64,000 nucleotides of DNA, from the NCBI RefSeq assembly GCF_003710105.1, contig NZ_CP033325.1:1426001-1490000 (forward strand), in the 5' to 3' direction. Shown here one piece after another: positions 1 to 64,000 of this stretch. The notes under the pieces are model-generated. The model saw nothing but the letters and a program-made list of their open reading frames with translations, was not told where the DNA came from and searched no databases. The position numbers and the translations under genes are program-made. Within the stretch, counting starts at the first letter, position 1. Every line of letters begins with the position of its first letter. This stretch comes from Georgenia faecalis. Lineage in GTDB: Bacteria; Actinomycetota; Actinomycetes; Actinomycetales; Actinomycetaceae.

Positions 1-204
1 GCCGATGACGTTGGTCCGGTGGCTGCGCAGGCTGCGCGCGACGAGGCTCGACTCGTACCCCAGCTGGTCGATGACCGCCTGGACCCGTTCGGATGTCGCC
101 AGCGCGACGCCGTACCGGCCGTTGATCACCTTGGAGACGGTGGCCACGGAGACGCCGGCCGAGCGCGCGACGTCGTGGATGGTCACCCTCTGAAGTTCTG
201 GCAT
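1..204 (-). CDS. LacI-family transcriptional regulator (N-terminal part only)
   Basis: The gene runs off the left edge, so only the first 68 codons are present. They encode MPELQRVTIHDVARSAGV followed by a classic LacI helix-turn-helix (VSVATVSKVINGR) and the hinge-proximal segment ending RSLRSHRTNVIG. Family members bind palindromic operators with a central CG and release on sugar binding. It is divergent from the sugar ABC/GH3 operon at 314-5934 with an operator-like palindrome between them, so it is inferred to repress that operon (a BxlR-like role). The ligand-binding domain is outside the window, so the inducer cannot be judged. Confidence 0.9.
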   Translation of the reverse strand, partial: MPELQRVTIHDVARSAGVSVATVSKVINGRYGVALATSERVQAVIDQLGYESSLVARSLRSHRTNVIG

Positions 205-228
205 GGGGAGACGCTATCGCTAGGAAAC

Positions 229-242
229 CGTTATCGAAAACG
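229..242. promoter_or_regulatory. LacI-type operator palindrome
   Basis: CGTTATCGAAAACG is a near-perfect palindrome (mismatched only at positions 5 and 10 of 14) with the central TCGA typical of LacI-family operators. It abuts the -35-like TTGACA at 244-249 and lies 25 bp upstream of the lacI-type start, so one site could control both divergent genes. Function is inferred from position and symmetry. Confidence 0.7.
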
Positions 243-243
243 A

Positions 244-273
244 TTGACACACCGAACTTTCGACTGTCATGCT
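244..273 (+). promoter_or_regulatory. Putative promoter of the sugar-uptake operon
   Basis: A consensus TTGACA (244-249) is followed after about 18 bp by CATGCT (268-273), a weak -10. The -35 directly adjoins the LacI operator, an arrangement suited to repression. The transcription start would fall about 35 bp upstream of the lipoprotein start codon. Confidence 0.45.
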
Positions 274-313
274 CGCGGCGTCCAGTCAACGACGACGACG
301 AAGGAAGCTCACT

Positions 314-1636
314 ATGGCGAGCAAGCGATTCCTCTCCACCGTGGCGCTCGGCGCCGGGGCGGCGATGTTCCTGGCGGCGTGCTCCGGCGGTGGTAGCGAC
401 GACGCCACCGCGGGTGGCGGCGGCGACGGCGGCACCAGCGGGGGCGGCGGCGACGTCACCCTCACGTGGTGGCACAACTCCAACACCGATCCTGGCAAGG
501 CCTACTACGAGGAGGTCGTCGCCGACTTCGAGGCCGAGAACCCCGGCGTCACGATCGAGATCAGCGCCCTGGCGCACCAGGACATGCTCACCCGCCTGGA
601 CGCGGCCTTCCAGACCGGCGACGCGCCGGACGTCTTCATGGAGCGCGGCGGCGGCGAGCTCACCTCCCACGTCGAGGCCGGACTCGTCCAGGACCTCTCC
701 GAGGTCGCGGCCGAGGAGATCGAGATGATGGGCCCGTCCATCGACGGCTGGCAGGTGGACGGCGCCACCTACGCGCTGCCCTTCTCCGTCGGCGTGGTCG
801 GGTTCTGGTACAACACCGCCCTCTTCGAGGAGGCGGGGATCACCGAGGCGCCCGAGTCGATGGAGGACCTGTACGCCGCCGTCGACGCGCTCAAGGCCGC
901 CGACATCCAGCCGATCGCCGTCGGCGCCGGGGACAAGTGGCCCGCCGCCCACTACTGGTACTACTTCGCCCTGCGCCAGTGCGGTGACGAGGTCCTCGCC
1001 GAGGCCGCCGAGACCCAGGACCTGTCGGACGAGTGCTTCGTCCGCGCCGGCGAGGACCTCACCGAGCTCGTCGCCGCCGAGCCGTTCAACGAGGGCTTCC
1101 TCGCCACCCCCGCGCAGTCCGGTCCCACGAGCGCGTCCGGCCTGCTCGCCACCGGCCAGGTGGCCATGGAGCTCGCCGGCCACTGGGAGCCCGGCGTCAT
1201 GCAGGGCCTCACCGAGGACAACCAGGGCCTCGGCGAGAACACCGGCTGGTTCCCCTTCCCGACCGTCGAGGGTGGCGACGGCAACCCCGAGGTCCCGCTG
1301 GGCGGCGGTGACGCCTGGGCGTGCTCGGCGGACGCCCCGCCGGAGTGCCTCGACTTCATCAGGTACATGCTCAGCGACGAGGTGCAGACCGGCTTCGCCG
1401 AGCTGTCGATGGGCGTGCCCACCAACCCCGCCGCCGAGGGTGCGGTCGCCATCCCGGCACTGGCCGAGCTGGTGACGATCCGCAACGAGGCGCCGACCGT
1501 CCAGCTCTACCTCGACACGCTCTTCGGCGAGAACGCGGGTGGCGCCATGAACGACGCCATCGCCCTCGTCTTCGCGGGCCAGGGAAGCCCGCAGGAGATC
1601 GTGGACGCGACCCAGGCCGCCATCACCAACGGCTGA
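314..1636 (+). CDS. Sugar ABC transporter substrate-binding lipoprotein
   Basis: This 440-aa protein is the extracellular solute-binding subunit (family 1, MalE/BxlE type) of a carbohydrate ABC importer. The signal peptide MASKRFLSTVALGAGAAMF precedes the lipobox LAAC with the lipidated Cys at residue 23, then a Gly/Ser/Asp-rich linker. The body has typical family-1 features (TLTWWHNSNTDPGKAYYEEV near the N-terminus, GDAPDVFM, YALPFSVGVVGFWYN). ATG 314 is chosen because AAGGAAG (301-307) is well placed. It heads an operon with two permeases and a GH3 glycosidase. The importer ATPase is absent, as is usual for actinobacterial systems sharing MsiK. The substrate is probably a xylo- or gluco-oligosaccharide; this is inferred from context. 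Confidence 0.9.
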   Translation: MASKRFLSTVALGAGAAMFLAACSGGGSDDATAGGGGDGGTSGGGGDVTLTWWHNSNTDPGKAYYEEVVADFEAENPGVTIEISALAHQDMLTRLDAAFQTGDAPDVFMERGGGELTSHVEAGLVQDLSEVAAEEIEMMGPSIDGWQVDGATYALPFSVGVVGFWYNTALFEEAGITEAPESMEDLYAAVDALKAADIQPIAVGAGDKWPAAHYWYYFALRQCGDEVLAEAAETQDLSDECFVRAGEDLTELVAAEPFNEGFLATPAQSGPTSASGLLATGQVAMELAGHWEPGVMQGLTEDNQGLGENTGWFPFPTVEGGDGNPEVPLGGGDAWACSADAPPECLDFIRYMLSDEVQTGFAELSMGVPTNPAAEGAVAIPALAELVTIRNEAPTVQLYLDTLFGENAGGAMNDAIALVFAGQGSPQEIVDATQAAITNG

Positions 1637-1652
1637 CGTAAGGAGCATGGAC

Positions 1653-2663
1653 GTGACGACCCACGCGGACGCCACGACCGCCGGCTCCCGCACCGCCGCC
1701 GGCCGGGGCTCAACCCGGTCGGCGGCGCCCGCGGGACGCCGCCGACGTGGCTCGGTGACCATGGCGTGGCGCAAGCGCCTGGAGATCACCTTCTTCGTAG
1801 CACCCGCCCTGACGCTGTTCGTCCTGTTCATCGTGGTGCCGGTGGTCCAGGCCGGCCGGTACTCGCTCTACCGGTGGAACGGGCTCGGGCCGATGGTCGA
1901 CTTCGTCGGGCTCGAGAACTACGCGAACGCCCTGCGCGACCAGATCTTCACCGACGCGGTGATGCACAACCTCATCATCGTCGTGCTGTCGATCGTCATC
2001 CAGCTCCCGCTGGGCCTGGCGATCGCCCTCCTGCTCAACCGCGAGATCCGGGGCCGCACGGTGCTGCGGGTCGTCATCTTCGTGCCCTACGTCCTCGCCG
2101 AGGTCGTCGCCGGCGTCGTCTGGTTCATGCTCCTCCAGCCCGGCGGCGCGATGGACGGCATGCTCGAGGCGGTCGGGCTCGGCGGGCTCACCCGGCTGTG
2201 GCTCGGGGACCCCGAGATCGCCCTCTACACGGTGATGGTGGTCCTCACCTGGAAGTACCTCGGGCTGGCGATCATCCTCTTCCTCGCCGGGCTGCAGGGC
2301 GTCCCCACCGACCTGTACGAGGCCGCCCAGCTCGACGGCGCGTCCTGGTGGCAGGTCCAGCGCCGGATCACCATCCCGCTGCTGGGGCCGACGATCCGGA
2401 CCTGGGCGTTCCTGTCGATGATCGGCTCGCTCCAGCTGTTCGACATGGTGTGGATCCTCACCAAGGGTGGGCCCGCCAACTCGACGATGACCATGGCGAC
2501 GTACCTCATCAACCAGGGCACGGACCGCAGCCTGTACGGCTACGCCTCCGCCGTCGCGGTGCTGCTCTTCGGCATCTCGCTCGTCCTCGCCGCCGCCTAC
2601 CAGATCTTCGTCCTGCGCCGGGACAACCCGGACGCCCCCCAGCCGAGGAAGGTCAGGCGATGA
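1653..2663 (+). CDS. Sugar ABC transporter permease (MalF/BxlF type)
   Basis: This is a six-helix inner-membrane permease of the carbohydrate uptake family CUT1. After a basic, disordered N-terminus the first membrane segment is FFVAPALTLFVLFIVVPVV. The ATPase-contacting EAA loop is EAAQLDGASWWQVQRRITIPLLGP. AAGGAG at 1640-1645 is only 1 nt from ATG 1647 but 7 nt from the in-frame GTG 1653, so GTG 1653 is preferred; ATG 1647 would add two residues. It follows the lipoprotein gene by 16 bp and overlaps the next permease by ATGA, indicating translational coupling. Confidence 0.9.
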   Translation: MTTHADATTAGSRTAAGRGSTRSAAPAGRRRRGSVTMAWRKRLEITFFVAPALTLFVLFIVVPVVQAGRYSLYRWNGLGPMVDFVGLENYANALRDQIFTDAVMHNLIIVVLSIVIQLPLGLAIALLLNREIRGRTVLRVVIFVPYVLAEVVAGVVWFMLLQPGGAMDGMLEAVGLGGLTRLWLGDPEIALYTVMVVLTWKYLGLAIILFLAGLQGVPTDLYEAAQLDGASWWQVQRRITIPLLGPTIRTWAFLSMIGSLQLFDMVWILTKGGPANSTMTMATYLINQGTDRSLYGYASAVAVLLFGISLVLAAAYQIFVLRRDNPDAPQPRKVRR

Positions 2664-3559
2664 GCGCCCCCCTCGTCACACCGGCTCCGGGCCGCCCCGC
2701 GGTCCTCACCTCGCCCTCGCCGCGACGCCGCAGCAGCCGCGCGTTCGCCGGCGGTGGTCCGCTCGTCTACGCCATCGCGCTGGTGGTGGTGGCGGCCACT
2801 CTGGGCCCCGTCATCTACGCGATCCTCGGCGGGTTCCGGTCGAACGCCCAGCTCGCCTCGGACCCGACCGGGCTCCCGGACCCGTGGATCCTCACCAACT
2901 ACGCGAGCGTGCTCACGTCGTCGGCCTTCTGGCGCTACGCCCTCAACTCGACGGTCATCGCTCTGGTGACGACCGTCGTCGTCGCGGTGTTCGGCGTCAT
3001 GGCCGCCTACCCCCTGGCGCGATACCGCTTCCGGGGGCGGGGCGTGCTCACCATGGTCTTCACTCTCGGCCTGCTCTTCCCCCTGACGGTGGCGATCATC
3101 CCGCTCTTCCTCATGGTGCGGGACCTCCAGCTGACGAACACGCTGTGGGGGGTCGCCCTGCCGCAGGCGGCATTTGCGCTTCCCATGACCATCGTCATCC
3201 TGCGACCCTTCCTCATGGCCCTGCCGAAGGAGCTCGAGGAGGCCGCCATGCTCGACGGCGCCTCGCGCGTGGGATTCTTCTGGCGGATCCTCCTGCCGCT
3301 GTCGGGCCCGGGCCTCGTCACCGTCGGCGTGCTGGCGTTCGTGGCCTCGTGGAACTCCTACCTCCTGCCGCTCCTGGTCCTCAACGACCCGGCGGCCCAG
3401 ACGCTGCCGCTGGGCGTCGCCAGCTTCTCCAGCCAGCACGCCCAGGACACCGCGGGCGTCCTCGCCTTCACGTCGGTGGCGATGATCCCCGCGCTGGTCT
3501 TCTTCCTCGCGATGGAGAAGCGGATCGTCAACGGCCTCCAGGGCGCCGTCAAGGGCTGA
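2660..3559 (+). CDS. Sugar ABC transporter permease (MalG/BxlG type)
   Basis: This 299-aa protein is the second permease of the importer. Its start overlaps the stop of the preceding gene (ATGA). A Pro/Arg-rich N-terminus leads into YAIALVVVAATLGPVIYAI, and the EAA loop reads EEAAMLDGASRVGFFWRILL. The C-terminus (MEKRIVNGLQGAVKG) is the usual MalG-like ending QGLTAGAVKG-type tail. It pairs with the upstream permease to form the translocation pore. The GH3 gene follows 44 bp downstream with its own ribosome-binding site. Confidence 0.92.
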   Translation: MSAPLVTPAPGRPAVLTSPSPRRRSSRAFAGGGPLVYAIALVVVAATLGPVIYAILGGFRSNAQLASDPTGLPDPWILTNYASVLTSSAFWRYALNSTVIALVTTVVVAVFGVMAAYPLARYRFRGRGVLTMVFTLGLLFPLTVAIIPLFLMVRDLQLTNTLWGVALPQAAFALPMTIVILRPFLMALPKELEEAAMLDGASRVGFFWRILLPLSGPGLVTVGVLAFVASWNSYLLPLLVLNDPAAQTLPLGVASFSSQHAQDTAGVLAFTSVAMIPALVFFLAMEKRIVNGLQGAVKG

Positions 3560-3603
3560 GTTTTCCCGATCACCTGCCCTCCCCATCACCTAAGGAACTG
3601 AAC

Positions 3604-5934
3604 GTGGCAGAAGTACAGCTGGGGGCGGGGCACGCCCTCACGGGCGTGTCCGGCCCGACGGCGAGCGCGCGCGTGCGGGCGCTCCTCGCGGAGATGACCC
3701 TGGCGGAGAAGCTCGCGCAGATCGTCGGCCTGTGGGTGGGGGCCGGGGCCGACGGCGAGGTGGTCGCCCCACTGCAGGACACGATGCTCGACGGGTCGGC
3801 GCCCGAGTTCGAGACGTTCGCCGCCAACGGCCTGGGCCACCTCACCCGGGTGTTCGGCACCCGGCCGGTGGAGCCGGCGACGGGCCGCCGGGCGCTGTGG
3901 GACGCACAGCGCTGGCTCACCACGCGCACCCGGCTCGGCATCCCGGCCATCGCGCACGAGGAGTGCCTCACCGGGCTGGCCGCCTGGAAGGCCGCGACGT
4001 TCCCCACCCCGCTGTCCTGGGGCGCGAGCTTCGACCCCGCACTCGTCGAGCGGATGGGCGCCGCCATCGGCGAGAGCATGGCCGCACTCGGCGTGCACCA
4101 GGGCCTGGCCCCCGTGCTCGACGTCGTCCGCGACGCCCGCTGGGGGCGGGTGGAGGAGTGCATCAGCGAGGACCCGTACGTCGTAGGGACGGTGGGGACG
4201 GCCTACGTGCGCGGCCTGCAGAGCGCCGGCGTCCTCGCCACGCTCAAGCACTTCGTCGGCTACTCCGCCTCCCGGGCCGGGCGCAACCACGCCCCCGTGA
4301 GCGCCGGCCCTCGCGAGGTCGCCGACGTCCTCCTCCTCCCCTTCGAGATGGCTGTGCTCGACGGCGGCGCGCGCTCGGTCATGCACGCCTACACCGCCGT
4401 CGACGGCCTCCCCGCCGCCGCCGACGCCGGCCTGCTCACCGACCTCCTCCGGGAGCGGTGGGGCTTCGACGGCACCGTCGTCGCCGACTACTTCGGCGTC
4501 GCCTTCCTGCACACCACCCAGGGCGTCGCGGCGGACCTCGCCGACGCCGCCCACCAGGCGCTGGCGGCCGGGGTCGACATCGAGCTCCCGACGGGCGACG
4601 CCTACCTCGCGCCGCTCCGGGCCGCCGTCGAGGCGGGCCAGGTACCCGTCGAGCTCGTCGACCGGGCCGTCCTGCGGACGCTGCGGCAGAAGGAGGAGCT
4701 GGGTCTGCTCGACCAGGACTTCGCCGGCGAGCCCGAGGACTGGGAGCCCGACCTCGACCCGGCCGAGCACCGGGCGATCGCCGCACGGCTCGCGGAGGAG
4801 TCGGTGGTGCTCCTCACCAACACCGGGGTCCTGCCGCTGCGCGGGCCGGCGCGGGTCGCCGTCGTCGGCCCCAACGCGGACCGTCCCGAGGCGCTCTTCG
4901 GGTGCTACTCCTTCGTCAACCACGTGCTCGACCAGCACCCCGGCACCCCCCTGGGGATCGAGGCCCCCAGCGTGCTCGAGGCGCTGCGCGAGGAGCTCGC
5001 CGGGGCCGAGGTCACCTACGCGCGGGGCTGCGCCGTCGACGATGACGACCGGTCGGGGATCCCCGAGGCGGTCGCCGCGGCCCAGGCGGCCGAGGTGGCC
5101 GTGGTCGTCGTCGGGGACCAGGCCGGGCTGTTCGGGCGGGGGACCAGCGGCGAGGGCTGCGACCGCGACGACCTCGAGCTGCCGGGCGTCCAGCGCGCGC
5201 TTGTCGAGGCGGTCGTGGCGACCGGCACGCCCGTCGTCCTCGTCATGCTCACCGGCCGGCCCTACGCCGTCGACTGGGCGCTGGGGGAGTGCGCCGCCGT
5301 CGTCCAGTCCTTCTTCCCCGGCGAGGAGGGCGCGGGCGCCGTCGCCGGCGTGCTCTCGGGCCGGGTCAACCCCTCCGGGCGGCTGCCCGTGACGCTGCCG
5401 CGCTCGGCCGGGGCGCAGCCGTACTCCTACCTCCACCCCCTCCTGGGCGGCCCGTCCGAGGTGAGCAGCGTGGACGCCACGCCCGCGCTGCCGTTCGGGC
5501 ACGGGCTGTCCTACACCCGGTACGGCTACTCCGAGCTGGCGGTCGAGGACGAGGAGGTGCCCACGGACGGCGCGATCGAGGCGAGCGTCGAGGTCCGCAA
5601 CGACGGCGACCGCGCCGGTGCCGAGGTGGTGCAGCTCTACGGGCACGACGTCGTCGGCTCCGTCACGCGGCCCGTCGCCCAGCTGCTCGGGTACGCCCGG
5701 GTCGAGCTGGCGCCGGGGGAGCGCGCGACGGTCCGGTTCACCGTCCCCACCACCCGCCTCGCGCTCAGCGACCGGCGGATGCGCCGGGTCGTCGAGCCGG
5801 GTGCGGTCTCCCTGTGGGTGGGGCGGTCGTGCGAGGACCGGGTGGCCGCGGCGAGCGTCGAGCTCGTCGGCGGCGTCCACCAGGTGACGACCGCGGACGC
5901 GCGGTGGACCGGCGTGGAGGTCGTGCGGAGCTGA
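3604..5934 (+). CDS. GH3 family glycosidase, beta-xylosidase/beta-glucosidase type
   Basis: This 776-aa intracellular GH3 enzyme lacks a signal peptide, so it should hydrolyse oligosaccharides imported by the upstream transporter. The N-terminal TIM-barrel domain contains KHFVGYSASRAGRNHAP and the nucleophile region TVVADYFGVAFLH (Asp of VADY), with EECISEDPYVVG before it, a wording I associate with BxlA-like beta-xylosidases. The alpha/beta sandwich domain follows (VAVVGPNADRPEALFGCYSF), then a C-terminal fibronectin-III-like domain (VEVRNDGDRAGAEVVQLY). GTG 3604 is chosen because AAGGA lies 7 nt upstream. The last 138 bp are duplicated at 17282-17419. Exact substrate (xylobiose versus cello-oligosaccharide) cannot be settled from sequence. 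Confidence 0.85.
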   Translation: MAEVQLGAGHALTGVSGPTASARVRALLAEMTLAEKLAQIVGLWVGAGADGEVVAPLQDTMLDGSAPEFETFAANGLGHLTRVFGTRPVEPATGRRALWDAQRWLTTRTRLGIPAIAHEECLTGLAAWKAATFPTPLSWGASFDPALVERMGAAIGESMAALGVHQGLAPVLDVVRDARWGRVEECISEDPYVVGTVGTAYVRGLQSAGVLATLKHFVGYSASRAGRNHAPVSAGPREVADVLLLPFEMAVLDGGARSVMHAYTAVDGLPAAADAGLLTDLLRERWGFDGTVVADYFGVAFLHTTQGVAADLADAAHQALAAGVDIELPTGDAYLAPLRAAVEAGQVPVELVDRAVLRTLRQKEELGLLDQDFAGEPEDWEPDLDPAEHRAIAARLAEESVVLLTNTGVLPLRGPARVAVVGPNADRPEALFGCYSFVNHVLDQHPGTPLGIEAPSVLEALREELAGAEVTYARGCAVDDDDRSGIPEAVAAAQAAEVAVVVVGDQAGLFGRGTSGEGCDRDDLELPGVQRALVEAVVATGTPVVLVMLTGRPYAVDWALGECAAVVQSFFPGEEGAGAVAGVLSGRVNPSGRLPVTLPRSAGAQPYSYLHPLLGGPSEVSSVDATPALPFGHGLSYTRYGYSELAVEDEEVPTDGAIEASVEVRNDGDRAGAEVVQLYGHDVVGSVTRPVAQLLGYARVELAPGERATVRFTVPTTRLALSDRRMRRVVEPGAVSLWVGRSCEDRVAAASVELVGGVHQVTTADARWTGVEVVRS

Positions 5935-6100
5935 GCACAGATCCGGCCCGGCCGGCGCGGTTGGGGCGATCCCGCAAAGGTCGCTGTCTAGGTCGCCCGG
6001 GACGGGCTTGCTCATGCCGCAGGATGGCGACGCCCTGTCCACGCTGCTGCCGGAGGGCGACGTCTGATGTGTAACTTCGACGGGCGGCGGCAGCGGGTGG

Positions 6101-6808
6101 TCACAGCCGACGCACCTCCAGCTCGCGCTCAACTGCAGACTGACCCTTGCGCTCGACCCGGAACGCGCAGGGCGTCTTGGCTGAGCTGACCACCTCCACG
6201 AGTTGGGTCCCGTGGAAGTGCAAGGAGTCCAGATTGCCGATGGCGTAGCCATCCGGAAGGCGGCCGGTCGCGACGGCATCGAGGTACACAGGGCGCCGCT
6301 GTGGGTCAGCGTCGTAGTGGGGGCAGACGCTTCCCTCTAGGAACCCCAACCCGTCGAGCAGGAGACGCACCGTGGGGCCGTACGAGTCTGTCGTCCCGTT
6401 CTCGAACCAGCACAGCGCGCCCGCGCTTCCGCCGGCGAACACGTAGCTCGTCGTCTCGTCCTCCCACATCTCTCGGAGGATCACATCGAGCCCGTGGAAC
6501 CGCCACGCACCGAGCATGGCACCCGTGTTGCCACCGCCTACGTGAATGACGTCGAAGCTCCGGACGTACTCCCGCAGATTGTCCACATCGGGCATGAAGA
6601 ACTTGAGCCGGCGAGCGTAGGCGCGTTCGGCGTCGTACGTCTCGAAGAAGCTCAGTGCATAGTCGGGGTGGTCGCCGTAGGCCGTTCCGACGAAGAGAAC
6701 CCGCGGCCGCTGCCTTCCCGTCAGCCCGAGGATGAAGTCGTGGGTCGGGTCCTGGGGGTTGTCCATGATCGCCTTGCCGGCTCCGGCGGCGACGATGTGC
6801 GAAACCAT
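6101..6808 (-). CDS. Peptidase S51 family protein (dipeptidase E-like)
   Basis: This 235-aa protein has the S51 fold of PepE/cyanophycinase. It has VIHVGGGNTGAMLGAW, the nucleophile elbow AGGSAGALCWF with Ser128, and CPHYD carrying the likely catalytic His164. PepE cleaves Asp-X dipeptides; family members also act on other isoaspartyl or aspartyl peptides. It is the last gene of the ten-gene minus-strand operon, 37 bp after the amidohydrolase. GGAG lies 5 nt before ATG 6808. In this context it probably trims imported peptides or peptide-like compounds; specificity is unknown. Confidence 0.85.
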   Translation of the reverse strand: MVSHIVAAGAGKAIMDNPQDPTHDFILGLTGRQRPRVLFVGTAYGDHPDYALSFFETYDAERAYARRLKFFMPDVDNLREYVRSFDVIHVGGGNTGAMLGAWRFHGLDVILREMWEDETTSYVFAGGSAGALCWFENGTTDSYGPTVRLLLDGLGFLEGSVCPHYDADPQRRPVYLDAVATGRLPDGYAIGNLDSLHFHGTQLVEVVSSAKTPCAFRVERKGQSAVERELEVRRL

Positions 6809-6845
6809 CTCGCTCCGTTCTATCGAGCGTGTAGGAGGGCCTGCA

Positions 6846-8015
6846 TTAGGACGCGGACGTGTGGGCGATCTGTCCGTCCTTCATGACGAAGGCGGGCATG
6901 TCGAGGACGCTGAAGTCGTCCAACGGGTTTCCGGGCGCGGCGACGATGTCCGCCACCTTGCCGACCTCGATGGTGCCGATCTTGTCTGCCATGCCGATGA
7001 GGTCCGCGCCGTTGATCGTGCCGGCCCGCAGCGCCTCTAGGGGCGTGAAGCCGTGCTTCGACAGGATGTCGAGCTCCTCCCAGACCTTGCCGTGGAGCGA
7101 ATCCGTGCCGACGGCGACCTTCAGACCGATCCGCGCGGCATAGCGGAGCGACTCGAGCGCCTGCTCGATGGTGTCCCGAAGCTTTTCCTTGACGTACTCG
7201 GGGATGCTCGGCATCTCAAGTGCCTTGACGCCGTACGCGCTCGTGGCCGTGAGATAGGTTCCCCGCTCTTTCATGAGGTCGTAGTCCGCTTCCGTCAGGA
7301 GCAGGCCGTGCTCGATGGAGTCGACACCCGCCTCGACGGCGACGGCAATGCCGGGCCCCCCGTGGCCGTGCGCCATGATCCGGCGACCCAGGCGGTGCGC
7401 TTCGTCGATGCACGCCACGATCTCCTCGTCCGTCATGTCGGGCGCATACACGTCAGAGCCGACGGTCGCAGCGCCCCCGGAAACCATGATCTTGATGACG
7501 TCGGCCCCACGGCGGACTTCGTCGCGGATCGCCGCCCGCAGCGCCCACGGGCCGTCGGCTTCGCGACCGATCACCCAGCCGTGACCACCGGTACGGGCGA
7601 TCAGCCGGTGCGCGGAGACGAGACGGGGCCCGGTGATGATGCCGTGCCGCAAGGCGCGCTTGATGAGATTGCCTGTGTCGCCTGGATCCCCCGCGGTACG
7701 CACAGTCGTCACGCCGCTGCGCAAGATCTGCTGCATGTGAAGCGCGGACTTCATCGCGTAGTACTCAGGTGCGTCGAGCCCCTGCTCCATCTCGTCCTCG
7801 CCGAAGATCAGTCCGAGGTGCTCGTGACAGTCGATGAGGCCGGGTACGAGGGCCATACCTGGCAGGTCGACGACCTCGGCGTCACCGGCGTCTGTGGTGC
7901 CGACTGGAACGATTGCCCGAATGAGACCGTCTGCCACGACGACCTCCTTGCCCGTATCCGGTACATCCCTCGTGCCGTCGATGATCATGTCGGCGCGGAT
8001 GACGTAGGCGGCCAT
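6846..8015 (-). CDS. Metal-dependent amidohydrolase (third of three paralogues)
   Basis: This 389-aa amidohydrolase-superfamily enzyme has the metal motif IDCHEHLG (His64, His66), a putative bridging lysine in DVIKIMVSGG, the metal-binding histidines in IMAHGHGGPG and SIEHG, and the catalytic Asp in VGTD. It resembles the prolidase/imidazolonepropionase-like group that includes Xaa-Arg/Lys dipeptidases. GAAAGGA lies 6 nt before ATG 8015. It lies 30 bp after the OppF-like ATPase gene in the same operon. No signal peptide is present, so it is cytosolic and probably processes what the transporter brings in. Confidence 0.88.
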   Translation of the reverse strand: MAAYVIRADMIIDGTRDVPDTGKEVVVADGLIRAIVPVGTTDAGDAEVVDLPGMALVPGLIDCHEHLGLIFGEDEMEQGLDAPEYYAMKSALHMQQILRSGVTTVRTAGDPGDTGNLIKRALRHGIITGPRLVSAHRLIARTGGHGWVIGREADGPWALRAAIRDEVRRGADVIKIMVSGGAATVGSDVYAPDMTDEEIVACIDEAHRLGRRIMAHGHGGPGIAVAVEAGVDSIEHGLLLTEADYDLMKERGTYLTATSAYGVKALEMPSIPEYVKEKLRDTIEQALESLRYAARIGLKVAVGTDSLHGKVWEELDILSKHGFTPLEALRAGTINGADLIGMADKIGTIEVGKVADIVAAPGNPLDDFSVLDMPAFVMKDGQIAHTSAS

Positions 8016-8045
8016 GTGGATCCTTTCGTGTTCGAGTCAGAGGTA

Positions 8046-9005
8046 TCAGGGTGTGTCGACGGCGTGACAGGCGAAGGAACGGCCGTGCGGGTCGCGCCGC
8101 AGCAGAGGGACCTCGTGGACGCATCGATCGAAGGCCAGGGGACAGCGGGTACGGAACCGGCAACCGGAGGGTGGGTCCAGCGGGCTCGGGATCTCACCGG
8201 CGAGGGGAGTGTGCTGCCGGCGGCGCTCCGCGAGAGGGTCGGGGTCTGGCACCGCTGCCAACAGCGCCCGCGTGTAGGGGTGTTGCGGGTGATTGAAAAC
8301 CGCGTCGTAACGACCGATCTCCGCGAGGCGGCCGAGATACAGCACGGCGACCTCGTCGGCGATGTGCTGCACCACGGACAGGTCGTGCGAGATGAACAGG
8401 TATGTCAGCCCGTGCTCACGTTGCAGCTCTAGGAGCAGGTTGAGGATCTGCGCCTGAATGGACACATCGAGGGCAGAGATGGGCTCGTCGCACACGATGA
8501 GCTCTGGCCTGGTCGCCAGTGCACGAGCGATACCGATTCGCTGACGCTGACCACCGGAGAACTCGTGCGGGTAGCGCTCGGCGAACCGCGCAGGGAGCCC
8601 GACCATGTCCAGCAATCGTTCGGCCTCCGCGCGTCTCTGTGAACGGGGGACGAGCTTGTGAATCCGGAGCGGAGCCTCGAGCGTCTCGGCCACCGTCATC
8701 CGAGGGTTCAGGGATGCGTACGGGTCCTGAAAGACCAGTTGCATCGAGCGCCGCATGGAGCGCAGCTCCTGCGCCTTCATGGCTACAAGTTCCCGGCCAT
8801 TGAACTTCACGCTGCCGCTCGTCGGACGGACGAGCTGCAACACGCTGCGGCCGAGAGTGCTCTTGCCCGAGCCGGACTCGCCCACGAGTCCGAAGGTCAT
8901 GCCGCGCCGGATTGTGAAGGAGACGCCGTCAACCGCTCGCACGACCCCACCAGGTACCCGGAAGTGCGTCTCAAGGTCGTTGACCTGGAGAAGGGGTGCG
9001 CTCAT
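8046..9005 (-). CDS. Peptide ABC transporter ATP-binding protein (OppF/DppF type)
   Basis: This 319-aa ATPase has Walker A GESGSGKST, signature SGGQRQRIGIARAL, Walker B ELIVCDEPISALDVS and the C-terminal oligopeptide/dipeptide extension with Cys residues (CRFRTRCP, FDRCVHEVP). It begins with FRVPGGVVRAVDGVSF, typical of the F subunit. Its ATG overlaps the stop of the upstream OppD-like gene by 1 nt (TAATG). With the other ATPase it energises the Dpp-type importer encoded further upstream in the operon. Confidence 0.93.
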   Translation of the reverse strand: MSAPLLQVNDLETHFRVPGGVVRAVDGVSFTIRRGMTFGLVGESGSGKSTLGRSVLQLVRPTSGSVKFNGRELVAMKAQELRSMRRSMQLVFQDPYASLNPRMTVAETLEAPLRIHKLVPRSQRRAEAERLLDMVGLPARFAERYPHEFSGGQRQRIGIARALATRPELIVCDEPISALDVSIQAQILNLLLELQREHGLTYLFISHDLSVVQHIADEVAVLYLGRLAEIGRYDAVFNHPQHPYTRALLAAVPDPDPLAERRRQHTPLAGEIPSPLDPPSGCRFRTRCPLAFDRCVHEVPLLRRDPHGRSFACHAVDTP

Positions 9006-10000
9006 TAGAGGTCCTTTCCGGAGGGCATGGTGACCTGTGGCTGTACCCAGCAGGCGGCCCGGTCACCTCGCTGCGACACCGCCAGCGGAGGCATTTCAGT
9101 ACGGCAGTGAGCGATCACGAAGGAGCACCGGTCGGCGAAGGGGCAGCCGGCCTTCACGTCGCGAGGATCAGGCGGTGCGCCGGGGATGGCTGGAAGCGCC
9201 GACTGGTGAGGGAAGTGTGGAGCGGGGATCGACTCAAGGAGGCCGATCGTGTAGGGGTGGCGCGGGGCGCGATAGATGGACTCGGACGTGGCGCTCTCCA
9301 CTACGCGGCCGGCGTACATCACCGCCACACGGTCAGCGACGCCGGCGAGCAGGGCGAGGTCGTGAGTGATCCAGATCACAGCGGTGCCGAACTGGTCCTG
9401 AAGGTCCTTGACGAGTTCGACCACCTGTGACTGCACTGTCACGTCGAGCGCCGTCGTGGGCTCGTCGGCGATGAGCAACTTGGGCCGAGCGGCCACCGCC
9501 ATCGCGATCATTACGCGTTGACGCATGCCGCCCGAGAACTCATGGGGATAACGCCTGGCGCGCGCTGCGGGATCGGGGATGCCGACCCGGTCAAGAAGCT
9601 CGACCGCCTGCCTCGAAGCGTCCTGCCGAGACACGCCGCCCTGGGCCATGACCGACTCGCGCAACTGGGCGCCCACCCGCATCACAGGGTTGAGTGATGT
9701 CATCGGGTCCTGGAAGACCATCTTCATCAAGGTGGCACGTAGGCGGCGACGCTCGCCCTTGGTCATAGCGAACAGATCGCGACCTTCGAAAATGGCGGTG
9801 CCCTCGTCCACCCGCGCGACTGGCGGTAGGAGATCGAGCACAGCTAGCCCGGACATGCTCTTGCCTGAACCGGACTCGCCCACAACGCCGAGCGTCTCGC
9901 CCGCATCGAGAGCCAGCTCGACGTCCTGCACCACGGTCGTTCGAGATCTCTTCGACCCGACGCTGATCCTCAGGCCGGTGACTTCGAGTAGTGCACTCAT
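9005..10000 (-). CDS. Peptide ABC transporter ATP-binding protein (OppD/DppD type)
   Basis: This 331-aa ATPase has Walker A GESGSGKSM, signature SGGMRQRVMIAMA, Walker B KLLIADEPTTALDVT and the Cys-containing C-terminal extension GCPFADRCSF. The 64-bp gap to the upstream amidohydrolase is the longest inside this operon and may contain its own ribosome-binding site. It forms the ATPase heterodimer with the overlapping downstream gene. Confidence 0.93.
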   Translation of the reverse strand: MSALLEVTGLRISVGSKRSRTTVVQDVELALDAGETLGVVGESGSGKSMSGLAVLDLLPPVARVDEGTAIFEGRDLFAMTKGERRRLRATLMKMVFQDPMTSLNPVMRVGAQLRESVMAQGGVSRQDASRQAVELLDRVGIPDPAARARRYPHEFSGGMRQRVMIAMAVAARPKLLIADEPTTALDVTVQSQVVELVKDLQDQFGTAVIWITHDLALLAGVADRVAVMYAGRVVESATSESIYRAPRHPYTIGLLESIPAPHFPHQSALPAIPGAPPDPRDVKAGCPFADRCSFVIAHCRTEMPPLAVSQRGDRAACWVQPQVTMPSGKDL

Positions 10001-10064
10001 GCTTCTGTCACGTCCTTCCGAAGTGCGGGGTGCGGCGCAGCCGCCCCACCCCGCACCAAGGGAT

Positions 10065-11213
10065 CTAGTTCACCAAGCGCCCGGCCTGCATCACGTGATG
10101 GACGGAACGCAGAGCAGAGGGATCGGTCAAAGGGTCACCGTCGATCGCGACGAGGTCGGCGATCTTCCCCACTTCGATTGAGCCCAGCTCCGACTGCTGA
10201 CGGATGACCTTCGCGCCGTTGAGCGTGAGGCAGCGAATGGCTTCGAGGGGATTCCACCCCGCCTCCACGAGCGCCGACATCTCGATGTCCATCCGCGCGT
10301 GCGCGGTGTCGCAGCCGACAGCAACGGTCACACCCGCCTCGTGCGCCCAGGCCAGCATCCTGGCGCTCGCAGCGAGCGACCCGCTGATCTTCTCGCGGTA
10401 GTGATCCGGCATGTCCGGCGTCTCGGCGACCGCCCGAGCGACCGACTCCGTGCTGATGAGGACGGTGTCAGACCGGGCGATTAGCTCGACTTGCTCCCTG
10501 GTCAGAAGCACGCCGTGCTCGATGGTGTCGACACCGTGCCGCACCGCGACTGTCACGCCGCTCCCGCCGTGAGCATGAGCGGCGATCGGACGCAGTGCCC
10601 TGTGTGCCTCGTCGATCGCTGCCGCGATCTCCTCGTCGGTGAACTCCTGGACAATTGGTGATGACCCTGCCGTCGACATCCCGCCCGACGCCATGACCTT
10701 GATCTGGTCTGCACCCTTCTTGAGCTGCTCACGGACGGCTCTGCGTACGTCGTCGACTCCGTCCGCCTCTCGACCGAGAAAGTGCGCGTGGCCGCCGGTT
10801 CTCATGATCGGCTCAGCGGCGACGAACAGCCGGGGACCGGGGATCTCCCCCGCTGCGATCGCACGCCGCAGTTCCAGGTCAACACCGTGAGGAGCGCCGA
10901 GGTACCGCAGCGTTGTAATGCCGGCGTCCAGCACGACCTTGGCGTTGGCCACGGCCTTCATCGCCATGTAGCTGACGGGCTCCCTCGACTGCGCCTCCTC
11001 GTCGCCGACATCGAGATCGAGGTGGTCGTGGCAGTCGATCAGCCCGGGGATCACCGTAAGGTCGCCGCAGTCGAGGTCGACCGGCTCGCTGGATTCGGCG
11101 GCAGGCCGGATCGCCGAGATCCGGTCGTCGACCACCGTGATGATCATATCCGTGAGGGGCTCGGCACCGGTGCCGTCGATGAGGGTTCCGGCCTTGATAG
11201 TCATCACGGTCAC
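10065..11213 (-). CDS. Metal-dependent amidohydrolase (second of three paralogues)
   Basis: This 382-aa enzyme is of the same amidohydrolase group as its neighbours, with IDCHDHLDLD near the N-terminus, DQIKVMASGG for the bridging lysine, PIAAHAHGGSG, TIEHG, and VGCD as the catalytic Asp segment. The start overlaps the stop of the substrate-binding protein gene by 4 bp (ATGA), so the two are translationally coupled. The paralogues differ enough to suggest different side-chain specificities rather than redundancy; this is inference. Confidence 0.88.
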   Translation of the reverse strand: MTVMTIKAGTLIDGTGAEPLTDMIITVVDDRISAIRPAAESSEPVDLDCGDLTVIPGLIDCHDHLDLDVGDEEAQSREPVSYMAMKAVANAKVVLDAGITTLRYLGAPHGVDLELRRAIAAGEIPGPRLFVAAEPIMRTGGHAHFLGREADGVDDVRRAVREQLKKGADQIKVMASGGMSTAGSSPIVQEFTDEEIAAAIDEAHRALRPIAAHAHGGSGVTVAVRHGVDTIEHGVLLTREQVELIARSDTVLISTESVARAVAETPDMPDHYREKISGSLAASARMLAWAHEAGVTVAVGCDTAHARMDIEMSALVEAGWNPLEAIRCLTLNGAKVIRQQSELGSIEVGKIADLVAIDGDPLTDPSALRSVHHVMQAGRLVN

Positions 11214-12784
11214 TGCTCGGCGCTCCCGACCTCGGTGGTGACGATGTACTCGTCCATGCGGAGGTGGAATCCGGTGAGTCCCTGGGAGACCGCTGTGATC
11301 GCTGGCTCCCAGTACAAGGGCACGACGGGCAGGTCCTCGTAGACGATCTCCTGGATCTCCGCATAAGCGGCGGCAGCCTCGTCGTCGTCGAGCATCGCGG
11401 CGGTGGCGTCGATCTTGGCCGAGAGGTCCTCGTCGCAGTAGTAATTCCGCCCCAGCTCGCAGCCGAAGAGCCCGTTGTAGAACGACGTGGGGTAGAGGGT
11501 GAAGTCGGTCGTCCCGAGGAAGTAGAAGTCGAAGGCATCCGTGCCCTTGGCCGTCTGGCCGCTGTACTCGGACCAGGGCAGTGCGGTGAACTCCACATTG
11601 ACGCCGGCCTGCTCGAGCATCCCGGCGACCGCCTCGCCCGCCTGGGCGTCCATCTGGTAGCGGCCCTGTGGGGCGCCGACCCGGATCACTGAGCCGTCGT
11701 AGCCCGACGCCTCGATCAGCGCGGCCGCCTCGTCCAAGTCGTACGGATACGGCTGCAGATCATCGTTGTGGCCGACCGTCCCTGGTGGCGACACGGAGTT
11801 GGCGGGCTCGGTCGTCCCTCCGAGCAGATCCTCCACGATGCTCTCTCGGTCGATGGCGAGCGACAGCCCCCGGCGGAAGTCAGGGTTCTGCATCCACTCG
11901 TTTGTCAGAAGCGGGACCATCATGATGACCCGCATCGTGCTGGCAGTGGCGACCTCGATGTCCGAGTTCGACTCGAGCGTGGGCAGCTGGTCCGGTGGGA
12001 TGTTCTCGGCGATCTGGACCTCACCCGCCTGAATGGCGGCGATACGCGCCGACGACTCGGGCATGACCCGCCAGTCGATCGTCTCGGGGCCGGTCTGGTC
12101 GCCCCAGTACTCGGGGTACTGCTCGATGACGACTTGGTTGTTCGGGGTGTAGGAGACGAACTGGTACGGCCCTGTGCCCGTCGGGTTGAGCGTGAACTCT
12201 TCGCCGAACTCCTCGACCGCCTGCGGAGAGACGATCGGGACCTGGACAAGCGAGTTGAGCAGGCCACGTGCCGGAGCGACCGTGCGGATCACCAACGTGA
12301 GGTCGTCCTCCGCCTCGACGGACTCGATCGTCGACGTCCAGACTTTCAGCGGGGTAGCCAGATCCGGATCCATGATCGACTCGATGGTGAACTTCGCGGC
12401 CTCCGCGGTGAAGGGCTCTCCGTTGTGGAAGGTCACGCCCTCACGCAGGTGGAAGACCCATGTCGTGTCGTCGCGGTTCTCCCAGGTCTCCGCGAGCAGG
12501 CCTGTGATCTCGACATTGCCCTCGCCGTCGTCGGTGCGTTCGACGAGCGGCTCGTAGATGTGGGCGTTGATGGAGTAGCCCTGGCCGACCCAGGTCAGAC
12601 GAGGGTCGAGGTTCACGGGGTCCGCGCCGATTGCCACGGAGAGCGCCTCCAAGGCGCCCGGAACCGAGCTTTCGTCCCGCTCGCTCGCCGGGGAGCCCGA
12701 TGAACAGGCTGCCAGCGCCAACGCAACTGCGCCGGCGAGGAACGTGGCCAGGTGCCGCCTTCCTCGCTTCGTCGTCGAATGCAT
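11210..12784 (-). CDS. Peptide ABC transporter substrate-binding lipoprotein (family 5)
   Basis: This 524-aa lipoprotein has signal peptide MHSTTKRGRRHLATFLAGAV and lipobox LAACSSG (lipidated Cys27). The body is a family-5 solute-binding protein (DppA/OppA): DPVNLDPRLTWVGQG, INAHIYEPLVERTDDG, WVFHLREGVTFHNGEPFTAEA, and NPTGTGPYQFVSY. It delivers dipeptides, oligopeptides or peptide-like ligands to the two permeases. It is flanked by amidohydrolase genes on both sides, 50 bp after one and overlapping the next. Confidence 0.93.
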   Translation of the reverse strand: MHSTTKRGRRHLATFLAGAVALALAACSSGSPASERDESSVPGALEALSVAIGADPVNLDPRLTWVGQGYSINAHIYEPLVERTDDGEGNVEITGLLAETWENRDDTTWVFHLREGVTFHNGEPFTAEAAKFTIESIMDPDLATPLKVWTSTIESVEAEDDLTLVIRTVAPARGLLNSLVQVPIVSPQAVEEFGEEFTLNPTGTGPYQFVSYTPNNQVVIEQYPEYWGDQTGPETIDWRVMPESSARIAAIQAGEVQIAENIPPDQLPTLESNSDIEVATASTMRVIMMVPLLTNEWMQNPDFRRGLSLAIDRESIVEDLLGGTTEPANSVSPPGTVGHNDDLQPYPYDLDEAAALIEASGYDGSVIRVGAPQGRYQMDAQAGEAVAGMLEQAGVNVEFTALPWSEYSGQTAKGTDAFDFYFLGTTDFTLYPTSFYNGLFGCELGRNYYCDEDLSAKIDATAAMLDDDEAAAAYAEIQEIVYEDLPVVPLYWEPAITAVSQGLTGFHLRMDEYIVTTEVGSAEQ

Positions 12785-12834
12785 GTCTTCTCCTCTGAGG
12801 CCTCGATGGGTGGGTGGGGGGGGAGGTGGGGGCG

Positions 12835-14070
12835 TCAGGCCCCGGCGGTGGCGGGTCCGTTGACCACTGGCTCACGCGTCAGGTGCTGATCGGAGAGTCG
12901 CTCGGAACTGCGCGGTTGCGAGACGGGGTAGAGCTGGCCGTACCGGTAGACAGCGCGGACGTCGGAGTACGACGAGGCGCTGGCCAAAGGGTCACTGCCG
13001 AGGACGACTAGGTCGGCGTGCTTGCCAACCTCGACGGTGCCCTGCACGTCGTCCGTGCGGCACAACCGCGCGCCCTCGAGAGTGAGTGATCGGAGCACCT
13101 CTAACGGCGCAAACCCCGCCTCGAGGAGTGCGTCTGCCTCGACCGCGACCTTCCCGTGGTTGCCGTCGCAGCCGATCGCGACCTTGACACCACGTGCGCG
13201 CGCCTCACGGAGCATCTGGATGCGACGGGCCAGCGCTCGCTGAGCCTTGACGCGATAGAACTCCGGTGCGGTGGGATCGTCCGCCACCGCACGGCCGATG
13301 CCAACTGTGCTGACGAGCCACATGCCCGCCTCGGCGATCTGGTCGAGCTGCTCCGTGGTCAGGAATGCGCCGTGTTCGATGCTGCGGAACCCGGCTTTGA
13401 TGGCCGTGTCAACGGCCGGCCCACCGTGCAGGTGCCCGGTGACGTCGAGGCCCGCACGAGCGGCCTCGTCACCGACGGCAAGCAACTCCGCATCCGTGAA
13501 CTCCTGCACCATGGGGTCGCTGCCCGGCGTGGAGTTGCCCCCGGATGCCATGACCTTGATCCATCTCGCGCCGGTCGCCAGGTGCTGCCGGACCGCGCGC
13601 CGCACGGCATCCTCGCCGTCCGCGACCGTGCCCATGAAGTGGGCGTGGCCACCGGTCCGCGTGATCGGTGCGACGGCTGGGATAATTCGCGGCCCCGGGA
13701 TCTTTCCCTCGTCGATCGCCCGCTTGGCCTTGATGTCCATCGCGTCGGCATCACCCAGCGTGCGGACAGTGGTGATCCCGGCCTCGATGATCGTTCGGGC
13801 GACGACCGTGGCGGTTACGGCCTGGCGAGCGAACGGACGCAACGCCTGCTCCACCTCGTCGCCGCCACTGATGGTCAAGTGGTCGTGACAGTCGACGAAC
13901 CCTGGGACGACGACTAGCGTGGAGGCGTCGTGGACGGGAACTCCGGAGCCCGACCAGTCCGCCGCGGGCGAGACCGCGGTAATGGTGCCGTCCTGCACCT
14001 CGATGATGTGATCCGGTAGAGCCCCCGCTACGGGGTCGATCACGGTGCCGGCATGGAGCGCGAAGTGCAT
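12835..14070 (-). CDS. Metal-dependent amidohydrolase (first of three paralogues)
   Basis: This 411-aa amidohydrolase has VDCHDHLTIS, RWIKVMASGGNSTPGSDP, DVTGHLHGGPAVD, SIEHG and IGCDGNHGK, which cover the five metal or catalytic motifs of the superfamily. The start ATG overlaps the last base of the permease gene stop. It carries a C-terminal tail of about 30 residues beyond the usual end of the domain (PVSQPRSSERLSDQHLTREP), which its two paralogues lack. Confidence 0.87.
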   Translation of the reverse strand: MHFALHAGTVIDPVAGALPDHIIEVQDGTITAVSPAADWSGSGVPVHDASTLVVVPGFVDCHDHLTISGGDEVEQALRPFARQAVTATVVARTIIEAGITTVRTLGDADAMDIKAKRAIDEGKIPGPRIIPAVAPITRTGGHAHFMGTVADGEDAVRRAVRQHLATGARWIKVMASGGNSTPGSDPMVQEFTDAELLAVGDEAARAGLDVTGHLHGGPAVDTAIKAGFRSIEHGAFLTTEQLDQIAEAGMWLVSTVGIGRAVADDPTAPEFYRVKAQRALARRIQMLREARARGVKVAIGCDGNHGKVAVEADALLEAGFAPLEVLRSLTLEGARLCRTDDVQGTVEVGKHADLVVLGSDPLASASSYSDVRAVYRYGQLYPVSQPRSSERLSDQHLTREPVVNGPATAGA

Positions 14071-14924
14071 TAGCGCCGTCCTTTCTTCTGGGTTGGGTCG
14101 AGGGCGTCACGCAGCCCGTCGCCGAGGAGGTTGAAACTCAGTGCGGTGATGACCAGAGCGACGCCAGGCAGTGCGGCGATCCACCACGCGGTGATGACGT
14201 AGTCGCGGCCGTCGGACAGCATCGACCCCCAGGTGGGGAGGTCAGCAGGGACGCCGAGGCCCAGGTAGCTCAGAGACGCTTCGGCGATCACCATCGCCGC
14301 CGCTTCATAGGACGCGAGCACGAGGAACGGCGACATGACGTTCGGGATGATGTCGCGCGCGATGATCGTCGATGACCGCCCGCCGACGGCGCGCGACGCC
14401 TCGACGAAGTCCCGGCCCATCAGCCCCAGGCTCGTCGCTCGAACGACTTTCGCGTACGACACCCAACTCGTCAGAGCCAACACGACGATGACGTTGATCA
14501 GGCCAGGTCCGAGTATCGCTGCGATCACCATCGCGAGCAGGAGGAACGGGAATGCCAGCTGCACGTCGAGGATGCGCTGCAACAAGGCGTCCAACCAACC
14601 TGCGCGGTACCCGCTGATGACGCCGACGAGAAGCCCGAGCCCACCGCCAAGCACGACGGCCGCGACCGCCACGATGAGGGAGACTCGCGTGCCGTGAATG
14701 AGCAGCGTGAGCATGTCGCGGCCGAGCTGGTCGGTGCCTGCGAGAAAAAAGCGTCCGTTGTCTCCGGTGGAACCCGGCGGCAGCAAACGGTTGCCGAGAT
14801 CCTGGGGAGCGTCACGGAGTGGCGCGATGATGTCGGCGGTCAGCGCTAGGAACGCCAGGGCGACCAGGATGATGGAGGCCGCGCCTGCGAGCGGACGGCT
14901 GAAGAAAGCGCGGAGGACTCTCAC
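14070..14924 (-). CDS. Peptide ABC transporter permease (DppC/OppC type)
   Basis: This 284-aa inner-membrane permease has an N-terminal OppC segment (RAFFSRPLAGAASIILVALAFLAL), the characteristic GTDQLGRDMLTLLIHGTR periplasmic segment, and the EAA loop (VEASRAVGGRSSTIIARDIIPN). It overlaps the DppB-like gene by 4 bp upstream and the amidohydrolase gene by 1 bp downstream. Confidence 0.93.
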   Translation of the reverse strand: MRVLRAFFSRPLAGAASIILVALAFLALTADIIAPLRDAPQDLGNRLLPPGSTGDNGRFFLAGTDQLGRDMLTLLIHGTRVSLIVAVAAVVLGGGLGLLVGVISGYRAGWLDALLQRILDVQLAFPFLLLAMVIAAILGPGLINVIVVLALTSWVSYAKVVRATSLGLMGRDFVEASRAVGGRSSTIIARDIIPNVMSPFLVLASYEAAAMVIAEASLSYLGLGVPADLPTWGSMLSDGRDYVITAWWIAALPGVALVITALSFNLLGDGLRDALDPTQKKGRR

Positions 14925-15853
14925 GATGCACGCCCTCGCAGTTTGATCCGCGGGTCGAGGACGCCGTAAAGCAGGTCCAGCAGCAGGTTGACGAGGATGA
15001 AGATCGCCGCCGACAAGAGGATGACGACCTGCACCACCGGGTAGTCGCGGCTGCTGATCGCGCTCACCAGCAGTGAGCCGATGCCCGGCCAGCCGAATAC
15101 GGCCTCGGTCACCACGGCACCGCCAAGAAGCGCACCGAGCTGGAGGCCGAGCATGGTGATAACCGGAAGGACCGCATTCCTCAACCCATGAGCGAAGATG
15201 ACCCGGTTCTCGCCGATGCCCTTGGAGCGTGCGGTGCGTAGGTAGTCCTGGGAGACGACGTCCAGGACGCTGGAGCGCGTCAGGCGGCTAATGAGGGCGA
15301 TCTGGGCGAAGGCCAGCGTCAGGGTCGGCAGCACGAGGTTGTCGATGCCGCCGTAGCCGGAGGTCGGCAGCCACCCGGTCCGCGCCGCGACGAAGACGAT
15401 GAGCATGATCCCGATCCAGAAGGTCGGCATTGACTGGCCGAGTACGGCCAGCACGCTGACGACCCCGTCAACCCAGGTACCGCGACGGAGCGCAGCCAAG
15501 GTGCCCAGGGGCACCGCGACCAGAACCGTAAGCAACAAGGCGGCGCAAGCGAGCTGCAAGGTCGCAGGAAGGTACTCGAGCACGACCACCAGTGCCGGGC
15601 GGTGGCGGGCGAGCGACTCACCGAAATCGCCGGTGAGAACCTGTCCAATGAACGCGAGGAACTGCACGGGGAGTGGCTCGTTCAGACCCATGCTCTCGCG
15701 GAGATCGTCGATCTGCTCGGGTGTGCCGAACTCGGAGAGCATCAAGGCTGCCGGGTCGCCGGGAAGGACTCGCAGGAGGAAGAAGGCGACCATCAGGACA
15801 CCGAAAAGGGCGATGGCCGCTTGGCCAACCCGTCGGGCGATGAACGCGGGCAT
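14921..15853 (-). CDS. Peptide ABC transporter permease (DppB/OppB type)
   Basis: This 310-aa permease starts MPAFIARRVGQAAIALFGVLMV, the standard OppB N-terminal helix, followed by VLPGDPAALML and the EAA loop RTARSKGIGENRVIFAHGLRN. It follows the RpiR-type regulator gene after 2 bp, so regulator and transporter share a transcript. Confidence 0.93.
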   Translation of the reverse strand: MPAFIARRVGQAAIALFGVLMVAFFLLRVLPGDPAALMLSEFGTPEQIDDLRESMGLNEPLPVQFLAFIGQVLTGDFGESLARHRPALVVVLEYLPATLQLACAALLLTVLVAVPLGTLAALRRGTWVDGVVSVLAVLGQSMPTFWIGIMLIVFVAARTGWLPTSGYGGIDNLVLPTLTLAFAQIALISRLTRSSVLDVVSQDYLRTARSKGIGENRVIFAHGLRNAVLPVITMLGLQLGALLGGAVVTEAVFGWPGIGSLLVSAISSRDYPVVQVVILLSAAIFILVNLLLDLLYGVLDPRIKLRGRAS

Positions 15854-15855
15854 CG

Positions 15856-16764
15856 TCAGCTCACCGGCTTCTCGCTGTTGTTCGCGCGCTTGCGAACCGG
15901 CGTGCTGTAGTAGAACGAGTCGTAGATCTGCTCGAGGTCAGCGAGGTTCGCGGCCTGCCGGTCAGCGTCGCCGAGCGTTGCCACGAGCAGCAGGAGCACA
16001 TTGACGACCGCCACCATGCTGACGTGGCTGAGGTAGAAACTCGGTCCGCCGACCTGGGCGTAGAAGACGTAATCTGCGTAGCGCACCAGCGGAGACTCGA
16101 AGGAGTCTGTGACGACGATGACCTTCGCGCCGCGCTCACGGGCGAACTTGACCTGTGCGACCGTGTCACGGTTGTAGTGGCGCAAGATGAAGGCCAGCAC
16201 CACGTCCCGCTCATCGAGCACCCGCAACTGGTCGAAGACGTCCGAGTTGGTGTTCTCGAAGTGGCGCGTGTTGGCCAACACAGCGTTCAGGTAGATGGTC
16301 GCGATGCTCGCCGGCCCGCGTGACGTCCGCGAGCCGATGACCGCGACCTGGCGGGCGGCGTTGAGCAGCCGCGCGGCGGCCTCGGCATCTTCTGCGTCGA
16401 TTCCCTGAATGGTCTTGGTGAGGTTGGCCGCGTCCGAGTCCATCGAGTGCTGTATGCGGCGATCGATGCTGGTCGTGCGGTCCTCCGTTGTCCCCTGGTA
16501 GAGCCCGAGGATGCCCATGTCCTCCATCACGAGGGTTCGTATGGCGTCCTGTAGTTCCGGGTATCCGCGAAGTCCCAGTTCCTTCGCGAAGCGAACGACG
16601 ACGGATTCGCTCACGTGGGCAGCGGCCGCGAGCTCCGCTGCGTTGAGGAAGGCCGAGTAGCGCCAGTTGGCCAGGATGAAGTCACCGACGGCCCGCTTCG
16701 CCGCGCTCATGGACGCGGACATCTCGCGGATGTCGTCGAGGACAGAACGGTTCATAGAGGGCAT
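15856..16764 (-). CDS. RpiR/MurR-family regulator with SIS domain
   Basis: This 302-aa protein has an N-terminal RpiR helix-turn-helix (residues about 20-75: NAAELAAAAHVSESVVVRFAKELGLRGYPELQDAIR) and a C-terminal SIS phosphosugar-type fold (VAVIGSRTSRGPASIATIYLNAVL; GAKVIVVTDSFESPLV). Family members sense phosphosugars or related ligands, but some control peptide or amino-sugar uptake. It is the first gene of the operon and probably controls it. A perfect palindrome lies just upstream of its start. An alternative start at ATG 16755 lacks a ribosome-binding site. Confidence 0.88.
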   Translation of the reverse strand: MPSMNRSVLDDIREMSASMSAAKRAVGDFILANWRYSAFLNAAELAAAAHVSESVVVRFAKELGLRGYPELQDAIRTLVMEDMGILGLYQGTTEDRTTSIDRRIQHSMDSDAANLTKTIQGIDAEDAEAAARLLNAARQVAVIGSRTSRGPASIATIYLNAVLANTRHFENTNSDVFDQLRVLDERDVVLAFILRHYNRDTVAQVKFARERGAKVIVVTDSFESPLVRYADYVFYAQVGGPSFYLSHVSMVAVVNVLLLLVATLGDADRQAANLADLEQIYDSFYYSTPVRKRANNSEKPVS

Positions 16765-16768
16765 GTCG

Positions 16769-16780
16769 CAAGAATTCTTG
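16769..16780. promoter_or_regulatory. 12-bp palindrome, candidate RpiR-type operator
   Basis: CAAGAATTCTTG is a perfect palindrome ending 4 bp before the start codon of the RpiR-type regulator. RpiR regulators usually bind such inverted repeats. Its position would block transcription or translation initiation, consistent with autoregulation. No other copy was noticed in the operon. Confidence 0.45.
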
Positions 16781-17281
16781 TGAGTTGGTCAGAGGGAGAC
16801 GGAGAACTTGCGGCAGACCGTACGGGACGCCTGCATGGTTTGGCAATGACTTCGACAACTAGAAACAAGGCGTTTACATACGAAGCCTCTCGGGCGTCCA
16901 CAGGGAGGTCACGGGCGCAGACCACCGGGGCCCTCCGCGCGCTCCAACCCACCGGACTGAGACCGCCCTTTGTCCGGTAAGCGCCCCTGGCCTCTCGTGA
17001 GCGCGTTGTTGAGGCGGGGCTGGTCGGGCGGCCTACCCATCGCGCGGAGGATGGGCGAGCGTTCCCCGCTGTCCGACCTGGAGAGGCTGACGGGCGGGTC
17101 CGGGTCCGTCATCACCCGCACGGGTAGTTCGCGAACCCGGAGATACGGGAACGCAGCGGGGGGGCGGTGGCCCAGCCTGTGACGAGCCAGGCCCTGGCGG
17201 TGAGCAGGGCGCTAGGTCCTATGGGGCGCGTCGACGTGCGGGTCGCCTCAGGGGCGGCCGACCAGGGCGGGCCGCGGCGTA
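16781..17281. other. Upstream region of the peptide operon, no convincing gene
   Basis: About 500 bp separates the operon start from the GH3 3'-end remnant. The part near 16800-16880 is AT-richer and probably holds the operon promoter. A 70-codon open frame on the minus strand (16909-17121) has no recognisable domain and no ribosome-binding site, so it is not called. The right part probably marks the junction of the acquired block. Confidence 0.5.
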
Positions 17282-17419
17282 CCGGGTGCCGTCTCCCTGT
17301 GGGTGGGGCGGTCGTGCGAGGACCGGGTGGCGGAGGCCGGCGTCGAGCTGGTCGGCGGGGTCCACCAGGTGACGACCGCGGACGAGCGGTGGACCGGCGT
17401 GGAGGTCGTGCGCGGGTAG
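17282..17419 (+). pseudogene. Remnant: duplicated 3' end of the GH3 glycosidase gene
   Basis: These 138 bp align without gaps to the last 138 bp of the GH3 gene (5797-5934), with about 125 identities. The reading frame and stop are kept: the encoded peptide is PGAVSLWVGRSCEDRV, then VELVGGVHQVTTAD, ending WTGVEVVRG. There is no start codon or upstream GH3 sequence. The two copies bracket the peptidase/amidohydrolase/ABC operon, suggesting insertion or recombination at a GH3 3' end. Confidence 0.85.
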
Positions 17420-17430
17420 CGCCCGATGGC

Positions 17431-17453
17431 GGCTGAGCCGGTGAGGCTCAGCC
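17431..17453. terminator. Hairpin terminator overlapping the ompA-like stop codon
   Basis: GGCTGAGCC and GGCTCAGCC form a perfect 9-bp stem around GGTGA. The TGA stop of the OmpA-like gene (17448-17450) lies in one arm. There is no clear U tract, as is common in actinobacteria. It would end transcription of the ompA/lipoprotein pair. Confidence 0.65.
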
Positions 17454-17999
17454 GCCGTAGACGATCTCCACGCGGCGGTTGGCGGCGTAGGTGGCCGGGT
17501 CGTCGGGGTTCTCCGGGCCGACGGGCTCGGTGTCCGCGAAGCCGGCGACCTCGAGCACGAGGTCGGGCCGCTCGGCGGCGATGACGTCGGCGACGGCCTG
17601 CGCGCGGTTGCGCGAGAGCTCGTCGTTGGGGATGGGGCCGACGAGGGAGTCGGTGTGGCCGTGCACCTGGACGGCCGCGCCGTCGGGGACGTCCGCGAGG
17701 AGCTGGCCGATGCGCGGGGCGGCGCTGGCCGGCAGCTCGTAGCTCTGCGAGGCGAAGAGGATGTCGGTCGCGAGCGAGATGGTCGTCTCCGCGCCCTCGG
17801 TCGCGACGGTCTCGAGGGTGCGCACGCTGCCCTCGGTGGACCAGACCTGGACCGACGCGGCGAGCTGCTGCGGGGTGGGCGCCGGCAGGTCCTCGGGGGA
17901 GTCCACGGCGGCAGCCGGGGCGGCGGTGGTGAGGGCGAGCGCGCCGGCGGCGAGCACGACGGCGGCGGTCCGGCCGCGACGGGGGCTGCGGGCGCTCAC
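17448..17999 (-). CDS. OmpA-family cell-envelope protein
   Basis: This 183-aa protein has an N-terminal signal peptide (RRGRTAAVVLAAGALALTTAAPAAAV written in part) and a C-terminal OmpA/peptidoglycan-binding domain: ILFASQSYELPASAAPRIGQ, VQVHGHTDSLVG, LSRNRAQAVADVI and NRRVEIVY. Such domains bind diaminopimelate-type peptidoglycan non-covalently. Start GTG 17999 overlaps the TGA of the upstream lipoprotein gene (GTGA), so the two are translationally coupled. Longer starts inside the upstream gene are not supported. Confidence 0.85.
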   Translation of the reverse strand: MSARSPRRGRTAAVVLAAGALALTTAAPAAAVDSPEDLPAPTPQQLAASVQVWSTEGSVRTLETVATEGAETTISLATDILFASQSYELPASAAPRIGQLLADVPDGAAVQVHGHTDSLVGPIPNDELSRNRAQAVADVIAAERPDLVLEVAGFADTEPVGPENPDDPATYAANRRVEIVYGG

Positions 18000-18583
18000 G
18001 GGACCGGGATGTCCGTGTACTCGGGGAGGGAGTCGCGCAGCCGCAGGTCGAAGGTGTCGATGTCGTCCTCGGGGGCCGCGTAGACGCCCCACCACACCAC
18101 CGACTCGCCGTTGACGGCCTCGAGCTGCGAGCTTTGCGCCGTCCAGTCGATGCCCGTGTCGCTGATGGGGGAGTACTCCTTGAGGTTCTCCCGGTCCACG
18201 AGTACCGGACGGAACTTGAAGAGGTTGTCCGGGTACATGTCGAACACGGCGACGGGCTCGTTGTCACCGACCGAGGCGAAGTTCGGGGTGAAGACGAGGC
18301 GCAGGGTCATGACGTCGCCCTCCACCTCGAGGGGCAGGACGCCGACCGTCACCTCGTCCTCGGTGCCGGGCAGGGTGTAGGTGACCTCGTCGACGATGTC
18401 GTCCGTGGCGGCGTCGCCGGTGGCGGTGTCGTCGGGCTTGGGGGTGTCGGTCGCCCCCTCGCTCGCCGTCTCCGCGGGGCTGGTCTGCCCCGTCGTCGGA
18501 GCCTCGTCGGGGGTGTCGTCCGCGCTGCATCCGGCCAGCGCGAGGGCGAGCACAGCGGCGCTCACCGGGAGTCTCCATCGCAT
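17996..18583 (-). CDS. Predicted lipoprotein, function unknown
   Basis: This 195-aa lipoprotein has signal [19 protein letters not shown] with the lipobox LAGC (Cys19), then a Thr/Glu/Asp-rich linker and a beta-rich domain ([30 protein letters not shown] in two parts; [41 protein letters not shown]). The pair of such a lipoprotein with an OmpA-domain protein recurs in actinobacteria, so the two probably act together at the cell wall. A TAACTT -10-like box lies at 18619-18624 and GAGGGAAAGGG precedes ATG 18583. An upstream start at 18631 is less likely because it precedes the signal peptide. Confidence 0.75.
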
Positions 18584-18804
18584 CGGTGTTGCGGCCCTTT
18601 CCCTCGTTGGTCGCGCACAAGTTAGCAGCACGCGTCGCCGTAGGGGTGCTGATGATCACATTCTGCGGAGGTAGCCGGGCGTCGGCCGACGATTGCGGCC
18701 AGAGCCGACCCTCGCCGATGCATCGCCTCGAGCCACGCGTCGCCTGCCACCACCCCGCTCCAGCAGCGACAGGACACCGAGGAAGGAGCGCCTACCCTGG
18801 CGGG

Positions 18805-20802
18805 GTGGCTGACACGTGGACCGGGCCGGTGCCCGCCTGGGACGAACCGCCGCCCGACGACCTCGGCGCGTGGGGCGATCCGCCGCCGGAGGACCTGAGC
18901 CCGTGGGATCTCCACGACCCCGAGGTCGTGGCGGCCTTCGCCACCGACGAGGGCGCCGCCGCACCGTTGGCGGCCGTGCAGGCGGCGCGCGCCTCCGCGG
19001 GCTCGCCGCTCGACGCCCTCACGAGCGTGTGGGGCTACGACGCCTTCCGGGGTGAGCAGGCCGAGATCATCGAGACCGTCGCCCGTGGCGACGACGCGCT
19101 CGTCCTCATGCCCACCGGCGGCGGCAAGAGCCTGTGCTACCAGATACCCGCGCTGGTCCGTGAGGGCACCGGCATCGTCGTGAGCCCGCTCATCGCCCTC
19201 ATGCACGACCAGGTCGACGCCCTCGAGCAGCTCGGTGTGCGCGCCGCGTTCCTCAACTCGACCCAGCAGCTCGACGAGCGCCGCGACGTCGAGCGCCGGC
19301 TCCTCGCCGGGGAGCTCGACCTCCTCTACCTCGCCCCGGAGCGGCTCCCGGCCGCCGCGGACCTCCTCGACCGCGCCCGCATCGCGCTCTTCGCCATCGA
19401 CGAGGCGCACTGCGTCGCCCAGTGGGGCCACGACTTCCGCCCCGACTACCTGCGGCTGTCGATGCTGCACGAGCGCTGGCCCGACGTCCCGCGCGTCGCC
19501 CTCACAGCGACCGCCACGGCGGAGACCCGCGAGGAGATCGTCCGCAACCTGGGGCTCGGCGACGCCCGCGTCTTCGTCTCGAGCTTCGACCGGCCCAACA
19601 TCCAGTACCGGATCGCGCCCAAGCAGGACGCGAAGAACCAGCTCCTGCAGATCATCGAGGCGGAGCACCCCGGCGAGGCCGGCATCGTCTACTGCCTCAG
19701 CCGCGCGTCCGTCGAGAAGACCGCCGACTGGCTCGCCGGCAAGGGCATCACCGCGCTGCCGTACCACGCGGGCCTGCCGGCGCAGACGCGCTCGCGCAAC
19801 CAGGCGCGGTTCCTGCGCGAGGACGGCATCGTCATGGTCGCCACCATCGCGTTCGGGATGGGCATCGACAAGCCTGACGTCAGGTTCGTCGCCCACCTCG
19901 ACCTCCCGAAGAGCGTGGAGGGCTACTACCAGGAGACCGGTCGCGCCGGCCGCGACGGGCTGCCGTCGACGGCGTGGCTCGCCTACGGCCTGCAGGACGT
20001 CGTGCAGCAGCGCCGCATGATCGCCGACGGCGAGGGGGACGCCCAGCGCAAGCGCGCCCAGTCCCTCCACCTCGACGCGATGCTCGCGCTGTGCGAGACG
20101 GTCCAGTGCCGCCGCCAGCAGCTCCTCGGCTACTTCGGCGAGCCGAGCGGCCCGTGCGGCAACTGCGACACCTGCCTCAACCCCCCGGAGGCCTTCGACG
20201 GCACAGTTCCGGCGCAGAAGCTCATGTCGACGATCCTGCGGCTCAAGCGGGAGCGCGGCCAGCAGTTCGGCGCCGGCCACCTCGTCGACATCCTCCTCGG
20301 CCGCGAGACCGAGCGGACCCTGCGCTCCCGGCACTCCGAGCTCAGCACGTTCGGCATCGGCACCGAGCTTGGTGACCAGGAATGGCGGGGCGTCATCCGA
20401 CAGCTGCTCGCCCAGGGGCTCCTCGAGGTGCAGGGGGGGTACGGCGTCCTCGCCCTCACCGACGCCGCCGGAGCCGTCCTCCGCGGCGAGCAGGAGGTCC
20501 GGCTGCGCCGCGAGCCCGAGCGGGTCCGCGCCGCCCGCAAGCCGCGCGGCGCCAAGGCCGCCCCGGCCGACCTCGACGAGCCGCAGCAGGACCTGTTCCA
20601 GCGGCTGCGCGCCTGGCGCGCCGGCGTCGCCAAGGAGCAGGGCGTGCCCGCCTACGTCGTGTTCAACGACGCCACCCTCGCCGCCATCGCGCAGGCGCGG
20701 CCCGGCTCGACGACGGAGCTGCGGGCGATCTCCGGCGTCGGCAACGCGAAGCTCGAGCGCTACGGCGCGGCCGTACTCGAGGTGGTCGGCGCGGGGGACT
20801 GA
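18805..20802 (+). CDS. recQ: ATP-dependent DNA helicase RecQ
   Basis: This 665-aa superfamily-2 helicase acts in recombination and replication-fork repair. It has Walker A MPTGGGKS (Lys108), DEAH (199-202), [16 protein letters not shown] (motif VI), the RecQ-Ct zinc motif ([20 protein letters not shown]) and a C-terminal HRDC domain ([13 protein letters not shown]...[16 protein letters not shown]). An unusual acidic Pro-rich N-terminal extension of about 85 residues has the repeated phrase [10 protein letters not shown] / [13 protein letters not shown] 18805 is chosen because TACCCT (18793-18798) lies 6 nt upstream, the spacing of a leaderless transcript. Divergent from the lipoprotein gene. 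Confidence 0.93.
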
Positions 20803-21098
20803 GCGGGTCGGCTTTCGGCCTGGCTGGCGTGAGCCAGGCGCTCCGGAGGACGCCAGGACGGCATCGACGCTCCCTGCAGTTCCCCCGAGCCCGGGAGCTG
20901 ACACGTTCGCTCAGAAGATCATCTCTAGCATTCAGAGCCAGGCCCGGCTCGTCGCGGAGTACACCGGTGCGCCGCCGCGCGGGCACACCCGCCTCACGCA
21001 CGGGGAGTCCCGCCACAGCCTCGCGGGACGGCCGCCCCGGCGTCCCGCGGCGACGGCGTGGCGCGTTAGCGGCGCGCCGCGCTTCTAATGCATCAAGA
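20803..21098. other. Spacer between recQ and the integrated element
   Basis: No gene is supported here. The sequence is GC-rich and ends at the left copy of the tRNA-Leu core. Once displaced from the tRNA the flanking bases would be free to drift, which may be why the two bases outside the core do not match the intact tRNA end. Confidence 0.5.
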
Positions 21099-21113
21099 CC
21101 CCGAGTGGGATTC
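21099..21113 (+). repeat. attL core (copy of tRNA-Leu 3' segment)
   Basis: CCCCGAGTGGGATTC is identical to 52760-52774, which lies within the T-arm and acceptor of the minus-strand tRNA-Leu gene. The match stops at once on both sides (A before and T after here, G before and G after at the right copy). Confidence 0.82.
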
Positions 21114-21236
21114 TAAGCGATATAGCGGGTATGAACGGCGTGTCGCACAATGTCATGGATTGTCTCTCTGACCTGGGCAGACACCCCGTTTTCGGCGCTC
21201 TGATGATCCCCGAGTTACGTGCCATGTATCGTTCGC

Positions 21237-21267
21237 TGCGACACGTGTGCGACACGTATGCGACACG
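21237..21267 (+). repeat. Three TGCGACACG iterons, candidate integrase arm sites
   Basis: TGCGACACG occurs three times at 11-bp intervals (21237-21245, 21248-21256, 21259-21267), separated by TG and TA. Two copies in the same orientation and spacing lie at 52711-52730 near the other end, within an identical 24-bp segment. Such iterons near attP are typical arm-type binding sites of tyrosine integrases or excisionase sites. Confidence 0.65.
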
Positions 21268-22400
21268 GCGGGGACCGAGATGGCGGGCAAGCGGGCGGGT
21301 TTGGACAGGTCACCAAGCTGCCCTCGGGTCGGTACCGGGCCCGCTACCAGGTGCCGGACGCCTTCCCCCGGCAGTACGTCAACGGGCCGACGACGTTCGC
21401 GCGCAAGGTCGACGCCCAGGACTGGCTCGCGGCTCAACGCACGCTGATCGTCCAAGGTCTTCTCCGGCCGGCGACCGTCGCATCCCGGGTGACTCTCGCC
21501 GAGTACGCCGAGCGCTGGCTCGTCAGCAGGCGCAACTCCAAGGGCGAACCGCTGCGCCCCACGACCGCGCACGTCTACCGCCACTACCTCGACCGGCGCA
21601 TCCTCCCGGCGCTCGGGCCAAGACCGATGCCGCAGATCACGCGGGAGGTGGTCGAACGGTGGTTCGCCGGCCTCCTGCCAGATCGCCCCACGCTCCGTGA
21701 ACGCACGTACGCGCTCCTGAAGACGATGTTCAACAGCGCCGTCGACGACGGCTTGGTCCCGACAAATCCGTGCAGGATCCGAGGAGGCAGCGGCAGTCGG
21801 GCTGTCGTCCAGCCGGTCGTCCTCAACCCGGCCGAGGTCCGCGCCCTTGCCGAGGAGATGCCGGACCACCTGCGGTTGAGCATCTACCTCGGCGCCTGGT
21901 GCCAGCTCCGCTCCGGCGAGCTCCTCGAGCTGAGACGCGGCGACATCGACGATAGATCGGTCCGGATCAGCCGGGGAGTGACGTGGGTCAACTCCCAGCC
22001 GATCGTCGGACCACCAAAGACGGATGCCGGCGTTCGTGCCGTGGCCATCCCTCCGCACATCCGACCCGCCATCGACGAGCACCTCGCTACCTATGCGAAC
22101 TCGGGCAGCCACGGGCTGCTCTTCCCCGCGCGCCCAGGAATCGACCGGCAGATCTACAGCCCCACCTTCGCCGACACGTTCAAGCGAGCTGCGCTACGCG
22201 CCGGGCTCCCCGGGTCGCTCCGGTCCCACCACCTGCGGCACACCGGCCTGACGATCCTGGCGCAGGCGGGCGCAACGCTGGCCGAACTCCAGGCTCGGGC
22301 CGGACACGCCACACCCGGAACCGCGATGCGCTACCAGCACGCTGTCGCTGCGCGTGACGAGCAGATGGCGGACGCGCTCTCAGCTCTTGCCGAGGCGTAG
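21258..22400 (+). CDS. Tyrosine-family site-specific integrase
   Basis: This phage/ICE-type integrase has an N-terminal AP2-like DNA-binding segment (VTKLPSGRYRARYQVPD), a SAM-like core-binding domain (TLAEYAERWLV...) and a C-terminal catalytic domain with Arg in LRSGELLELRRGD, Lys in PKTDAGVRAV, HHLRHTG, AGHATPGT and the nucleophile Tyr in MRYQHA. ATG 21258 is the in-frame start given here, but it has no ribosome-binding site. A GGGGA-preceded ATG at 21280 reads MAGKRAG in another frame and would be the natural family N-terminus, so one base may be missing near 21290-21300. Confidence 0.92.
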   Translation: MRHGGDRDGGQAGGFGQVTKLPSGRYRARYQVPDAFPRQYVNGPTTFARKVDAQDWLAAQRTLIVQGLLRPATVASRVTLAEYAERWLVSRRNSKGEPLRPTTAHVYRHYLDRRILPALGPRPMPQITREVVERWFAGLLPDRPTLRERTYALLKTMFNSAVDDGLVPTNPCRIRGGSGSRAVVQPVVLNPAEVRALAEEMPDHLRLSIYLGAWCQLRSGELLELRRGDIDDRSVRISRGVTWVNSQPIVGPPKTDAGVRAVAIPPHIRPAIDEHLATYANSGSHGLLFPARPGIDRQIYSPTFADTFKRAALRAGLPGSLRSHHLRHTGLTILAQAGATLAELQARAGHATPGTAMRYQHAVAARDEQMADALSALAEA

Positions 22401-22799
22401 TACGTCGTCCGGGGACCCGGTCTGGGTCCCCGGACCGTCGCAGTCGCGGGGAGCCAGTTCGACGTGTCCGCCCATCTGTCGAATGTCTGGTGCTGTACGC
22501 GGAGCTCGCGGCGTGCAGCAAATGCTTGGGATTGCGACGCCCGCAGACCTACGAATGCGGCGGGGGACACTGGTGTACTGGTAAGCAGCACGAGGACCGG
22601 ACCGCCAGCGGCCGGAGTTCGCTTGAGGAACGGCAAGCCATGTTGATCATTGGATCGTCAATCCAGGTGTTAGTCCTCTCCGGCGGCGCTGGGATCAGCC
22701 GGACTCAAAGAGCACAGCGGCCGAGTCGCCAACGGCTCCCGAGGGAACGTGAGGCGCAGTAGGTTCGAGCCACTGCGCTGACGCGACCTTGGGGGGACC
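22401..22799. other. Intergenic region, no supported gene
   Basis: This 400-bp stretch follows the integrase. Short open frames occur but show no codon bias or recognisable motif. A G-rich ribosome-binding site (GGGGGGA) at its right end belongs to the next gene. Confidence 0.5.
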
Positions 22800-24386
22800 A
22801 TGCAAATCCTGTACGTCACCGATTTTGTCGTCACGCCCGCCGATGGAGTCAGTCTGCAGGCAGCGGTCGATGCCACCGTCGCGGTGTTGAGCAAGTGGGC
22901 CGGTGACTACGACGCGCCCATCAACGCTTCGGACCTGTTTGAGGGCGGGTACCGCGACCTGAAGGCGACGCACGGGGCGTTGAGGAAGTACGCCAAGTGG
23001 AGCCACCTGGAGTCGCCCACCGGCGACTGGGTGACCCGACTCGACGTCGTGACGATCGAGAATCACGGCAGCCAGTTCACCGCGCGCGTCACCATAGGGA
23101 TGCTCAGTGGGGTGCTGCGACTTCGCCTCGGTCTTGCCCGCGAGGTGGACGCCGCCGGGCTGAGCCCGGTCGCAGAGCCGGAGGTACGACAGCCACGGGT
23201 TCTCCTTGATCTAGTCGAGCACAGCGACCTCCGCGTCTCGAGCGACGGACAAGTGGTCGACGGACAGTATCTTCAGGCGCGCGGTATCGATAACGCCGCC
23301 CTTGTCGCGGAGGTCCTCCACGCACAGCATCGGTTGCCAGTCCTACTCGTCCACTCACGCACCAAGGAGGCGCACCAGGCGATTCGAAGAGCGGCGTCTG
23401 GCTCGATCGGTCTGGTTCGCATCGTGACTGTGGACCTACCGACGGCCCGTCAGCTACTCGCGCTCGAACCGCGCGCGCGCGTGCCCTATGCGGGCGGGTT
23501 GCTGGTGTGGTCGGATCTGGCGGTACCCGCCACCGCGGTCGGCGAGGACATCGTCAACTCGCGCGACTACGACGCCCTGCGCAAAGCTGTCATCGAACAC
23601 ATCGCGCCGCTGTCCGTGCTGACTCGCGGCAGCGACGACGTCTATCGCACAGTCCGGGAGGCTGCGCGCGTGTCGCGTGCAGACCTGGCTGCGGCCCGCA
23701 CTGCCGCGGCTGTCGAGTCCGGTAACTACAGCGCGATCATCGAGGCACTGACTCACGAGCGCGACCAGTTGGGTTTGGACCTGAACGATGCCATGGATGC
23801 ATGGAGCGAGAGCGACGCGCGCGCCCGGGAGCTCGCGAGCGAGGCCGCTCGATGGAAGGCGACCGCAGAGCAGCTGAGAATCGCGCAGAAGTACGTCGGC
23901 GCTGCCGTCATCGATGAGGCGGAGGGGCCGACGTTCGAGAACGCCCCTGAGCTCTCAACCGGCGACCCTGACTCCCTGGCGTCCCTTGCAAGTCACCTAG
24001 AAAGGGCCGCGGAAGAAAGAATTGTGTTTACCGATACGGTGCGCTCCACATGGAAGAAAGCTGACCGGTATCCTACGCCGGAGGCAATGCGGGTGGCGAT
24101 GGTAAAACTCGCGCAGGTTGCTCGCGATCTCTACGATGGGCAAGATCGCACCATGGGACACACCGACAACTGGGTCCGGGAAAACTACGACCTCAAGGTG
24201 TCACTCCAAGACGATAAGATGCCTAAAGGGTTTCGTTCGTTTACGTTTGAGGGCGAAGCGCATGATCGAACGCCTCACGTAAAAGTGAATGACGGCGTTC
24301 CGCCGCACGAGTGCGGCCGGATCTACTTCGCGTTCGATCCGAAGAACGACCGCATGATCGTCGATCACGTTGGCTTGCACTACTAG
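22800..24386 (+). CDS. Hypothetical protein with central coiled-coil region
   Basis: This 528-aa protein is not recognised. The N-terminal half (1-260) looks globular alpha/beta (QILYVTDFVVTPADGVSLQ; LPVLLVHSRTKEAHQAIRRA). Residues about 300-365 are helical and charged (RADLAAARTAAAVESGN, HERDQLGLDLNDAMDAWSE) and probably coiled coil. The last 50 residues form a compact domain (FRSFTFEGEAHDRTPHVKVN; ECGRIYFAFD; VDHVGLHY) that looks conserved and separable. GC content falls in the 3' part. It stands alone between the integrase and the carbamoyltransferase cluster. An effector or defence role is possible from location only. Confidence 0.75.
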   Translation: MQILYVTDFVVTPADGVSLQAAVDATVAVLSKWAGDYDAPINASDLFEGGYRDLKATHGALRKYAKWSHLESPTGDWVTRLDVVTIENHGSQFTARVTIGMLSGVLRLRLGLAREVDAAGLSPVAEPEVRQPRVLLDLVEHSDLRVSSDGQVVDGQYLQARGIDNAALVAEVLHAQHRLPVLLVHSRTKEAHQAIRRAASGSIGLVRIVTVDLPTARQLLALEPRARVPYAGGLLVWSDLAVPATAVGEDIVNSRDYDALRKAVIEHIAPLSVLTRGSDDVYRTVREAARVSRADLAAARTAAAVESGNYSAIIEALTHERDQLGLDLNDAMDAWSESDARARELASEAARWKATAEQLRIAQKYVGAAVIDEAEGPTFENAPELSTGDPDSLASLASHLERAAEERIVFTDTVRSTWKKADRYPTPEAMRVAMVKLAQVARDLYDGQDRTMGHTDNWVRENYDLKVSLQDDKMPKGFRSFTFEGEAHDRTPHVKVNDGVPPHECGRIYFAFDPKNDRMIVDHVGLHY

Positions 24387-25110
24387 TCGGTACCTTCATG
24401 GGGACCGATGGCTGCGCTGGCTCGATTCCGGAAGCTGATCCGCTACGGAGGCAGTGCTTGGATCAGAGACTGCGCCCCCGGTGGCTCTCGGGCTCGATCC
24501 GTGTTGCTCACTCGCGCGGCTCATCTGGAGGCGTCGGCGGAAGTGCGACGACCCCATCAGTGGCATCGTCGCGGCCTCCCGGAATTGACGGCCCTGAGAT
24601 CCCGACGAAGTCGACGCTCGCCGATGCCTCCGAACAGGCTCGTACGACTCGCCGCTGGAGTACGCGTGGGGTACCACTTCAGACCCAGCGTTCCACGCCT
24701 CGCGCCTGGCGGCAGGGCCTCCGCTCGCCTGCATAGGCAACGTTCCGTCCGGACCGCTGGCGGCCACAGCGCGCCGAGCGGCGGGACGGGGCACGGCTGC
24801 GGGACTGGGTGCTCACCTCGACAGTCACTCGCCGCCGACTTACGCGTGTTGTCAGAGCGGCGCCCGCGCGCCGGTCTGCTCGCAGTGCCACGCGCAACTC
24901 TCATCAGATCGGGATTCACGCTGACAAGTGCAAGCAAAAGCACATGCTGGCTGCAGGCGAGTGCGATGCTATTGGCGACGTCAGCTCAGCTACTCGCGGT
25001 ATGGGCGTCGCCCGTGGCAGAACCAGGGGTCGCGGGGCAAGTGCGAATCGCAAGCTCGTCGACCTCAACCGAGATGGCCTTGCGCAACCGAGGACCGAAG
25101 GATCGCGTGA
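24387..25110. other. 724-bp intergenic region without a supported gene
   Basis: Open frames cover this stretch, the longest 252 codons from 24408, but their translations are Arg/Ser/Pro-rich with no domain, typical of shadow frames in GC-rich DNA. GAAGGA near 25097-25102 serves the downstream carbamoyltransferase. Confidence 0.55.
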
Positions 25111-26712
25111 ATGGACATCTTGTCGGTCAACCCAGGTCACGACGGTGCCATCGCTCACTTGAGTGAGGGTCGTCTCGTCTCATCCGTCGAGGCGGAGAAG
25201 GATTCGAACTACCGATACACCCCGATTGGCAGCCAGGACCTGCTGGCAGCGTTCGGCCGGCTCGACCGCGTGCCCGACGTGGTATGCACCGGCGGTTGGT
25301 GGCCGCGCGAGGCACGTCCGACGGGACCGCCGGTTCACGTCGGATACCGCGGCATCGACTCGGACACCATCACGGTAGAGCGCCGACGTTTGCTCGGGCA
25401 TACAGTCCCGTTCTTTTCGTCCTCGCACGAGCGATCGCACCTGCTGTGTGGGTTTGGCATGTCGCCATTTCCACAAGGCTCGTCCTGTTACGTGTTGGTC
25501 TGGGAAGGAGCAATTGGCGCATTCTACGAGATTGACCAAGATGTGAGAATTACGCGAATTGCGGACGTAATGAACCAGCCCGGAAATCGGTACGCATCGA
25601 TCTATGGTTTAGCAGATCCGACATTCCCCAAGAATGCGCCTTTCTCCCGGTTCTCGGACGCGGGAAAGCTGATGGCGCTCGCCTCGTTCTCGCACCGGTC
25701 CGCCGCCACGTCCGAGGAGGAGGAGTTAATGAATTTTCTCCTTCGCTCCGAGGATCTGCGGCTCGACATGTATGACGAGCTTGAGTCGTCGGTGTATCAC
25801 AACGTGGGCGTCGACGATGTTGAGTTCCGAAATTTTGCGGGCATCTATAGTGATAGGATTTTCGACGTTTTCTATGAGTTCGCGAAGGCGAACCTTCGTG
25901 AGGGCGTGCCCCTGGTGATCGCAGGCGGCTGTGGTTTGAACTGCGATTGGAATACCAGGTGGCGGGACACGGGTTACTTCTCGGACGTCTTTGTGCCCCC
26001 CGTCGCCAACGACTCTGGGTCGGCGATCGGGACCGCGATCGATGCTCAGCTCTACTTCACCGGTGATGCGAAGATCGAGTGGGACGTGTACTCGGGCATG
26101 GCGTTCGTGGCTGACTCTGCATTCGTGTCGGAGCGCTATGACATCCGTGCCGCCACCTGCGCCGACGTCGCTGCCATGCTGAACAGTGGACTGGTCCTCG
26201 GCTGGGTTAGTGGGAGGTACGAGATCGGGCCACGAGCTTTGGGAAATCGATCTATCCTTGCCGCACCCTTCGATGATGCAACGAGGGTTCGTCTGAACCA
26301 CATCAAGCAGCGCGAACAGTTTCGACCGATTGCGCCCGTCTGCCTTGAAGAGGATGCGGCACGGTGGTTTGGCTGCGATCGCGCAAGCCCGTATATGCTT
26401 TATACCTATCGAGCCCGCACCGAAGCCTTGGCAGCGGTGACACACGTCAACGGAACCGCTCGCATCCAGACAGTGACCTCAAGCACGAACACCGCTCTCC
26501 ACGACCTGCTCGTTGCCTTCAAACAGCTCACCGGATACGGGGTCCTCTGCAACACATCGCTGAACTTCAACGGGAAGGGATTCATTAACAACTTGACCGA
26601 TCTCGACAACTACACCTGGGATCACGGACTAGACGGCTTCGTGGTTGATGGTCGGGCTTACCTCTGTAGAGATTCAGAGCGTCGTTCGATATTCCAAACG
26701 GAGCGAGGTTGA
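25111..26712 (+). CDS. Carbamoyltransferase of the NodU/CmcH/TobZ family
   Basis: This 533-aa enzyme would transfer carbamoyl from carbamoyl phosphate (via a carbamoyl-adenylate) to a hydroxyl of a sugar or other acceptor. The N-terminal Kae1-like domain starts MDILSVNPGHDGAIAHL and contains SSSHERSHLL, VLVWEGAIGAFYE and AGGCGLNCDWN. The C-terminal YrdC-like domain has the hallmark YEIGPRALGNRSILAAP (Glu371), KQREQFRPIAP, HVNGTARIQTV and CNTSLNFNGKGF. Codon use is AT-richer than the chromosome, indicating transfer. Two glycosyltransferase-type genes follow on the same strand, so the acceptor is probably a glycan. Confidence 0.9.
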   Translation: MDILSVNPGHDGAIAHLSEGRLVSSVEAEKDSNYRYTPIGSQDLLAAFGRLDRVPDVVCTGGWWPREARPTGPPVHVGYRGIDSDTITVERRRLLGHTVPFFSSSHERSHLLCGFGMSPFPQGSSCYVLVWEGAIGAFYEIDQDVRITRIADVMNQPGNRYASIYGLADPTFPKNAPFSRFSDAGKLMALASFSHRSAATSEEEELMNFLLRSEDLRLDMYDELESSVYHNVGVDDVEFRNFAGIYSDRIFDVFYEFAKANLREGVPLVIAGGCGLNCDWNTRWRDTGYFSDVFVPPVANDSGSAIGTAIDAQLYFTGDAKIEWDVYSGMAFVADSAFVSERYDIRAATCADVAAMLNSGLVLGWVSGRYEIGPRALGNRSILAAPFDDATRVRLNHIKQREQFRPIAPVCLEEDAARWFGCDRASPYMLYTYRARTEALAAVTHVNGTARIQTVTSSTNTALHDLLVAFKQLTGYGVLCNTSLNFNGKGFINNLTDLDNYTWDHGLDGFVVDGRAYLCRDSERRSIFQTERG

Positions 26713-26794
26713 GGAGTGTGGAGACGCGACCAAGAAGAGTTGGAGCATCAGAGGACCTTGCCGGCGCGTCCGGGCACCGACCGGCGGTGTGGCG

Positions 26795-27631
26795 ATGAGC
26801 GACGGCCCACCAGGCTTCGAGGAGGACGACCGTCTGCGTTCGGACTTCATCAGGAGACTGACGCTGGCGCAGCTTGAGCGTGACTACGACTCGCCGGGGC
26901 CAGCAGATGGAGTAGGCGCAGAACCTATCCCGAGGACGCTCGTGCGGTACTGGAACGATCCGGACGACGTCCCCGCAGACGTACGCAGGTGCCTGCGTAG
27001 TTGGGAGGTGCTCCGCGACGAGGGGCTCTCGATCGAGATGTTTGGTGACGCCTCAGCGAGGAAGTACATAGCGAAACGGTATGGTCGCAGAGAGATTGCA
27101 GCGTTCGACCGGTGCCGTCATCCCGCGATGCGTAGTGACTATCTCCGGCTGTGCTACGTGCTCGCTGAGGGAGGGCTCTACGTCGATGCGGATGACGTGC
27201 TGGTAGGCGAAGGGTGGCGAGAGGTCTTCCGCGACCACACGCTGAAGGTCCAGCCGCTGTGCTACGACATCAGCATCGGTGGCATGGTGTCGGCGGAGCA
27301 GCTTAGAAGACCTGATCTTTCTACTGAGGGGCGGATTTTTTATGTGAACAACAACCCGATAGCCGCGCCGGCCGCCCACCCAGTGCTGCGGCGAGCGCTC
27401 TCGCGTGCGACAGACAGGCTTCTAGGCGAGGATCCAGCTCCCGAAATCCAATCAACTACCGGACCTGGAAACCTGACGGCGTCGCTGGCTGCTCATGCTA
27501 ACGAGAGGCAGAACGCGGGGGCCCAGCCGGACTTTTCGCTGCTCCTCACCTGGGACGCGACGGCAGAGCCTTGCTGGGACTTGGCCTACCGTGCAGACGC
27601 TCGGAATTGGCGCAACATGGATGCCTGGTAG
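26795..27631 (+). CDS. DXD-containing glycosyltransferase (Gly_transf_sug type)
   Basis: This 278-aa protein matches the GT32/capsular sugar-transferase style: IPRTLVRYWNDPDDVPADVRRCLRSW, then FDRCRHPAMRSDYLRLCYVLAEGGLYVDADD, where DADD is the nucleotide-sugar metal site preceded by the conserved A-x-SDxLR-x-x-L segment. The C-terminal part (YVNNNPIAAPAAHPVLRRAL; STTGPGNLT) fits the family. ATG 26795 is chosen because it starts the compact homologous region; upstream in-frame starts reach back into the carbamoyltransferase gene. It is 82 bp after that gene and 9 bp before the fusion protein gene, so the three form one operon. Confidence 0.82.
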   Translation: MSDGPPGFEEDDRLRSDFIRRLTLAQLERDYDSPGPADGVGAEPIPRTLVRYWNDPDDVPADVRRCLRSWEVLRDEGLSIEMFGDASARKYIAKRYGRREIAAFDRCRHPAMRSDYLRLCYVLAEGGLYVDADDVLVGEGWREVFRDHTLKVQPLCYDISIGGMVSAEQLRRPDLSTEGRIFYVNNNPIAAPAAHPVLRRALSRATDRLLGEDPAPEIQSTTGPGNLTASLAAHANERQNAGAQPDFSLLLTWDATAEPCWDLAYRADARNWRNMDAW

Positions 27632-27640
27632 AACGGCCAG

Positions 27641-29755
27641 ATGAACCTCAGCGATGTTGCGACTCCCTTACAGGCTATCGCGTTCCGTACCTGGCGCGCA
27701 CTGACCGTTCTATTGCCAGGTGGGCGCTCTAGTGCGTTTGGCCGAGGAGCCGATCAGATCGGTGCAATCCTGGTCGTAAATTTGGATAGGCAGCCAAGTC
27801 GATGGACTCGAGTCTGCGCGGAACTGCGTCGATTCCGGACGTCTGATGGCATCCGCTTGACCTCCATCACGAGACGACTAGCGGCCATCGATGCTCGTGA
27901 CGGTCGTGCAGTCGCAGCGACCGCCGACGTAGATCCGATGTACCGGATCGGTGACCAGCTTTATGTACAGCCAGACGCTCGCCTCGCGCATTCCTTCGCG
28001 GCGTCGGAGCCTGTGCGGATGACTCGCCAGGAGGTGGCGGTCGCGCGGTCACACGTGGAGGCCTGGAAGGAGGTGGTGTCGGGATCCCACGACTTCGTTC
28101 TCATCCTTGAGGACGATGCGTGGTTCAAGCCCGGCGCGAGAACTGCCATCGATCGTGGATGGCGCGCGGCCCTCGGTCGGTTTGCGGACAACGAGCGCCC
28201 GCAACTCCTCTACCTGTCGTACTCAGATGCTGGCGGCACTGCAGTGCGGCACGAGGTGTGTGCGGATCTGTTCCGCCCCGTGCGAGGCCTGTGGTTTCTC
28301 TCGGGGTACGTCCTCTCCCGCGAAGGTGCAGCGGCGCTTCTCCGAGCGATGCCAGTCGTCGGGCCCGTGGATCTCTGGATGAACTACCGGTTCCCAGAGG
28401 TTAAGGCGCTTGCGCTCTCGCGTCCGGCGATCGCTCAGAGGCACGACGTGACATCTGACAACGCATATTCGATGATGCCGTTTCTGGCTCGAGCGGGCAT
28501 TGTTGATGGGGTCTCCGAAGCTAAGCCGACCGGCGGAGCTGTATGCGGTCCGGTGCTGGCGTGGTCGGGAGGTAGGGAGAACGAGTGTCTCGCTATGGCG
28601 CTCTCGATGCTTGGAATGCGTGTGCGTGCCTTCGATGGTCATGAGGTTCCGATGGATCATCGTGAGCTGTCGGAGGTCCTAAAGACTTTCGATGCCCTCA
28701 TCGATCCTCCATTAGCTCCGGCGGCGCTTACTGCTGCTGCAGCCGACGATCGTTTCTTATGGCTGCGGGAAGCTGATGCGCGCGCCCCGGATGTGGTCGA
28801 CTCATTGCTCCTCCCGCCACGTCGTTCTGCAGTCCTTCGTCTCAATGACCAGGGCGGAGGTACTTGGCGCGACATTTGCTCTCTGCTCCAAGTCTCCGAG
28901 CCGGTCGCCCCGTTCCCGTCTGGTGTTCCGCGTGAGTTCCGCATGTTTCGCGACGGTCGATTGCCCACAGATCTAAATGTCGAGGCACCGTCCCGGCGCG
29001 AAAGCATGCCCATAGACGATTCGCCGTGGGCTTTACCGACGTCAAGCAGATGGCGGCCGTCCCGAAAGAAGGATTCAATCCCGAATAGCAGCGGATGTGT
29101 CGTGGTTGAGGCGACCATGTCGGAGATATCGCCAGAGTTCCGCGTGCTCACTGAAACGTTCCCTGGAAACCTGTCGTCGTTCGCGGCGGGGGGCCTCGAA
29201 CATCGCGAGGACGGCGTTCGAGTTGTGATCGACGTCTGTAAAGGGGAGGGGCGACCCTATCAATCTGGCGCGTTCGTCAGCGCTCGGTCCTTCTCCTATG
29301 GGCGCTTTCAAGCACAAATCCAGGCCGTCTCGGGTTCGGGACTCGTAACGGGTTTCTTTCTTCATCGCGGCTCCCCAAGGCAGGAGATCGACATCGAGTT
29401 CGCAGGTTCCGATCCTCGGCGGATGCTGACCAACGTCTTCTTCAACCCGGGGGATGAGGGCACAGAAATGGACTACGGCTACCGCGGTTCTCCCTGTTGG
29501 ATTGATCTCGGCTTCGACGCCACTGAGGGAGTTCACGAGTACGCCATCGATTGGAGACCGGACCGTGTGACCTGGCTCGTCGATAGAGCGGTCGTCCATG
29601 AGCGAGCCAGTTGGGACCCGACCCCGATTCCTCATCTAGCTATGCGTGTCTACGGCAATGTGTGGGCGCCGCGTTCTGAGGAACTGGCCGGAAGGGTAGA
29701 TGAACGTGCGCTCCCCGCATCCGCCAGCTTCAGGAACGTGGTTGTGGCCGACTAA
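27641..29755 (+). CDS. GT25 glycosyltransferase / sulfotransferase-like / GH16 fusion protein
   Basis: This 704-aa protein has three parts. Residues about 40-290 resemble family GT25: ILVVNLDRQPSRW, RQEVAVARSHVEAWKEVV and the metal site LILEDDAWF (Glu157-Asp159). Residues about 295-460 loosely resemble a sulfotransferase (GPVLAWSGGRENECLAMALS; ICSLLQVSEPVAPFPSGVP); this call is tentative. Residues about 495-704 are a GH16 glucanase domain with the catalytic EIDIEF (Glu582, Asp584, Glu586), GFFLHRGSPRQ and HEYAIDWRPDRVTWLVD. No signal peptide or membrane segment is obvious. Synthesis and cleavage activities in one chain are unusual. Confidence 0.83.
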   Translation: MNLSDVATPLQAIAFRTWRALTVLLPGGRSSAFGRGADQIGAILVVNLDRQPSRWTRVCAELRRFRTSDGIRLTSITRRLAAIDARDGRAVAATADVDPMYRIGDQLYVQPDARLAHSFAASEPVRMTRQEVAVARSHVEAWKEVVSGSHDFVLILEDDAWFKPGARTAIDRGWRAALGRFADNERPQLLYLSYSDAGGTAVRHEVCADLFRPVRGLWFLSGYVLSREGAAALLRAMPVVGPVDLWMNYRFPEVKALALSRPAIAQRHDVTSDNAYSMMPFLARAGIVDGVSEAKPTGGAVCGPVLAWSGGRENECLAMALSMLGMRVRAFDGHEVPMDHRELSEVLKTFDALIDPPLAPAALTAAAADDRFLWLREADARAPDVVDSLLLPPRRSAVLRLNDQGGGTWRDICSLLQVSEPVAPFPSGVPREFRMFRDGRLPTDLNVEAPSRRESMPIDDSPWALPTSSRWRPSRKKDSIPNSSGCVVVEATMSEISPEFRVLTETFPGNLSSFAAGGLEHREDGVRVVIDVCKGEGRPYQSGAFVSARSFSYGRFQAQIQAVSGSGLVTGFFLHRGSPRQEIDIEFAGSDPRRMLTNVFFNPGDEGTEMDYGYRGSPCWIDLGFDATEGVHEYAIDWRPDRVTWLVDRAVVHERASWDPTPIPHLAMRVYGNVWAPRSEELAGRVDERALPASASFRNVVVAD

Positions 29756-30048
29756 GCAACATGAAATTGGGCGCACAGGGCATGGTCAGGAGACGGGTTC
29801 TTCTGGGCGGAAGGCGGTGGGATTTCTGGTCGCTCTCGTGAGCCTTCCGTGAGCCGAACCTGCACGCGAGAGAGCGCGGCACCGGGTCGGTGAACACTGC
29901 CGCGCCGGGCTCGGCCGTAAGACCGGCCGTGAAGAATGGCGCGGCTTGAGGACATCGCCTAGGGCATTCAGGCGTCGACGTGACCCCAATGGCAGCGATC
30001 CGAGCCGGTCGTGTCCGCGTCGTTCACCGTCGCATTCCGGAGGTCTCT
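29756..30048. other. Spacer before the mobilization region, no gene seen
   Basis: About 290 bp with no supported open frame separates the glycan cluster from the relaxase region. It probably contains the end of the glycan operon transcript and the promoter side of the mobilization genes. Confidence 0.45.
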
Positions 30049-30095
30049 TATCGGATCAGTGGAGCCGATCCGATACGCGTCCGGTCGGCTCCACT
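30049..30095. other. Overlapping inverted repeats, candidate oriT
   Basis: Two perfect inverted repeats overlap. TATCGGATC (30049-30057) pairs with GATCCGATA (30067-30075), and AGTGGAGCCGA (30058-30068) pairs with TCGGCTCCACT (30085-30095). They share the segment 30067-30068, so the two hairpins are mutually exclusive. The site is directly upstream of the zinc-finger/MobF relaxase pair, where oriT and its relaxase-binding hairpin normally lie. Confidence 0.5.
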
Positions 30096-30127
30096 CCTCT
30101 GGCATGTGAGGCGGGTTCCGGGACTGC

Positions 30128-30469
30128 GTGCGCGCGGCCATCCCTCACCGGGTCGTGGGAACCAGCGAACGTAGGAAGCGGTCGCGGCCGGCCCGGGACT
30201 GGGTGACGGCGGCTACACCCCGCGCGCTCGGGACTCCCCTGCAGGCCCGTTGCGAGGAGTGCGGTCTTGAGTTCAGTGCGCGGCGGCGTGACGCTCGGTA
30301 CTGCTCGACGACCTGCCAATCTCGGAGCCGGCGGCGCGTCGCACGCCGGTGCGCGAATTGCCGGAAGCCGCTGCCGTCGTCCATGCGCTCCAACGCCCTG
30401 TACTGCTCCGGCCGCTGCAGGCAGAAGGCACACCGCGCCCGGGCCAAGATCTCGGGTGGCTCGCAATGA
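30128..30469 (+). CDS. Small double zinc-finger protein
   Basis: This 113-aa protein contains two Cys4 units, CEECGLEFSARRRDARYCSTTC and CANCRKPLPSSMRSNALYCSGRC (both split here by the length rule but contiguous), with a basic linker between them. Such MYND/zinc-ribbon-like pairs bind nucleic acid or protein. Its stop overlaps the relaxase start (ATGA), so it is translationally coupled and may be an accessory DNA-binding factor of mobilization. GTG 30128 is the most upstream start; GTG codons further in are also possible. Confidence 0.65.
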   Translation: MRAAIPHRVVGTSERRKRSRPARDWVTAATPRALGTPLQARCEECGLEFSARRRDARYCSTTCQSRSRRRVARRCANCRKPLPSSMRSNALYCSGRCRQKAHRARAKISGGSQ

Positions 30470-33400
30470 TGAGCATGTGCGTGCGTTACGCGGGGGAGTC
30501 CTACACCTACTTGCTGGACTCGGTCACCACCGACCACGGCCGCTCGGGTGTCAACCCGATGACGCGCTATTACGCGACGCATGGCACACCGCCGGGGACC
30601 TGGCTGGCCAGCGGGCTCGCGGGACTGGACAAAGGGCAGGGGCTCGCACCGCGCAGTTTCGTGACGCCCGTCCAGATGGAACGGCTCTTCGCCAACGGTG
30701 CCGATCCTGTGACTGGCGAAGCGCTTGGCAGGTCCCCGCACGTCTACGCCGCCGACGCCGAACGGCGCCGTCCCGTCGCAGGCTTTGACTCCACGTTCAC
30801 GGTCCCGAAGTCGGTCAGCGTGCTTTGGGCGCTGGCTGATGCCGGTACGCGGGATGTGATCTATGAGTGCCACCGGCAGGCGATCACCGACGTCGTGGCT
30901 CTGATCGAGCGTGACGTTGCCCGCACTCGGATCGGTACGAACGGCGTCGCGCAGGTCGAGGTCAACGGGGTGATCGCGGCGGCGTTCGACCACTGGGACT
31001 CGCGCGAGAACGACCCCAACCTCCACACGCACGTGGTGATCGCCAACCGGGTCCAGGCCGCCGACGGCCGGTGGCGAACTCTCGATTCTCGCGCGATTCA
31101 TCGCGCGGCCGTGGCCATGTCCGAGCGCTACGACACCCTCCTGGCCGATCACCTCACCCGCCGGCTCGGGCTTGCTTGGGAGTACCGGGAGCGTGGACCG
31201 CGGCGCAATCCCGCCTTCGAGCTGAGCGCCATCCCGCAACCACTCCTCGACTGCTTCTCGCAGCGATCGGTGTCCATCGATGCCGAAGCAGACCGCCTCA
31301 TCGAGCGGTACCAGAGCGACCACGGCCGCCGGCCCGATGCACCGACCGTCCTCCGTCTGCGCCAGCAGGCCACCCTCGCCACCCGCGGCGCGAAGGAGGT
31401 CCGCAGCCTCGAGGAGCTCACCGCCGAGTGGAGAGAGCGCGCCGACACCGTTCTGGGTGCGGAGTCGCTCGCGTGGACCGGGCGCGTTCTCGCCGACCCT
31501 CGTACCCGCCTTCCGGACCCGCCCCATCCTTCGGCGTGGGCAAATGAGGCCGCCACCGCCGTGCTGGCTGTCCTCGCTCGGAAGCGTTCGACGTGGACGG
31601 CGTGGAACATCGAGGCGGCGGCCGCCCGCGCGCGCAAGCCACACCGGTTCGACACCGCGGACGAGCGCGACCAGGCCGTCGCAACCGTCGTCGCCGAGGT
31701 GGAACGACGCTCGGTCCGCCTCACTCCGCCGGAAGCCGCGCCGACGCCCGCGGAGCTGCAGCGAAGGGACGGCACCAGTGCCTTCCGTGCTTTCCGCGGC
31801 GAGGTCTACACCGCCCACACCACGCTCGACGCCGAGGCGCGACTCCTCACCGCTGGACGTGATCGGAACGGACCGGTGCTCGACGTCGACCATCTCGACC
31901 AGGGCGGGCTGTTCGGTGACCAAGCCTCCGCGGTCCGGTCCATCGGCTTCTCGTGCCGGGTGCTGGACGTGCTGGTCGGTCCGGCCGGCTCGGGCAAGAC
32001 CCACACGCTCCCGCGCTGCGAGCCTCCTGGGAAGGCACTCACGGGTGGGGATCCGTTGTCGGCCTGGCGCCGTTGGCCGCGGCGGCCGAGGTTCTCGGAG
32101 CCAGTCTCGGCGTGGAGACCGAGAACACGGCCAAGTGGCTCGTTGAGCATGACGCCGAAGCCGAGCGGCGGCGTCGCCTTGCCCGCGCGCGCAGCATCCT
32201 CCCGGGCACGGTGACTCGGGGGAGTGTGCGTGAGGTTGCCGCCCACATCCAGCGGCTCACCCAAGAGGTCGAGCGGTGGCGCTTCCGTGCGGGGCAGCTG
32301 GTGATCATCGACGAGGCCTCCCTGGCCGGAACCGCAAGTCTCGACCGGATCGTTGCCTGCGCGGGAGAGGCCGGGGCGAAGGTGCTCCTCGTGGGGGACT
32401 GGGCCCAGCTGTCCGCCATCGACGCGGGCGGCGCCTTCGGCCTCCTGGTCCGTGACCGCGGCACGGGAGCACCCGAGCTCGGCACCGCCCGCCGCTTCAG
32501 CCACGCCTGGGAGAGAGAGGCAGCGGCGCTGCTGCGGGTGGGCGACCCGGACTGTCTCCGCTTCTACGAGCACCACGGCCGGGTCCGCGAGGGGGACCAC
32601 GACGACATGGTCGACGGCGCCTACGCGACCTGGCGCGTGGACGAGCTCGCCGGGAAGCGATCCCTGCTCATCGCCGGCGACGGCGACACCGTTCGCGCGC
32701 TCAACGAACGCGCGCGCGCCGAGCTCGTCGTCGCTGGCCGCGTCGTCCCCGACGGCAGTCGCTTGCGCGATGGGCTCTTCGCAGGCGTCGGTGATCGCGT
32801 CGTCACACGCCGCAACGACCGCCGCCTCACAGTCGGGCCAAGGTGGGTGAAGAACGGCGACACGTGGATCGTCACCGCCCGCCACAACGACGGTGCCTTG
32901 ACCGTCAAGCGGCCCCGCGGTGGGCCGAGCGTCACCCTGCCCGCAACGTACGTCCGTGGGCACGTCGAGCTGGGGTACGCCACCACGGCGTTCCGCGCCC
33001 AAGGCGCAACCGTCGACACAGCGCACGCGATCGTCACCGGCCCCGGCCTGACACGCGAAGTGCTCTACGTGATGCTCACCCGCGCCCGTGAGGCGAACAC
33101 GGCCTACGTCTGCACCGACCGACCCGTCGAGCCCCTCCATGGGTTCTCTGAGGCACCCACCACAGGTAGGGGTGTCTTGACGAGCGTCATGGAACGTCGG
33201 AGCCGCTCTCTCCGCACACGAGACGAACGAGCGGGAACTCGACGAGGCAAGCTCCATCCGCACCCTCGCCGCCGAGTACGACACCATCGCCCAACTCGCT
33301 CAAGCAGAGCGCTGGACTGCACTCCTCACCCGCGCGGGCCTCGCCCCCGACCAAGTCGACGCTGTCACGGCATCGGGCGCCCTCGGTGCCCTCGGAGCGG

Positions 33401-33990
33401 CGCTGCGCCGCGCCGAAGCACGAGGCATCGCACTCGAAGACGACCTCCCGTTCATTATCAAGCGGGCGGACACCGGCGCTGAGGACCTCGCCGCCGTACT
33501 CCACGAGCGTGTCGACCGCTGGACAGAAGCGTCGCCCCCTGCGACCACCGCGGCCGCCGCGGCAGATCGCCTGATCCTCGGCTTCCTCCCGGTTGCCACT
33601 ACCGATGACGCCGCCATGGCGGCAGCGCTGACTGAACGTGCGCGCCTTATGGAACTGCGCGCGGAGCTCCTTGTTGAGCGCGCTCGGGCTGCAGGCTCGC
33701 CATGGCTTAGGCACCTCGAGGAAGACCTCGGCACCGCGACGGATACGGTCCCGTGGTCTTCAGCTGCCCGAATGGTCGCCGCTTACAGGGAGCGCCATCA
33801 GGTCAGCGACCCCGACCGGTCCCTAGGCCAGATCGACTCGGCGGCCACCCAGCAACGGCGCGAAAGCAGGATGGTCGGCTTCGCCTTAGCGCGGCTCAGC
33901 GAGCCGCTTCCGTCGGATGCGGGGCGGATTACGCAGTCGGGCGTCGCGGCCATGTCGACCCAACCAGATGCGGGCTCGATCGGGCGGTAG
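30466..33990 (+). pseudogene. MobF-family (TrwC/TraA-like) relaxase-helicase, two frameshifts
   Basis: The combined frames encode about 1,174 residues, typical of actinobacterial MobF relaxases. The N-terminal relaxase has the Tyr pair in MTRYYATHG, DSTFTVPKSVSVLWALAD and the HUH motif NLHTHVVIAN (His187, His189). The helicase part has Walker A VGPAGSGKTHT (Lys511), VIIDEASLAGT and GYATTAFRAQGATVDTAH. After Walker A the frame shifts near 32009-32020 (next frame ALRASWEGTHGWGSVVGLAP) and returns to the original frame near 33195-33205 (GAALSAHETNERELD). The shifts compensate, so only the helicase domain is out of frame. Decay or sequence errors are both possible. Confidence 0.85.
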
Positions 33991-34127
33991 AGCACAGGGC
34001 GCTGGCAGCCGCAGATCATGACGCAACGTCACGAGCCGCCGCGACGATGTCGCCGACGATCATCGATGAGGCAACGGCGGGCAAGTCCCAGGTAGTGGTT
34101 TAGCGCTCCGTTGTCCTTCTGGATAGT

Positions 34128-34372
34128 TCAGGCGGTGAGTGCGGGTAGGTGGTCGGCTCCGATCTCGGGTTCGGTGCTGAGTATGAGGTTCATGCGGCAG
34201 CGGGCGACGACCTCGAGGCCGAGGTAGCGGCGGCCTTCCGCCCACTCGTCGGTCTGCTCGGCCAAGACCGCGCCGACGAGACGGACGATGGCGTCGCGGT
34301 TGGGGAAGATCCCGACTGCGTCAGTGCGGCGCCGAATCTCACGGCTGGGGCGTTCGGCAGGGTTCCACCCCG
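34128..34372 (-). pseudogene. IS256-family transposase, C-terminal remnant
   Basis: The minus-strand frame reads [18 protein letters not shown] then [33 protein letters not shown] and a stop. This is the well-known C-terminal end of IS256-type transposases (NPIERLNKEIKRRTDVVGIFPN-like). Sequence upstream of about 34372 in the same frame is unrelated, so only the last 80 residues remain. The catalytic DDE core is absent. Confidence 0.85.
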
Positions 34373-34700
34373 CCGGCATGGGCGAGCCGCCGCGTGAGCG
34401 ACTGCGGCCCGCGCACCGGACGGCCATGAGCGCTCTCGACATGGCACGCCAGCCCCGCCGCCCGGCTAGCAGGCGGCCAGTTCGCCGCGCAGGCAAGGCC
34501 GTCTCCAGCCTCGTCGACGCGGTGGCCGGCTCACCGCCGCGGGCCCGCGGGCTCGTGCCGGGTATCGCCGTGAGTGACGACAGTGCCATGCCGACCGAGC
34601 TCGACGCGGCGGTGACGTCGGTCTCGCTCACCCTCATTACCGGCGTCTCCGGTGTCACCGCTCCTGGACCCCGTTGAGGCCGGCCCGTACGATCGCGGCT
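34373..34700. other. Spacer after IS256 remnant, contains a leaderless-type promoter
   Basis: No gene is supported in this stretch. Its right end has TACGAT (34688-34693) 7 nt before GTG 34701, a strong actinobacterial -10 at leaderless spacing. Confidence 0.5.
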
Positions 34701-35627
34701 GTGACGCTGGTGATGAGTTACATCTGCGATCGGTTCGCATTGCAGGTCTCTGATCGTCGCCTATCTCGCGGAGGCTCGCCCCTGCCAGACGAGTACAACA
34801 AGGCCGTGGTTTGGTGCGCTCATGCGCTGGTGGGCTACACCGGGTTCGCCTTCGTGGATCGGCGTCAGCGGAGCCCCCAGGACCAGGTGGATGAGTGGAT
34901 TGTCGAGACGCTGTTCCGCCGCAAGAACATTCGCGAGGTCATGCAGGCGCTCGAGCAGGAGGCGCCGACGTGGGTGAACGCAATGCCTGGTCCTTGGCGA
35001 CCACAAGCCTTCTCCCTGGTGGGGTGGGCTCCGCAGCCCGACGCCACTGTGCGGCCTTTCGCAGGGCTTGTCTCCAACTTCCACGGAGAACGGGGCGAAA
35101 TTCGGGCAACTAGTACCGAAGAATTCTCGCGGCGAGTGGTGTTCCCACCACCTGGACAGTGGTTTATGTCGCAGGTCGGCGAGCCTTTGCTGCCTAGTGA
35201 GCTCCGAGCCGTCAAGGGTGGTCTCCGGCGACTGGACGCTCAAGGGGCTGGCCCCGACCGTGTGGCGGACCTGTTGATGGCCGTGCTAGCCCTCGTGTCG
35301 TCGCGCGCAGCGGGCAGGGTCGGCACAACAGCGATGGTCTCGTGCCTTCCTCCTCCCGAAATAGAGCCGGTGGAGGCAGTTCTTCTCACTGAGCGGCGGG
35401 GACGGCCTACGCTGCACCACCCCTCCTTCTTTTACAGGGGCCCCGATCCGGATTCCGTCACGGCCTTCGGTCCGCACCTCGTATGTGGCGAAAACGCATG
35501 GTCTGAGCCCTCCGTCGAGTACTTCAACGAGAGTGGCAGCGACATGCGCGTCAGCGCGACACTCCGTGGACCGAAGGACAAAGCGGAGGGACGGGGTACG
35601 GCGCAAACCAATATGCCGAACGCGTAG
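34701..35627 (+). CDS. Hypothetical protein, possibly Ntn-hydrolase-like
   Basis: This 308-aa protein starts [20 protein letters not shown] and continues [21 protein letters not shown] with DEWIVETLF. That pattern (short strand, catalytic-looking Thr/Ser near the start, VSDRR and GYTG) recalls proteasome-like Ntn-hydrolase fold proteins of unknown function; this is recognition by eye only. A second Ala/Val-rich half ([20 protein letters not shown]) follows. GTG 34701 is chosen because TACGAT ends 7 nt upstream. It is monocistronic and followed by a long hairpin. Confidence 0.7.
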
Positions 35628-35631
35628 TTCA

Positions 35632-35682
35632 GGACGCGACGAAGCCCCGCCACGGGGACGTGTCGCTTGCTTCGTCGCGTCC
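35632..35682 (+). terminator. Hairpin terminator after the Ntn-like gene
   Basis: GGACGCGACGAAG (35632-35644) and CTTCGTCGCGTCC (35670-35682) form a perfect 13-bp stem 4 bp after the stop codon, with a smaller CCCCG/CGGGG hairpin inside the loop. Confidence 0.65.
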
Positions 35683-36037
35683 GACCGGCCACCAGAAGGT
35701 CGCCCCACGTCCTCGCTGGCCTCATCACGCTCGCCGTCGTCCTGGCCGCGTGGGTGCTCGCCGGGCCAGCACCATCGGGCGCTGGACGGCCGAGGCCTGT
35801 TCGCCTTGATTCTGGGCGCCGCAGCCCTCGCCACTGTCACGCTCGGCGACAGGTAGCCAGCGAGCGCGTCCCGCTCCTCAAGCACGTCACAGGCGCCAGG
35901 CTGAGGCTGACGAGGAGCCTGGGGAGGTAGCCCTCTCGCGCGGGACCGCGCGCCGGCCCCTCGTGGCCGTCTGCTAGGAAGGACGGAGCGCGATCGAGGG
36001 CCGGCAAGGTGCGGTCGGCGGGGAGGAGGATGTGGCG
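35683..36037. other. Intergenic region before the zinc-ribbon nuclease gene
   Basis: About 355 bp contain no supported gene. The right end holds the strong ribosome-binding site GGAGGAGG (36022-36029) of the next gene. Confidence 0.45.
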
Positions 36038-37837
36038 ATGAGTGCGCAGCCCGTGAAGGATTGTGTGGAGCCCGAGTGTGACCGTCCGGGTGCGTTCCGC
36101 ACCAGGAGCAGGCCCACATGGTGCGATGAGCACATCACCGCACTGCTTCACCGCGCCGGGCTTGAGCCACTCGAGCCGTTCCCCGGCAAGCCCGCGCTGT
36201 ACCGGCTGACGCGCTGCCTGACGTGCGGGTGCGAGGCCCACTACCGGCTCGAGTACGTCCTCGACCGGAACAGCATCGGCGAGCCGACGTGCCGTGCGTG
36301 CTACTGGCGCGACTGGGCGGGCAATCTGCGAGTGAGGCAGGCTGGCTACGCCGACCTGAGCCCGGTCCCGCGCGAAGAGGCGGCCGCGCACGCTGAGCTG
36401 CATGGGTTCGACTACCTCCGCCCGCTCACCGAACCGTCACTGCAGGACGACCCCCACCACGTCCGGTGCAAGCACTGCGGGCACCTCAGCGCGCAGCGCC
36501 TGGGTGACATCGGCTTTGGATGCTCGTGCCAGGTGAACGCCAAGAGGAGCTCCGCCGCCCGGCGGGAGAGCGAGACGCCCAAGCCGCCCGCCCTGTTCAA
36601 GGACTCCGGCGTGCCTGCGGTCCAGTGGTGGGACCACGAGCGCAACACGGCGGAGGAGTGGGCCACCACCCGGCCCAGGGCACGTCGAGAGGTGTGGTGG
36701 AGGTGCCCCGAATGCCTCGACCCGTTCCAGGCGCGAGTGCTGGACATGGCGAACTCCGCGCAGTGCCCCGTCTGCGAGCCGAAGCGCCGTGCCGCGTACC
36801 AAGCGCAGTACGAGCGGTACAAGCGCACCCCGGTGGCCGCCGTTCCCGAGCTCGCCGCGGCGTGGGCGGACGACGCTGACCCCGCGACGGTGCCGGTGGC
36901 CGGGGAGTGGAAGCTGCGGCGGTTCCGCTGCCCCCAGGGGCACCACCCCAGGATCTCCCCGCTGACCTACCTCGAGTCCGGGTGCCCGCACTGCCGCGCC
37001 CGACGAACCGCCGAGGAGAAGCTCGCCGCCCTCGAGGTCGACCCCGGCGCCTTCGGCATGAACCCCGAGATCGCTGCCCAGTGGCACCCGACGAAGAACG
37101 GGAAGCTGAGCGTGGAGCGCACCTCGCCGACCTCACGCAGGACGGTGTGGTGGCGGGAGGAGAGCTGCGGGCACGAGTGGCAGGCGACACCCGCCGACCG
37201 GGAGAAGGGGCAGCGGCTGCGGTGCCCGCATTGCCGCACGATCCTGGACTCCCTCGCGTACCACTTCCCGCTCCTGGCGACCCAGTGGGCGCCGGAGAAC
37301 CCTGTGTCGGCGTGGCATGTGCGCCCGACCGCGGTCCTGGCGTTCCTGCCGCGGTGGCAGTGCCCGCAGGACTCGTCGCATACCTGGCAGTCGCCCGTGG
37401 GCTCGAGGACTGTCGGCTCCGGCTGTCCCATGTGCAAGGAGGCCGGCAAGTCCGCCATCGAGCTTGAGATGCTGGAGGCCGCACGCTCCCACTTCGGCAA
37501 CGCCACGTCGGGACGCCCGCTGCGGGACCAGGCCTTCACGGCGCGCTCGGTCTGGCACCCCGACATCACCGTCGAGCTGGCGTCGGGGCAGACGCTGGTG
37601 ATCGAGTACGACGGCGCCTACTGGCACTCGGACAAGGCCGAGGTCGACACGGCCAAGTCGCGCGACCTGCTGGCCGCTGGGTACCTCGTGATGCGCCTTC
37701 GCGAGCACCCGCTCCCGCCTCTAACCATCAGCTCCGAGCGGTACGGCGAGGCCGTCGTGTACGCGAATGCCCCGGACCCTCGAGGGGCGGTCGAAGATGT
37801 GGCGCGGTGGGTGCGTGAAGCGACGCGGAAACGCTGA
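36038..37837 (+). CDS. Multi-zinc-ribbon protein with Vsr-like endonuclease domain
   Basis: This 599-aa protein contains a series of Cys-x-x-Cys zinc ribbons (CLTCGCEAHYRLEY...CRAC; CKHCGHLSAQ; WWRCPECLDPF...CPVC; RFRCPQGHHPR...CPHC; WWREESCGHEW...CPHC; RWQCPQDSSHTW...CPMC), several of the DUF4379 type with conserved W and N. The C-terminal 130 residues form a Vsr/PD-(D/E)xK-type nuclease: HPDITVE (Asp509), LVIEYDGAYWHSD (Glu523, Asp525), KSRDLLAAGYLVMRLRE. GGAGGAGG lies 8 nt before ATG 36038. It is presumed to be a DNA nuclease with nucleic-acid-reading ribbons; a defence role is inferred from family habit and neighbourhood. Confidence 0.82.
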   Translation: MSAQPVKDCVEPECDRPGAFRTRSRPTWCDEHITALLHRAGLEPLEPFPGKPALYRLTRCLTCGCEAHYRLEYVLDRNSIGEPTCRACYWRDWAGNLRVRQAGYADLSPVPREEAAAHAELHGFDYLRPLTEPSLQDDPHHVRCKHCGHLSAQRLGDIGFGCSCQVNAKRSSAARRESETPKPPALFKDSGVPAVQWWDHERNTAEEWATTRPRARREVWWRCPECLDPFQARVLDMANSAQCPVCEPKRRAAYQAQYERYKRTPVAAVPELAAAWADDADPATVPVAGEWKLRRFRCPQGHHPRISPLTYLESGCPHCRARRTAEEKLAALEVDPGAFGMNPEIAAQWHPTKNGKLSVERTSPTSRRTVWWREESCGHEWQATPADREKGQRLRCPHCRTILDSLAYHFPLLATQWAPENPVSAWHVRPTAVLAFLPRWQCPQDSSHTWQSPVGSRTVGSGCPMCKEAGKSAIELEMLEAARSHFGNATSGRPLRDQAFTARSVWHPDITVELASGQTLVIEYDGAYWHSDKAEVDTAKSRDLLAAGYLVMRLREHPLPPLTISSERYGEAVVYANAPDPRGAVEDVARWVREATRKR

Positions 37838-37986
37838 CAGGACTTCCGAGGGTCCGCGTACAGACGCACCAGGGAGCTCGGTCAAGCACACGTCGTCCAG
37901 CACCCGATGTCCGCGGGATGTCGCACGCGCAGTGGAGCGCCCAACAGTGGGCGCACCGCTCTGGCGTAGGGCGTGTTAGCGGCATG

Positions 37987-38260
37987 GCCGGACGCCGGTG
38001 TCGCGCCCGGACGGCGGCTGTTTGTTGCTCGGGGCTGGCTGGCCGGTCAGGCTCGGGTAGGTGCTCGGGCCGGGTCGCTCTGATTGCGGCTGCCCACCGG
38101 AGGGTTCGGTGTGGCTCTTTCATGGAGTGCGTCCGGGCCGGGCACCGCAGCGAGGGTGTGGCTCACGAAGGGTCTGCTCTGCTCGAAACAGCGTTGCCCG
38201 TCCTCGCCCGTGGCGTCGGTCAGCCCTGGCCGGCGCTGGATTCTCGAGGTGGAGGACGCC
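37987..38260 (+). ncRNA. Candidate IS110 bridge-RNA region (left end)
   Basis: IS110-group elements encode a structured bridge RNA in the noncoding left end before the recombinase gene. Here the 274-bp left end is free of supported coding sequence and GC-rich with several short inverted repeats. I cannot fold it or assign the target- and donor-binding loops by eye, so this rests on family knowledge and position. Confidence 0.35.
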
Positions 38261-39493
38261 ATGCAGAAAACACAGAACGAGGCGCTGGTCGCCGGTGACG
38301 TGGTCATCATCGGGGTCGATCCGCACAAGGCGTCGGTGACGATCGAGGCCCGCGATGCCAGGGAGGTCCTGCGGGCCACCGGCGAGTTCCCGACCACGAG
38401 AGCCGGGCACGCCGCGATGGTCAAGGTCGCCCGGCAGTGGCCGCGGCGGGTGTGGGCGGTCGAGGGTGCCCGCGGTGTGGGGCGTGCGCTGGTCGCGCGG
38501 CTCGTCGCGAGCGGGGAGCGCGTCGTCGACGTGCCGGCAAAGCTCTCGGCTCGTTCCCGGGTCTTCGACACCGGGCAGGGCCGCAAGACCGACTCCCACG
38601 ACGCCCACGCGATCGTGATGGTGGCGCTGCGCGACAAGCGGCTGCGTGAGGTCGTGATCGACGAGGACCTGGAGGTGCTGCGGCTGCTGGTCGATCGCCG
38701 CGACGAGCTGGCCGCCGCGCGCACCCAGGCACTGAACCGGGCGCACCGGCTCTTCGCCGAGGTCACACCGGGTGGGGCACCGACGAAGAAGTCCATCGCC
38801 AAGTACCAGGCACTCCTGGCCGGAGTGCATCCGAGGGACGCGGCTGGCCGGGTTCGCCGGCGGATGCTTGCCGAGGAGCTCACCGAGGCCCGCCGCCTGG
38901 ACGTGCGGGTCAAGGAGCTGACCGCTGAGATCAAGGCCGCCGTCCTGGCCCGCGGGTCGTACCTGATGGACCTGCCCGGGATCGGCCCTGCGGGTGCCGG
39001 GCGGATCCTGGCCGACGTGGGCGATGTGACCCGCTTCCCCTCCCGGCACCACTTCGCGTCCTGGACCGGGACCGCACCGATCGATGCGTCCTCCGGCGCC
39101 CACCAGCGCCACCGGCTGTCCCGGGCCGGGAACCGGCGGCTGAACCACGTGCTCCACATTGCCGCGACCGTCCAGATACGCCACGACGGCACCCTCGGCA
39201 AGGCCTACTACGACCGCAAACGAGCGGCCGGCAAGCGACCGCTCGAGGCGATGCGGTGCCTGAAGCGGCGGTTGTCCGACGTCGTGTACAGGCAGCTGGT
39301 CAAGGACGCCCTCGAGGCCCAGACAGCGACGATGAAGGCGGGCCCGGGAGGGCACAGCGGGGCGACTCTTCAATCCAGCGCGGCCGGCCTGCCCCCGCAC
39401 ACCGGCACTTCGGATCAGCCACTTCCCGGACCCGCGACCACCACGCTAGACCCCACGCCGACCACCCGACAGGTCCCCATCCCCACCGGTTGA
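38261..39493 (+). CDS. IS110-family transposase (DEDD recombinase)
   Basis: This 410-aa transposase has the N-terminal DEDD RuvC-like domain with IIGVDPHKASV, AVEGARGVG and KTDSHDAHAI giving the four acidic residues. The C-terminal Tnp domain (LMDLPGIGPAGAGRILADVG, FASWTGTAPIDASSGAHQRH, LSRAGNRRLNHVLHIAA) carries the catalytic serine region. GGAGG lies 5 nt before ATG 38261. The gene appears intact, so the element may be active. Confidence 0.92.
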   Translation: MQKTQNEALVAGDVVIIGVDPHKASVTIEARDAREVLRATGEFPTTRAGHAAMVKVARQWPRRVWAVEGARGVGRALVARLVASGERVVDVPAKLSARSRVFDTGQGRKTDSHDAHAIVMVALRDKRLREVVIDEDLEVLRLLVDRRDELAAARTQALNRAHRLFAEVTPGGAPTKKSIAKYQALLAGVHPRDAAGRVRRRMLAEELTEARRLDVRVKELTAEIKAAVLARGSYLMDLPGIGPAGAGRILADVGDVTRFPSRHHFASWTGTAPIDASSGAHQRHRLSRAGNRRLNHVLHIAATVQIRHDGTLGKAYYDRKRAAGKRPLEAMRCLKRRLSDVVYRQLVKDALEAQTATMKAGPGGHSGATLQSSAAGLPPHTGTSDQPLPGPATTTLDPTPTTRQVPIPTG

Positions 39494-39524
39494 CAACCGG
39501 CGCAACAGAAGGGAGCCATGAGCG
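39461..39524 (+). repeat. IS110 right end, repeated at 48953-49016
   Basis: These 64 bp include the last codons of the transposase, the stop and the right terminus. They match 48953-49016 at 59 of 64 positions, both copies ending in CATGAGCG. Confidence 0.8.
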
Positions 39525-39756
39525 CGCACCGGACGCGACGCGCGACAACCGCCGTAACGGTCTGCGTGCCGCCCCCTTGCTGGACGTCCGGCGCGACGTC
39601 CCGCATGCGGCGCGCGATCCAGAGACAGAAGCGGTCATCTCGAGGTTTTGTCTCCATGGGTGGCCCGCGGACGCGTCTCCCGGCTCCGCAACATGGACTC
39701 GTCGCGCTGCGAGCGCAGGGGTGATCCACGGCGCACGCGGAAGTACGCTCGTCCGC

Positions 39757-41220
39757 GTGGAGGGAGCCGAGGAGACATCGTTCGAGATGTCGGGGGAGAT
39801 TTGGGATATTGTCGACGGTCGCGCTGTCAGTCGCGACACGGAGTCGTGGGCCGCGGTTGCCTACGTGCGCGAAACTTGGCCGCTCTTAGGTAGGGCCCGG
39901 TGGTGCGGCGATGTACTCCACGGCCAGTGGGACGGCTCGACCGTTCAGGTCGCCATCGACTGCCCGCTTTGCCACGAGCAGCACCACCACGGCGGATCAT
40001 TGGAAGACGGCCGATGCCATGGGCACCGAGTCGCGCACTGTCACAGCCGTTCAACAGCGCCATCCCGACGCGACGGATCCGACCTCAGCGGGTACATCCT
40101 TTTCGACGCTCGGCGCTATCGCGTTGTGTCCCGCCGCGGGGATCAGGCGTTTCGGCTCGTCGGGCCGTGGCCCGGCCACCGTGACCCAGCAGTGGAGGCC
40201 GCCCAGGGCGCTGTAGCCGCCCGTGACCTGGATCAGGCTCGCCGGCTCCTAACCGATGTCCGTCTCCCGCCGGCAGCAGTGCGCGTTCTGTACGAGGGCA
40301 TGGGGCTAGGCACGGGTCGTAAGGTGGCGGTCATCAAGGCAGTGGCCTCGCACCCACAGGCGTCATCGGAGATTTTGAGCGACATCGCCAATAGCGGACC
40401 CGAGTCTGCAGAGAGGCACCTTGCGTCCAACCCTCAACTCGAACCAGGTCTGGCGAACCAGCTCGTCGGCGACCGCATCTCCGCCGGCGCCACGCAGATA
40501 GCCCTTGCGGCCAACTCCGCCGTGACCGCTGACACGCTCGGCTGGCTCTCCGAGATCGCGACCGGCTTTCGTGGTGGCCCCGAGAGCCGCGACCCGAAGT
40601 TTGGACGAACGATTCTGCGCCATCCTCAGGCGGATCACGAGGTGATCGGCTACCTCGCTGCCGTCCCGGAGCTTGCGAGGGAGATCCTCCGTCACCCGCT
40701 TTGTGACTCTAACACCGCGAATACTGTGTTCGAGGCGTCCATTGAGCAGTTCCACGAGGGCGCGCAACTGAGATTTCTGCGATCAGAGTTCGCCGACGCT
40801 TACTACGCCGCCCGCCTACTGAGTGAGGGTTCTGAGGTTGCCGCCAAGGAGGCAGCGCGCGTCATTGCGTCTCGGTGGCACGCGCAGATTGACGACCTCG
40901 GTCTGGAGGACTGGTCTCGGGACGAACTGCTAAGAATTGGCAGAAGCAGGAAGGGGCCCCATGCGATCCCCGAAGCGGTCCCGACGCTATATCGCCACTT
41001 CGACGCGAGCGGCGAGCTGCTCTACGTCGGTCTCACCGTCCGGCCGGCACTTCAGCGACAGCATGAGCATCTGAAGGGCAAGGCGTGGTGGAACGAGATC
41101 GCCAACATAAGCATGGTGCGATTCGACACCGTCGAGGAGCTGGAAGTCGCCGAGGTGAATGCCATCAGGTCCGAACAGCCGCGCTACAACGTCACCCACA
41201 ATGGGCGGCGGGACCGCTGA
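39757..41220 (+). CDS. GIY-YIG domain protein with Cys/His-rich N-terminus
   Basis: This 487-aa protein ends in a GIY-YIG nuclease-like domain (TLYRHFDASGELLYVGLT with Tyr412 and YVG, HEHLKGKAWWNEIANI, VEELEVAEVNAIRSEQPRYNV), where the usual catalytic Glu region is EVAEVNAI. The N-terminal part has a Cys/His cluster (IDCPLCHEQHHHGG; GRCHGHRVAHC), probably zinc-binding. The middle is built of helical repeats like leucine-rich variants (AVASHPQASSEILSDIA; RTILRHPQADHEVIGYLA; AREILRHPLCDSN). GTG 39757 is chosen because TACGCT (39744-39749) lies 7 nt upstream, a leaderless arrangement. A role in defence or DNA processing is inferred. Confidence 0.78.
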   Translation: MEGAEETSFEMSGEIWDIVDGRAVSRDTESWAAVAYVRETWPLLGRARWCGDVLHGQWDGSTVQVAIDCPLCHEQHHHGGSLEDGRCHGHRVAHCHSRSTAPSRRDGSDLSGYILFDARRYRVVSRRGDQAFRLVGPWPGHRDPAVEAAQGAVAARDLDQARRLLTDVRLPPAAVRVLYEGMGLGTGRKVAVIKAVASHPQASSEILSDIANSGPESAERHLASNPQLEPGLANQLVGDRISAGATQIALAANSAVTADTLGWLSEIATGFRGGPESRDPKFGRTILRHPQADHEVIGYLAAVPELAREILRHPLCDSNTANTVFEASIEQFHEGAQLRFLRSEFADAYYAARLLSEGSEVAAKEAARVIASRWHAQIDDLGLEDWSRDELLRIGRSRKGPHAIPEAVPTLYRHFDASGELLYVGLTVRPALQRQHEHLKGKAWWNEIANISMVRFDTVEELEVAEVNAIRSEQPRYNVTHNGRRDR

Positions 41221-41459
41221 GTAATGATCCAATATGCCTCGACAGGGCTGCCCAAGGAGTGAGCGTGAGTGAAGCGGGAGGCAGACTCGGGGCGCGGGTG
41301 CCTGAACGCGCGACGGGACTCTCATCCGATCTCGGCAGTACCGCGAGCCAGCAGCGCGACGTCCACGCCGCGCGCGATCCGCGGCATGAGCGGGCACCGG
41401 ACGCGGCATGAGGTGGAGACGTGGCCGGTGTCGGTGTACCGCTCGGGCCTCTACCGCCG
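41221..41459. other. Spacer with an empty IS110-type target sequence
   Basis: This short convergent spacer has no gene. It contains GCGGCATGAGCG (41381-41392) followed by GGCACCGGACGCG, resembling the reconstructed IS110 target. Confidence 0.5.
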
Positions 41460-42053
41460 CTACATTGCGCTTGCGCCTTCCAGTCTCGCCAACTCGAACT
41501 CCAAGTTGGTGGATATTTTCTCGAGGATCGCCGGGGCGTAGTTCGAGACCTGCTCGAAGGTCCAGACCGTCTCCATTGACGCTCCGTGGTAGTTCCGCAA
41601 GTGTTCTATTATCCAGATACGGTCGCTCTGCGGGAGTGCTGTGAAAGGATCGTTTGTTCCGTAGTCATGCATAGACGAGAGGTGGATAAACGCACAGCCG
41701 AAGCGATATACGTTCTGCGTCCAGCCGTGAAGGTGCTGAGCAAGGTCCACCATGTCGCGATCCCTGACCATCCTCTGCTTTCCTCTTGGCGTGCGAGCAG
41801 TCCAAGGATGTCCCGTTGCTGACGATCGGAGGAGGAGGGCGCGCTCCTCCGGATCCCGATGCAGCAGGTAGATCACCCTCACCAATGAGTCAAGCTCTTG
41901 TCGCAGGAGGCCCATGGCCACGGATCGGAGCCCGAGCGTTGACACCGCCGGCATAGCCTTTTGGATCTCAGTTGAACGCGCGCGCACGAACCTGCAAAAC
42001 GTCTGCAGGTCGGACTGCGCCTGATCACTGTCGGGCTGTTCGATCGTGCTCAC
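41460..42053 (-). CDS. Hypothetical protein, mainly helical
   Basis: This 197-aa protein is not recognised. It is rich in helix with conserved-looking polar patches: RQELDSLVRVIYLLHRD, GKQRMVRDRDMVDLAQHLHG, YRFGCAFIHLSSMHDYG, IIEHLRNYHG. Histidines and aspartates in FIHLSSMHDYG could be functional. GTG 42053 is preferred because TAGGCT (42060-42065) lies 6 nt upstream on the minus strand, a leaderless start. It stands between the GIY-YIG gene and a tRNA-like gene in the defence-rich part of the element. Confidence 0.7.
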   Translation of the reverse strand: MSTIEQPDSDQAQSDLQTFCRFVRARSTEIQKAMPAVSTLGLRSVAMGLLRQELDSLVRVIYLLHRDPEERALLLRSSATGHPWTARTPRGKQRMVRDRDMVDLAQHLHGWTQNVYRFGCAFIHLSSMHDYGTNDPFTALPQSDRIWIIEHLRNYHGASMETVWTFEQVSNYAPAILEKISTNLEFELARLEGASAM

Positions 42054-42333
42054 CCACCGAGCCTACAGATGCGTCGCTCGTCGGTTGGGGGCCGTGTCGG
42101 CGCGCTAGACAGGACGCGTCCGCCACACTGGCTGCGGCATGCCTGCACTTGGACCTCCTCGTCGCCGCACCTCTGCTCAACCCTCAACTCGGGGTCTACA
42201 TCGCGGAGCATTCGACCGTCACACACCAGAGCGGACCAGCTGGATGAGTTGCATGCCTGACTTTGAACGATGGCGTCCAAGTCGATCGCTTGAAACGGCT
42301 AGTCGAGAGCGGCAGAGCCCGGTAGTCTCTCGA
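42054..42333. other. Spacer upstream of the tRNA-Phe-like gene
   Basis: No protein gene is supported. TAGTCT (42323-42328) lies about 6 bp before the expected 5' end of the tRNA-like gene and may be its -10 element. Confidence 0.4.
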
Positions 42334-42406
42334 CTGCCTGTAGCTCAGTTGGTCAGAGTGCCCGGCTGAAACCTGGGAGACGCGGGTTCAAGTCCCGTCA
42401 GGTCCA
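42334..42406 (+). tRNA. tRNA-Phe(GAA)-like gene with imperfect acceptor stem
   Basis: The D arm (TAGCTCAGTTGGTCAGAGT), anticodon stem-loop (CCCGG, CTGAAAC, CTGGG; anticodon GAA) and T arm (GCGGG, TTCAAGT, CCCGT) are well formed. The 3' acceptor strand CAGGTCC plus A pairs with CCTG at positions 4-7 and by G-U at position 3, but positions 1-2 (CT) cannot pair with CC. It differs clearly from the usual actinobacterial tRNA-Phe. It may be an element-borne tRNA, a decayed copy or half of an old attachment site. CCA is not encoded. Confidence 0.6.
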
Positions 42407-42445
42407 CACAGGGGCTCCCGGCCCTCGGCCGGGAGCCCCGGTGTG
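42405..42445 (+). terminator. Very stable hairpin after the tRNA-like gene
   Basis: GGGGCTCCCGGCC (42411-42423), loop CTC, GGCCGGGAGCCCC (42427-42439) form a perfect 13-bp stem. It is extended by CACAC (42405-42409) pairing with GTGTG (42441-42445) across one A-G mismatch. It begins within the 3' end of the tRNA-like gene and would act as a terminator, though no U tract follows. Confidence 0.7.
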
Positions 42446-42988
42446 GGGCATCGAGTCGGCAGGACGGGCGTCGTTAAGCTGCGCTGAGGCATGCACACTC
42501 GCCGATCAACATGCAGGACGTGCTTTCGCCTTAGCCGTCGAAGCGAACGAATGCTCGCAGAGTGCCAGCCTCGTGGCCTCGGGTCTCCTGGTATACCAAG
42601 GATCTGGAGGAGGCGCGTTGCCGGGCTCGTCCTCGGTCTGCAGACCCTTGCCCCGCCAGCGTCGACTGTCCCTCTTCACTGATCGAGCCGTTGAAGGTTG
42701 ATGCTGATGCTGATGCTGATGCTGATGCTGACGCTGACGCTGCCACACGCTCGCGAGCGGTTGGCGAGGAGGTGCATCGCGACGCGATCCACTGGCCAGG
42801 TGAGGGCCTTGCCTACTTCTAGCGGGACGCCCCAGGTCATCGTCACGAGACCATGCTAGGTGTCGCAGTCTTCGTGGTCGAAGGCTCAACGGCACCTCGT
42901 TTCGCTCAGTGGCAAGGAACTGCGTGATCGAGCACCGACCGCGTACGTGCGCGCGGGATCTCCATACCGGTTCCCGCGTGCCGTATGA
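42446..42988. other. 543-bp noncoding region with a hexanucleotide repeat
   Basis: No supported gene lies between the tRNA hairpin and the end of the HEAT-like gene. The region includes the TGATGC/TGACGC tandem repeat at 42699-42740. Confidence 0.5.
42699..42740 (+). repeat. Hexanucleotide tandem repeat, 5 x TGATGC then 2 x TGACGC
   Basis: Seven uninterrupted 6-bp units occur in noncoding DNA. Read as codons they would give alternating Asp-Ala, but the surrounding frames are not gene-like. Being a multiple of three, expansion would not alter frame. Confidence 0.85.
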
Positions 42989-44101
42989 CTACCTGAAGAC
43001 GTCAGCGAAGGTGTAGGCGAGCGACAGCGCTTCCTGGTTGCCAGCAGCGGCGAAGGTCGCGAGCAACCGCCGGAAGGCGTCTGCGCCTACGGCGTCGAAG
43101 AGCACGAGTGGACGCTGCACGGTGAGCAGTCGTTGTAGATACGTGACGACGATGTCGCCTGCCAGAGGATCACCTGCGTAACTGCTGTCGGGGGGCACCG
43201 CGTCGGCGACTGCCTGCAAGGCGCTTGCCTCCTTCAGAGGTGCGAGGAACACCATCGCTTTGACGGCCGGGTGCACGCACTGCGGCGCGTGCGTCGACGC
43301 GCACCTGCTCAGCACCGGCATCGCGAGGTCGGCGAAGCCCGCGTCAGGCACCGCGAGCTCCACTTTCGGATCGCGCCTACTTTCGAACGCGCCACTCGCA
43401 AAGTAGACCTGTTGCGCGACCTCGCGGCAGATCAGCACGGCGCCCTGAATCTCGGCGAGCTGGGCTTCCGTCAGGTTCGACGCCGCCAACGAGAGCTTCC
43501 CTGGATCGCGCCCCAGGCGCGCTGCCGAGGCGTCGGCGGCCGACCACAATAGCGCGAACGCCCGCGCTTGTATTCCGACTTCGGTCCCAGCGAGATACCG
43601 GCGGGCCGACTTTGCGAACCGCGAGACCGCCATGGGTCGAGTCGGCGCCTCGTCACACCATCGCTCGACGGTTGCGGACGCGAACGGTGTCCTCGCCACA
43701 ACGGCGAGATACGTCAGCAGTTCGACCGTCACGTCGGCGCCTAAGTCGCCATCGCCGGGGTCGCCGCCCTTGTGGAGCCGTGCGAGCACGTCGTCCACGA
43801 CCGCCGGCGCGGCCGCGGCCGCCAACTGTCCAAGAAGGACCGAACGCACGCGCTCGTCTTGCTCGGCGAGCACGAGATCGCCGACTGTTGACGCTCTCTG
43901 TTCCTCGTCCTGGTCGGCGTAGATCGCTAGCACGCCCTCGGCCGCCCGCATTCTCACGCCTGGGCTGTCGTCGTGGAGCCCGGCCGCGACTGCGCCGGTG
44001 ATCGCGGCGGCGTCATCGCCCGAGCGCCAATCTCGCCGGGCGAGTAGCGCAACGAGGCCGCCGATGGCCGCGTCACGGACTCCGGGGCTCCACGCGATCA
44101 C
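42989..44101 (-). CDS. HEAT-repeat-like protein, partner (or split C-terminus) of the STAND ATPase
   Basis: This 370-aa, Ala-rich helical protein starts MIAWSPGVRDAAIGGLVALL and continues with HEAT-like units (DDSPGVRMRAAEGVLAIYAD; DERVRSVLLGQLAAAAAPAV). GTG 44101 overlaps the TGA of the upstream STAND gene (GTGA), giving translational coupling. Alternatively it is the C-terminal sensor region of that protein split by a 1-nt frameshift: restoring one base near 44105-44112 would read through as about 1,605 residues. No catalytic motif is visible. Confidence 0.75.
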   Translation of the reverse strand: MIAWSPGVRDAAIGGLVALLARRDWRSGDDAAAITGAVAAGLHDDSPGVRMRAAEGVLAIYADQDEEQRASTVGDLVLAEQDERVRSVLLGQLAAAAAPAVVDDVLARLHKGGDPGDGDLGADVTVELLTYLAVVARTPFASATVERWCDEAPTRPMAVSRFAKSARRYLAGTEVGIQARAFALLWSAADASAARLGRDPGKLSLAASNLTEAQLAEIQGAVLICREVAQQVYFASGAFESRRDPKVELAVPDAGFADLAMPVLSRCASTHAPQCVHPAVKAMVFLAPLKEASALQAVADAVPPDSSYAGDPLAGDIVVTYLQRLLTVQRPLVLFDAVGADAFRRLLATFAAAGNQEALSLAYTFADVFR

Positions 44102-47100
44102 TGCAGCAGCCCGCCGGTGTCGCTGTTGGCGGCGTTCAGGAGCACGGCTGCTACGCGCTCGCCTACCGGCGTTCCGGGGCTGACCCGTGGGTCGCAAGCT
44201 AGAGTCGCCGCTGCGTCGACCAGCAACAGAGCCAACCTCGGATGCACCGTCGGGCACTCCGCGAACACGATGTCCGCGACTTCTTCGAAGGTCTCCAGCA
44301 GCCGGCGCTTGTGCTCGGGCCGCTCGTCGCGGCCGTTCCTAGTTGCCTGTAGTTCGTCGCTTAACAGGTCCACCGCGGTGGCGACCGGGGACGGAAAGGC
44401 GACACCCTCGGCAGCGAGCGAGTCCACAATCGACCAGGGCGTGAAGGATGCCTCGACTTGCAGGCGCGGTTGGACCTTCGGCGGGCCTTCAGCGCCGAGC
44501 TTGCCGAGCCGACCCACCAGCTTCGACGAGGTGATCGTGCCGGGACGAAGGCATCCGAGCAACGCGTCCTTCTGCCGCGGGTACCCGCCGTTCGCGTCCA
44601 TCAGCGAGTGCGCGCGCAGCACCGCCGCCTGTAGGCGCGAGGCAATGGCCGGGTCGTCGCCACCTTCGTCCGCGAGCGCTGCGAGCAGACCCGCCGCAGC
44701 GGCATGGGTTTCGGGGTGGCCAAGCAGCGCCCCGGAGTCGAGCGCGTCGAGCAGGGCGCGACCCAGCGCGACCGAGTTGGCGGGCGAGGCCATCAGCGCC
44801 GCCCAAGCTGCCGCGTTGTGCAGCCGGCCGACTAAGACAGTCACAGCCGGTACCGCGTCGCCCGCATTCGAGGCGCTTAGCGCAGCGCCCAGGCCCGTCG
44901 CAATCTTCTCTCCCTCCCCCCGAGCCGTCATTGACATGTCCCTGCCGTACCGGAGGTACCCGGACGCCCCATGGGCGAAGATCGGCCACTCGCCGTCCTC
45001 GAACTCATACGCTTCGTGCTCTGCGAGGTCGCAGAAAATCTGAGTCGCCGTCTGCAGGTCAGCAGCACAAATCGCGTCGAACGCCTCCGCGAGCAAATAC
45101 GCGCCGTGCTCCGCCTGCTGCCGACGGGTCTCGTTCAGCGACAGCACCGGGCCACCACCGAGACTCACCTGCTCATCACGTGTTTCTTCGAACGTCAGCA
45201 CCGCGCGGGCGGTCTCGCGCGCGAGCTTAGGGTCCACGCTGGCGAGGCCCTCGACCGATTCCGCAAGCCACGTCAGCACGGTGCCGCCCCACTCGCGCAT
45301 GGCTGGCTCGTCATCGAGCATCCGCCGGACCGCATCCCGCGCCGCCGTACTCATCTTGACCGCGCTCGGCAGCTGGCGCGCTGCGGCGCCGGCGAGGCTT
45401 TCCATCTGCTTCGGGTTTTCACGGCACGCGTCGAGCAGCGCCACGAGAGAGAGGCAGCGGTCTTCGGCGCCAGGACCGTCTGGCTGCAACGGGAGCCGGA
45501 GCTGCAGACCGAGCAGGATGTCGGCGGCCAGTGCCCCGTCGACGTACGACCCCAACGCGTGATCGGCGAACCGCCGGGCGAGCGCCGCGAGGGCGACCGC
45601 CGCGACGGCAGCGTCGGGGAGAACTGCCGGGGCGCGCAGGCCACCGACAAGCCGGCGGACAAACTCCTGCGATGCCGACAGCCCCCCCGCCGTGCCCGCC
45701 GTGCCGGCAGGGGGCGCGAGCTCGCGCAGGTCGTTCCGGTCGCGGACAAGACATAGCACCCTCGCCGCGAATGCGAGCGACGCGAGCACGTGGTGCGATG
45801 CTGACACCTCCAGGCACAGCGGCCAGAACGCCCCGACAGCGCGGCGCTCCCACAACACGTCGGCGAGCAGATCGAAGCTCGGACGAGCGACCAGCGGTAG
45901 TGCCGGGTCCGCGTCGATCGCCTTGATCGCCCGCGAAGGATCGACCGGGTCGAGCAGCACATACAACGTCGTGGCGTAGTCGAACAGAATGTTGTGCGAA
46001 AACGCCAGAATGCGCCGACCGGTCGGCACCGCCCCCGGCTCGATTGCGAGGACGTTCTCGCTGAGCATCGCCCCGACTGCGGCGCTGTCGACGGCAGTTA
46101 CGAGCGGCTCGGCTTCGATCGCCCGCAGCGACCGCTCCGCGGCCATATGCGCGCACAGCCGCGCGAGCAGCGCCTCCCTCGCGGTCTGATCATCGGCGCG
46201 GATTCGCTGGTCCCAGTACGCCTCGAGCAGACCGACGCGCCCCCGGACCGCGAGCAGCTCGTCCTGCTGCGACGCCGTTAACGTCTCGACGAGCACCGCG
46301 GCAAGCCGGAGGTTGAACGGGTTACGTAGCAGGGCACGCAGTTCCGGCCCTGCCTTCTCGAGCAACGACGCGAGCGCCAGTGGCGCGGTGACGGCCGCGT
46401 CGATCTCGTCGTCAGTCAAGTCCCCGACGACCAGGTGCCGCACGCCCGCCAGCCGCGGATCCAGCGCAGACTCGTCGGCCGACAGGGGCGCGCCTCCGAA
46501 CGCGGTTCGCAGAGCATGGTTGTTCAGGGCGTCGAACGTCCGCGCGGACGCGACGACCTGCCACCGCGAACCGCTCAGGCCGTGGACTACGTCGCTGAGA
46601 AACTGGCGGTCCTCAGGGCCGCGCAGCGCGTCGACGCCGTCGATCACCAGCACGGCGGGGGGGCCCATCCATCCCCGCAGCACGGCCACAAGAGGGGCGT
46701 CCAGAGGCGCCTTGTTCGCCCCCGCCAGGTCACTCGCGCGGAGCGCAATTACTGGCTGGTCCGCCGCGCGCGCCGCGGCGAAACTTTGCGTGACCGAGGA
46801 CTTCCCGGCGCCCGCGTCACCCACGATGAGCACGTTCCCGTCGCCAGCGTCGGCCGCCAACACGGTCGTCGCCTTGCGTGGGATGCGCAGCCCGCCCGGC
46901 ACGGGAAGAGCAGCATCGCGCGCGAACGCCGCGAGATTCGCCGCTGACAGCTCGCGCAGCGTCTCGATGTCACCGGCGTACCTGGTCGGCGGCGCAGGGT
47001 GGACCCCGCGGCGGGAAAGCGCGACGCCGATGGAGGCGCGGTCGCGCCACTCGCGAGCCGCCGACGCCGCCTGCCCCTGTTGGACGAGAACGGGCCACGC

Positions 47101-47802
47101 GGCGTCCGCGTCCGCGGGCGACAGCCCCAGGGCGAGCGTCGCCACAGCGGCGGCATGCTGCGGCGCCCCCTCGCTCGCGTCGACGGTGATCACCCGAAGT
47201 GCTCGGAACAGCCCACGAAGGTCCTCGTTGTCGGCGGCGTTCCCGGTCGCAGCTTCCCACATCGGTTTGACGTGCGAGATGACCACGTCCAGCGCCTTGC
47301 GCTGCTTCACGGTGAGCTCGTGCCCGAGCTGCGAACCCGGCGGCTGCGAAGCCGCACGCGATAGCGCCGTCGGCAGATCCTTCCGCACCGTCGCCGGTGC
47401 CGTGCTGTCAGTGCACAGCACGAGCACGTCTCGCGCCGCGTCGACGGACCGGTCCGAGCCGTCGCGGACCGGCAGCCGTCCGTTCACGTACTGACCTACC
47501 ACCTGCTCTAGCGCCTCCGCGAGCGGGCTGTCGGCGGCCTTCCCGAGACCGAGCCCCGCCTTGACCTGAAAGAGCGCGAAGCACCCGGTATCGGCCTCCA
47601 CCGCCACGTCGTCCATCGCGAATCCGGTTTGCGCGCCGACACGCACTACGATTCCCGCAAGGTCCCCGGCGAGCAGCGGTCGCTCAGCGACCAAAGCCGC
47701 CGCGGCCCATGCGAAGACGCGGTTCTGCAGTCCGATGCCACCGGCCCCCGCGGCGCCGCCGGCCGACGCCGCCGATATCACCGAATCTCGCCGCCCGGCC
47801 AT
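44098..47802 (-). CDS. Avs-like STAND NTPase with N-terminal PD-(D/E)xK-like nuclease domain
   Basis: This 1,234-aa protein starts with a domain resembling the DUF4297/Cap4-type dsDNA endonuclease: RVFAWAAAALVAERPL and MDDVAVEADTGCFALFQVKAG, with Asp64/Asp65, Glu69 and Gln79-Val-Lys81 in PD-(D/E)xK order. A STAND/NACHT ATPase follows: Walker A VGDAGAGKSSVTQ (Lys334), Walker B VLVIDGVDAL (Asp388), then winged-helix-like and long helical-repeat regions (sensor part). Antiviral STAND (Avs) proteins sense phage proteins with the repeats and activate the N-terminal effector; the similarity here is in architecture, not proven homology. It is coupled to the HEAT-like gene downstream. Confidence 0.82.
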   Translation of the reverse strand: MAGRRDSVISAASAGGAAGAGGIGLQNRVFAWAAAALVAERPLLAGDLAGIVVRVGAQTGFAMDDVAVEADTGCFALFQVKAGLGLGKAADSPLAEALEQVVGQYVNGRLPVRDGSDRSVDAARDVLVLCTDSTAPATVRKDLPTALSRAASQPPGSQLGHELTVKQRKALDVVISHVKPMWEAATGNAADNEDLRGLFRALRVITVDASEGAPQHAAAVATLALGLSPADADAAWPVLVQQGQAASAAREWRDRASIGVALSRRGVHPAPPTRYAGDIETLRELSAANLAAFARDAALPVPGGLRIPRKATTVLAADAGDGNVLIVGDAGAGKSSVTQSFAAARAADQPVIALRASDLAGANKAPLDAPLVAVLRGWMGPPAVLVIDGVDALRGPEDRQFLSDVVHGLSGSRWQVVASARTFDALNNHALRTAFGGAPLSADESALDPRLAGVRHLVVGDLTDDEIDAAVTAPLALASLLEKAGPELRALLRNPFNLRLAAVLVETLTASQQDELLAVRGRVGLLEAYWDQRIRADDQTAREALLARLCAHMAAERSLRAIEAEPLVTAVDSAAVGAMLSENVLAIEPGAVPTGRRILAFSHNILFDYATTLYVLLDPVDPSRAIKAIDADPALPLVARPSFDLLADVLWERRAVGAFWPLCLEVSASHHVLASLAFAARVLCLVRDRNDLRELAPPAGTAGTAGGLSASQEFVRRLVGGLRAPAVLPDAAVAAVALAALARRFADHALGSYVDGALAADILLGLQLRLPLQPDGPGAEDRCLSLVALLDACRENPKQMESLAGAAARQLPSAVKMSTAARDAVRRMLDDEPAMREWGGTVLTWLAESVEGLASVDPKLARETARAVLTFEETRDEQVSLGGGPVLSLNETRRQQAEHGAYLLAEAFDAICAADLQTATQIFCDLAEHEAYEFEDGEWPIFAHGASGYLRYGRDMSMTARGEGEKIATGLGAALSASNAGDAVPAVTVLVGRLHNAAAWAALMASPANSVALGRALLDALDSGALLGHPETHAAAAGLLAALADEGGDDPAIASRLQAAVLRAHSLMDANGGYPRQKDALLGCLRPGTITSSKLVGRLGKLGAEGPPKVQPRLQVEASFTPWSIVDSLAAEGVAFPSPVATAVDLLSDELQATRNGRDERPEHKRRLLETFEEVADIVFAECPTVHPRLALLLVDAAATLACDPRVSPGTPVGERVAAVLLNAANSDTGGLLQ

Positions 47803-47999
47803 CGCACAAGTGCTCGGCTACCCATGCGAAAGACCCTACGCGAGGACGCCGACATAACTGCCAAAGTACAGCCGGCGCACACGCATCAGCGCGACACGGC
47901 CGGGGATTGCAGCACGGATATCGGGCGACCGGGACTGCTGCACGAACAGGTGACACCTGATCTGTGGTGCCCCCGGGTGCTGCTGGAAGGATGTTGACC

Positions 48000-48287
48000 G
48001 TGCCTAGACCCCATCCGAAGGAGTTCCGCGACGACGTCGTGGCCGTGGCCCGCCGTGGCGAGGCCCCGATCGCTCAGATCGCCCGGGACTTCGGTATTAG
48101 TGAGACCTGCCTGCGGAACTGGATCGCGGCCGCGGACGTCGAGGACGGTAAGCGTCCTGGTGTGACGAAGGCTGACTCGGCCGAGCTGCGCGAGGCGAAG
48201 AAGCGTGTGCGGTTGCTGGAGCAGGAGAACGAGATCTTGCGCCGGGCTGCGGCCTACTTCGCCCAGGCGAACCTGCCGGGAAAATGA
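48000..48287 (+). CDS. IS3-family transposase orfA
   Basis: This protein of about 95 aa has a helix-turn-helix (VVAVARRGEAPIAQIARDFG, SETCLRNWI) and a C-terminal leucine-zipper segment (RVRLLEQENEILRRAAAYF), the normal OrfA layout. GTG 48000 has GAAGGA 8 nt upstream; ATG 47991 is the alternative. Its stop overlaps the orfB start in AAAATGA, where IS3 elements use -1 frameshifting. Confidence 0.88.
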   Translation: MPRPHPKEFRDDVVAVARRGEAPIAQIARDFGISETCLRNWIAAADVEDGKRPGVTKADSAELREAKKRVRLLEQENEILRRAAAYFAQANLPGK

Positions 48288-48920
48288 CGTTCCCGCTCGT
48301 GAAAGAGCTCGCCGCTGACGGGATCCCCGTTGCGGTGACGTGCCGGGTCCTCAAGCTCGCCCGCCAGCCCTACTACCGCTGGCTCACCGCGCCGGTCACC
48401 GCGCTCGAGCTCCGCCAGGGCCACCTCGCCAACGCGCTATTCGATGCGCACCGCGAGCGAGGGCAAGCTCTACCTCTGCGCGATCAAGGACGTCTACTCG
48501 GGCCGGATCGTGGGGTACTCCATCAGCGACCGCATGAAGTCACGCCTGGCGGTCGACGCGCTGGCCTCGGCGGTCGCTCGCCGGGGCGGTGACGTAGCCG
48601 GCTGCACCGTCCACTCGGACCGAGGCTCGCAATTTCGAGCCAGGCGCTTCCTGGCCGAGCTGCGCCGCCACGACCTGGTCGGATCGATGGGCCAGGTCGC
48701 CTCAGCCGGTGACAACGCCGCCATGCAGAGCTTCTTCGCCCTCCTGCAGAAGAACGTCCTCGACAGGCGCCGCTGGGCCACCCGCACCGAGCTCCGCCTG
48801 GCGATCATCACCTGGATCGAGAGGACCTACCACCGACGCCGACGCCAAACCCGACTCGGACGCATGACACCCATCGAGTACGAGACCATCATGACCACTC
48901 AGGCCGCACTAGCCGCCTGA
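48284..48920 (+). pseudogene. IS3-family transposase orfB, internal deletion and frameshift
   Basis: The N-terminal HTH_21 part (FPLVKELAADGIPVAVTCRV to HLANALFDAHRERG) is joined near 48462-48470 to the later rve domain in another frame (SEGKLYLCAIKDVYSGRIVG to the end). About 90 residues with the first catalytic Asp are missing. The second Asp (TVHSDRGSQF) and the Glu region (QKNVLDRRRWATRTELRLAI) remain. It is inactive. Confidence 0.88.
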
Positions 48921-48952
48921 GAACCACTGTCACCTGTTCGTGCAGCAGTCCC

Positions 48953-49016
48953 ACCACCCGACACGTTCCCATCGCCACCGGTTGACAGCCGGCGAAACAG
49001 AAGGGAGCCATGAGCG
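48953..49016 (+). repeat. IS110 right-end remnant interrupted by the IS3 insertion
   Basis: The segment matches the right end of the intact IS110 (39461-39524) at 59 of 64 bp, including the sequence for the last transposase codons and the terminal CATGAGCG. No other IS110 sequence is seen on the far side of the IS3 element. Confidence 0.8.
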
Positions 49017-49220
49017 GATGCCCCACAGCGGGTCCCCGCCAAACTCCGAACGCTGCGCGGCAGTGCCGAGCGTGCGTCCGCACTCCAAGCAGTGTGGTTG
49101 ACCGCGCGGGAACTCATCAGCTTCAGTTGCCGACATCCAACCCGCGCCCGCGATCCTTGCGGTCGACCGCCGCTTTCCGTGTCCCCAGGACGCCGCCCGG
49201 TATACGTCCGGCACGCCAGA

Positions 49221-49913
49221 ATGAGGTACCCACCCCGCCGGCTCCCATCGAGCGCGACGAAAGGCCGCCATGACCGCACAAGGCATCGACATTACCGCCT
49301 GAGCACCCGACAGATCCTGCGCCTGTCCGCATCGCTGCTCACCGAGCTCATTGCTCGGGGCGTCCTCCGCTCACGCAATGCCCCAGTCGGCGACCTGGCC
49401 GAGACGCTCGTGGCCCGCGCCTACAACGGCCAGCTGCCCGGCCGGTCGGAGAGATCTTGGGACGTGCGCACGTCCGACGGCCTCCGCCTGCAGGTAAAGA
49501 GCCGCATGGTTGGCCCGCACACCTCTGGCTCGCAGGTGTACTCGGTATTCCGAAGTTGGGACTTCGACGCCTGCGTATTCGTCCAGATTGACTCTCACAC
49601 GTACGACGTCGTCCACGCCGCGGAGGTACCCGCCGCAGGCGTGCAACAGGTGGCCGGCTGGAGTAGCCACACCAACGGCGCCCGGGTGCGGGTTAATCAG
49701 CACCTGGTTGTCCTCCCTGGAGCGAAGGACGTCACGGCACTCCTGCGCGCCGCCCTCGACACCGTCGACAGCGCAGACCGTCCAAGCGTGTCGTTATCTC
49801 CGCCTGTAACACCTCCTGCGGGTGCCGGAGCATGCCTGTGCGGGTGCGAGCAGGTCCCGAAGCCTGGACGGGATTTCGTCGTCACGCACGACCGGCGAGC
49901 CGAGCTCAGGTGA
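49221..49913 (+). CDS. Predicted PD-(D/E)xK-like protein (QVK motif)
   Basis: The supported part begins LSTRQILRLSASLLTELIAR and has GDLAETLVARAYNGQLPG, then WDVRTSDGLRLQVKSRMV, where Glu, Asp and Gln-Val-Lys follow nuclease-fold order, then FRSWDFDACVFVQIDSHTYD. It resembles small restriction-endonuclease-like proteins. The tail CLCGCEQVPKPGRDFVVTHD is a zinc-ribbon-like piece that seems cut short. The start is uncertain: ATG 49221 is in frame, but ATG 49270 (MTAQGIDITA, with GAAAGG upstream) is better placed and runs into a stop after ten codons in the other frame, so a 1-nt frameshift near 49298 is suspected. Confidence 0.65.
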   Translation: MRYPPRRLPSSATKGRHDRTRHRHYRLSTRQILRLSASLLTELIARGVLRSRNAPVGDLAETLVARAYNGQLPGRSERSWDVRTSDGLRLQVKSRMVGPHTSGSQVYSVFRSWDFDACVFVQIDSHTYDVVHAAEVPAAGVQQVAGWSSHTNGARVRVNQHLVVLPGAKDVTALLRAALDTVDSADRPSVSLSPPVTPPAGAGACLCGCEQVPKPGRDFVVTHDRRAELR

Positions 49914-50062
49914 TCCGCGAGCACTACGGCAGCATCGCCGCCTGCGTCCGAGCCCACCAGGACGGCTGACCAGCGAGACGTGCACGTGGCGCGATCGCGC
50001 CGCGCGAGTCGGCGTCGAGCGGCCGCGCTAGATCGGCGGCATGTCCGGCGGTCGGAACTCGC

Positions 50063-50091
50063 TTGACATAGGCTCCTCGCACACCTTTAAG
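50063..50091 (+). promoter_or_regulatory. Promoter of the Mrr-type nuclease gene
   Basis: TTGACA (50063-50068) is followed after 17 bp by TTTAAG (50086-50091). The start codon GTG 50104 lies 12 nt further with AAGAAGGG in between, so the transcript would have a very short leader. Confidence 0.5.
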
Positions 50092-50103
50092 AAGGGCTGC
50101 ACC

Positions 50104-50946
50104 GTGAGCAACATGGACGCTGGAGTTCTACCGCTTCTCCTGTGGCGAACATCGCAACTGTACGCCGCTGTCCATGACGAGGACGAGACGCCGGAGCGCC
50201 TGCCGAATGTGATCGTCAACATCTGTCCCTGGTGCGCAGCAAAGACTGTCGTCACCGTGCTTAGTGAGCGCGAGTTCGAGTTCCTCGGCAACGACACGCG
50301 GCGTGCGGCATGCCCGCTGTGTGGCTGGTTTGCAAAAGTGGATTTATACGTTGACGGCGAGAGTTGCGAAAAATTTGCTCCATGGGAAGAGACGCTCACC
50401 GTAGCCGAGCTTCGGCACTTCGATTATGCCAGTTCCGAAGTTGCGAGCTCGGAACTTGCCGGCTACATAAGAACGAATCCGCGCGCTCTCGATTCGCTAC
50501 CGGCGCGCCGATTCGAGCAGTTCACGGCAGACCTACTGGCCGACCATGGTTACGAAGTCGCCTTAACGCAGCACTCGCGAGATGGTGGCGTTGACGTGTT
50601 CGCGGTCGACAGTCTCAATAGTGCGCCAATACTCGTTCAGTGCAAACATTCGCCTAAAGGCCGGACAATAGGCGTGTCTGCCCTGCGTGAACTTGCAGGC
50701 GTCTCAATTCACTTCGAGACACGAAGGGTGATGCTGGTCACGAATTCGGTGTTCAGTGTGCCGCTTGCACAGGAGGCAGCATCCTACCGGCGCCACGGCT
50801 TCGAAGTGAATCTCGCGGATGGCGGCTCGCTACTAAGGATGCTTAACGTGTACCAACCAGAACTTCCCGATCTTCAAGTGCTGACCAGCGTAGACCTCGA
50901 GGCGATCGCGCGAACAAATACGTCACTGATGAGCCGCAACGACTGA
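50104..50946 (+). CDS. Mrr-type restriction endonuclease-like protein with zinc finger
   Basis: This 280-aa protein has an N-terminal zinc finger (ICPWCAAKT ... CPLCGWF) and a C-terminal Mrr_cat domain: LPARRFEQFTADLLADHGYE, TQHSRDGGVDVFAVD, APILVQCKHSPKGRTIG, giving the Glu/Asp/QxK catalytic series of PD-(D/E)xK enzymes. Mrr-type nucleases cut modified or foreign DNA. GTG 50104 is chosen because AAGAAGGG lies 7 nt upstream. Codon use is less GC-biased than the flanking chromosome. Confidence 0.88.
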   Translation: MSNMDAGVLPLLLWRTSQLYAAVHDEDETPERLPNVIVNICPWCAAKTVVTVLSEREFEFLGNDTRRAACPLCGWFAKVDLYVDGESCEKFAPWEETLTVAELRHFDYASSEVASSELAGYIRTNPRALDSLPARRFEQFTADLLADHGYEVALTQHSRDGGVDVFAVDSLNSAPILVQCKHSPKGRTIGVSALRELAGVSIHFETRRVMLVTNSVFSVPLAQEAASYRRHGFEVNLADGGSLLRMLNVYQPELPDLQVLTSVDLEAIARTNTSLMSRND

Positions 50947-51266
50947 TTCCAATGTGCGGGATCGGTGGCTCAGCGTGGTGACCTCTCAAACCGCCCAAGT
51001 GCACGAACGGCGTGCGAGCCAGCGGCCAGGCTCGCACTTCATCTGCTTCTTCGCATAGATGGACGAGACCACCCCCGTGCCATGGCTGCCTCTGTTGCTT
51101 GCGTAAGACTCCACGACCGCCGCCATGGGTGCGCCGCTGTCCGTCAGCAGACCAGACACGGCATGGCCTCCCGCGTCGCGGCATGAGCGGTCACCCGGCG
51201 ATGGTTGGGCGTCGGGATGGGAACGCGGTTGCACGCCATCTGGGCGTGCTGGAAGCATCACCGCAC
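50947..51266. other. Spacer with a second empty IS110-type target
   Basis: No gene is supported. GCGGCATGAGCG occurs at 51178-51189, identical to the reconstructed IS110 insertion site. Confidence 0.5.
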
Positions 51267-51737
51267 ATGACCCAGGAAGTGGTGGCCAAGGAGTGTGTCT
51301 TCTGCGCCATCGTGGCGCGCCGCGCGGAAGCCAGCCTGGTCTTCGAGGACGAGGCTGTTGCGGTCTGGATGGATTTGAACCCCGTCACGCACGGGCACCT
51401 TCTCGTGGTGCCACGTAGGCATGCCGTGGGTCTCGAAGACCTTGACGAAGCTACGAGCGCTCACGTGTGGTCGGTCGGTCACGACATGGCAAGGGCTTTG
51501 CGACGCTCAAGCCTGGGCTGCCGAGGGATTAACCTGGTCGTCTGCGACGGCGAAGCTGCCTTCCAGACGGTCTTCCATTTTCACCTTCACGTCATCCCGC
51601 GCTACCCAGGAGACGGCGTTGGGGCGCCCTTTGAGGTCGAGACTCACGAACGTGAGAAGTCGCTGCGTGACAGCGACGCACAAACGATCAAAGCCGCCAT
51701 CGCGTCAACGAACGGGGATGTCGCTCCTATGTCTTGA
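51267..51737 (+). CDS. HIT-family protein (histidine triad hydrolase)
   Basis: This 156-aa protein has CVFCAIVARRAEASLVFED at the N-terminus and the histidine triad HFHLHVIPR near residue 115. HIT enzymes hydrolyse nucleoside phosphoramidates or dinucleoside polyphosphates in the cytosol. The CxxC near the start is usual in bacterial HIT proteins. GGAAG lies 12 nt before ATG 51267. It sits alone near the right end of the element, with no partner that indicates a special role. Confidence 0.88.
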   Translation: MTQEVVAKECVFCAIVARRAEASLVFEDEAVAVWMDLNPVTHGHLLVVPRRHAVGLEDLDEATSAHVWSVGHDMARALRRSSLGCRGINLVVCDGEAAFQTVFHFHLHVIPRYPGDGVGAPFEVETHEREKSLRDSDAQTIKAAIASTNGDVAPMS

Positions 51738-52176
51738 CCGGATGAGGCAGCCGGCGAACAGCACAGCGGCGTTGGCGGGGGGGGGGGGGGGGGCGGTACT
51801 CGGTCATCGGCAGATGCGGATGCCGGGGGCTGCGGCTCAGCCCACAACAATCCGGGAGGCGGGTCGTCGTTCTGTGGGGCACGGCGAGGAGGCGCTGAGG
51901 TGACACGCGTGCACCTCACCGGCAAGGCCCAGCTGGCGAGACATGTAGCTACGGCGCGGGGTTCCGCGTCGCCTGTCGCTGTCGCAAGGTCCAGGCTGTC
52001 GGCAGCGTCAGGCGTCCGCTCCGTGACGGTGGGTGGATCGCCGGCTCCTGTGCGCCCGGCGAGCGGGGACCCGGGCGGAGGTCACACTCCCGCGGGTCGA
52101 CCCGGTTCGTGACACTGCTCTCTAGGTGCGCGGGGTTCTCACTCCCTGCGACACAGCCACCACAAGGAGGAGCACC
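51738..52176. other. Intergenic region with a 17-G tract, upstream of the excisionase
   Basis: The 440 bp hold no supported gene. A run of 17 G lies at 51777-51793. AAGGAGGAG just before 52177 is the excisionase ribosome-binding site. Confidence 0.5.
51777..51793 (+). repeat. Homopolymer tract, G17
   Basis: Seventeen consecutive G residues occur between the HIT and excisionase genes. Such tracts slip in replication and are also hard to sequence, so the exact length is uncertain. Confidence 0.85.
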
Positions 52177-52392
52177 ATGAGCACCGTCGCCGGAACGTCC
52201 CAGCCCCGCTTCCTCTCGGTCAGCGAAGTCGCTGACGAGCTGAACGTCACCGAACGCTTCGTGCGCAAGCTCATTGCCCAGGGCGACCTCGACGCCGTCA
52301 GGGTGGGTAGCCGGCTCGTGCGGATCCGGCGAACCGACCTCGACGCGGTACTTCGCCCTATGACAGAGCCCCGCGGGAACCACGCGCGGTGA
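52177..52392 (+). CDS. Excisionase (AlpA/MerR-like HTH, helix_turn_helix_17)
   Basis: This 71-aa protein consists of a single winged-helix DNA-binding domain: FLSVSEVADELNVTERFVRKL, then GDLDAVRVGSRLVRIRRTDL. This is the standard excisionase/AlpA pattern. AAGGAGGAG gives a strong ribosome-binding site 5 nt before ATG 52177. It lies about 370 bp inside the right attachment site, at the opposite end from the integrase, which brings the two together in the excised circle. It should control the direction of recombination. Confidence 0.9.
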   Translation: MSTVAGTSQPRFLSVSEVADELNVTERFVRKLIAQGDLDAVRVGSRLVRIRRTDLDAVLRPMTEPRGNHAR

Positions 52393-52706
52393 GGCGAGGG
52401 TCGGCTCGCGGGCGTCGCGCGCAGCACTTCCGCATGAGCAGTTCCGCATCGGGCTCACGAGCGGCCTGCTCGTGCCGAGACGTTCGCCACACCGGCACAG
52501 CCTTCGCTATGCCATCGGAGAGAGCTCATCGTCCGCTTTTCAGCGGGCCCGCAACGCCCGGAACCCGTTGATCGTGTCGGTGCTGCCCGCCGGGCGCGGC
52601 TTCCAGGCGCAGACTGAGGGGACGCTCGGTCCTGGGCAGTGATGAGCACCACTCCGAACGTCGCGGTGGTGTACCCGTGCGCTCCGAGATGACCGCCGTG
52701 CACTGC
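52393..52706. other. Right-end noncoding region of the element
   Basis: No gene is supported between the excisionase and the attR arm repeats. It would form the left arm of attP in the circular form. Confidence 0.5.
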
Positions 52707-52710
52707 TCGC

Positions 52711-52730
52711 TGCGACACGTGTGCGACACG
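52711..52730 (+). repeat. Two TGCGACACG iterons, right arm
   Basis: Copies at 52711-52719 and 52722-52730 keep the 11-bp period seen at the left end. The 24-bp segment 52707-52730 is identical to 21233-21256. Confidence 0.65.
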
Positions 52731-52757
52731 AGGTGGCGTTTTCGCAGGTCAGATGGG

Positions 52758-52831
52758 TGCCCCGAGTGGGATTCGAACCCACACTGGATCGGGTTTGAGC
52801 CGATTGCCTCTGCCGGTTGGGCTATCGGGGC
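52758..52831 (-). tRNA. tRNA-Leu(CAA)
   Basis: On the minus strand the acceptor GCCCCGA pairs perfectly with TCGGGGC, followed by discriminator A. The anticodon stem ATCGG/CCGAT encloses CTCAAAC, giving anticodon CAA (reads UUG). The T arm is GTGGG, TTCGAAT, CCCAC. The variable loop is only about 5 nt, unlike the long arm of classical tRNA-Leu, a form I associate with some actinobacterial tRNA-Leu(CAA) genes. The 3' end faces the integrated element and contains the attR core, so the gene stays functional after insertion. Confidence 0.85.
52760..52774 (+). repeat. attR core within tRNA-Leu 3' end
   Basis: CCCCGAGTGGGATTC is identical to 21099-21113. It covers part of the acceptor and T stem, the classic crossover segment for tRNA-targeting tyrosine integrases. 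Confidence 0.82.
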
Positions 52832-52871
52832 AGCGTGCGCCACACCGGCGTCGCCGCACTAGGCTAGCGCC

Positions 52872-53549
52872 GTGAGCGAGAACGAGGTCCCGAGCAACGC
52901 TGCAGCCGACGACAACCCCGAGGGGTTCGTCTTCCCTGAGCGCACCTCGAGCGAGGCTGTCGACGCGCCGACGAAGGGCCGCCGCGTCGTCGTCGCCGAG
53001 GACGAGACGCTCATCCGGCTCGACATCGTCGAGACGCTCAAGGAGGCTGGCTTCGACGTCGTCGGCGAGGCGTCCGACGGCGAGGCCGCGGTGCGCCTGG
53101 CCACCGAGCTCGAGCCCGACGTCGTCGTCATGGACGTGAAGATGCCCGTCATGGACGGCATCACGGCCGCCGAGCGCATCATGGCGACCCGCGCCACCGC
53201 CGTCGTCATGCTCACCGCTTTCTCCCAGACCGAGCTCGTCGAGCGGGCGCGCGACGCCGGCGCGATGGCCTACGTCGTCAAGCCGTTCACGCCCGCCGAC
53301 CTCCTCCCGGCCGTCGAGATCGCCATCTCGCGCTACCAGGAGATCACCTCGCTCGAGGCCGAGGTCGCCGACCTCACCGACCGCTTCGAGACCCGCAAGC
53401 GCGTGGACCGAGCCAAGGGCCTGCTCATGACGAAGATGGGCCTCACCGAGCCCGAGGCGTTCCGCTGGATCCAGAAGACCTCGATGGACCGTCGACTCAC
53501 CATGCGTGAGGTCGCCGACGCCGTCATCGACCAGGTCGGCGGCAAGTAG
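52872..53549 (+). CDS. pdtaR: Response regulator with RNA-binding ANTAR domain (PdtaR-like)
   Basis: This 225-aa protein has an N-terminal disordered leader, a receiver domain (VVAEDETLIRLDIVETL with Glu43/Asp44; phosphorylated Asp88 in VVVMDVKMPVMDG; Lys in YVVKPF) and a C-terminal ANTAR domain (KRVDRAKGLLMTKMGLTEPE, RRLTMREVADAVI). ANTAR regulators act by transcription antitermination on RNA hairpins, usually paired with the kinase PdtaS. GTG 52872 lies 6 nt after TAGGCT (52860-52865), so the mRNA is probably leaderless. Immediately right of the tRNA-Leu, it marks return to chromosomal DNA. Confidence 0.92.
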   Translation: MSENEVPSNAAADDNPEGFVFPERTSSEAVDAPTKGRRVVVAEDETLIRLDIVETLKEAGFDVVGEASDGEAAVRLATELEPDVVVMDVKMPVMDGITAAERIMATRATAVVMLTAFSQTELVERARDAGAMAYVVKPFTPADLLPAVEIAISRYQEITSLEAEVADLTDRFETRKRVDRAKGLLMTKMGLTEPEAFRWIQKTSMDRRLTMREVADAVIDQVGGK

Positions 53550-53573
53550 GCCGCATCGCGGCTCGCGCGCGGC

Positions 53574-53981
53574 TCAGGCCTGCGGCGCGTCGACCAGCAT
53601 GCAGCTGAGCCGGGCGGTGCAGACCCGGCGGTCGTCGTCGTCGGTGATGACGATCTCGTAGGACGCCGTCCGCCTGCCCCGGTGCAGCGCCGTCGCCACG
53701 CCCGTGACGGAGCCCGACCGCGCACTGCGGTGGTGCGTGGCGTTCACCTCGGTGCCGACCGCCGCCTGTCCGCCGCCGGCGTGGAGGGCGGCGGCGACGG
53801 AGCCGAGCGTCTCGGCGAGCACCACCGAGGCCCCCCCGTGGAGCAGGCCGAACGGCTGGGTGTTGCCCTCGACGGGCATGCGGCCGACGACGCGGTCCGG
53901 GGAGGCCTCGAGGATCTCGATACCCATGCGCTCGGCGAGGGCGCCGCGCGGGACGGCCGACGGGGGAGTGGTCGTGGTCAT
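53574..53981 (-). CDS. Hotdog-fold thioesterase (PaaI/YbgC-like)
   Basis: This 135-aa hotdog protein has NTQPFGLLHGGASVVLAETLG, GTEVNATHHRSARSG and a C-terminal strand pair (ASYEIVITDDDDRRVCTARL), typical of the PaaI/EntH thioesterase group that hydrolyses acyl-CoA. CAGGCT ends 7 nt before ATG 53981 on the minus strand, consistent with a leaderless start. It is convergent with pdtaR and divergent from polA. The substrate is not predictable. Confidence 0.88.
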   Translation of the reverse strand: MTTTTPPSAVPRGALAERMGIEILEASPDRVVGRMPVEGNTQPFGLLHGGASVVLAETLGSVAAALHAGGGQAAVGTEVNATHHRSARSGSVTGVATALHRGRRTASYEIVITDDDDRRVCTARLSCMLVDAPQA

Positions 53982-54075
53982 GCCGCCCAGCCTGGCACGG
54001 GCACCGGGGCGGGGGAGGCGCTGATCACCCACCGGGGACCCGGCGACGTCAGTGGTGGCGCCTAGGGTGGGAGTC

Positions 54076-56757
54076 GTGACCAGCTCCGCACGCCCCCGGC
54101 TCCTGCTCGTCGACGGCCACTCGATGGCCTTCCGCGCGTACTTCGCGCTTCCGGTCGAGAACTTCTCGACCAGCACCGGGCAACCGACGAACGCGGTCTA
54201 CGGCTTCACCTCGATGCTCATCAACCTCCTGGCCGCCGAGGAGCCGACGCACGTCGCCGTCGCCTTCGACGCCGGGCGCACCACCTTCCGCACCGAGCAG
54301 TACGACCAGTACAAGGCCACCCGCGACGCCACCCCAGAGCCGTTCTCCGGCCAGGTGCCCCTCATCGAGGAGGTGCTCGCCGCCGTCGGGATCCCCACCC
54401 TCATGAAGGAGGGCTTCGAGGCGGACGACATCCTCGCCACCCTCGCCACCCAGGGCGCCGCCGCGGGCATGGACGTCCTCGTCTGCTCAGGCGACCGCGA
54501 CACCTTCCAGCTCGTCACCGACGCCGTCACCGTGCTCTACCCCGTCAAGGGCGTCTCCACCCTCACCCGGATGACCCCGGAGGCCGTGCACGCCAAGTAC
54601 GACGTCGCCCCGGAGCAGTACCCGGACATCGCCGCGCTCGTCGGCGAGACGAGCGACAACCTCCCCGGCATCCCCGGCGTGGGCCCGAAGACGGCGGCCA
54701 AGTGGGTCAACACCTACGGCGGCCTCGAGGGGATCATCGTCAACGCCCCGCAGATCTCCGGCAAGGCCGGCGCGAGCCTGCGCGAGCACCTCGACCAGGT
54801 GATGCTCAACCGCCGCCTCAACCGGCTCCTCACCGACGTCGAGCTGCCGCTGGCCGTCACGGACCTGGCGCGCACCCCGATCCAGCGCGAGAAGGTCCAC
54901 GAGGTCTTCGACGCCCTCGAGTTCACCGTCCTGCGGGACCGCCTGTTCGCCTCCCTGCCCGAGGAGAACCGGCCGGCGACGGCGGACGAGGGCTTCGCGC
55001 TCGAGGTCACCGCCGCGACCGCCGGCAGCCTCGGCCCCTGGCTCGCCGAGCGCTCCGGCACGCTCCTCGGCCTCGACGTCTCCGGCAAGGGCCTGCCCGC
55101 CGGCGGGGACGCCTGGGCACTCGCCATCGCCGACGACGCCGGCAGTGCCCTCACCGTCGACCTCACCGACGTCACCCCCGAGGACGAGCAGGCCCTCGCC
55201 GCCTGGCTGGCCGACGCCGAGGCGTCCAAGACCGTCCACGCCGCCAAGCAGGCCTGGCACGCGCTGCGCGGGCGCGGCCTCACCCTCGACGGCGTCGTCT
55301 TCGACACCGAGCTCGCGGCCTACCTGTGCCTGCCGGACCGGCGCCAGTACGCCCTGGCGGACCTCGCCGTGCGCCACCTCCACCGCGAGCTGCGCCTGGA
55401 GGACACCGACGACGCCGGCCAGGGGATGCTCAGCCTCGAGCCCGAGGGCCCGGACCGTACCGGCGGCGTGCGCGCGGCCGCCGTCCTCGAGCTCACCACC
55501 GTCCTCGCGGGCGAGCTGGCGGACCGCGGCGCGGTGGACCTCCTCACCGACATCGAGCTGCCCGTCCAGCGCACGCTCGAGGGGATGGAGGCCGCCGGCA
55601 TCGCGGCCGACGTCAACTACTTCGGCGACCTCGAGAAGCGGTTCGGCGCGGCCGTGGACGCCGCGGCCTCGGCCGCGTACGCCGTCATCGGCCACGAGGT
55701 GAACCTCTCCTCGCCCAAGCAGCTGCAGGAGGTCCTCTTCGTCGAGCTCGACATGCCGAAGACGAAGAAGACGAAGACCGGCTGGACGACGGACGCCGAC
55801 GCCCTCGCGGATCTGTTCGCCAAGACCGAGCACCCGTTCCTCGCGCACCTGCTCGAGCACCGCGACGCGATCCGCCTGCGCCAGACCGTCGAGGGCCTCA
55901 TGCGGTCGGTCTCGCCCGACGGCCGGATCCACACGACGTTCCACCAGACGATCGCCGCCACCGGGCGGCTCAGCTCCACCGACCCCAACCTCCAGAACAT
56001 CCCCGTCCGCACCGAGGAGGGCCAGCGGATCCGCCGCGGCTTCATCGTCGGCGAGGGCTACGAGACGCTGCTGACGGCGGACTACTCCCAGATCGAGATG
56101 CGGATCATGGCGCACCTGTCCGGCGAGGCCGGGCTCATCGACGCCTTCCGCTCCGGCGAGGACCTGCACTCCTACGTCGGCTCCCGGGTCTTCAACGTCC
56201 CCACGGACGCCGTGACGCCCGCCATGCGCTCGAAGATCAAGGCGATGAGCTACGGCCTCGCCTACGGCCTGTCGGCGTTCGGCCTCTCGCGGCAGCTCCG
56301 GATCGAGGTCGGCGAGGCCCGCGCCCTCATGGAGGACTACTTCGCCCGCTTCGGTGGCGTGCGCGACTACCTCGCCGGCGTCGTCGGCGAGGCCCGTCGC
56401 ACCGGGTACACCGAGACGATCATGGGCCGGCGGCGCTACCTGCCGGACCTCACCAGCGACAACCGGCAGCGCCGCGACATGGCCGAGCGGATGGCCCTCA
56501 ACGCCCCCATCCAGGGCAGCGCGGCGGACATCATCAAGGTCGCCATGATCAAGGTCCAGGACGCGCTCACCGCGGCCGGCCTGCGCACGCGGCTGCTCCT
56601 CCAGGTGCACGACGAGCTCGTGCTCGAGGTCGCCGCGGGGGAGCGCGAGGCGGTCGAGGAGATCGTCCGCACCGCCATGGCCGGGGCGGCCAGCCTCGCC
56701 GTGCCGCTCGACGTGTCCGTCGGCTCCGGCCGCTCCTGGCACGACGCCGCGCACTAG
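54076..56757 (+). CDS. polA: DNA polymerase I
   Basis: This 893-aa enzyme fills gaps and removes RNA primers. The N-terminal 5' nuclease domain (about 1-300) has LLLVDGHSMAFRAYFAL, VCSGDRDTFQLV and GVGPKTAAKWV. The middle 3'-5' exonuclease-like domain lacks the DxE metal motif (LGLDVSGKGL instead), so it should not proofread. The polymerase domain has motif A (ADYSQIEMRIMAHLSG), motif B (RSKIKAMSYGLAYGLSAFG) and motif C (VHDELVLEV). GTG 54076 is chosen because TAGGGT (54063-54068) ends 7 nt upstream (leaderless). Confidence 0.96.
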   Translation: MTSSARPRLLLVDGHSMAFRAYFALPVENFSTSTGQPTNAVYGFTSMLINLLAAEEPTHVAVAFDAGRTTFRTEQYDQYKATRDATPEPFSGQVPLIEEVLAAVGIPTLMKEGFEADDILATLATQGAAAGMDVLVCSGDRDTFQLVTDAVTVLYPVKGVSTLTRMTPEAVHAKYDVAPEQYPDIAALVGETSDNLPGIPGVGPKTAAKWVNTYGGLEGIIVNAPQISGKAGASLREHLDQVMLNRRLNRLLTDVELPLAVTDLARTPIQREKVHEVFDALEFTVLRDRLFASLPEENRPATADEGFALEVTAATAGSLGPWLAERSGTLLGLDVSGKGLPAGGDAWALAIADDAGSALTVDLTDVTPEDEQALAAWLADAEASKTVHAAKQAWHALRGRGLTLDGVVFDTELAAYLCLPDRRQYALADLAVRHLHRELRLEDTDDAGQGMLSLEPEGPDRTGGVRAAAVLELTTVLAGELADRGAVDLLTDIELPVQRTLEGMEAAGIAADVNYFGDLEKRFGAAVDAAASAAYAVIGHEVNLSSPKQLQEVLFVELDMPKTKKTKTGWTTDADALADLFAKTEHPFLAHLLEHRDAIRLRQTVEGLMRSVSPDGRIHTTFHQTIAATGRLSSTDPNLQNIPVRTEEGQRIRRGFIVGEGYETLLTADYSQIEMRIMAHLSGEAGLIDAFRSGEDLHSYVGSRVFNVPTDAVTPAMRSKIKAMSYGLAYGLSAFGLSRQLRIEVGEARALMEDYFARFGGVRDYLAGVVGEARRTGYTETIMGRRRYLPDLTSDNRQRRDMAERMALNAPIQGSAADIIKVAMIKVQDALTAAGLRTRLLLQVHDELVLEVAAGEREAVEEIVRTAMAGAASLAVPLDVSVGSGRSWHDAAH

Positions 56758-56837
56758 CGAGGGCGGGGGCCGGTTTCGCCCTGGCCCGCGCCCGGCCCCG
56801 GTGCCGGGCGCCGGCGGGCGGGAGGTCAGCCGGGCGC

Positions 56838-57650
56838 TCAGCCCGGCGCGTGCGCCCGGAAGATCGCCGTCCCCGGGAGGTACCGCCCGCGGACGGGCCC
56901 CCAGCCGCCCCAGACGTGCTCGTTGTCCGGGGACCACTCCGGCTCGACGACGTCGTCGAGCACCAGCCCCGCAGCCACCACCTCGCGGACGTGGTCCCCG
57001 ATGGTGCGGTGGAACTCGGCGTACCCGGGCTCGCCCTCGGCATCCACCTCCACGTACGGGGTCCGGTCGAAGTAGGAGCGCGTCGCCGTGAGGCCCTCCT
57101 CCGTCGGGTCGTCCGGGAACGCCCAGCGGACGGGGTGGACGACGGCGAACACCCACCGTCCGCCGGGGCGCAGGACGCGCGCGACCTCGGCGTGCACCCG
57201 GTCGGCGTCGGGGAGGAACGGGATCGCGCCGAAGGCGGTGAACGCGACGTCGACGCAGGCGTCGTCGAGCGGGAGCGCCCGGGCGTCGGCCTGGACGAGG
57301 GGCACGCGCACGCCCGTCGCGGCGTCGAGGGTGCGTGCCCGGGCCAGCATCCCGGCGGAGACGTCCATGGCCAGGACGTGCGCTCCCTCACCGACCAGCC
57401 ACCGCGAGCACTGCGCCGCGCCCGCCCCGACCTCGAGCACGCGCCGGCCGGCCACCTCGCCGAGCAGCCGCGCGTCCGCCTCCCGCAGCCCCTCCGGGCA
57501 CCAGCGGAAGTCCGCGGGGCCGAGGAACTCCCCGTGCTCGCTGAGGTACTCCTCGGCGTTCGCGTCCCACCACGCGCGGTTGGCGCGGGTCGCCTCCCGC
57601 GCGTCGACGTCGTCGTACCCGGCCCACTCCACGGCGCCAGTGTGGACCAT
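56838..57650 (-). CDS. Class I SAM-dependent methyltransferase
   Basis: This 270-aa protein has the Methyltransf_11 fold: motif I VLEVGAGAAQCSRWL, then VLAMDVSAGMLARAR, VQADARALPLDDACVDVAFTAFGAI and EVARVLRPGGRWVFAVVHPV. The C-terminal EWSPDNEHVWGGWGPVRGRYLPG is a conserved ending in the actinobacterial group. The acceptor is unknown. ATG 57650 is the longest start; GTG 57632 (MEWAGYDD) is a plausible leaderless alternative, with a weak CACACT box 6 nt upstream. Confidence 0.87.
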   Translation of the reverse strand: MVHTGAVEWAGYDDVDAREATRANRAWWDANAEEYLSEHGEFLGPADFRWCPEGLREADARLLGEVAGRRVLEVGAGAAQCSRWLVGEGAHVLAMDVSAGMLARARTLDAATGVRVPLVQADARALPLDDACVDVAFTAFGAIPFLPDADRVHAEVARVLRPGGRWVFAVVHPVRWAFPDDPTEEGLTATRSYFDRTPYVEVDAEGEPGYAEFHRTIGDHVREVVAAGLVLDDVVEPEWSPDNEHVWGGWGPVRGRYLPGTAIFRAHAPG

Positions 57651-57680
57651 GTACCCAGATGCGTCGCCGAACGCCGGGGA

Positions 57681-57736
57681 TAGGCTGACAGAGCCCGCGG
57701 ACGCGGGCCATCAGCCGAAGTGAACGGGAGTTGTCA
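57681..57736 (+). promoter_or_regulatory. pfkA promoter -10 and leader hairpin
   Basis: TAGGCT (57681-57686) is a good -10. The short leader contains GCCCGC (57693-57698) and GCGGGC (57703-57708), a 6-bp hairpin, then CGGGAG 6 nt before GTG 57737. Confidence 0.5.
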
Positions 57737-58762
57737 GTGCGTATCGGCCTGTTGACCGGAGGTGGGGACTGCCCCGGCCTCAACGCCGCCATCCGAGCCG
57801 TGGTCAAGCACGGTGTCGGGGAGTACGGGCACTCGATCATCGGGTTCCGGAACGGGTGGAAGGGCGTCGTCGAGGGCGACGTCCTCCCGCTGACCCGCCA
57901 GCACATCCGCGGCGTCCTCGACAGCGGCGGCACCCTGCTCGGCACGGCGCGCTACCACCCGCACTCCGAGGACGGCGGGCTCGACGCCGTCATGGCGACC
58001 CTCGAGGCCGAGCGGATCGAGGCGCTCATCTGCATCGGCGGCGACGGCACGCTCCACGCCGCGAGCAAGGTCGCCGAGCGCGGCGTCCGGATCGTCGCGA
58101 TCCCGAAGACGATCGACAACGACGTCGCCGGCACGGACCGGGCCATCGGCTTCGACACCGCGGTCAACATCGCCACCGAGGCGATCGACCGGATCCACAC
58201 GACGGCGGAGAGCCACAACCGCGTCATGGTCGTCGAGGTCATGGGGCGCAGCGCGGGCTGGATCGCCGTCAACGCCGGCATCGCCGGCGGCGCGGAGATC
58301 GTCCTCGCCCCCGAGGACCCCTTCGACATCGACCGGATTACCCGCTACCTCCAGCACCGCCACCGCGCGCACGCGAACTTCTCCATCGTCGTCATCGCCG
58401 AGGGCGCCGTGCCCAAGGAGGGCTCGTCGATGACGTACGAGACCAAGGTGGGCCAGTTCGGCGAGATCATCGCCGGCGCGGTGAGCGAGCGCGTCGCGCG
58501 CGAGATCGCCACCCGGACCGGGTTCGACACGCGCGTCACGGTCCTCGGCCACGTCCAGCGCGGCGGCACCCCGCTCCCCGCGGACCGCATCCTCGGCTCG
58601 CGCTTCGGCGTCGCCGCCGTCGACGCCCTCCACGAGGGCAAGTCCGAGGTCATGACGGCGCTGCGCGGCGAGGAGATCGTGCTCGTCCCGCTCGCCGAGA
58701 TCGCCGGCAAGGTCAAGCACGTCCCGCCGGACCTGCTGCGCGTCGCCAACGCGCTCGCCTGA
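57737..58762 (+). CDS. pfkA: 6-phosphofructokinase (mixed-type, group III-like)
   Basis: This 341-aa enzyme phosphorylates fructose 6-phosphate in glycolysis. Motifs are LTGGGDCPGLNAAIRAVV, ICIGGDGTLHAA, IPKTIDNDVAGTD and VVEVMGRSAGWIAV. The GGDGT glycine is the feature of ATP-using enzymes, while lysine in PKTIDND is shared with PPi-using ones. This combination defines the ATP-preferring group III of actinobacterial PFKs. GTG 57737 has CGGGAG 6 nt upstream; an in-frame TTG six bases earlier is unlikely. Confidence 0.93.
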   Translation: MRIGLLTGGGDCPGLNAAIRAVVKHGVGEYGHSIIGFRNGWKGVVEGDVLPLTRQHIRGVLDSGGTLLGTARYHPHSEDGGLDAVMATLEAERIEALICIGGDGTLHAASKVAERGVRIVAIPKTIDNDVAGTDRAIGFDTAVNIATEAIDRIHTTAESHNRVMVVEVMGRSAGWIAVNAGIAGGAEIVLAPEDPFDIDRITRYLQHRHRAHANFSIVVIAEGAVPKEGSSMTYETKVGQFGEIIAGAVSERVAREIATRTGFDTRVTVLGHVQRGGTPLPADRILGSRFGVAAVDALHEGKSEVMTALRGEEIVLVPLAEIAGKVKHVPPDLLRVANALA

Positions 58763-59064
58763 TCCTCCGGTAGCGTTCCCGCGGCGCGCACGACTGGGCG
58801 CCGCGGGGACCGAGCGACACCGGGGGACCGGGCGCGGTCACGCCGTCGGGCGGCCCCGCCGTCGTCCGCCCGTCTTGCCCGAGGACCCGCCGTCGCCGCC
58901 CCGGGGACGCCGGAGGGTGCCCGAACGGGCGGTTGTCGCGCTTCGCCGACGGGCGGTAGGATCGCCGTTGGCGACGTGTGCACCTGGGCTGGTCCCTGCC
59001 CGCTCACTGTGCGCGCCCCACCCCTGTCCGAACTATTCCTGTCCGCATCGGAGTCCGTAACTCA
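58763..59064. other. pfkA-rpsA intergenic region with rpsA leader
   Basis: No gene is seen. It holds the rpsA promoter (58933-58962) and a leader of about 95 nt. Ribosomal protein S1 leaders are commonly autoregulatory, but no specific structure is claimed. Confidence 0.5.
58933..58962 (+). promoter_or_regulatory. rpsA promoter
   Basis: TTGTCG (58933-58938), an 18-bp spacer and TAGGAT (58957-58962) form a strong sigma-70-type promoter. Confidence 0.65.
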
Positions 59065-60570
59065 ATGACCACCACTACGCCCACGCAGTCGAGCGCCCCG
59101 CAGGTCGCGATCAACGACATCGGATCGGCCGAGGACTTCCTCGCCGCCGTTGACGCGACCATCAAGTACTTCAACGACGGGGACATCGTCGAGGGCACCA
59201 TCGTCAAGGTCGACCGCGACGAGGTCCTGCTCGACATCGGGTACAAGACCGAGGGCGTCATTCTCTCTCGTGAGCTCTCCATCAAGCACGACGTGGACCC
59301 CGAGGACGTCGTGTCCGTCGGTGAGCGCGTCGAGGCGCTCGTCCTCCAGAAGGAGGACAAGGAGGGCCGGCTCCTCCTGTCCAAGAAGCGCGCTCAGTAC
59401 GAGCGTGCCTGGGGCACGATCGAGAAGATCAAGGAGGAGGACGGGGTCGTCACGGGCACCGTCATCGAGGTCGTCAAGGGCGGCCTCATCATCGACATCG
59501 GCCTGCGCGGCTTCCTCCCCGCCTCGCTCGTCGAGATGCGCCGCGTGCGCGACCTCCAGCCGTACGTCGGCAAGGAGCTCGAGGCGAAGATCATCGAGCT
59601 CGACAAGAACCGCAACAACGTCGTGCTCTCGCGCCGCGCGTGGCTCGAGCAGACGCAGTCCGAGGTTCGCTCCACGTTCCTCCAGACCCTGCAGAAGGGT
59701 CAGGTCCGTCCCGGCGTCGTCTCCTCGATCGTCAACTTCGGTGCGTTCGTCGACCTCGGCGGCGTCGACGGTCTCGTCCACGTCTCCGAGCTCTCGTGGA
59801 AGCACATCGACCACCCGAGCGAGGTTGTCGAGGTCGGCCAGGAGGTCACCGTCGAGGTTCTCGACGTCGACATGGACCGCGAGCGCGTCTCGCTGTCGCT
59901 CAAGGCGACGCAGGAGGACCCGTGGCAGGCCTTCGCCCGCACGCACGCCATCGGGCAGGTCGTGCCGGGTAAGGTCACCAAGCTCGTCCCGTTCGGTGCG
60001 TTCGTGCGCGTCGAGGACGGCATCGAGGGCCTCGTGCACATCTCCGAGCTGGCCGTGCGCCACGTCGAGGTGCCCGAGCAGGTCGCGAAGGTCGGCGACG
60101 ACGTCTTCGTCAAGGTCATCGACATCGACCTCGAGCGTCGCCGCATCTCGCTGTCGCTGAAGCAGGCGAACGAGGGCGTCGACCCCACGAGCGACGACTT
60201 CGACCCGTCGCTGTACGGCATGGCCACCGAGTACGACGAGCAGGGGAACTACAAGTACCCCGAGGGCTTCGACCCGGAGACCAACGAGTGGCTCGAGGGC
60301 TACGACGCGCAGCGTGAGGCCTGGGAGGCGCAGTACGCCCAGGCGCAGGCTCGCTGGGAGGCGCACAAGAAGCAGGTGGCGGCCGCCGTTGACGCCGACG
60401 TCGAGGCGTCGATGGGCGGGGGCTCCAGCAGCTCCAGCAGCTCCAGCAGCAGCTCGGGTGGCGGGGACGCCGCTCCGACGTCGTACAGCTCGGCTCCGGC
60501 CGAGGCTGCCGGCACGCTGGCCTCGGACGAGGCGCTCGCCGCGCTTCGCGAGAAGCTCACCGGCAACTGA
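59065..60570 (+). CDS. rpsA: 30S ribosomal protein S1
   Basis: This 501-aa protein helps the 30S subunit bind mRNA. Four S1/OB repeats occur at about residues 30-110, 118-190, 205-280 and 290-370 (GDIVEGTIVKVDRDEVLLDI; GVVTGTVIEVVKGGLIIDIG; GQVRPGVVSSIVNFGAFVDL; GQVVPGKVTKLVPFGAFVRV), ending in an acidic tail and a low-complexity Ser/Gly run (GGGSSSSSSSSSSSGGG). ATG 59065 starts the homologous N-terminus MTTTTPTQSSAPQVAINDIG. The upstream region lacks a clear ribosome-binding site, which is usual for rpsA. Confidence 0.96.
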   Translation: MTTTTPTQSSAPQVAINDIGSAEDFLAAVDATIKYFNDGDIVEGTIVKVDRDEVLLDIGYKTEGVILSRELSIKHDVDPEDVVSVGERVEALVLQKEDKEGRLLLSKKRAQYERAWGTIEKIKEEDGVVTGTVIEVVKGGLIIDIGLRGFLPASLVEMRRVRDLQPYVGKELEAKIIELDKNRNNVVLSRRAWLEQTQSEVRSTFLQTLQKGQVRPGVVSSIVNFGAFVDLGGVDGLVHVSELSWKHIDHPSEVVEVGQEVTVEVLDVDMDRERVSLSLKATQEDPWQAFARTHAIGQVVPGKVTKLVPFGAFVRVEDGIEGLVHISELAVRHVEVPEQVAKVGDDVFVKVIDIDLERRRISLSLKQANEGVDPTSDDFDPSLYGMATEYDEQGNYKYPEGFDPETNEWLEGYDAQREAWEAQYAQAQARWEAHKKQVAAAVDADVEASMGGGSSSSSSSSSSSGGGDAAPTSYSSAPAEAAGTLASDEALAALREKLTGN

Positions 60571-60607
60571 TCGACGCGGCGGACACTCTCCGCTGCGGAA
60601 CGTCGAC

Positions 60608-60642
60608 GAGGCCCGTCGCCCCCCACCGGGGCGGCGGGCCTC
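60608..60642 (+). terminator. rpsA terminator hairpin
   Basis: GAGGCCCGTCGCCCC (60608-60622) pairs with GGGGCGGCGGGCCTC (60628-60642) along 15 bp with a single T-G wobble and a 5-nt loop, followed by GCCCGTTCCC. Confidence 0.75.
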
Positions 60643-60701
60643 GCCCGTTCCCGCGGGGCGCCCGCTGCGTCCCGTCGCGCGCTGCATCCGCCTCGGCATC
60701 G

Positions 60702-60752
60702 GCCAACGTGCTGGATATGGACTCCCTGGTGGTCCGAAACCAGCACGTTGGC
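60702..60752. repeat. REP-like palindromic unit, copy 1
   Basis: GCCAACGTGCTGG (60702-60714) and CCAGCACGTTGGC (60740-60752) are perfect 13-bp complements around a 25-nt loop that contains an inner GGAC/GTCC pair. A second copy lies 123 bp downstream, suggesting a repetitive extragenic family. Confidence 0.75.
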
Positions 60753-60824
60753 GGGTGGGCGTGTGCCCGGCGCCCGTTGCGCGGCCCCCACATGCCGGCG
60801 TTGCGCGAGCTCGTGCGCCTCATC

Positions 60825-60877
60825 CGCCAATGTGCTGGATGTGGACTCCCTGGTGGTTCCAAATCAGCACGTTGGCG
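60825..60877. repeat. REP-like palindromic unit, copy 2
   Basis: CGCCAATGTGCTG (60825-60837) and CAGCACGTTGGCG (60865-60877) pair with one wobble. The loop (ATGTGGACTCCCTGGTGG and following) is nearly the same as in copy 1 (GATATGGACTCCCTGGTGG). Confidence 0.75.
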
Positions 60878-61014
60878 CGTGCGCGTGGGCGGGGGCGTGG
60901 GCGTGGGGGTGCGCGGGCGCTTGAGGCCCCGCCTGCTCAGAGACCACGCCGAAGTGCGGTGCAGGCCGCCGGCCACCCGGCCGCACGGCGGTACTGCATT
61001 CCGGCGTCGTCGGG

Positions 61015-61827
61015 TCAGACCAGGCCGGTGGTGCCGAGCAGGAGGCCGATGCCGTAGGTGACCACGAGCGCCACCGTGCCGCCCACGACCACCCTCACGG
61101 CGGCACGGCGGCGGGACCCGCCGCCGATCCCGGCGGCGACGGCGCCGGTGAGGGCCAGCGCGGCGAGTGTCACCGCGAAGGTCACCGGGACGCGCACGTC
61201 GGTCGGCGGCAGCAGGATCGCCGCCAGGGGGAGCAGGGCGCCGACGGCGAACGCGAGGAACGACGCGAGCGCGGCGTGCCAGGGGCTTGCGACGTCGTCC
61301 GCGTCGATCGTGTGGCGGGCGCGGACCACCGCGTCGAGGGCGTCGCGGGCGAAGAGCTCCTCCGCGACCCGGCGCGCGGTGTCCGGGGAGATGCCCCGCT
61401 CCTCGTACAGCCGGGCCACGCCCTCGAGCTGGGCGTCGCGGTCGGCCGCCAGCGCGCGGCGCTCGGACTCGATGAGGTGGACCTCGCTGTCGCGCTGGCT
61501 GCTCACGGAGACGTACTCGCCCAGCGCCATGGACACCGCGCCGCCGATGGCGGCGGCGACCCCGGCGACGGCGACGGCGCCGGTCGACGTGGTCGCGCCC
61601 GCGATGCCGACGACGACGGCGGCCGTCGAGACGATGCCGTCGTTCGCGCCGAGGACGCCGGCGCGCAGGGCGTTGAGGCGCTGCTCGAGCCCCCCGCGTA
61701 CCTTCGCCGGCGACTCGGCCTGCGCGGCCCCGACCGGCGCGTCACGGCGGCTGGCGGGGTCCGGCGAGGGCGACGTCGGGGCCGGCGTGCGCCACGGTCG
61801 CGTCGGGCGGGTCACCATTTGCGTCAT
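61015..61827 (-). CDS. VIT1/CCC1-family metal (Fe/Mn) transporter, paralogue A
   Basis: This 270-aa membrane protein belongs to the vacuolar iron transporter family, which moves Fe2+ or Mn2+ out of the cytosol. The first helix pair carries RAGVLGANDGIVSTAAVVVG and AIGGAVSMALGEYVSVSSQRD, the family hallmark. A cytosolic helical metal-binding domain follows (LYEERGISPDTARRVAEELF), then three more membrane segments (ASFLAFAVGALLPLAAIL; ALALTGAVAAGIGG; VVGGTVALVVTYGIG). It is preceded by two metalloregulator-like boxes. The N-terminal 45 residues are Pro/Ser-rich and divergent from paralogue B. Confidence 0.92.
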   Translation of the reverse strand: MTQMVTRPTRPWRTPAPTSPSPDPASRRDAPVGAAQAESPAKVRGGLEQRLNALRAGVLGANDGIVSTAAVVVGIAGATTSTGAVAVAGVAAAIGGAVSMALGEYVSVSSQRDSEVHLIESERRALAADRDAQLEGVARLYEERGISPDTARRVAEELFARDALDAVVRARHTIDADDVASPWHAALASFLAFAVGALLPLAAILLPPTDVRVPVTFAVTLAALALTGAVAAGIGGGSRRRAAVRVVVGGTVALVVTYGIGLLLGTTGLV

Positions 61828-61863
61828 ACCCGGAGGTTAAGCGCGATATTCGTCCCGGGCAAC

Positions 61864-61917
61864 GAAGGAAAGGCATTCCTATGTTAATGCCCGGGCGGTA
61901 AGGAAAGGTATTCCTTA
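61864..61917. promoter_or_regulatory. Two AAGGAAAGG(T/C)ATTCCT boxes, metalloregulator-like
   Basis: Box 1 (61864-61882) GAAGGAAAGGCATTCCTAT and box 2 (61899-61917) TAAGGAAAGGTATTCCTTA share a 19-bp inverted-repeat design; box 2 has perfect TAAGGAA/TTCCTTA arms. The AGG...CCT skeleton and 19-bp size recall DtxR/IdeR boxes. They lie 35 bp apart upstream of VIT paralogue A, a metal exporter, so metal-dependent control is inferred. Confidence 0.55.
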
Positions 61918-61989
61918 GTTCCCGGGCGCCTCACGCAGCGGGCCTCGCAGCGCGCTACCCCGGCCGTCACCCCCGGCCGACGCGGGCGC

Positions 61990-62781
61990 TCAGACGACGC
62001 CGGAGGTGTCGAGCAGGACACCGGCACCATAGGTGGCCCCCAGCGCCAGCGCGCCGCCGACGACCACCCGCGCCGCCGCGCGCAGGCGCGAGCCGCCACC
62101 GATCGCCGCCGCCACGGTTCCCGTGATGGCGAGCCCGACCAGCGTGGCGAGGAACGTCACCGCGACCCGCCACTCCAGGGGCGGGAGCAGGATGGCCGCC
62201 AACGGCAGGATCGCGCCGAGGGAGAAGGCGAGGAACGAGGCCGCCGCCGCCCGCCACGGGCTCGGGATGTCGGTGGTGTCGATGGTGTGTCGGGCGCGGA
62301 CGACGGCGTCCAGTGGGTCCTGCGCGAACATCTCCTCGGCCACCGCCCGGGACGTCGCCGAGGAGATGCCGCGCTCCTCGTACCAGGCGGCGAGCGCGTC
62401 CAGCTCGGCGTCGGGGTCGGCGGCCAGCGCCTGCTCCTCCTCCTCGATGATCGACCGCTCGCTGTCGAGCTGGCTGCTCACCGAGACGTACTCCCCGAGC
62501 GCCATCGACACCGCGCCGCCGATGGCGGCCGCGAGACCGGCCATGACCACGGGTTCGGCCGCCGACGACGCGCCGGCGACGCCGACGACGACCGCGGCCG
62601 TCGAGACGATGCCGTCGTTGGCGCCCAGGACGCCGGCGCGCAGGGAGTTGAGCCGTTGCTCGAGCTTGCCGGTCGGGTGGCCCGCCTCGTCGCCCGGCTC
62701 GGCCACGCGCTGACCCGGCCGCGCGGAGACGTGGGACGGCGCCGGCGATCGCCGGAGGTGACGCGCCGGCTCTCTGGCCAT
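61990..62781 (-). CDS. VIT1/CCC1-family metal (Fe/Mn) transporter, paralogue B
   Basis: This 263-aa protein is built like paralogue A: RAGVLGANDGIVSTAAVVVG, GAVSMALGEYVSVSSQLD, cytosolic domain WYEERGISSATSRAVAEEMF, and C-terminal helices (ASFLAFSLGAILPLAAIL; VVGGALALGATYGAGVL). ATG 62781 is chosen because TAGCGT ends 7 nt upstream on the minus strand (leaderless). It precedes paralogue A on the same strand by 162 bp; only A has the metal boxes directly upstream, so the two may be controlled differently. Confidence 0.92.
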   Translation of the reverse strand: MAREPARHLRRSPAPSHVSARPGQRVAEPGDEAGHPTGKLEQRLNSLRAGVLGANDGIVSTAAVVVGVAGASSAAEPVVMAGLAAAIGGAVSMALGEYVSVSSQLDSERSIIEEEEQALAADPDAELDALAAWYEERGISSATSRAVAEEMFAQDPLDAVVRARHTIDTTDIPSPWRAAAASFLAFSLGAILPLAAILLPPLEWRVAVTFLATLVGLAITGTVAAAIGGGSRLRAAARVVVGGALALGATYGAGVLLDTSGVV

Positions 62782-62840
62782 GGGTTCGACGCTACGCGCG
62801 GTGGGGGACACCCACAACGAGAGCGAAAGTGGCCCTGAAC

Positions 62841-62911
62841 TTCTGCAAGATCATCAAAGAGGGGAGTGGCCGCATCGGCCAGCATTTCTGCAAGATCACG
62901 AAAGGGGGGAG
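62841..62911 (+). repeat. 26-bp imperfect direct repeat, two copies
   Basis: TTCTGCAAGATCATCAAAG with following AGGGGAG (62841-62866) recurs as TTCTGCAAGATCACGAAAG with following GGGGGAG (62886-62911), about 23 of 26 identical, period 45 bp. It lies between the divergent VIT and pcp promoters; function unknown. Confidence 0.75.
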
Positions 62912-62959
62912 GAGAACTCGGGGGAGGGGCGGCCCCAGCGGCGGTCGTAGGCTGCCCCG

Positions 62960-63574
62960 GTGAGACCACGGACCGTCCTCGTCACCGCCTTCGAGCCGTT
63001 CGACGGCCAGCCCGTCAACGCCTCGGCCGAGGGGGTCGGCGCACTGGCCGACGCCTGGAACGGTCCCGAGCGTCTCGTCACGGCGCTGCTGCCCGTCACC
63101 TTCGCCGGCTCTGCCGCGGCGCTGCGCGAGGCCGTCGCTGAGCACGCGCCCGACCTCGTCGTCGGCGTCGGCGAGGCCCCCGGGCGTGACCGCGTCAGCC
63201 TCGAGCGCGTGGCGATCAACGTCGTCGACGCCCGCATCCCCGACAACGACGGCGCGCAGCCGGTCGACGTCCCGGTGGTCGACGGCGCCCCCACCGCGCA
63301 CCTCACCGGCCTGCCCGTCAAGGCGTGCGTGGCCGCGCTCGAGTCCGCCGGGATCGCCGCCGAGGTGTCGAACACGGCCGGCACCTACGTGTGCAACGCC
63401 GTGTTCTTCACCCTCATGGACGCCCTCGCCGCAACCCCCGGCGTGCGCGGCGGGTTCGTCCACGTCCCCCGCGGCGCGGACGGCCCAGCGACCGCCCGTG
63501 CGCTGGCCGTCGTCGTCCGCACGAGCCTGACCACGGAGGTCGACGTCCCGGTCCCGGGCGGCCGGGAGGCCTGA
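62960..63574 (+). CDS. pcp: Pyroglutamyl-peptidase I (peptidase C15)
   Basis: This 204-aa cysteine peptidase removes N-terminal pyroglutamate from peptides. It has VLVTAFEPFDGQPVNAS, the Glu region VVGVGEAPGRDRVSLERVAIN, the nucleophile Cys in SNTAGTYVCNAVFF and the catalytic His in GGFVHVP. GTG 62960 lies 6 nt after TAGGCT (62948-62953), so the mRNA is probably leaderless. Confidence 0.93.
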   Translation: MRPRTVLVTAFEPFDGQPVNASAEGVGALADAWNGPERLVTALLPVTFAGSAAALREAVAEHAPDLVVGVGEAPGRDRVSLERVAINVVDARIPDNDGAQPVDVPVVDGAPTAHLTGLPVKACVAALESAGIAAEVSNTAGTYVCNAVFFTLMDALAATPGVRGGFVHVPRGADGPATARALAVVVRTSLTTEVDVPVPGGREA

Positions 63575-63599
63575 TCGGAGCGCAGGTTAGGCTGCCCTC

Positions 63600-64000
63600 A
63601 TGAACCTCACTACCGTGCTCTCGCGCGAGCGGGTCCGGCATGAGCTCGCGGTCCGGCACCTCACCGTGGTCCGCACCGAGGACCTCGCCCCCGGCCTCCG
63701 GCGCATCACGCTCGGCGGTGACCTCGCCGGGTTCTCCAGCCTCGGGCCGAGCGACCACGTGAAGGTCTTCTTCCCCGACCCGCGCACGGGCGAGCTCCAC
63801 GCTCCGCGGATGACCGCCACCGGCATCGAGCGCCCGGAGGGCGTCGAGCTCATCTCCCGCGACTACACCCCGCGGGCCTGGCGCGCCGACGAGCTGGACA
63901 TCGACTTCGTCCTGCACGGCGACGAGGGGCCGGCGTCCGCCTGGGCCTCGGCGGCCCAGCCCGGCGCCCCGATCGTCGTCGCCGGCCCGCGCGGCTCCCG
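63600..64000 (+). CDS. Siderophore-interacting (flavin reductase) protein, 5' part
   Basis: The gene runs off the right edge after about 133 codons. It encodes the FAD-binding domain of a SIP/ViuB-type ferric-siderophore reductase: RHLTVVRTEDLAPGLRRITL, DHVKVFFPDP, SRDYTPRAWRADELDIDFVLHG (the RxYTxR FAD motif is RDYTPR) and GPASAWASAAQPG. ATG 63600 lies 6 nt after TAGGCT (63588-63593), a leaderless start. Cytosolic; releases iron from imported siderophores. Confidence 0.9.
   Translation, partial: MNLTTVLSRERVRHELAVRHLTVVRTEDLAPGLRRITLGGDLAGFSSLGPSDHVKVFFPDPRTGELHAPRMTATGIERPEGVELISRDYTPRAWRADELDIDFVLHGDEGPASAWASAAQPGAPIVVAGPRGS

Follow-up and report, generated by a model that had tools for sequence, protein, structure and literature searches.

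Class III O-carbamoyltransferases such as TobZ, GdmN and NodU combine a Kae1-like with a YrdC-like domain and carry the motifs HDG, HxxxH, GPRALG and NTSxN. GT32 and related GT-A enzymes (Och1, YeGT and PaToxG) have the GT-A fold with a DXD motif, while the lichenases and transglycosylases of family GH16 (1,3-1,4-beta-glucanases, Crh5) have a common fold and an EIDIE motif. Phage seroconversion cassettes are mobile glycan-modifying genes. Antiviral genes are also known from prophages: P2-like phages of E. coli carry a hotspot of such systems between gpQ and gpA, and among those described there are nucleases, NLR-like, TIR, SIR2 and membrane proteins (PMC9122126).

Genes for predicted relatives of the three enzyme groups lie together in one locus of Georgenia faecalis. 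The window, which means the whole stretch of 64,000 nucleotides that was analysed (contig NZ_CP033325.1), contains three consecutive plus-strand genes between 25111 and 29755, and the carbamoyltransferase, glycosyltransferase and fusion protein read there by the first-pass annotation are all present. Gene order, trees and spread indicate that these three genes (hereafter the trio) are one conserved, horizontally moving unit.

Predicted enzymes of the trio

The first gene (25111–26712) encodes a class III O-carbamoyltransferase (CT) with both Pfam domains above the gathering score (Carbam_trans_N, 84.2 bits, E = 2e-23; Carbam_trans_C, 182.6 bits, E = 6e-54), and GdmN, novobiocin CT and TobZ are the best matches of its profile. 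By sequence it is a dedicated enzyme of this class, with a predicted activity. It has the Kae1-like and YrdC-like architecture and the four motifs of TobZ, GdmN and NodU, and the residues checked in the window copy (H10, H106, H110, D301, R375, R380, K399 and R405) are intact. Among all trio CTs, the HDG and HxxxH residues, D301 and the checked YrdC-like residues are invariant. Two histidines and two aspartates that bind metal are highly conserved in class III CTs (PMC9633730). At the corresponding positions of the trio CTs H106, H110 and D301 are invariant, and E132 of the window copy stands at an aspartate position, aligned where homologues from the same order have Asp; glutamate (WEG) at the third metal-ligand-aligned position is also common to lone CT relatives of the subfamily. 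Unlike TobZ, GdmN and NodU, the trio CTs make up a separate clade that carries SSHERSH and this glutamate in place of aspartate, and their genes accompany those for GT and the GT25-GH16 fusion. Where class III CTs lack a dimerisation domain, the acceptor is usually polar (PMC9633730), which fits a sugar acceptor for the trio CT. A rhizobial Nod-factor reading was rejected, as the NodU NCBIfam equivalog model gives 256.9 bits against a cut-off of 1000 and the trio is found far beyond rhizobia.

The second gene (26795–27631), a core component, encodes a GT32-like DXD glycosyltransferase (GT; Gly_transf_sug, E = 8e-05), whose homologues begin at ATG 26795 and not at TTG 26645. Its model (pLDDT 94) adopts the GT-A fold, and the closest structures are YeGT, PaToxG and Och1 (Z 17.6–18.1, rmsd 3.3–4.2 over 194–210 residues), although the identity to these three is only 18–20%.

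The third gene (27641–29755), also a core component, encodes a fusion protein of 704 aa with three domains. The first is a GT25 domain (about aa 39–285; E = 1e-07, Glyco_transf_25 at 32.3 bits against a cut-off of 24), of which the EDD motif is kept in 76 of 76 fusions. The last is a GH16 domain (about aa 486–704; 97.4 bits, E = 9e-28), in which E, D and E of the catalytic EIDIE motif are likewise unchanged (76 of 76), and its model matches the lichenase 3i4i with Z 30.8 and rmsd 1.5 over 204 residues. In contrast with lichenases and Crh5, this GH16 domain sits behind a GT25 and a sulfotransferase-like domain, and the fusion shows no export signal by eye. By-eye inspection found no evident signal peptide or membrane segment in any of the trio proteins, and we infer that their chemistry would be cytoplasmic.

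Between these two domains lies the sulfotransferase-like one (about aa 300–434). In relatives, Sulfotransfer_4 falls between GT25 and GH16 with up to 35 bits, an assignment from Pfam only, the structure search of the fusion being filled by GH16. The relatives keep a G-S-G-x-x-S-like loop in this domain, but the P-loop-like 5'-PAPS-binding motif is absent from the degenerate window copy, and the P-loop letters are lost across its clade. The first-pass annotation had suggested a glycan that is built and carbamoylated, perhaps sulfated. Its main part is well supported by the recurrence of the trio on mobile elements and in defence islands. As for sulfation, the domain is real in relatives and the reaction appears right for the family, but since the P-loop letters are lost in its clade, the window copy probably does not sulfate.

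These enzymes also bear on the idea that a glycosylated or carbamoylated base protects or marks DNA or RNA. A related class III CT, the phage 5-hydroxymethylcytosine carbamoyltransferase, carbamoylates 5hmC in DNA (PMC8670742), the substrate would be universal across phyla, and GmrSD-type and Mrr genes lie near some loci. However, the trio GTs resemble GT32 and GT25 and not DNA glucosyltransferases, GH16 would have no role, and genes for a base hydroxylase, a thymidylate synthase or a kinase do not recur beside the trio. Nucleic-acid modification is thus very improbable.

A recurrent unit in many phyla

In a scan of one genome per species (84,980 species), 113 relatives of the fusion were found, and the best 80 of these 113 were taken for locus analysis. 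With plasmid, viral and window loci counted, 80 loci contain GT and fusion, and about two thirds of them (55 of 80) also contain CT. Of the fusions, 79 were usable; they represent at least 15 named phyla, although many of them are from bins, in which contamination is possible, and their tree mixes phyla freely. Hosts of the trio include Actinomycetota, Chloroflexota, Bacteroidota and Pseudomonadota. Among 297 genomes of the order to which the window belongs, only 1 has the trio, and the nearest kin of the window copy are from a Chloroflexota bin (65%) and an Acidimicrobiaceae bin (62%).

Some copies are plasmid-borne. Using tblastn, we found trios on plasmids of Rhizobium leguminosarum, Sphingobium, Rhizorhabdus and Citrobacter freundii (IncC plasmid pCf164_LMB-1), with CT identities of 60–65%. 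For the Citrobacter trio DNA, megablast returned no match in 5,426 E. coli genomes.

The neighbourhood search proposed for the three genes thus finds them recurring as a unit in at least 15 phyla, in three arrangements (CT-GT-fusion, GT-fusion-CT and a divergent CT). The gap between GT and fusion has a median of 24 bp, and in 22 of 30 GT-fusion-CT loci the start of CT overlaps the end of the fusion by 4 bp. Since the three proteins have been retained jointly in different phyla, the trio is not a chance association.

Twenty loci with enough flanking sequence have no CT. Among 12 of the CT-less genomes that were searched, 11 have no CT elsewhere, and one has only a homologue of 32%. Because CT is sometimes absent from the loci and mostly from the whole genome, GT and fusion are the core. 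Pseudomonas sp. JAI120 and P. brenneri share the GT and fusion stretch at 98% identity, but the former has lost CT and the upstream genes, which indicates that CT-less forms can arise by deletion. Three unrelated genes that merely move together, with no joint function, would also account for the lack of CT in about one third of loci and its absence from the whole genome in most of the cases tested. The dedicated CT clade, the several gene orders, the 4-bp overlaps and the retention in at least 15 phyla leave this explanation hardly any weight.

In the CT tree, a single clade with full SH-aLRT support unites the trio CTs and sets them apart from lone relatives of Rhizobium, Streptomyces, Planktothrix, Salmonella and a gut contig. 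One trio-type locus (L082) has a CT outside this clade, 45% identical and on a long branch, which may be a second recruitment. The DNA next to this locus holds Ns, and its fusion is divergent too.

The lone relatives suggest another possibility, close to the small natural product named by the first-pass annotation, in which the trio is a minimal natural-product cluster and a small carbamoylated (formerly sulfated) saccharide is released as antibiotic or signal. The nearest lone CT of Streptomyces tendae is located in an NRPS cluster, that of Planktothrix in a cluster with sulfotransferase, GT and ABC genes, and the lone CT of a Salmonella plasmid occurs with thymidylate synthase, amidohydrolase and MFS genes; moreover, the best solved CT relatives (GdmN, novobiocin CT and TobZ) modify antibiotics. 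However, the trio CTs form a clade of their own, no transporter or resistance gene recurs beside them, and they are surrounded by defence and mobile genes, not by biosynthetic ones, so we regard a released product of this kind as improbable.

The mobile island and its defence neighbours

In the window, a perfect 24-bp direct repeat (21233–21256 and 52707–52730) bounds an insert of 31.5 kb. The right copy lies 23 bases from the 3' end of a tRNA-Leu gene (52754–52832, minus strand), and the repeat is a candidate att site of the element. An end at tRNA-Phe was also considered and rejected, as no repeat exists there and the repeat adjoins tRNA-Leu instead. The left copy falls in the open reading frame of a tyrosine integrase (21219–22400, plus strand; Phage_integrase, E = 4e-17; SAM-like N-terminus, E = 2e-09), whose actual start codon probably lies past the repeat. 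Directly upstream of the trio lies a gene for a HEC-07-like candidate defence protein (22800–24386, plus strand; a weak match, E = 4e-10). Beyond the trio are a TrwC-type relaxase-helicase (30349–33482, plus strand), split into two overlapping frames (30349–32214 and 31953–33482), and a PDC-M54A candidate defence gene (42989–47802, minus strand), split over two frames. They are followed on the plus strand by a methyl-directed restriction enzyme-like protein (49092–49913; PADLOC mREase_II, E = 3e-26) and an Mrr-type restriction endonuclease (50041–50946). By its gene content, the insert is a mobile island that carries many candidate defence genes.

The flanking repeats, the integrase and the relaxase agree with the placement of the trio in a mobile element by the first-pass annotation, which had also called this element otherwise rich in nucleases; the methyl-directed restriction enzyme and the Mrr nuclease bear this out. 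The lower GC content noted then is confirmed as well, at 60.4% for 25111–29755 against 68.5% for the whole window and 70.4% outside the element, and the value is below those of all 297 other stretches of the same size tested. Elsewhere, trios are found on plasmids and in integrase elements, within a P2-like prophage and among the defence islands of many phyla, which gives good support to the view that the trio is mobile cargo.

We compared all flanking ORFs of the loci (up to 22 kb) with each other, and no fourth recurrent gene was found; only recombinases, transposases and ATPases recur. An embedding of the trio in one larger conserved cluster was rejected on this comparison. The trios are therefore not regularly part of antibiotic or capsule clusters, the case named in advance as speaking against mobile glycan cargo, and they have mobile and defence genes as neighbours. 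Within 4 kb, 120 flanking genes matched 414 PADLOC families, compared with 25 matched by 110 random genes, where the control comes from one order of Actinobacteria only (the window's own) and the counts are of families, not loci, inflated by overlapping and redundant models. GajA-type models of the Gabija family matched 6 flanking genes and none of the random genes. Single genes next to the trio encode GajA/OLD ATPases, UvrD helicases, GmrSD, TIR and an ABC-3C protein. We read these counts as a clear, qualitative enrichment of defence genes beside the trio.

Two further loci illustrate this context. In an IMG/VR contig with a P2-like prophage, GT-fusion-CT comes directly after the prophage genes for terminase, portal and a DNA methyltransferase, a position beside the antiviral hotspot known from P2-like phages (old/tin region); the contig ends after CT, and the gpA side is off the contig. 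To our knowledge, no system of this hotspot is made only of carbohydrate enzymes. In P. brenneri, an integrase element is located inside umuC: its integrase gene and three ORFs of unknown family stand between the 5' part of umuC and the trio, which is apparently the only cargo. Islands and prophage hotspots also carry cargo other than defence genes.

The trio proteins contain no toxic or sensor domain of a known defence type. PADLOC 2.0.0 gave no match for CT, GT or fusion at E 0.1, and no description of the trio was found in the open-access literature searched; judged by these two sources, its composition is new, and newer or subscription reports could exist.

Proposed function

The first-pass annotation suggested that an altered surface glycan could block phage adsorption; the trio would then change an existing LPS, capsule or wall glycan, in the manner of serotype-converting prophage genes. 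GT25 is a family of LPS glycosyltransferases, the mobile and prophage context fits superinfection exclusion, and cyanophage carbamoyltransferases are found in phage gene clusters interpreted as metabolite-making, next to other clusters interpreted as surface-glycan-making. Like phage seroconversion cassettes, the trio consists of mobile carbohydrate-modifying genes; unlike them, it has no membrane GT or flippase and is spread over at least 15 phyla. In the loci of up to 22 kb, no flippase, polymerase, lipid-carrier or other membrane GT, transporter or exporter recurs as a neighbour, and GH16 shares one polypeptide with GT25, where no export signal is apparent by eye. Given this lack of export and carrier genes and the occurrence in hosts whose envelopes differ widely, among them Actinomycetota, Chloroflexota, Bacteroidota and Pseudomonadota, we consider a surface-glycan change possible but rather unlikely, and less to be expected than an intracellular product.

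For the intracellular product, we propose a pathway in which the enzymes act one after another in the cytoplasm. The two GT domains would assemble a short saccharide or glycoconjugate, which the GH16 jelly-roll would trim or transglycosylate, and the sulfotransferase-like domain would sulfate the product where its P-loop is intact, thus not in the window copy. CT would then cap a sugar hydroxyl with a carbamoyl group from carbamoyl phosphate and ATP, via carbamoyl-AMP. The trio would in this way make a carbamoylated saccharide or glycoconjugate. In the last and least certain step, this product, or a partner decorated with it, would turn the cell against phages or competing mobile DNA, and this would explain why the cassette travels with defence genes.

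On the sequence evidence, we see an even chance that the trio is an undescribed defence or phage-exclusion cassette with a cytoplasmic route to a carbamoylated saccharide. More tentatively, it may be an anti-phage system made wholly of carbohydrate-active enzymes, intracellular and with no lineage-specific partners, whose carbamoylated and in some lineages sulfated product would protect very different bacteria. If it is defensive, bacterial immunity would here come from sugar chemistry rather than from nucleases, NAD depletion or membrane toxins, and it would be a small transplantable pathway with an isolable product. Even if it is not a defence system, a three-gene glycan pathway that moves among at least 15 phyla with no helper genes points to a substrate common to all bacteria.

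Carbamoyltransferases of the trio and their lone relatives

In the carbamoyltransferase alignment, SSHERSH and WEG are common to the enzymes encoded in the trio and to the lone relatives, and both have Glu at window residue 132, where same-order homologues have Asp. By these marks, the trio enzymes and the lone relatives make up a subfamily of their own within the class III carbamoyltransferases.

On the 33-kb Salmonella plasmid pSA20083530.2 (L015, 13456-18993), a lone relative is accompanied by thymidylate synthase, ITPase, amidohydrolase and MFS genes. The neighbourhood resembles a small cluster for a nucleoside-type metabolite. A cyanobacterial cluster on a Planktothrix plasmid (L126, 2771-14056), which combines a carbamoyltransferase with a glycosyltransferase, a sulfotransferase, dioxygenases and an ABC transporter, is similar in chemistry to the trio. 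On the gut 'phage' scaffold MT837218 (L016, 3104-6996), another relative is flanked by genes that by eye resemble a SagB-like oxidoreductase and an MFS transporter, which makes this a possible mini-cluster.

Islands in umuC of Pseudomonas

In two Pseudomonas, umuC is broken up by islands (region 1390-12389 of L021, the Pseudomonas brenneri trio locus, and region 8593-21976 of L022). For L022, the 3' portion of the gene is found after another 12 kb; a RelA/SpoT-like protein (by eye) is also encoded on this island.

Split genes of the element and a repeat outside it

Outside the element, the window contains a direct repeat spanning about 122 bp (5806-5927 and 17291-17412), with copies 11.5 kb apart.

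Within the element, two genes are broken. The PDC-M54A candidate defence gene lies in two frames (42989-47802), and the TrwC-type relaxase-helicase in two overlapping frames (30349-33482). The latter split means either that the gene is a pseudogene or that the sequence contains an error; the element may therefore be unable to self-mobilise.

Follow-up and report, generated by a model that had tools for sequence, protein, structure and literature searches.

The GH16 licheninases (GH16_21) and the EG16, XTH and Crh enzymes are characterized by a jelly-roll fold and a regular-strand ExDxE motif, and those known from bacteria are, as a rule, secreted glucanases. The GT25 enzymes, among them the LOS galactosyltransferases and procollagen galactosyltransferase 1, carry the GT25 Pfam domain with its EDD motif, while both carbamoyltransferase domains are found in the O-carbamoyltransferases TobZ, NodU and GdmN and in the phage Nol-like family phrog_1601. 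Among candidate anti-phage systems, the HEC and PDC sets of PADLOC are mobile, sporadic in occurrence and positioned amid anti-phage genes.

Here, we describe an operon of Georgenia faecalis that resembles each of these and differs from each. It lies in a stretch of 64,000 nucleotides (NZ_CP033325.1, positions 1,426,001 to 1,490,000), hereafter the window, to which all coordinates below refer unless another locus is named. Its central protein shares the fold and motif of the GH16 enzymes, but is predicted to be cytosolic and is joined to a glycosyltransferase; it likewise shares the domain and motif of the GT25 enzymes, but adds a C-terminal pseudo-sulfotransferase and a GH16 domain and has no visible membrane or LPS association. 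The carbamoyltransferase of the operon possesses both domains of the TobZ, NodU, GdmN and phrog_1601 proteins, but is linked to a GT32 gene and to the fusion gene, and is optional. Similar to the HEC and PDC candidates, the operon is mobile, sporadic and surrounded by anti-phage genes, whereas it consists of carbohydrate-active enzymes only and matches no PADLOC model.

The individual domains are known; the architecture, the GT32 partner and the residence in defence islands are without description in the libraries and literature searched. A full-text literature search, mainly of main texts in openly accessible journals, returned no description of the fusion or the operon; passages of the GH16 subfamily survey (PMC6827312) brought up by keyword search contained no GT-fused or intracellular subfamily, and the main text of DefensePredictor mentions no glycosyltransferase or carbamoyl enzyme. 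Annotation pipelines file the protein as “family 16 glycosylhydrolase”, which masks its three-domain architecture. As we know of no defence system built of such carbohydrate-active enzymes, and as the PADLOC scan was empty, the operon is rated as a new kind of candidate system, defence being its candidate function. The mobile, defence-island context, which was absent from the initial annotation of this DNA, is the main result of the present analysis.

Domain architecture of the fusion protein

The gene at 27641-29755 (+) is one unbroken frame of 704 residues, which had initially been read as a GT25 glycosyltransferase and a GH16 glucanase linked by a sulfotransferase-like segment, without a signal peptide. 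Both enzymatic domains were confirmed by Pfam above the curated cut-offs: PF01755 (GT25) matches residues 123-245 (28007-28375, +) with an E value of 1.2e-7 and 32.3 bits against a cut-off of 24, and PF00722 (GH16) matches residues 540-679 with an E value of 8.8e-28 and 97.4 bits against a cut-off of 22. The two profiles also match all 62 scanned family members, the best GT25 E value being 1.3e-23. An AlphaFold2 model of the fusion, with family sequences as input, has a mean pLDDT of 84.1, and the linker at residues 441-479 (28961-29077, +), where pLDDT falls below 50, is probably flexible.

In the GT25 domain, E157, D158 and D159 of the EDD motif (28109-28117, +) are unchanged in 62 of 62 aligned members, and the closest solved structure to this part, in a search with the L050 protein, is procollagen galactosyltransferase 1 (E 4e-7). 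The GH16 jelly-roll domain occupies residues from about 485 to 704 (29093-29752, +) and includes the catalytic motif EIDIE at residues 582-586 (29384-29398, +), of which E582, D584 and E586 agree with the ExDx(x)E pattern and are invariant in the same 62 members. EIDIE is the regular-strand form of the GH16 motif, typical of licheninases and xyloglucan enzymes, in agreement with the licheninase fold match: the GH16 part of the model superposes on lichenase 3i4i with a Z score of 29.8 and an rmsd of 1.5 over 204 residues, the aligned rows (VIA-align) being confined to this part, and its beta-jelly-roll is also near those of VvEG16 and Crh5 (Z about 24). With its catalytic residues intact, the GH16 domain is predicted to be a glycan-cutting enzyme.

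The sulfotransferase-like assignment of the middle domain (residues from about 300 to 430; 28538-28930, +) is weak for the window protein itself, which PF17784 matches below its cut-off (E 0.083), but stands for the family, in which 39 of 62 members are matched (best E 6.2e-9); sulfotransferases also top the fold search with the isolated predicted middle domain of a clade II member (6b50, E 2.5e-3, probability 1.00). A working 5'-phosphosulfate-binding loop is expected to carry a basic residue. In clade II (63 sequences), the loop reads G-x-x-[GND]-S-G-[LQ]-[ST]-S-L and the basic residue is absent from nearly all rows, and in clade I (24 sequences, including that of the window) the loop has a one-residue deletion, with E or D replacing S/T. 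Judged from these alignments, the P-loop is destroyed in clade I, and the middle domain is a pseudo-sulfotransferase that has lost the normal PAPS-loop chemistry; an active sulfotransferase was rejected because this loop chemistry is gone.

No hydrophobic segment was detected at the N-terminus of the fusion, the family median of the top 19-residue KD mean within residues 1-45 being 0.64, and a mean above 1.6 occurs anywhere in just four of 87 family proteins. The absence of an evident signal peptide or membrane segment thus extends across the family, and the cytosol is the predicted site of the protein. A secreted glucanase with an overlooked signal peptide was discarded, as the family N-termini are not hydrophobic.

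Operon partners and distribution among bacteria

Directly upstream of the fusion gene lies a gene for a small GT32-like glycosyltransferase of the DXD type (26795-27631, +; PF04488 E 5.5e-5), whose start codon is inferred within an open frame that extends back to 26645. The GT32-like protein has a weak match to Och1-type mannosyltransferase, and a GGxYxDxD motif is conserved among its homologs. In a survey of 89 loci from plasmids, genomes and viral contigs, this gene adjoins the fusion gene, in the same upstream position, at 80 of the 84 assessable loci, and the two genes form a near-obligate core.

The third gene (25111-26712, +) encodes an O-carbamoyltransferase of the TobZ/NodU family with both Carbam_trans domains, N and C (PF16861 E 6e-54; PF02543 E 1.6e-23), which are kept across 52 operon members; compared with solved structures, it matches TobZ, GdmN and related enzymes with E values of 1e-30 to 1e-35. 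It was found at 59 of 79 loci in three arrangements (carbamoyltransferase-GT32-fusion at 20, GT32-fusion-carbamoyltransferase at 32 and divergently upstream at seven), ten more loci being left out of this count for flanks that are too short. At 20 loci whose flanks are long enough it is absent, and a search of 15 genomes or records that lack a local copy revealed no cognate copy elsewhere (103 bits at best, for a local match of 30-39%). The carbamoyltransferase is therefore an optional module; a fixed three-gene system was rejected, and the supposition that the fusion always occurs with the carbamoyltransferase gave way to GT32 as the near-obligate partner. Overlaps of 4 bp between the reading frames of the operon are common, suggesting co-transcription.

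Scanning with two peptide patterns, at one genome per species, yielded 154 relatives, which is a lower bound, and 80 of them, nearly all full length, were kept. The full-length fusion is also present on finished plasmids, on E. coli chromosomes and at about 80 other loci. The initial suspicion of a functional fusion is supported. The tree of the fusion interleaves 17 phylum labels, some of which come from metagenome bins and may be wrong; the closest relatives of the window copy are from Chloroflexota and Acidimicrobiaceae, and the copies of Methylobacter and Scalindua are sisters. The operon was found in Gram-positive Actinomycetota, Chloroflexota, Bacteroidota and Proteobacteria, mostly as single and sporadic copies: within the window's phylum, two of 396 sampled genomes have the system, as do four of 5426 E. 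coli genomes, a search of 98 related genomes gave nothing beyond weak GH16-domain matches, and 50,697 phage records gave no match to the fusion. A decayed fusion with an in-frame stop was observed in Dyella monticola (L030, 10061-11815), and GT32 was not found at that locus.

The operon is mobile. It is carried by conjugative plasmids of Sphingobium, Rhizorhabdus, Citrobacter and Klebsiella and by other plasmids, an E. coli copy sits on an ICE beside virB genes, and the fusion is carried by the IMG/VR contigs L090-L092, with terminase and portal genes among the pooled neighbours on viral contigs. Other cargo near some copies includes ubiD, hchA and transporter genes. On the conjugative IncC plasmid pCf164_LMB-1 of Citrobacter freundii (L007), the operon is found together with blaLMB-1, arr-3, dfrA27, aadA16 and sul1.

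The integrated element and the defence-gene neighbourhood

Over the operon of the window, the GC content is 0.605-0.618, down from about 0.70, and third-position GC is 0.64-0.70, compared with about 0.95 in the flanking core genes. A repeat search identified a left attachment repeat of 15 bp, CCCCGAGTGGGATTC (21099-21113), and its recurrence as the right attachment repeat (52760-52774) in the 3' end of a tRNA-Leu gene (52754-52832, −); a 24-bp repeat, TCGCTGCGACACGTGTGCGACACG, which is a possible recombinase arm site, occurs near the left end (21233-21256) and again near the right end (52707-52730). A tyrosine integrase (21219-22400, +; PF00589 E 4e-17) and a MobF relaxase/helicase, divided between two frames that overlap (30349-32214 and 31953-33482, together 30349-33482, +; NF041492 E 5e-74, TraA-like helicase part E 5e-42), are encoded between the attachment repeats. 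Taken together, the attachment repeats at tRNA-Leu, the integrase and the MobF pieces indicate an integrated element of about 31.7 kb, and the operon is low-GC cargo of this element, inserted at tRNA-Leu. The split frames may have broken the MobF relaxase, in which case the element may no longer be self-mobile.

Immediately upstream of the operon, the same element encodes a HEC-07-like candidate defence protein (22800-24386, +; PADLOC E 3.9e-10); it also carries a PDC-M54A-like candidate defence gene (42992-47802, −; PADLOC E 7e-111 and 6e-15) that spans two overlapping frames (44101-47802 and 42992-44257) and is likely frameshifted, and an Mrr-like restriction nuclease domain (50041-50943, +) with PADLOC matches to PDC-S02, ZorD and mREase_IV, which makes the window itself a defence island.

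Several other features of the window were observed. A cysteine-rich zinc-ribbon protein (36032-37834, +), with a C-terminus like that of very-short-patch-repair type endonucleases, has no PADLOC match, and a tRNA-Phe gene (42334-42407, +) lies within the element, far from the attachment tRNA-Leu. To the left of the element, three related amidohydrolase genes (6849, 10068 and 12838) are located among oligopeptide ABC transporter genes (6849-14070, −). A tandem pair of paralogous genes at 61018-62817 (−), VIT/CCC1-like by eye, has the stretch LEQRLN(A/S)LRAGVLGANDGI in common.

The neighbourhood of the operon elsewhere was assessed with the five nearest ORFs of at least 150 aa at each of 20 loci (100 genes), the control being five ORFs from far away on each contig (100 genes). 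At E≤1e-12, matches to 204 PADLOC families were obtained for the neighbours, compared with three for the controls, a contrast that tallies models, many of them redundant, and is not a count of genes; the three families matched by the controls look like generic ATPase-type models. The location in defence islands is thus beyond chance, although such islands hold non-defence cargo too and neighbourhood does not equal function. Single scans of ten larger neighbours, chosen by size and not randomly, gave strong matches at six loci, to Type IIG RM, TmtA, PDC-S06, ZacC, LmuB and AriA, and annotated plasmid and E. coli copies are near Shedu, Lit, Abi, ABC-three-component, multiubiquitin/ThiF and DUF262 genes. 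The fusion, the GT32 protein and the carbamoyltransferase themselves match none of 5027 PADLOC models at E≤1, a set that covers models up to 2023, and a known defence protein was rejected on this basis.

Proposed working and alternative explanations

The folds of the operon proteins point to carbohydrate chemistry, and it is the gene neighbourhood that suggests defence. We propose that the operon is a mobile, cytosolic glycan-making module with an intracellular action against phages, a reading that we prefer to the others but regard as evenly poised between right and wrong. All enzymes of the operon would act in the cytosol, their predicted location. GT32 and GT25 would start from common nucleotide sugars and assemble a short glycan on an acceptor, the tethered GH16, with its retaining residues intact, would trim this glycan or pass it to a second acceptor by transglycosylation, and, in operons that include it, the carbamoyltransferase would cap a hydroxyl group of a sugar, whereas the middle domain would be a scaffold or binding domain and not a sulfotransferase. 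Glycan editing during synthesis, which the initial annotation had suggested, appears plausible in light of a catalytically intact GH16 domain that is tethered to GT25 and co-encoded with GT32. An intracellular product or modification would hamper phages or other invading DNA. More tentatively, a glycan built and transferred by GT32, the GT25-GH16 fusion and the optional carbamoyltransferase might inactivate a component of the phage, or an essential one of the host, during infection, as an immune system of carbohydrate-active enzymes only; we consider this specific form possible rather than probable. Two points of general experience count against an anti-phage module of this kind: GH16 and GT25 enzymes usually work on envelope or extracellular glycans, and most defence systems include a nuclease, toxin, sensor or NTPase, none of which is encoded in the operon itself.

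Alternatively, a surface glycan (LPS core, capsule or wall glycan) could be modified on the cytosolic side before export, by which phage adsorption would be blocked or antigenicity changed; the operon would then protect the cell as well, but by way of the envelope. GT25 is a classical LPS glycosyltransferase family, as the name of the Pfam model reflects, and NodU-type enzymes put carbamoyl groups on signal glycans. In addition, plasmid-encoded surface polysaccharides are able to block phages, according to passages of one study (PMC11942015). However, the actinobacterial, chloroflexotal, bacteroidotal and proteobacterial hosts have no common LPS acceptor, and occurrence in both Gram-positive and Gram-negative phyla speaks against LPS as the sole target and in favour of donors and acceptors that are widely shared. 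Moreover, clustering of the neighbours for a recurrent extra subunit recovered mainly integrases and recombinases, with one response regulator in four loci, and no recurrent transporter, flippase, polymerase, lipid-carrier transferase or membrane segment. We therefore regard masking of a receptor as rather unlikely, and the unusual export route raised in the initial annotation draws no support from these neighbours.

The operon might also be cargo unrelated to defence, whose product, a small carbamoylated glycoside or oligosaccharide with a link to antibiotics, signalling or stress, would be of use to the host or the element, with the defence genes merely co-located. Such a role would be in keeping with the closest solved carbamoyltransferases (TobZ, GdmN and the novobiocin enzyme), which tailor antibiotics, and with the metabolic cargo or resistance genes around some copies. 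We doubt this explanation, as the neighbour clustering revealed no conserved exporter, regulator, resistance or sugar-nucleotide gene nearby, and as the mostly single, sporadic copies cross phyla and are enriched beside anti-phage genes. Considerably less probable is a role in counter-defence or entry, in which molecules of the element or the host would be modified to help conjugative elements and phages establish: the carriers are indeed conjugative plasmids, ICEs and phage-like contigs, and an ArdC-family antirestriction gene is close by in E. coli, but ArdC-like neighbours are not recurrent and many copies lie on large chromosomal contigs amid resident defence genes. Finally, a functionless chance fusion, a frameshift fusion or an assembly artefact at the junction, the last of which the initial annotation had allowed for, is given practically no weight despite the atypically low GC of the segment, since the fusion recurs in about 80 full-length copies whose catalytic residues are invariant and the window genome is a single contig.

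Whichever function applies, this three-domain enzyme is widespread, strongly conserved and carried on mobile DNA, and the proposed anti-phage module is directly testable in laboratory strains, as there are copies on the chromosomes of E. coli and Pseudomonas. If the anti-phage action is true, intracellular glycan chemistry would join the known immune strategies; if the operon does not serve defence, it would still represent a new GH16/GT25 architecture with a predicted intracellular glycan.
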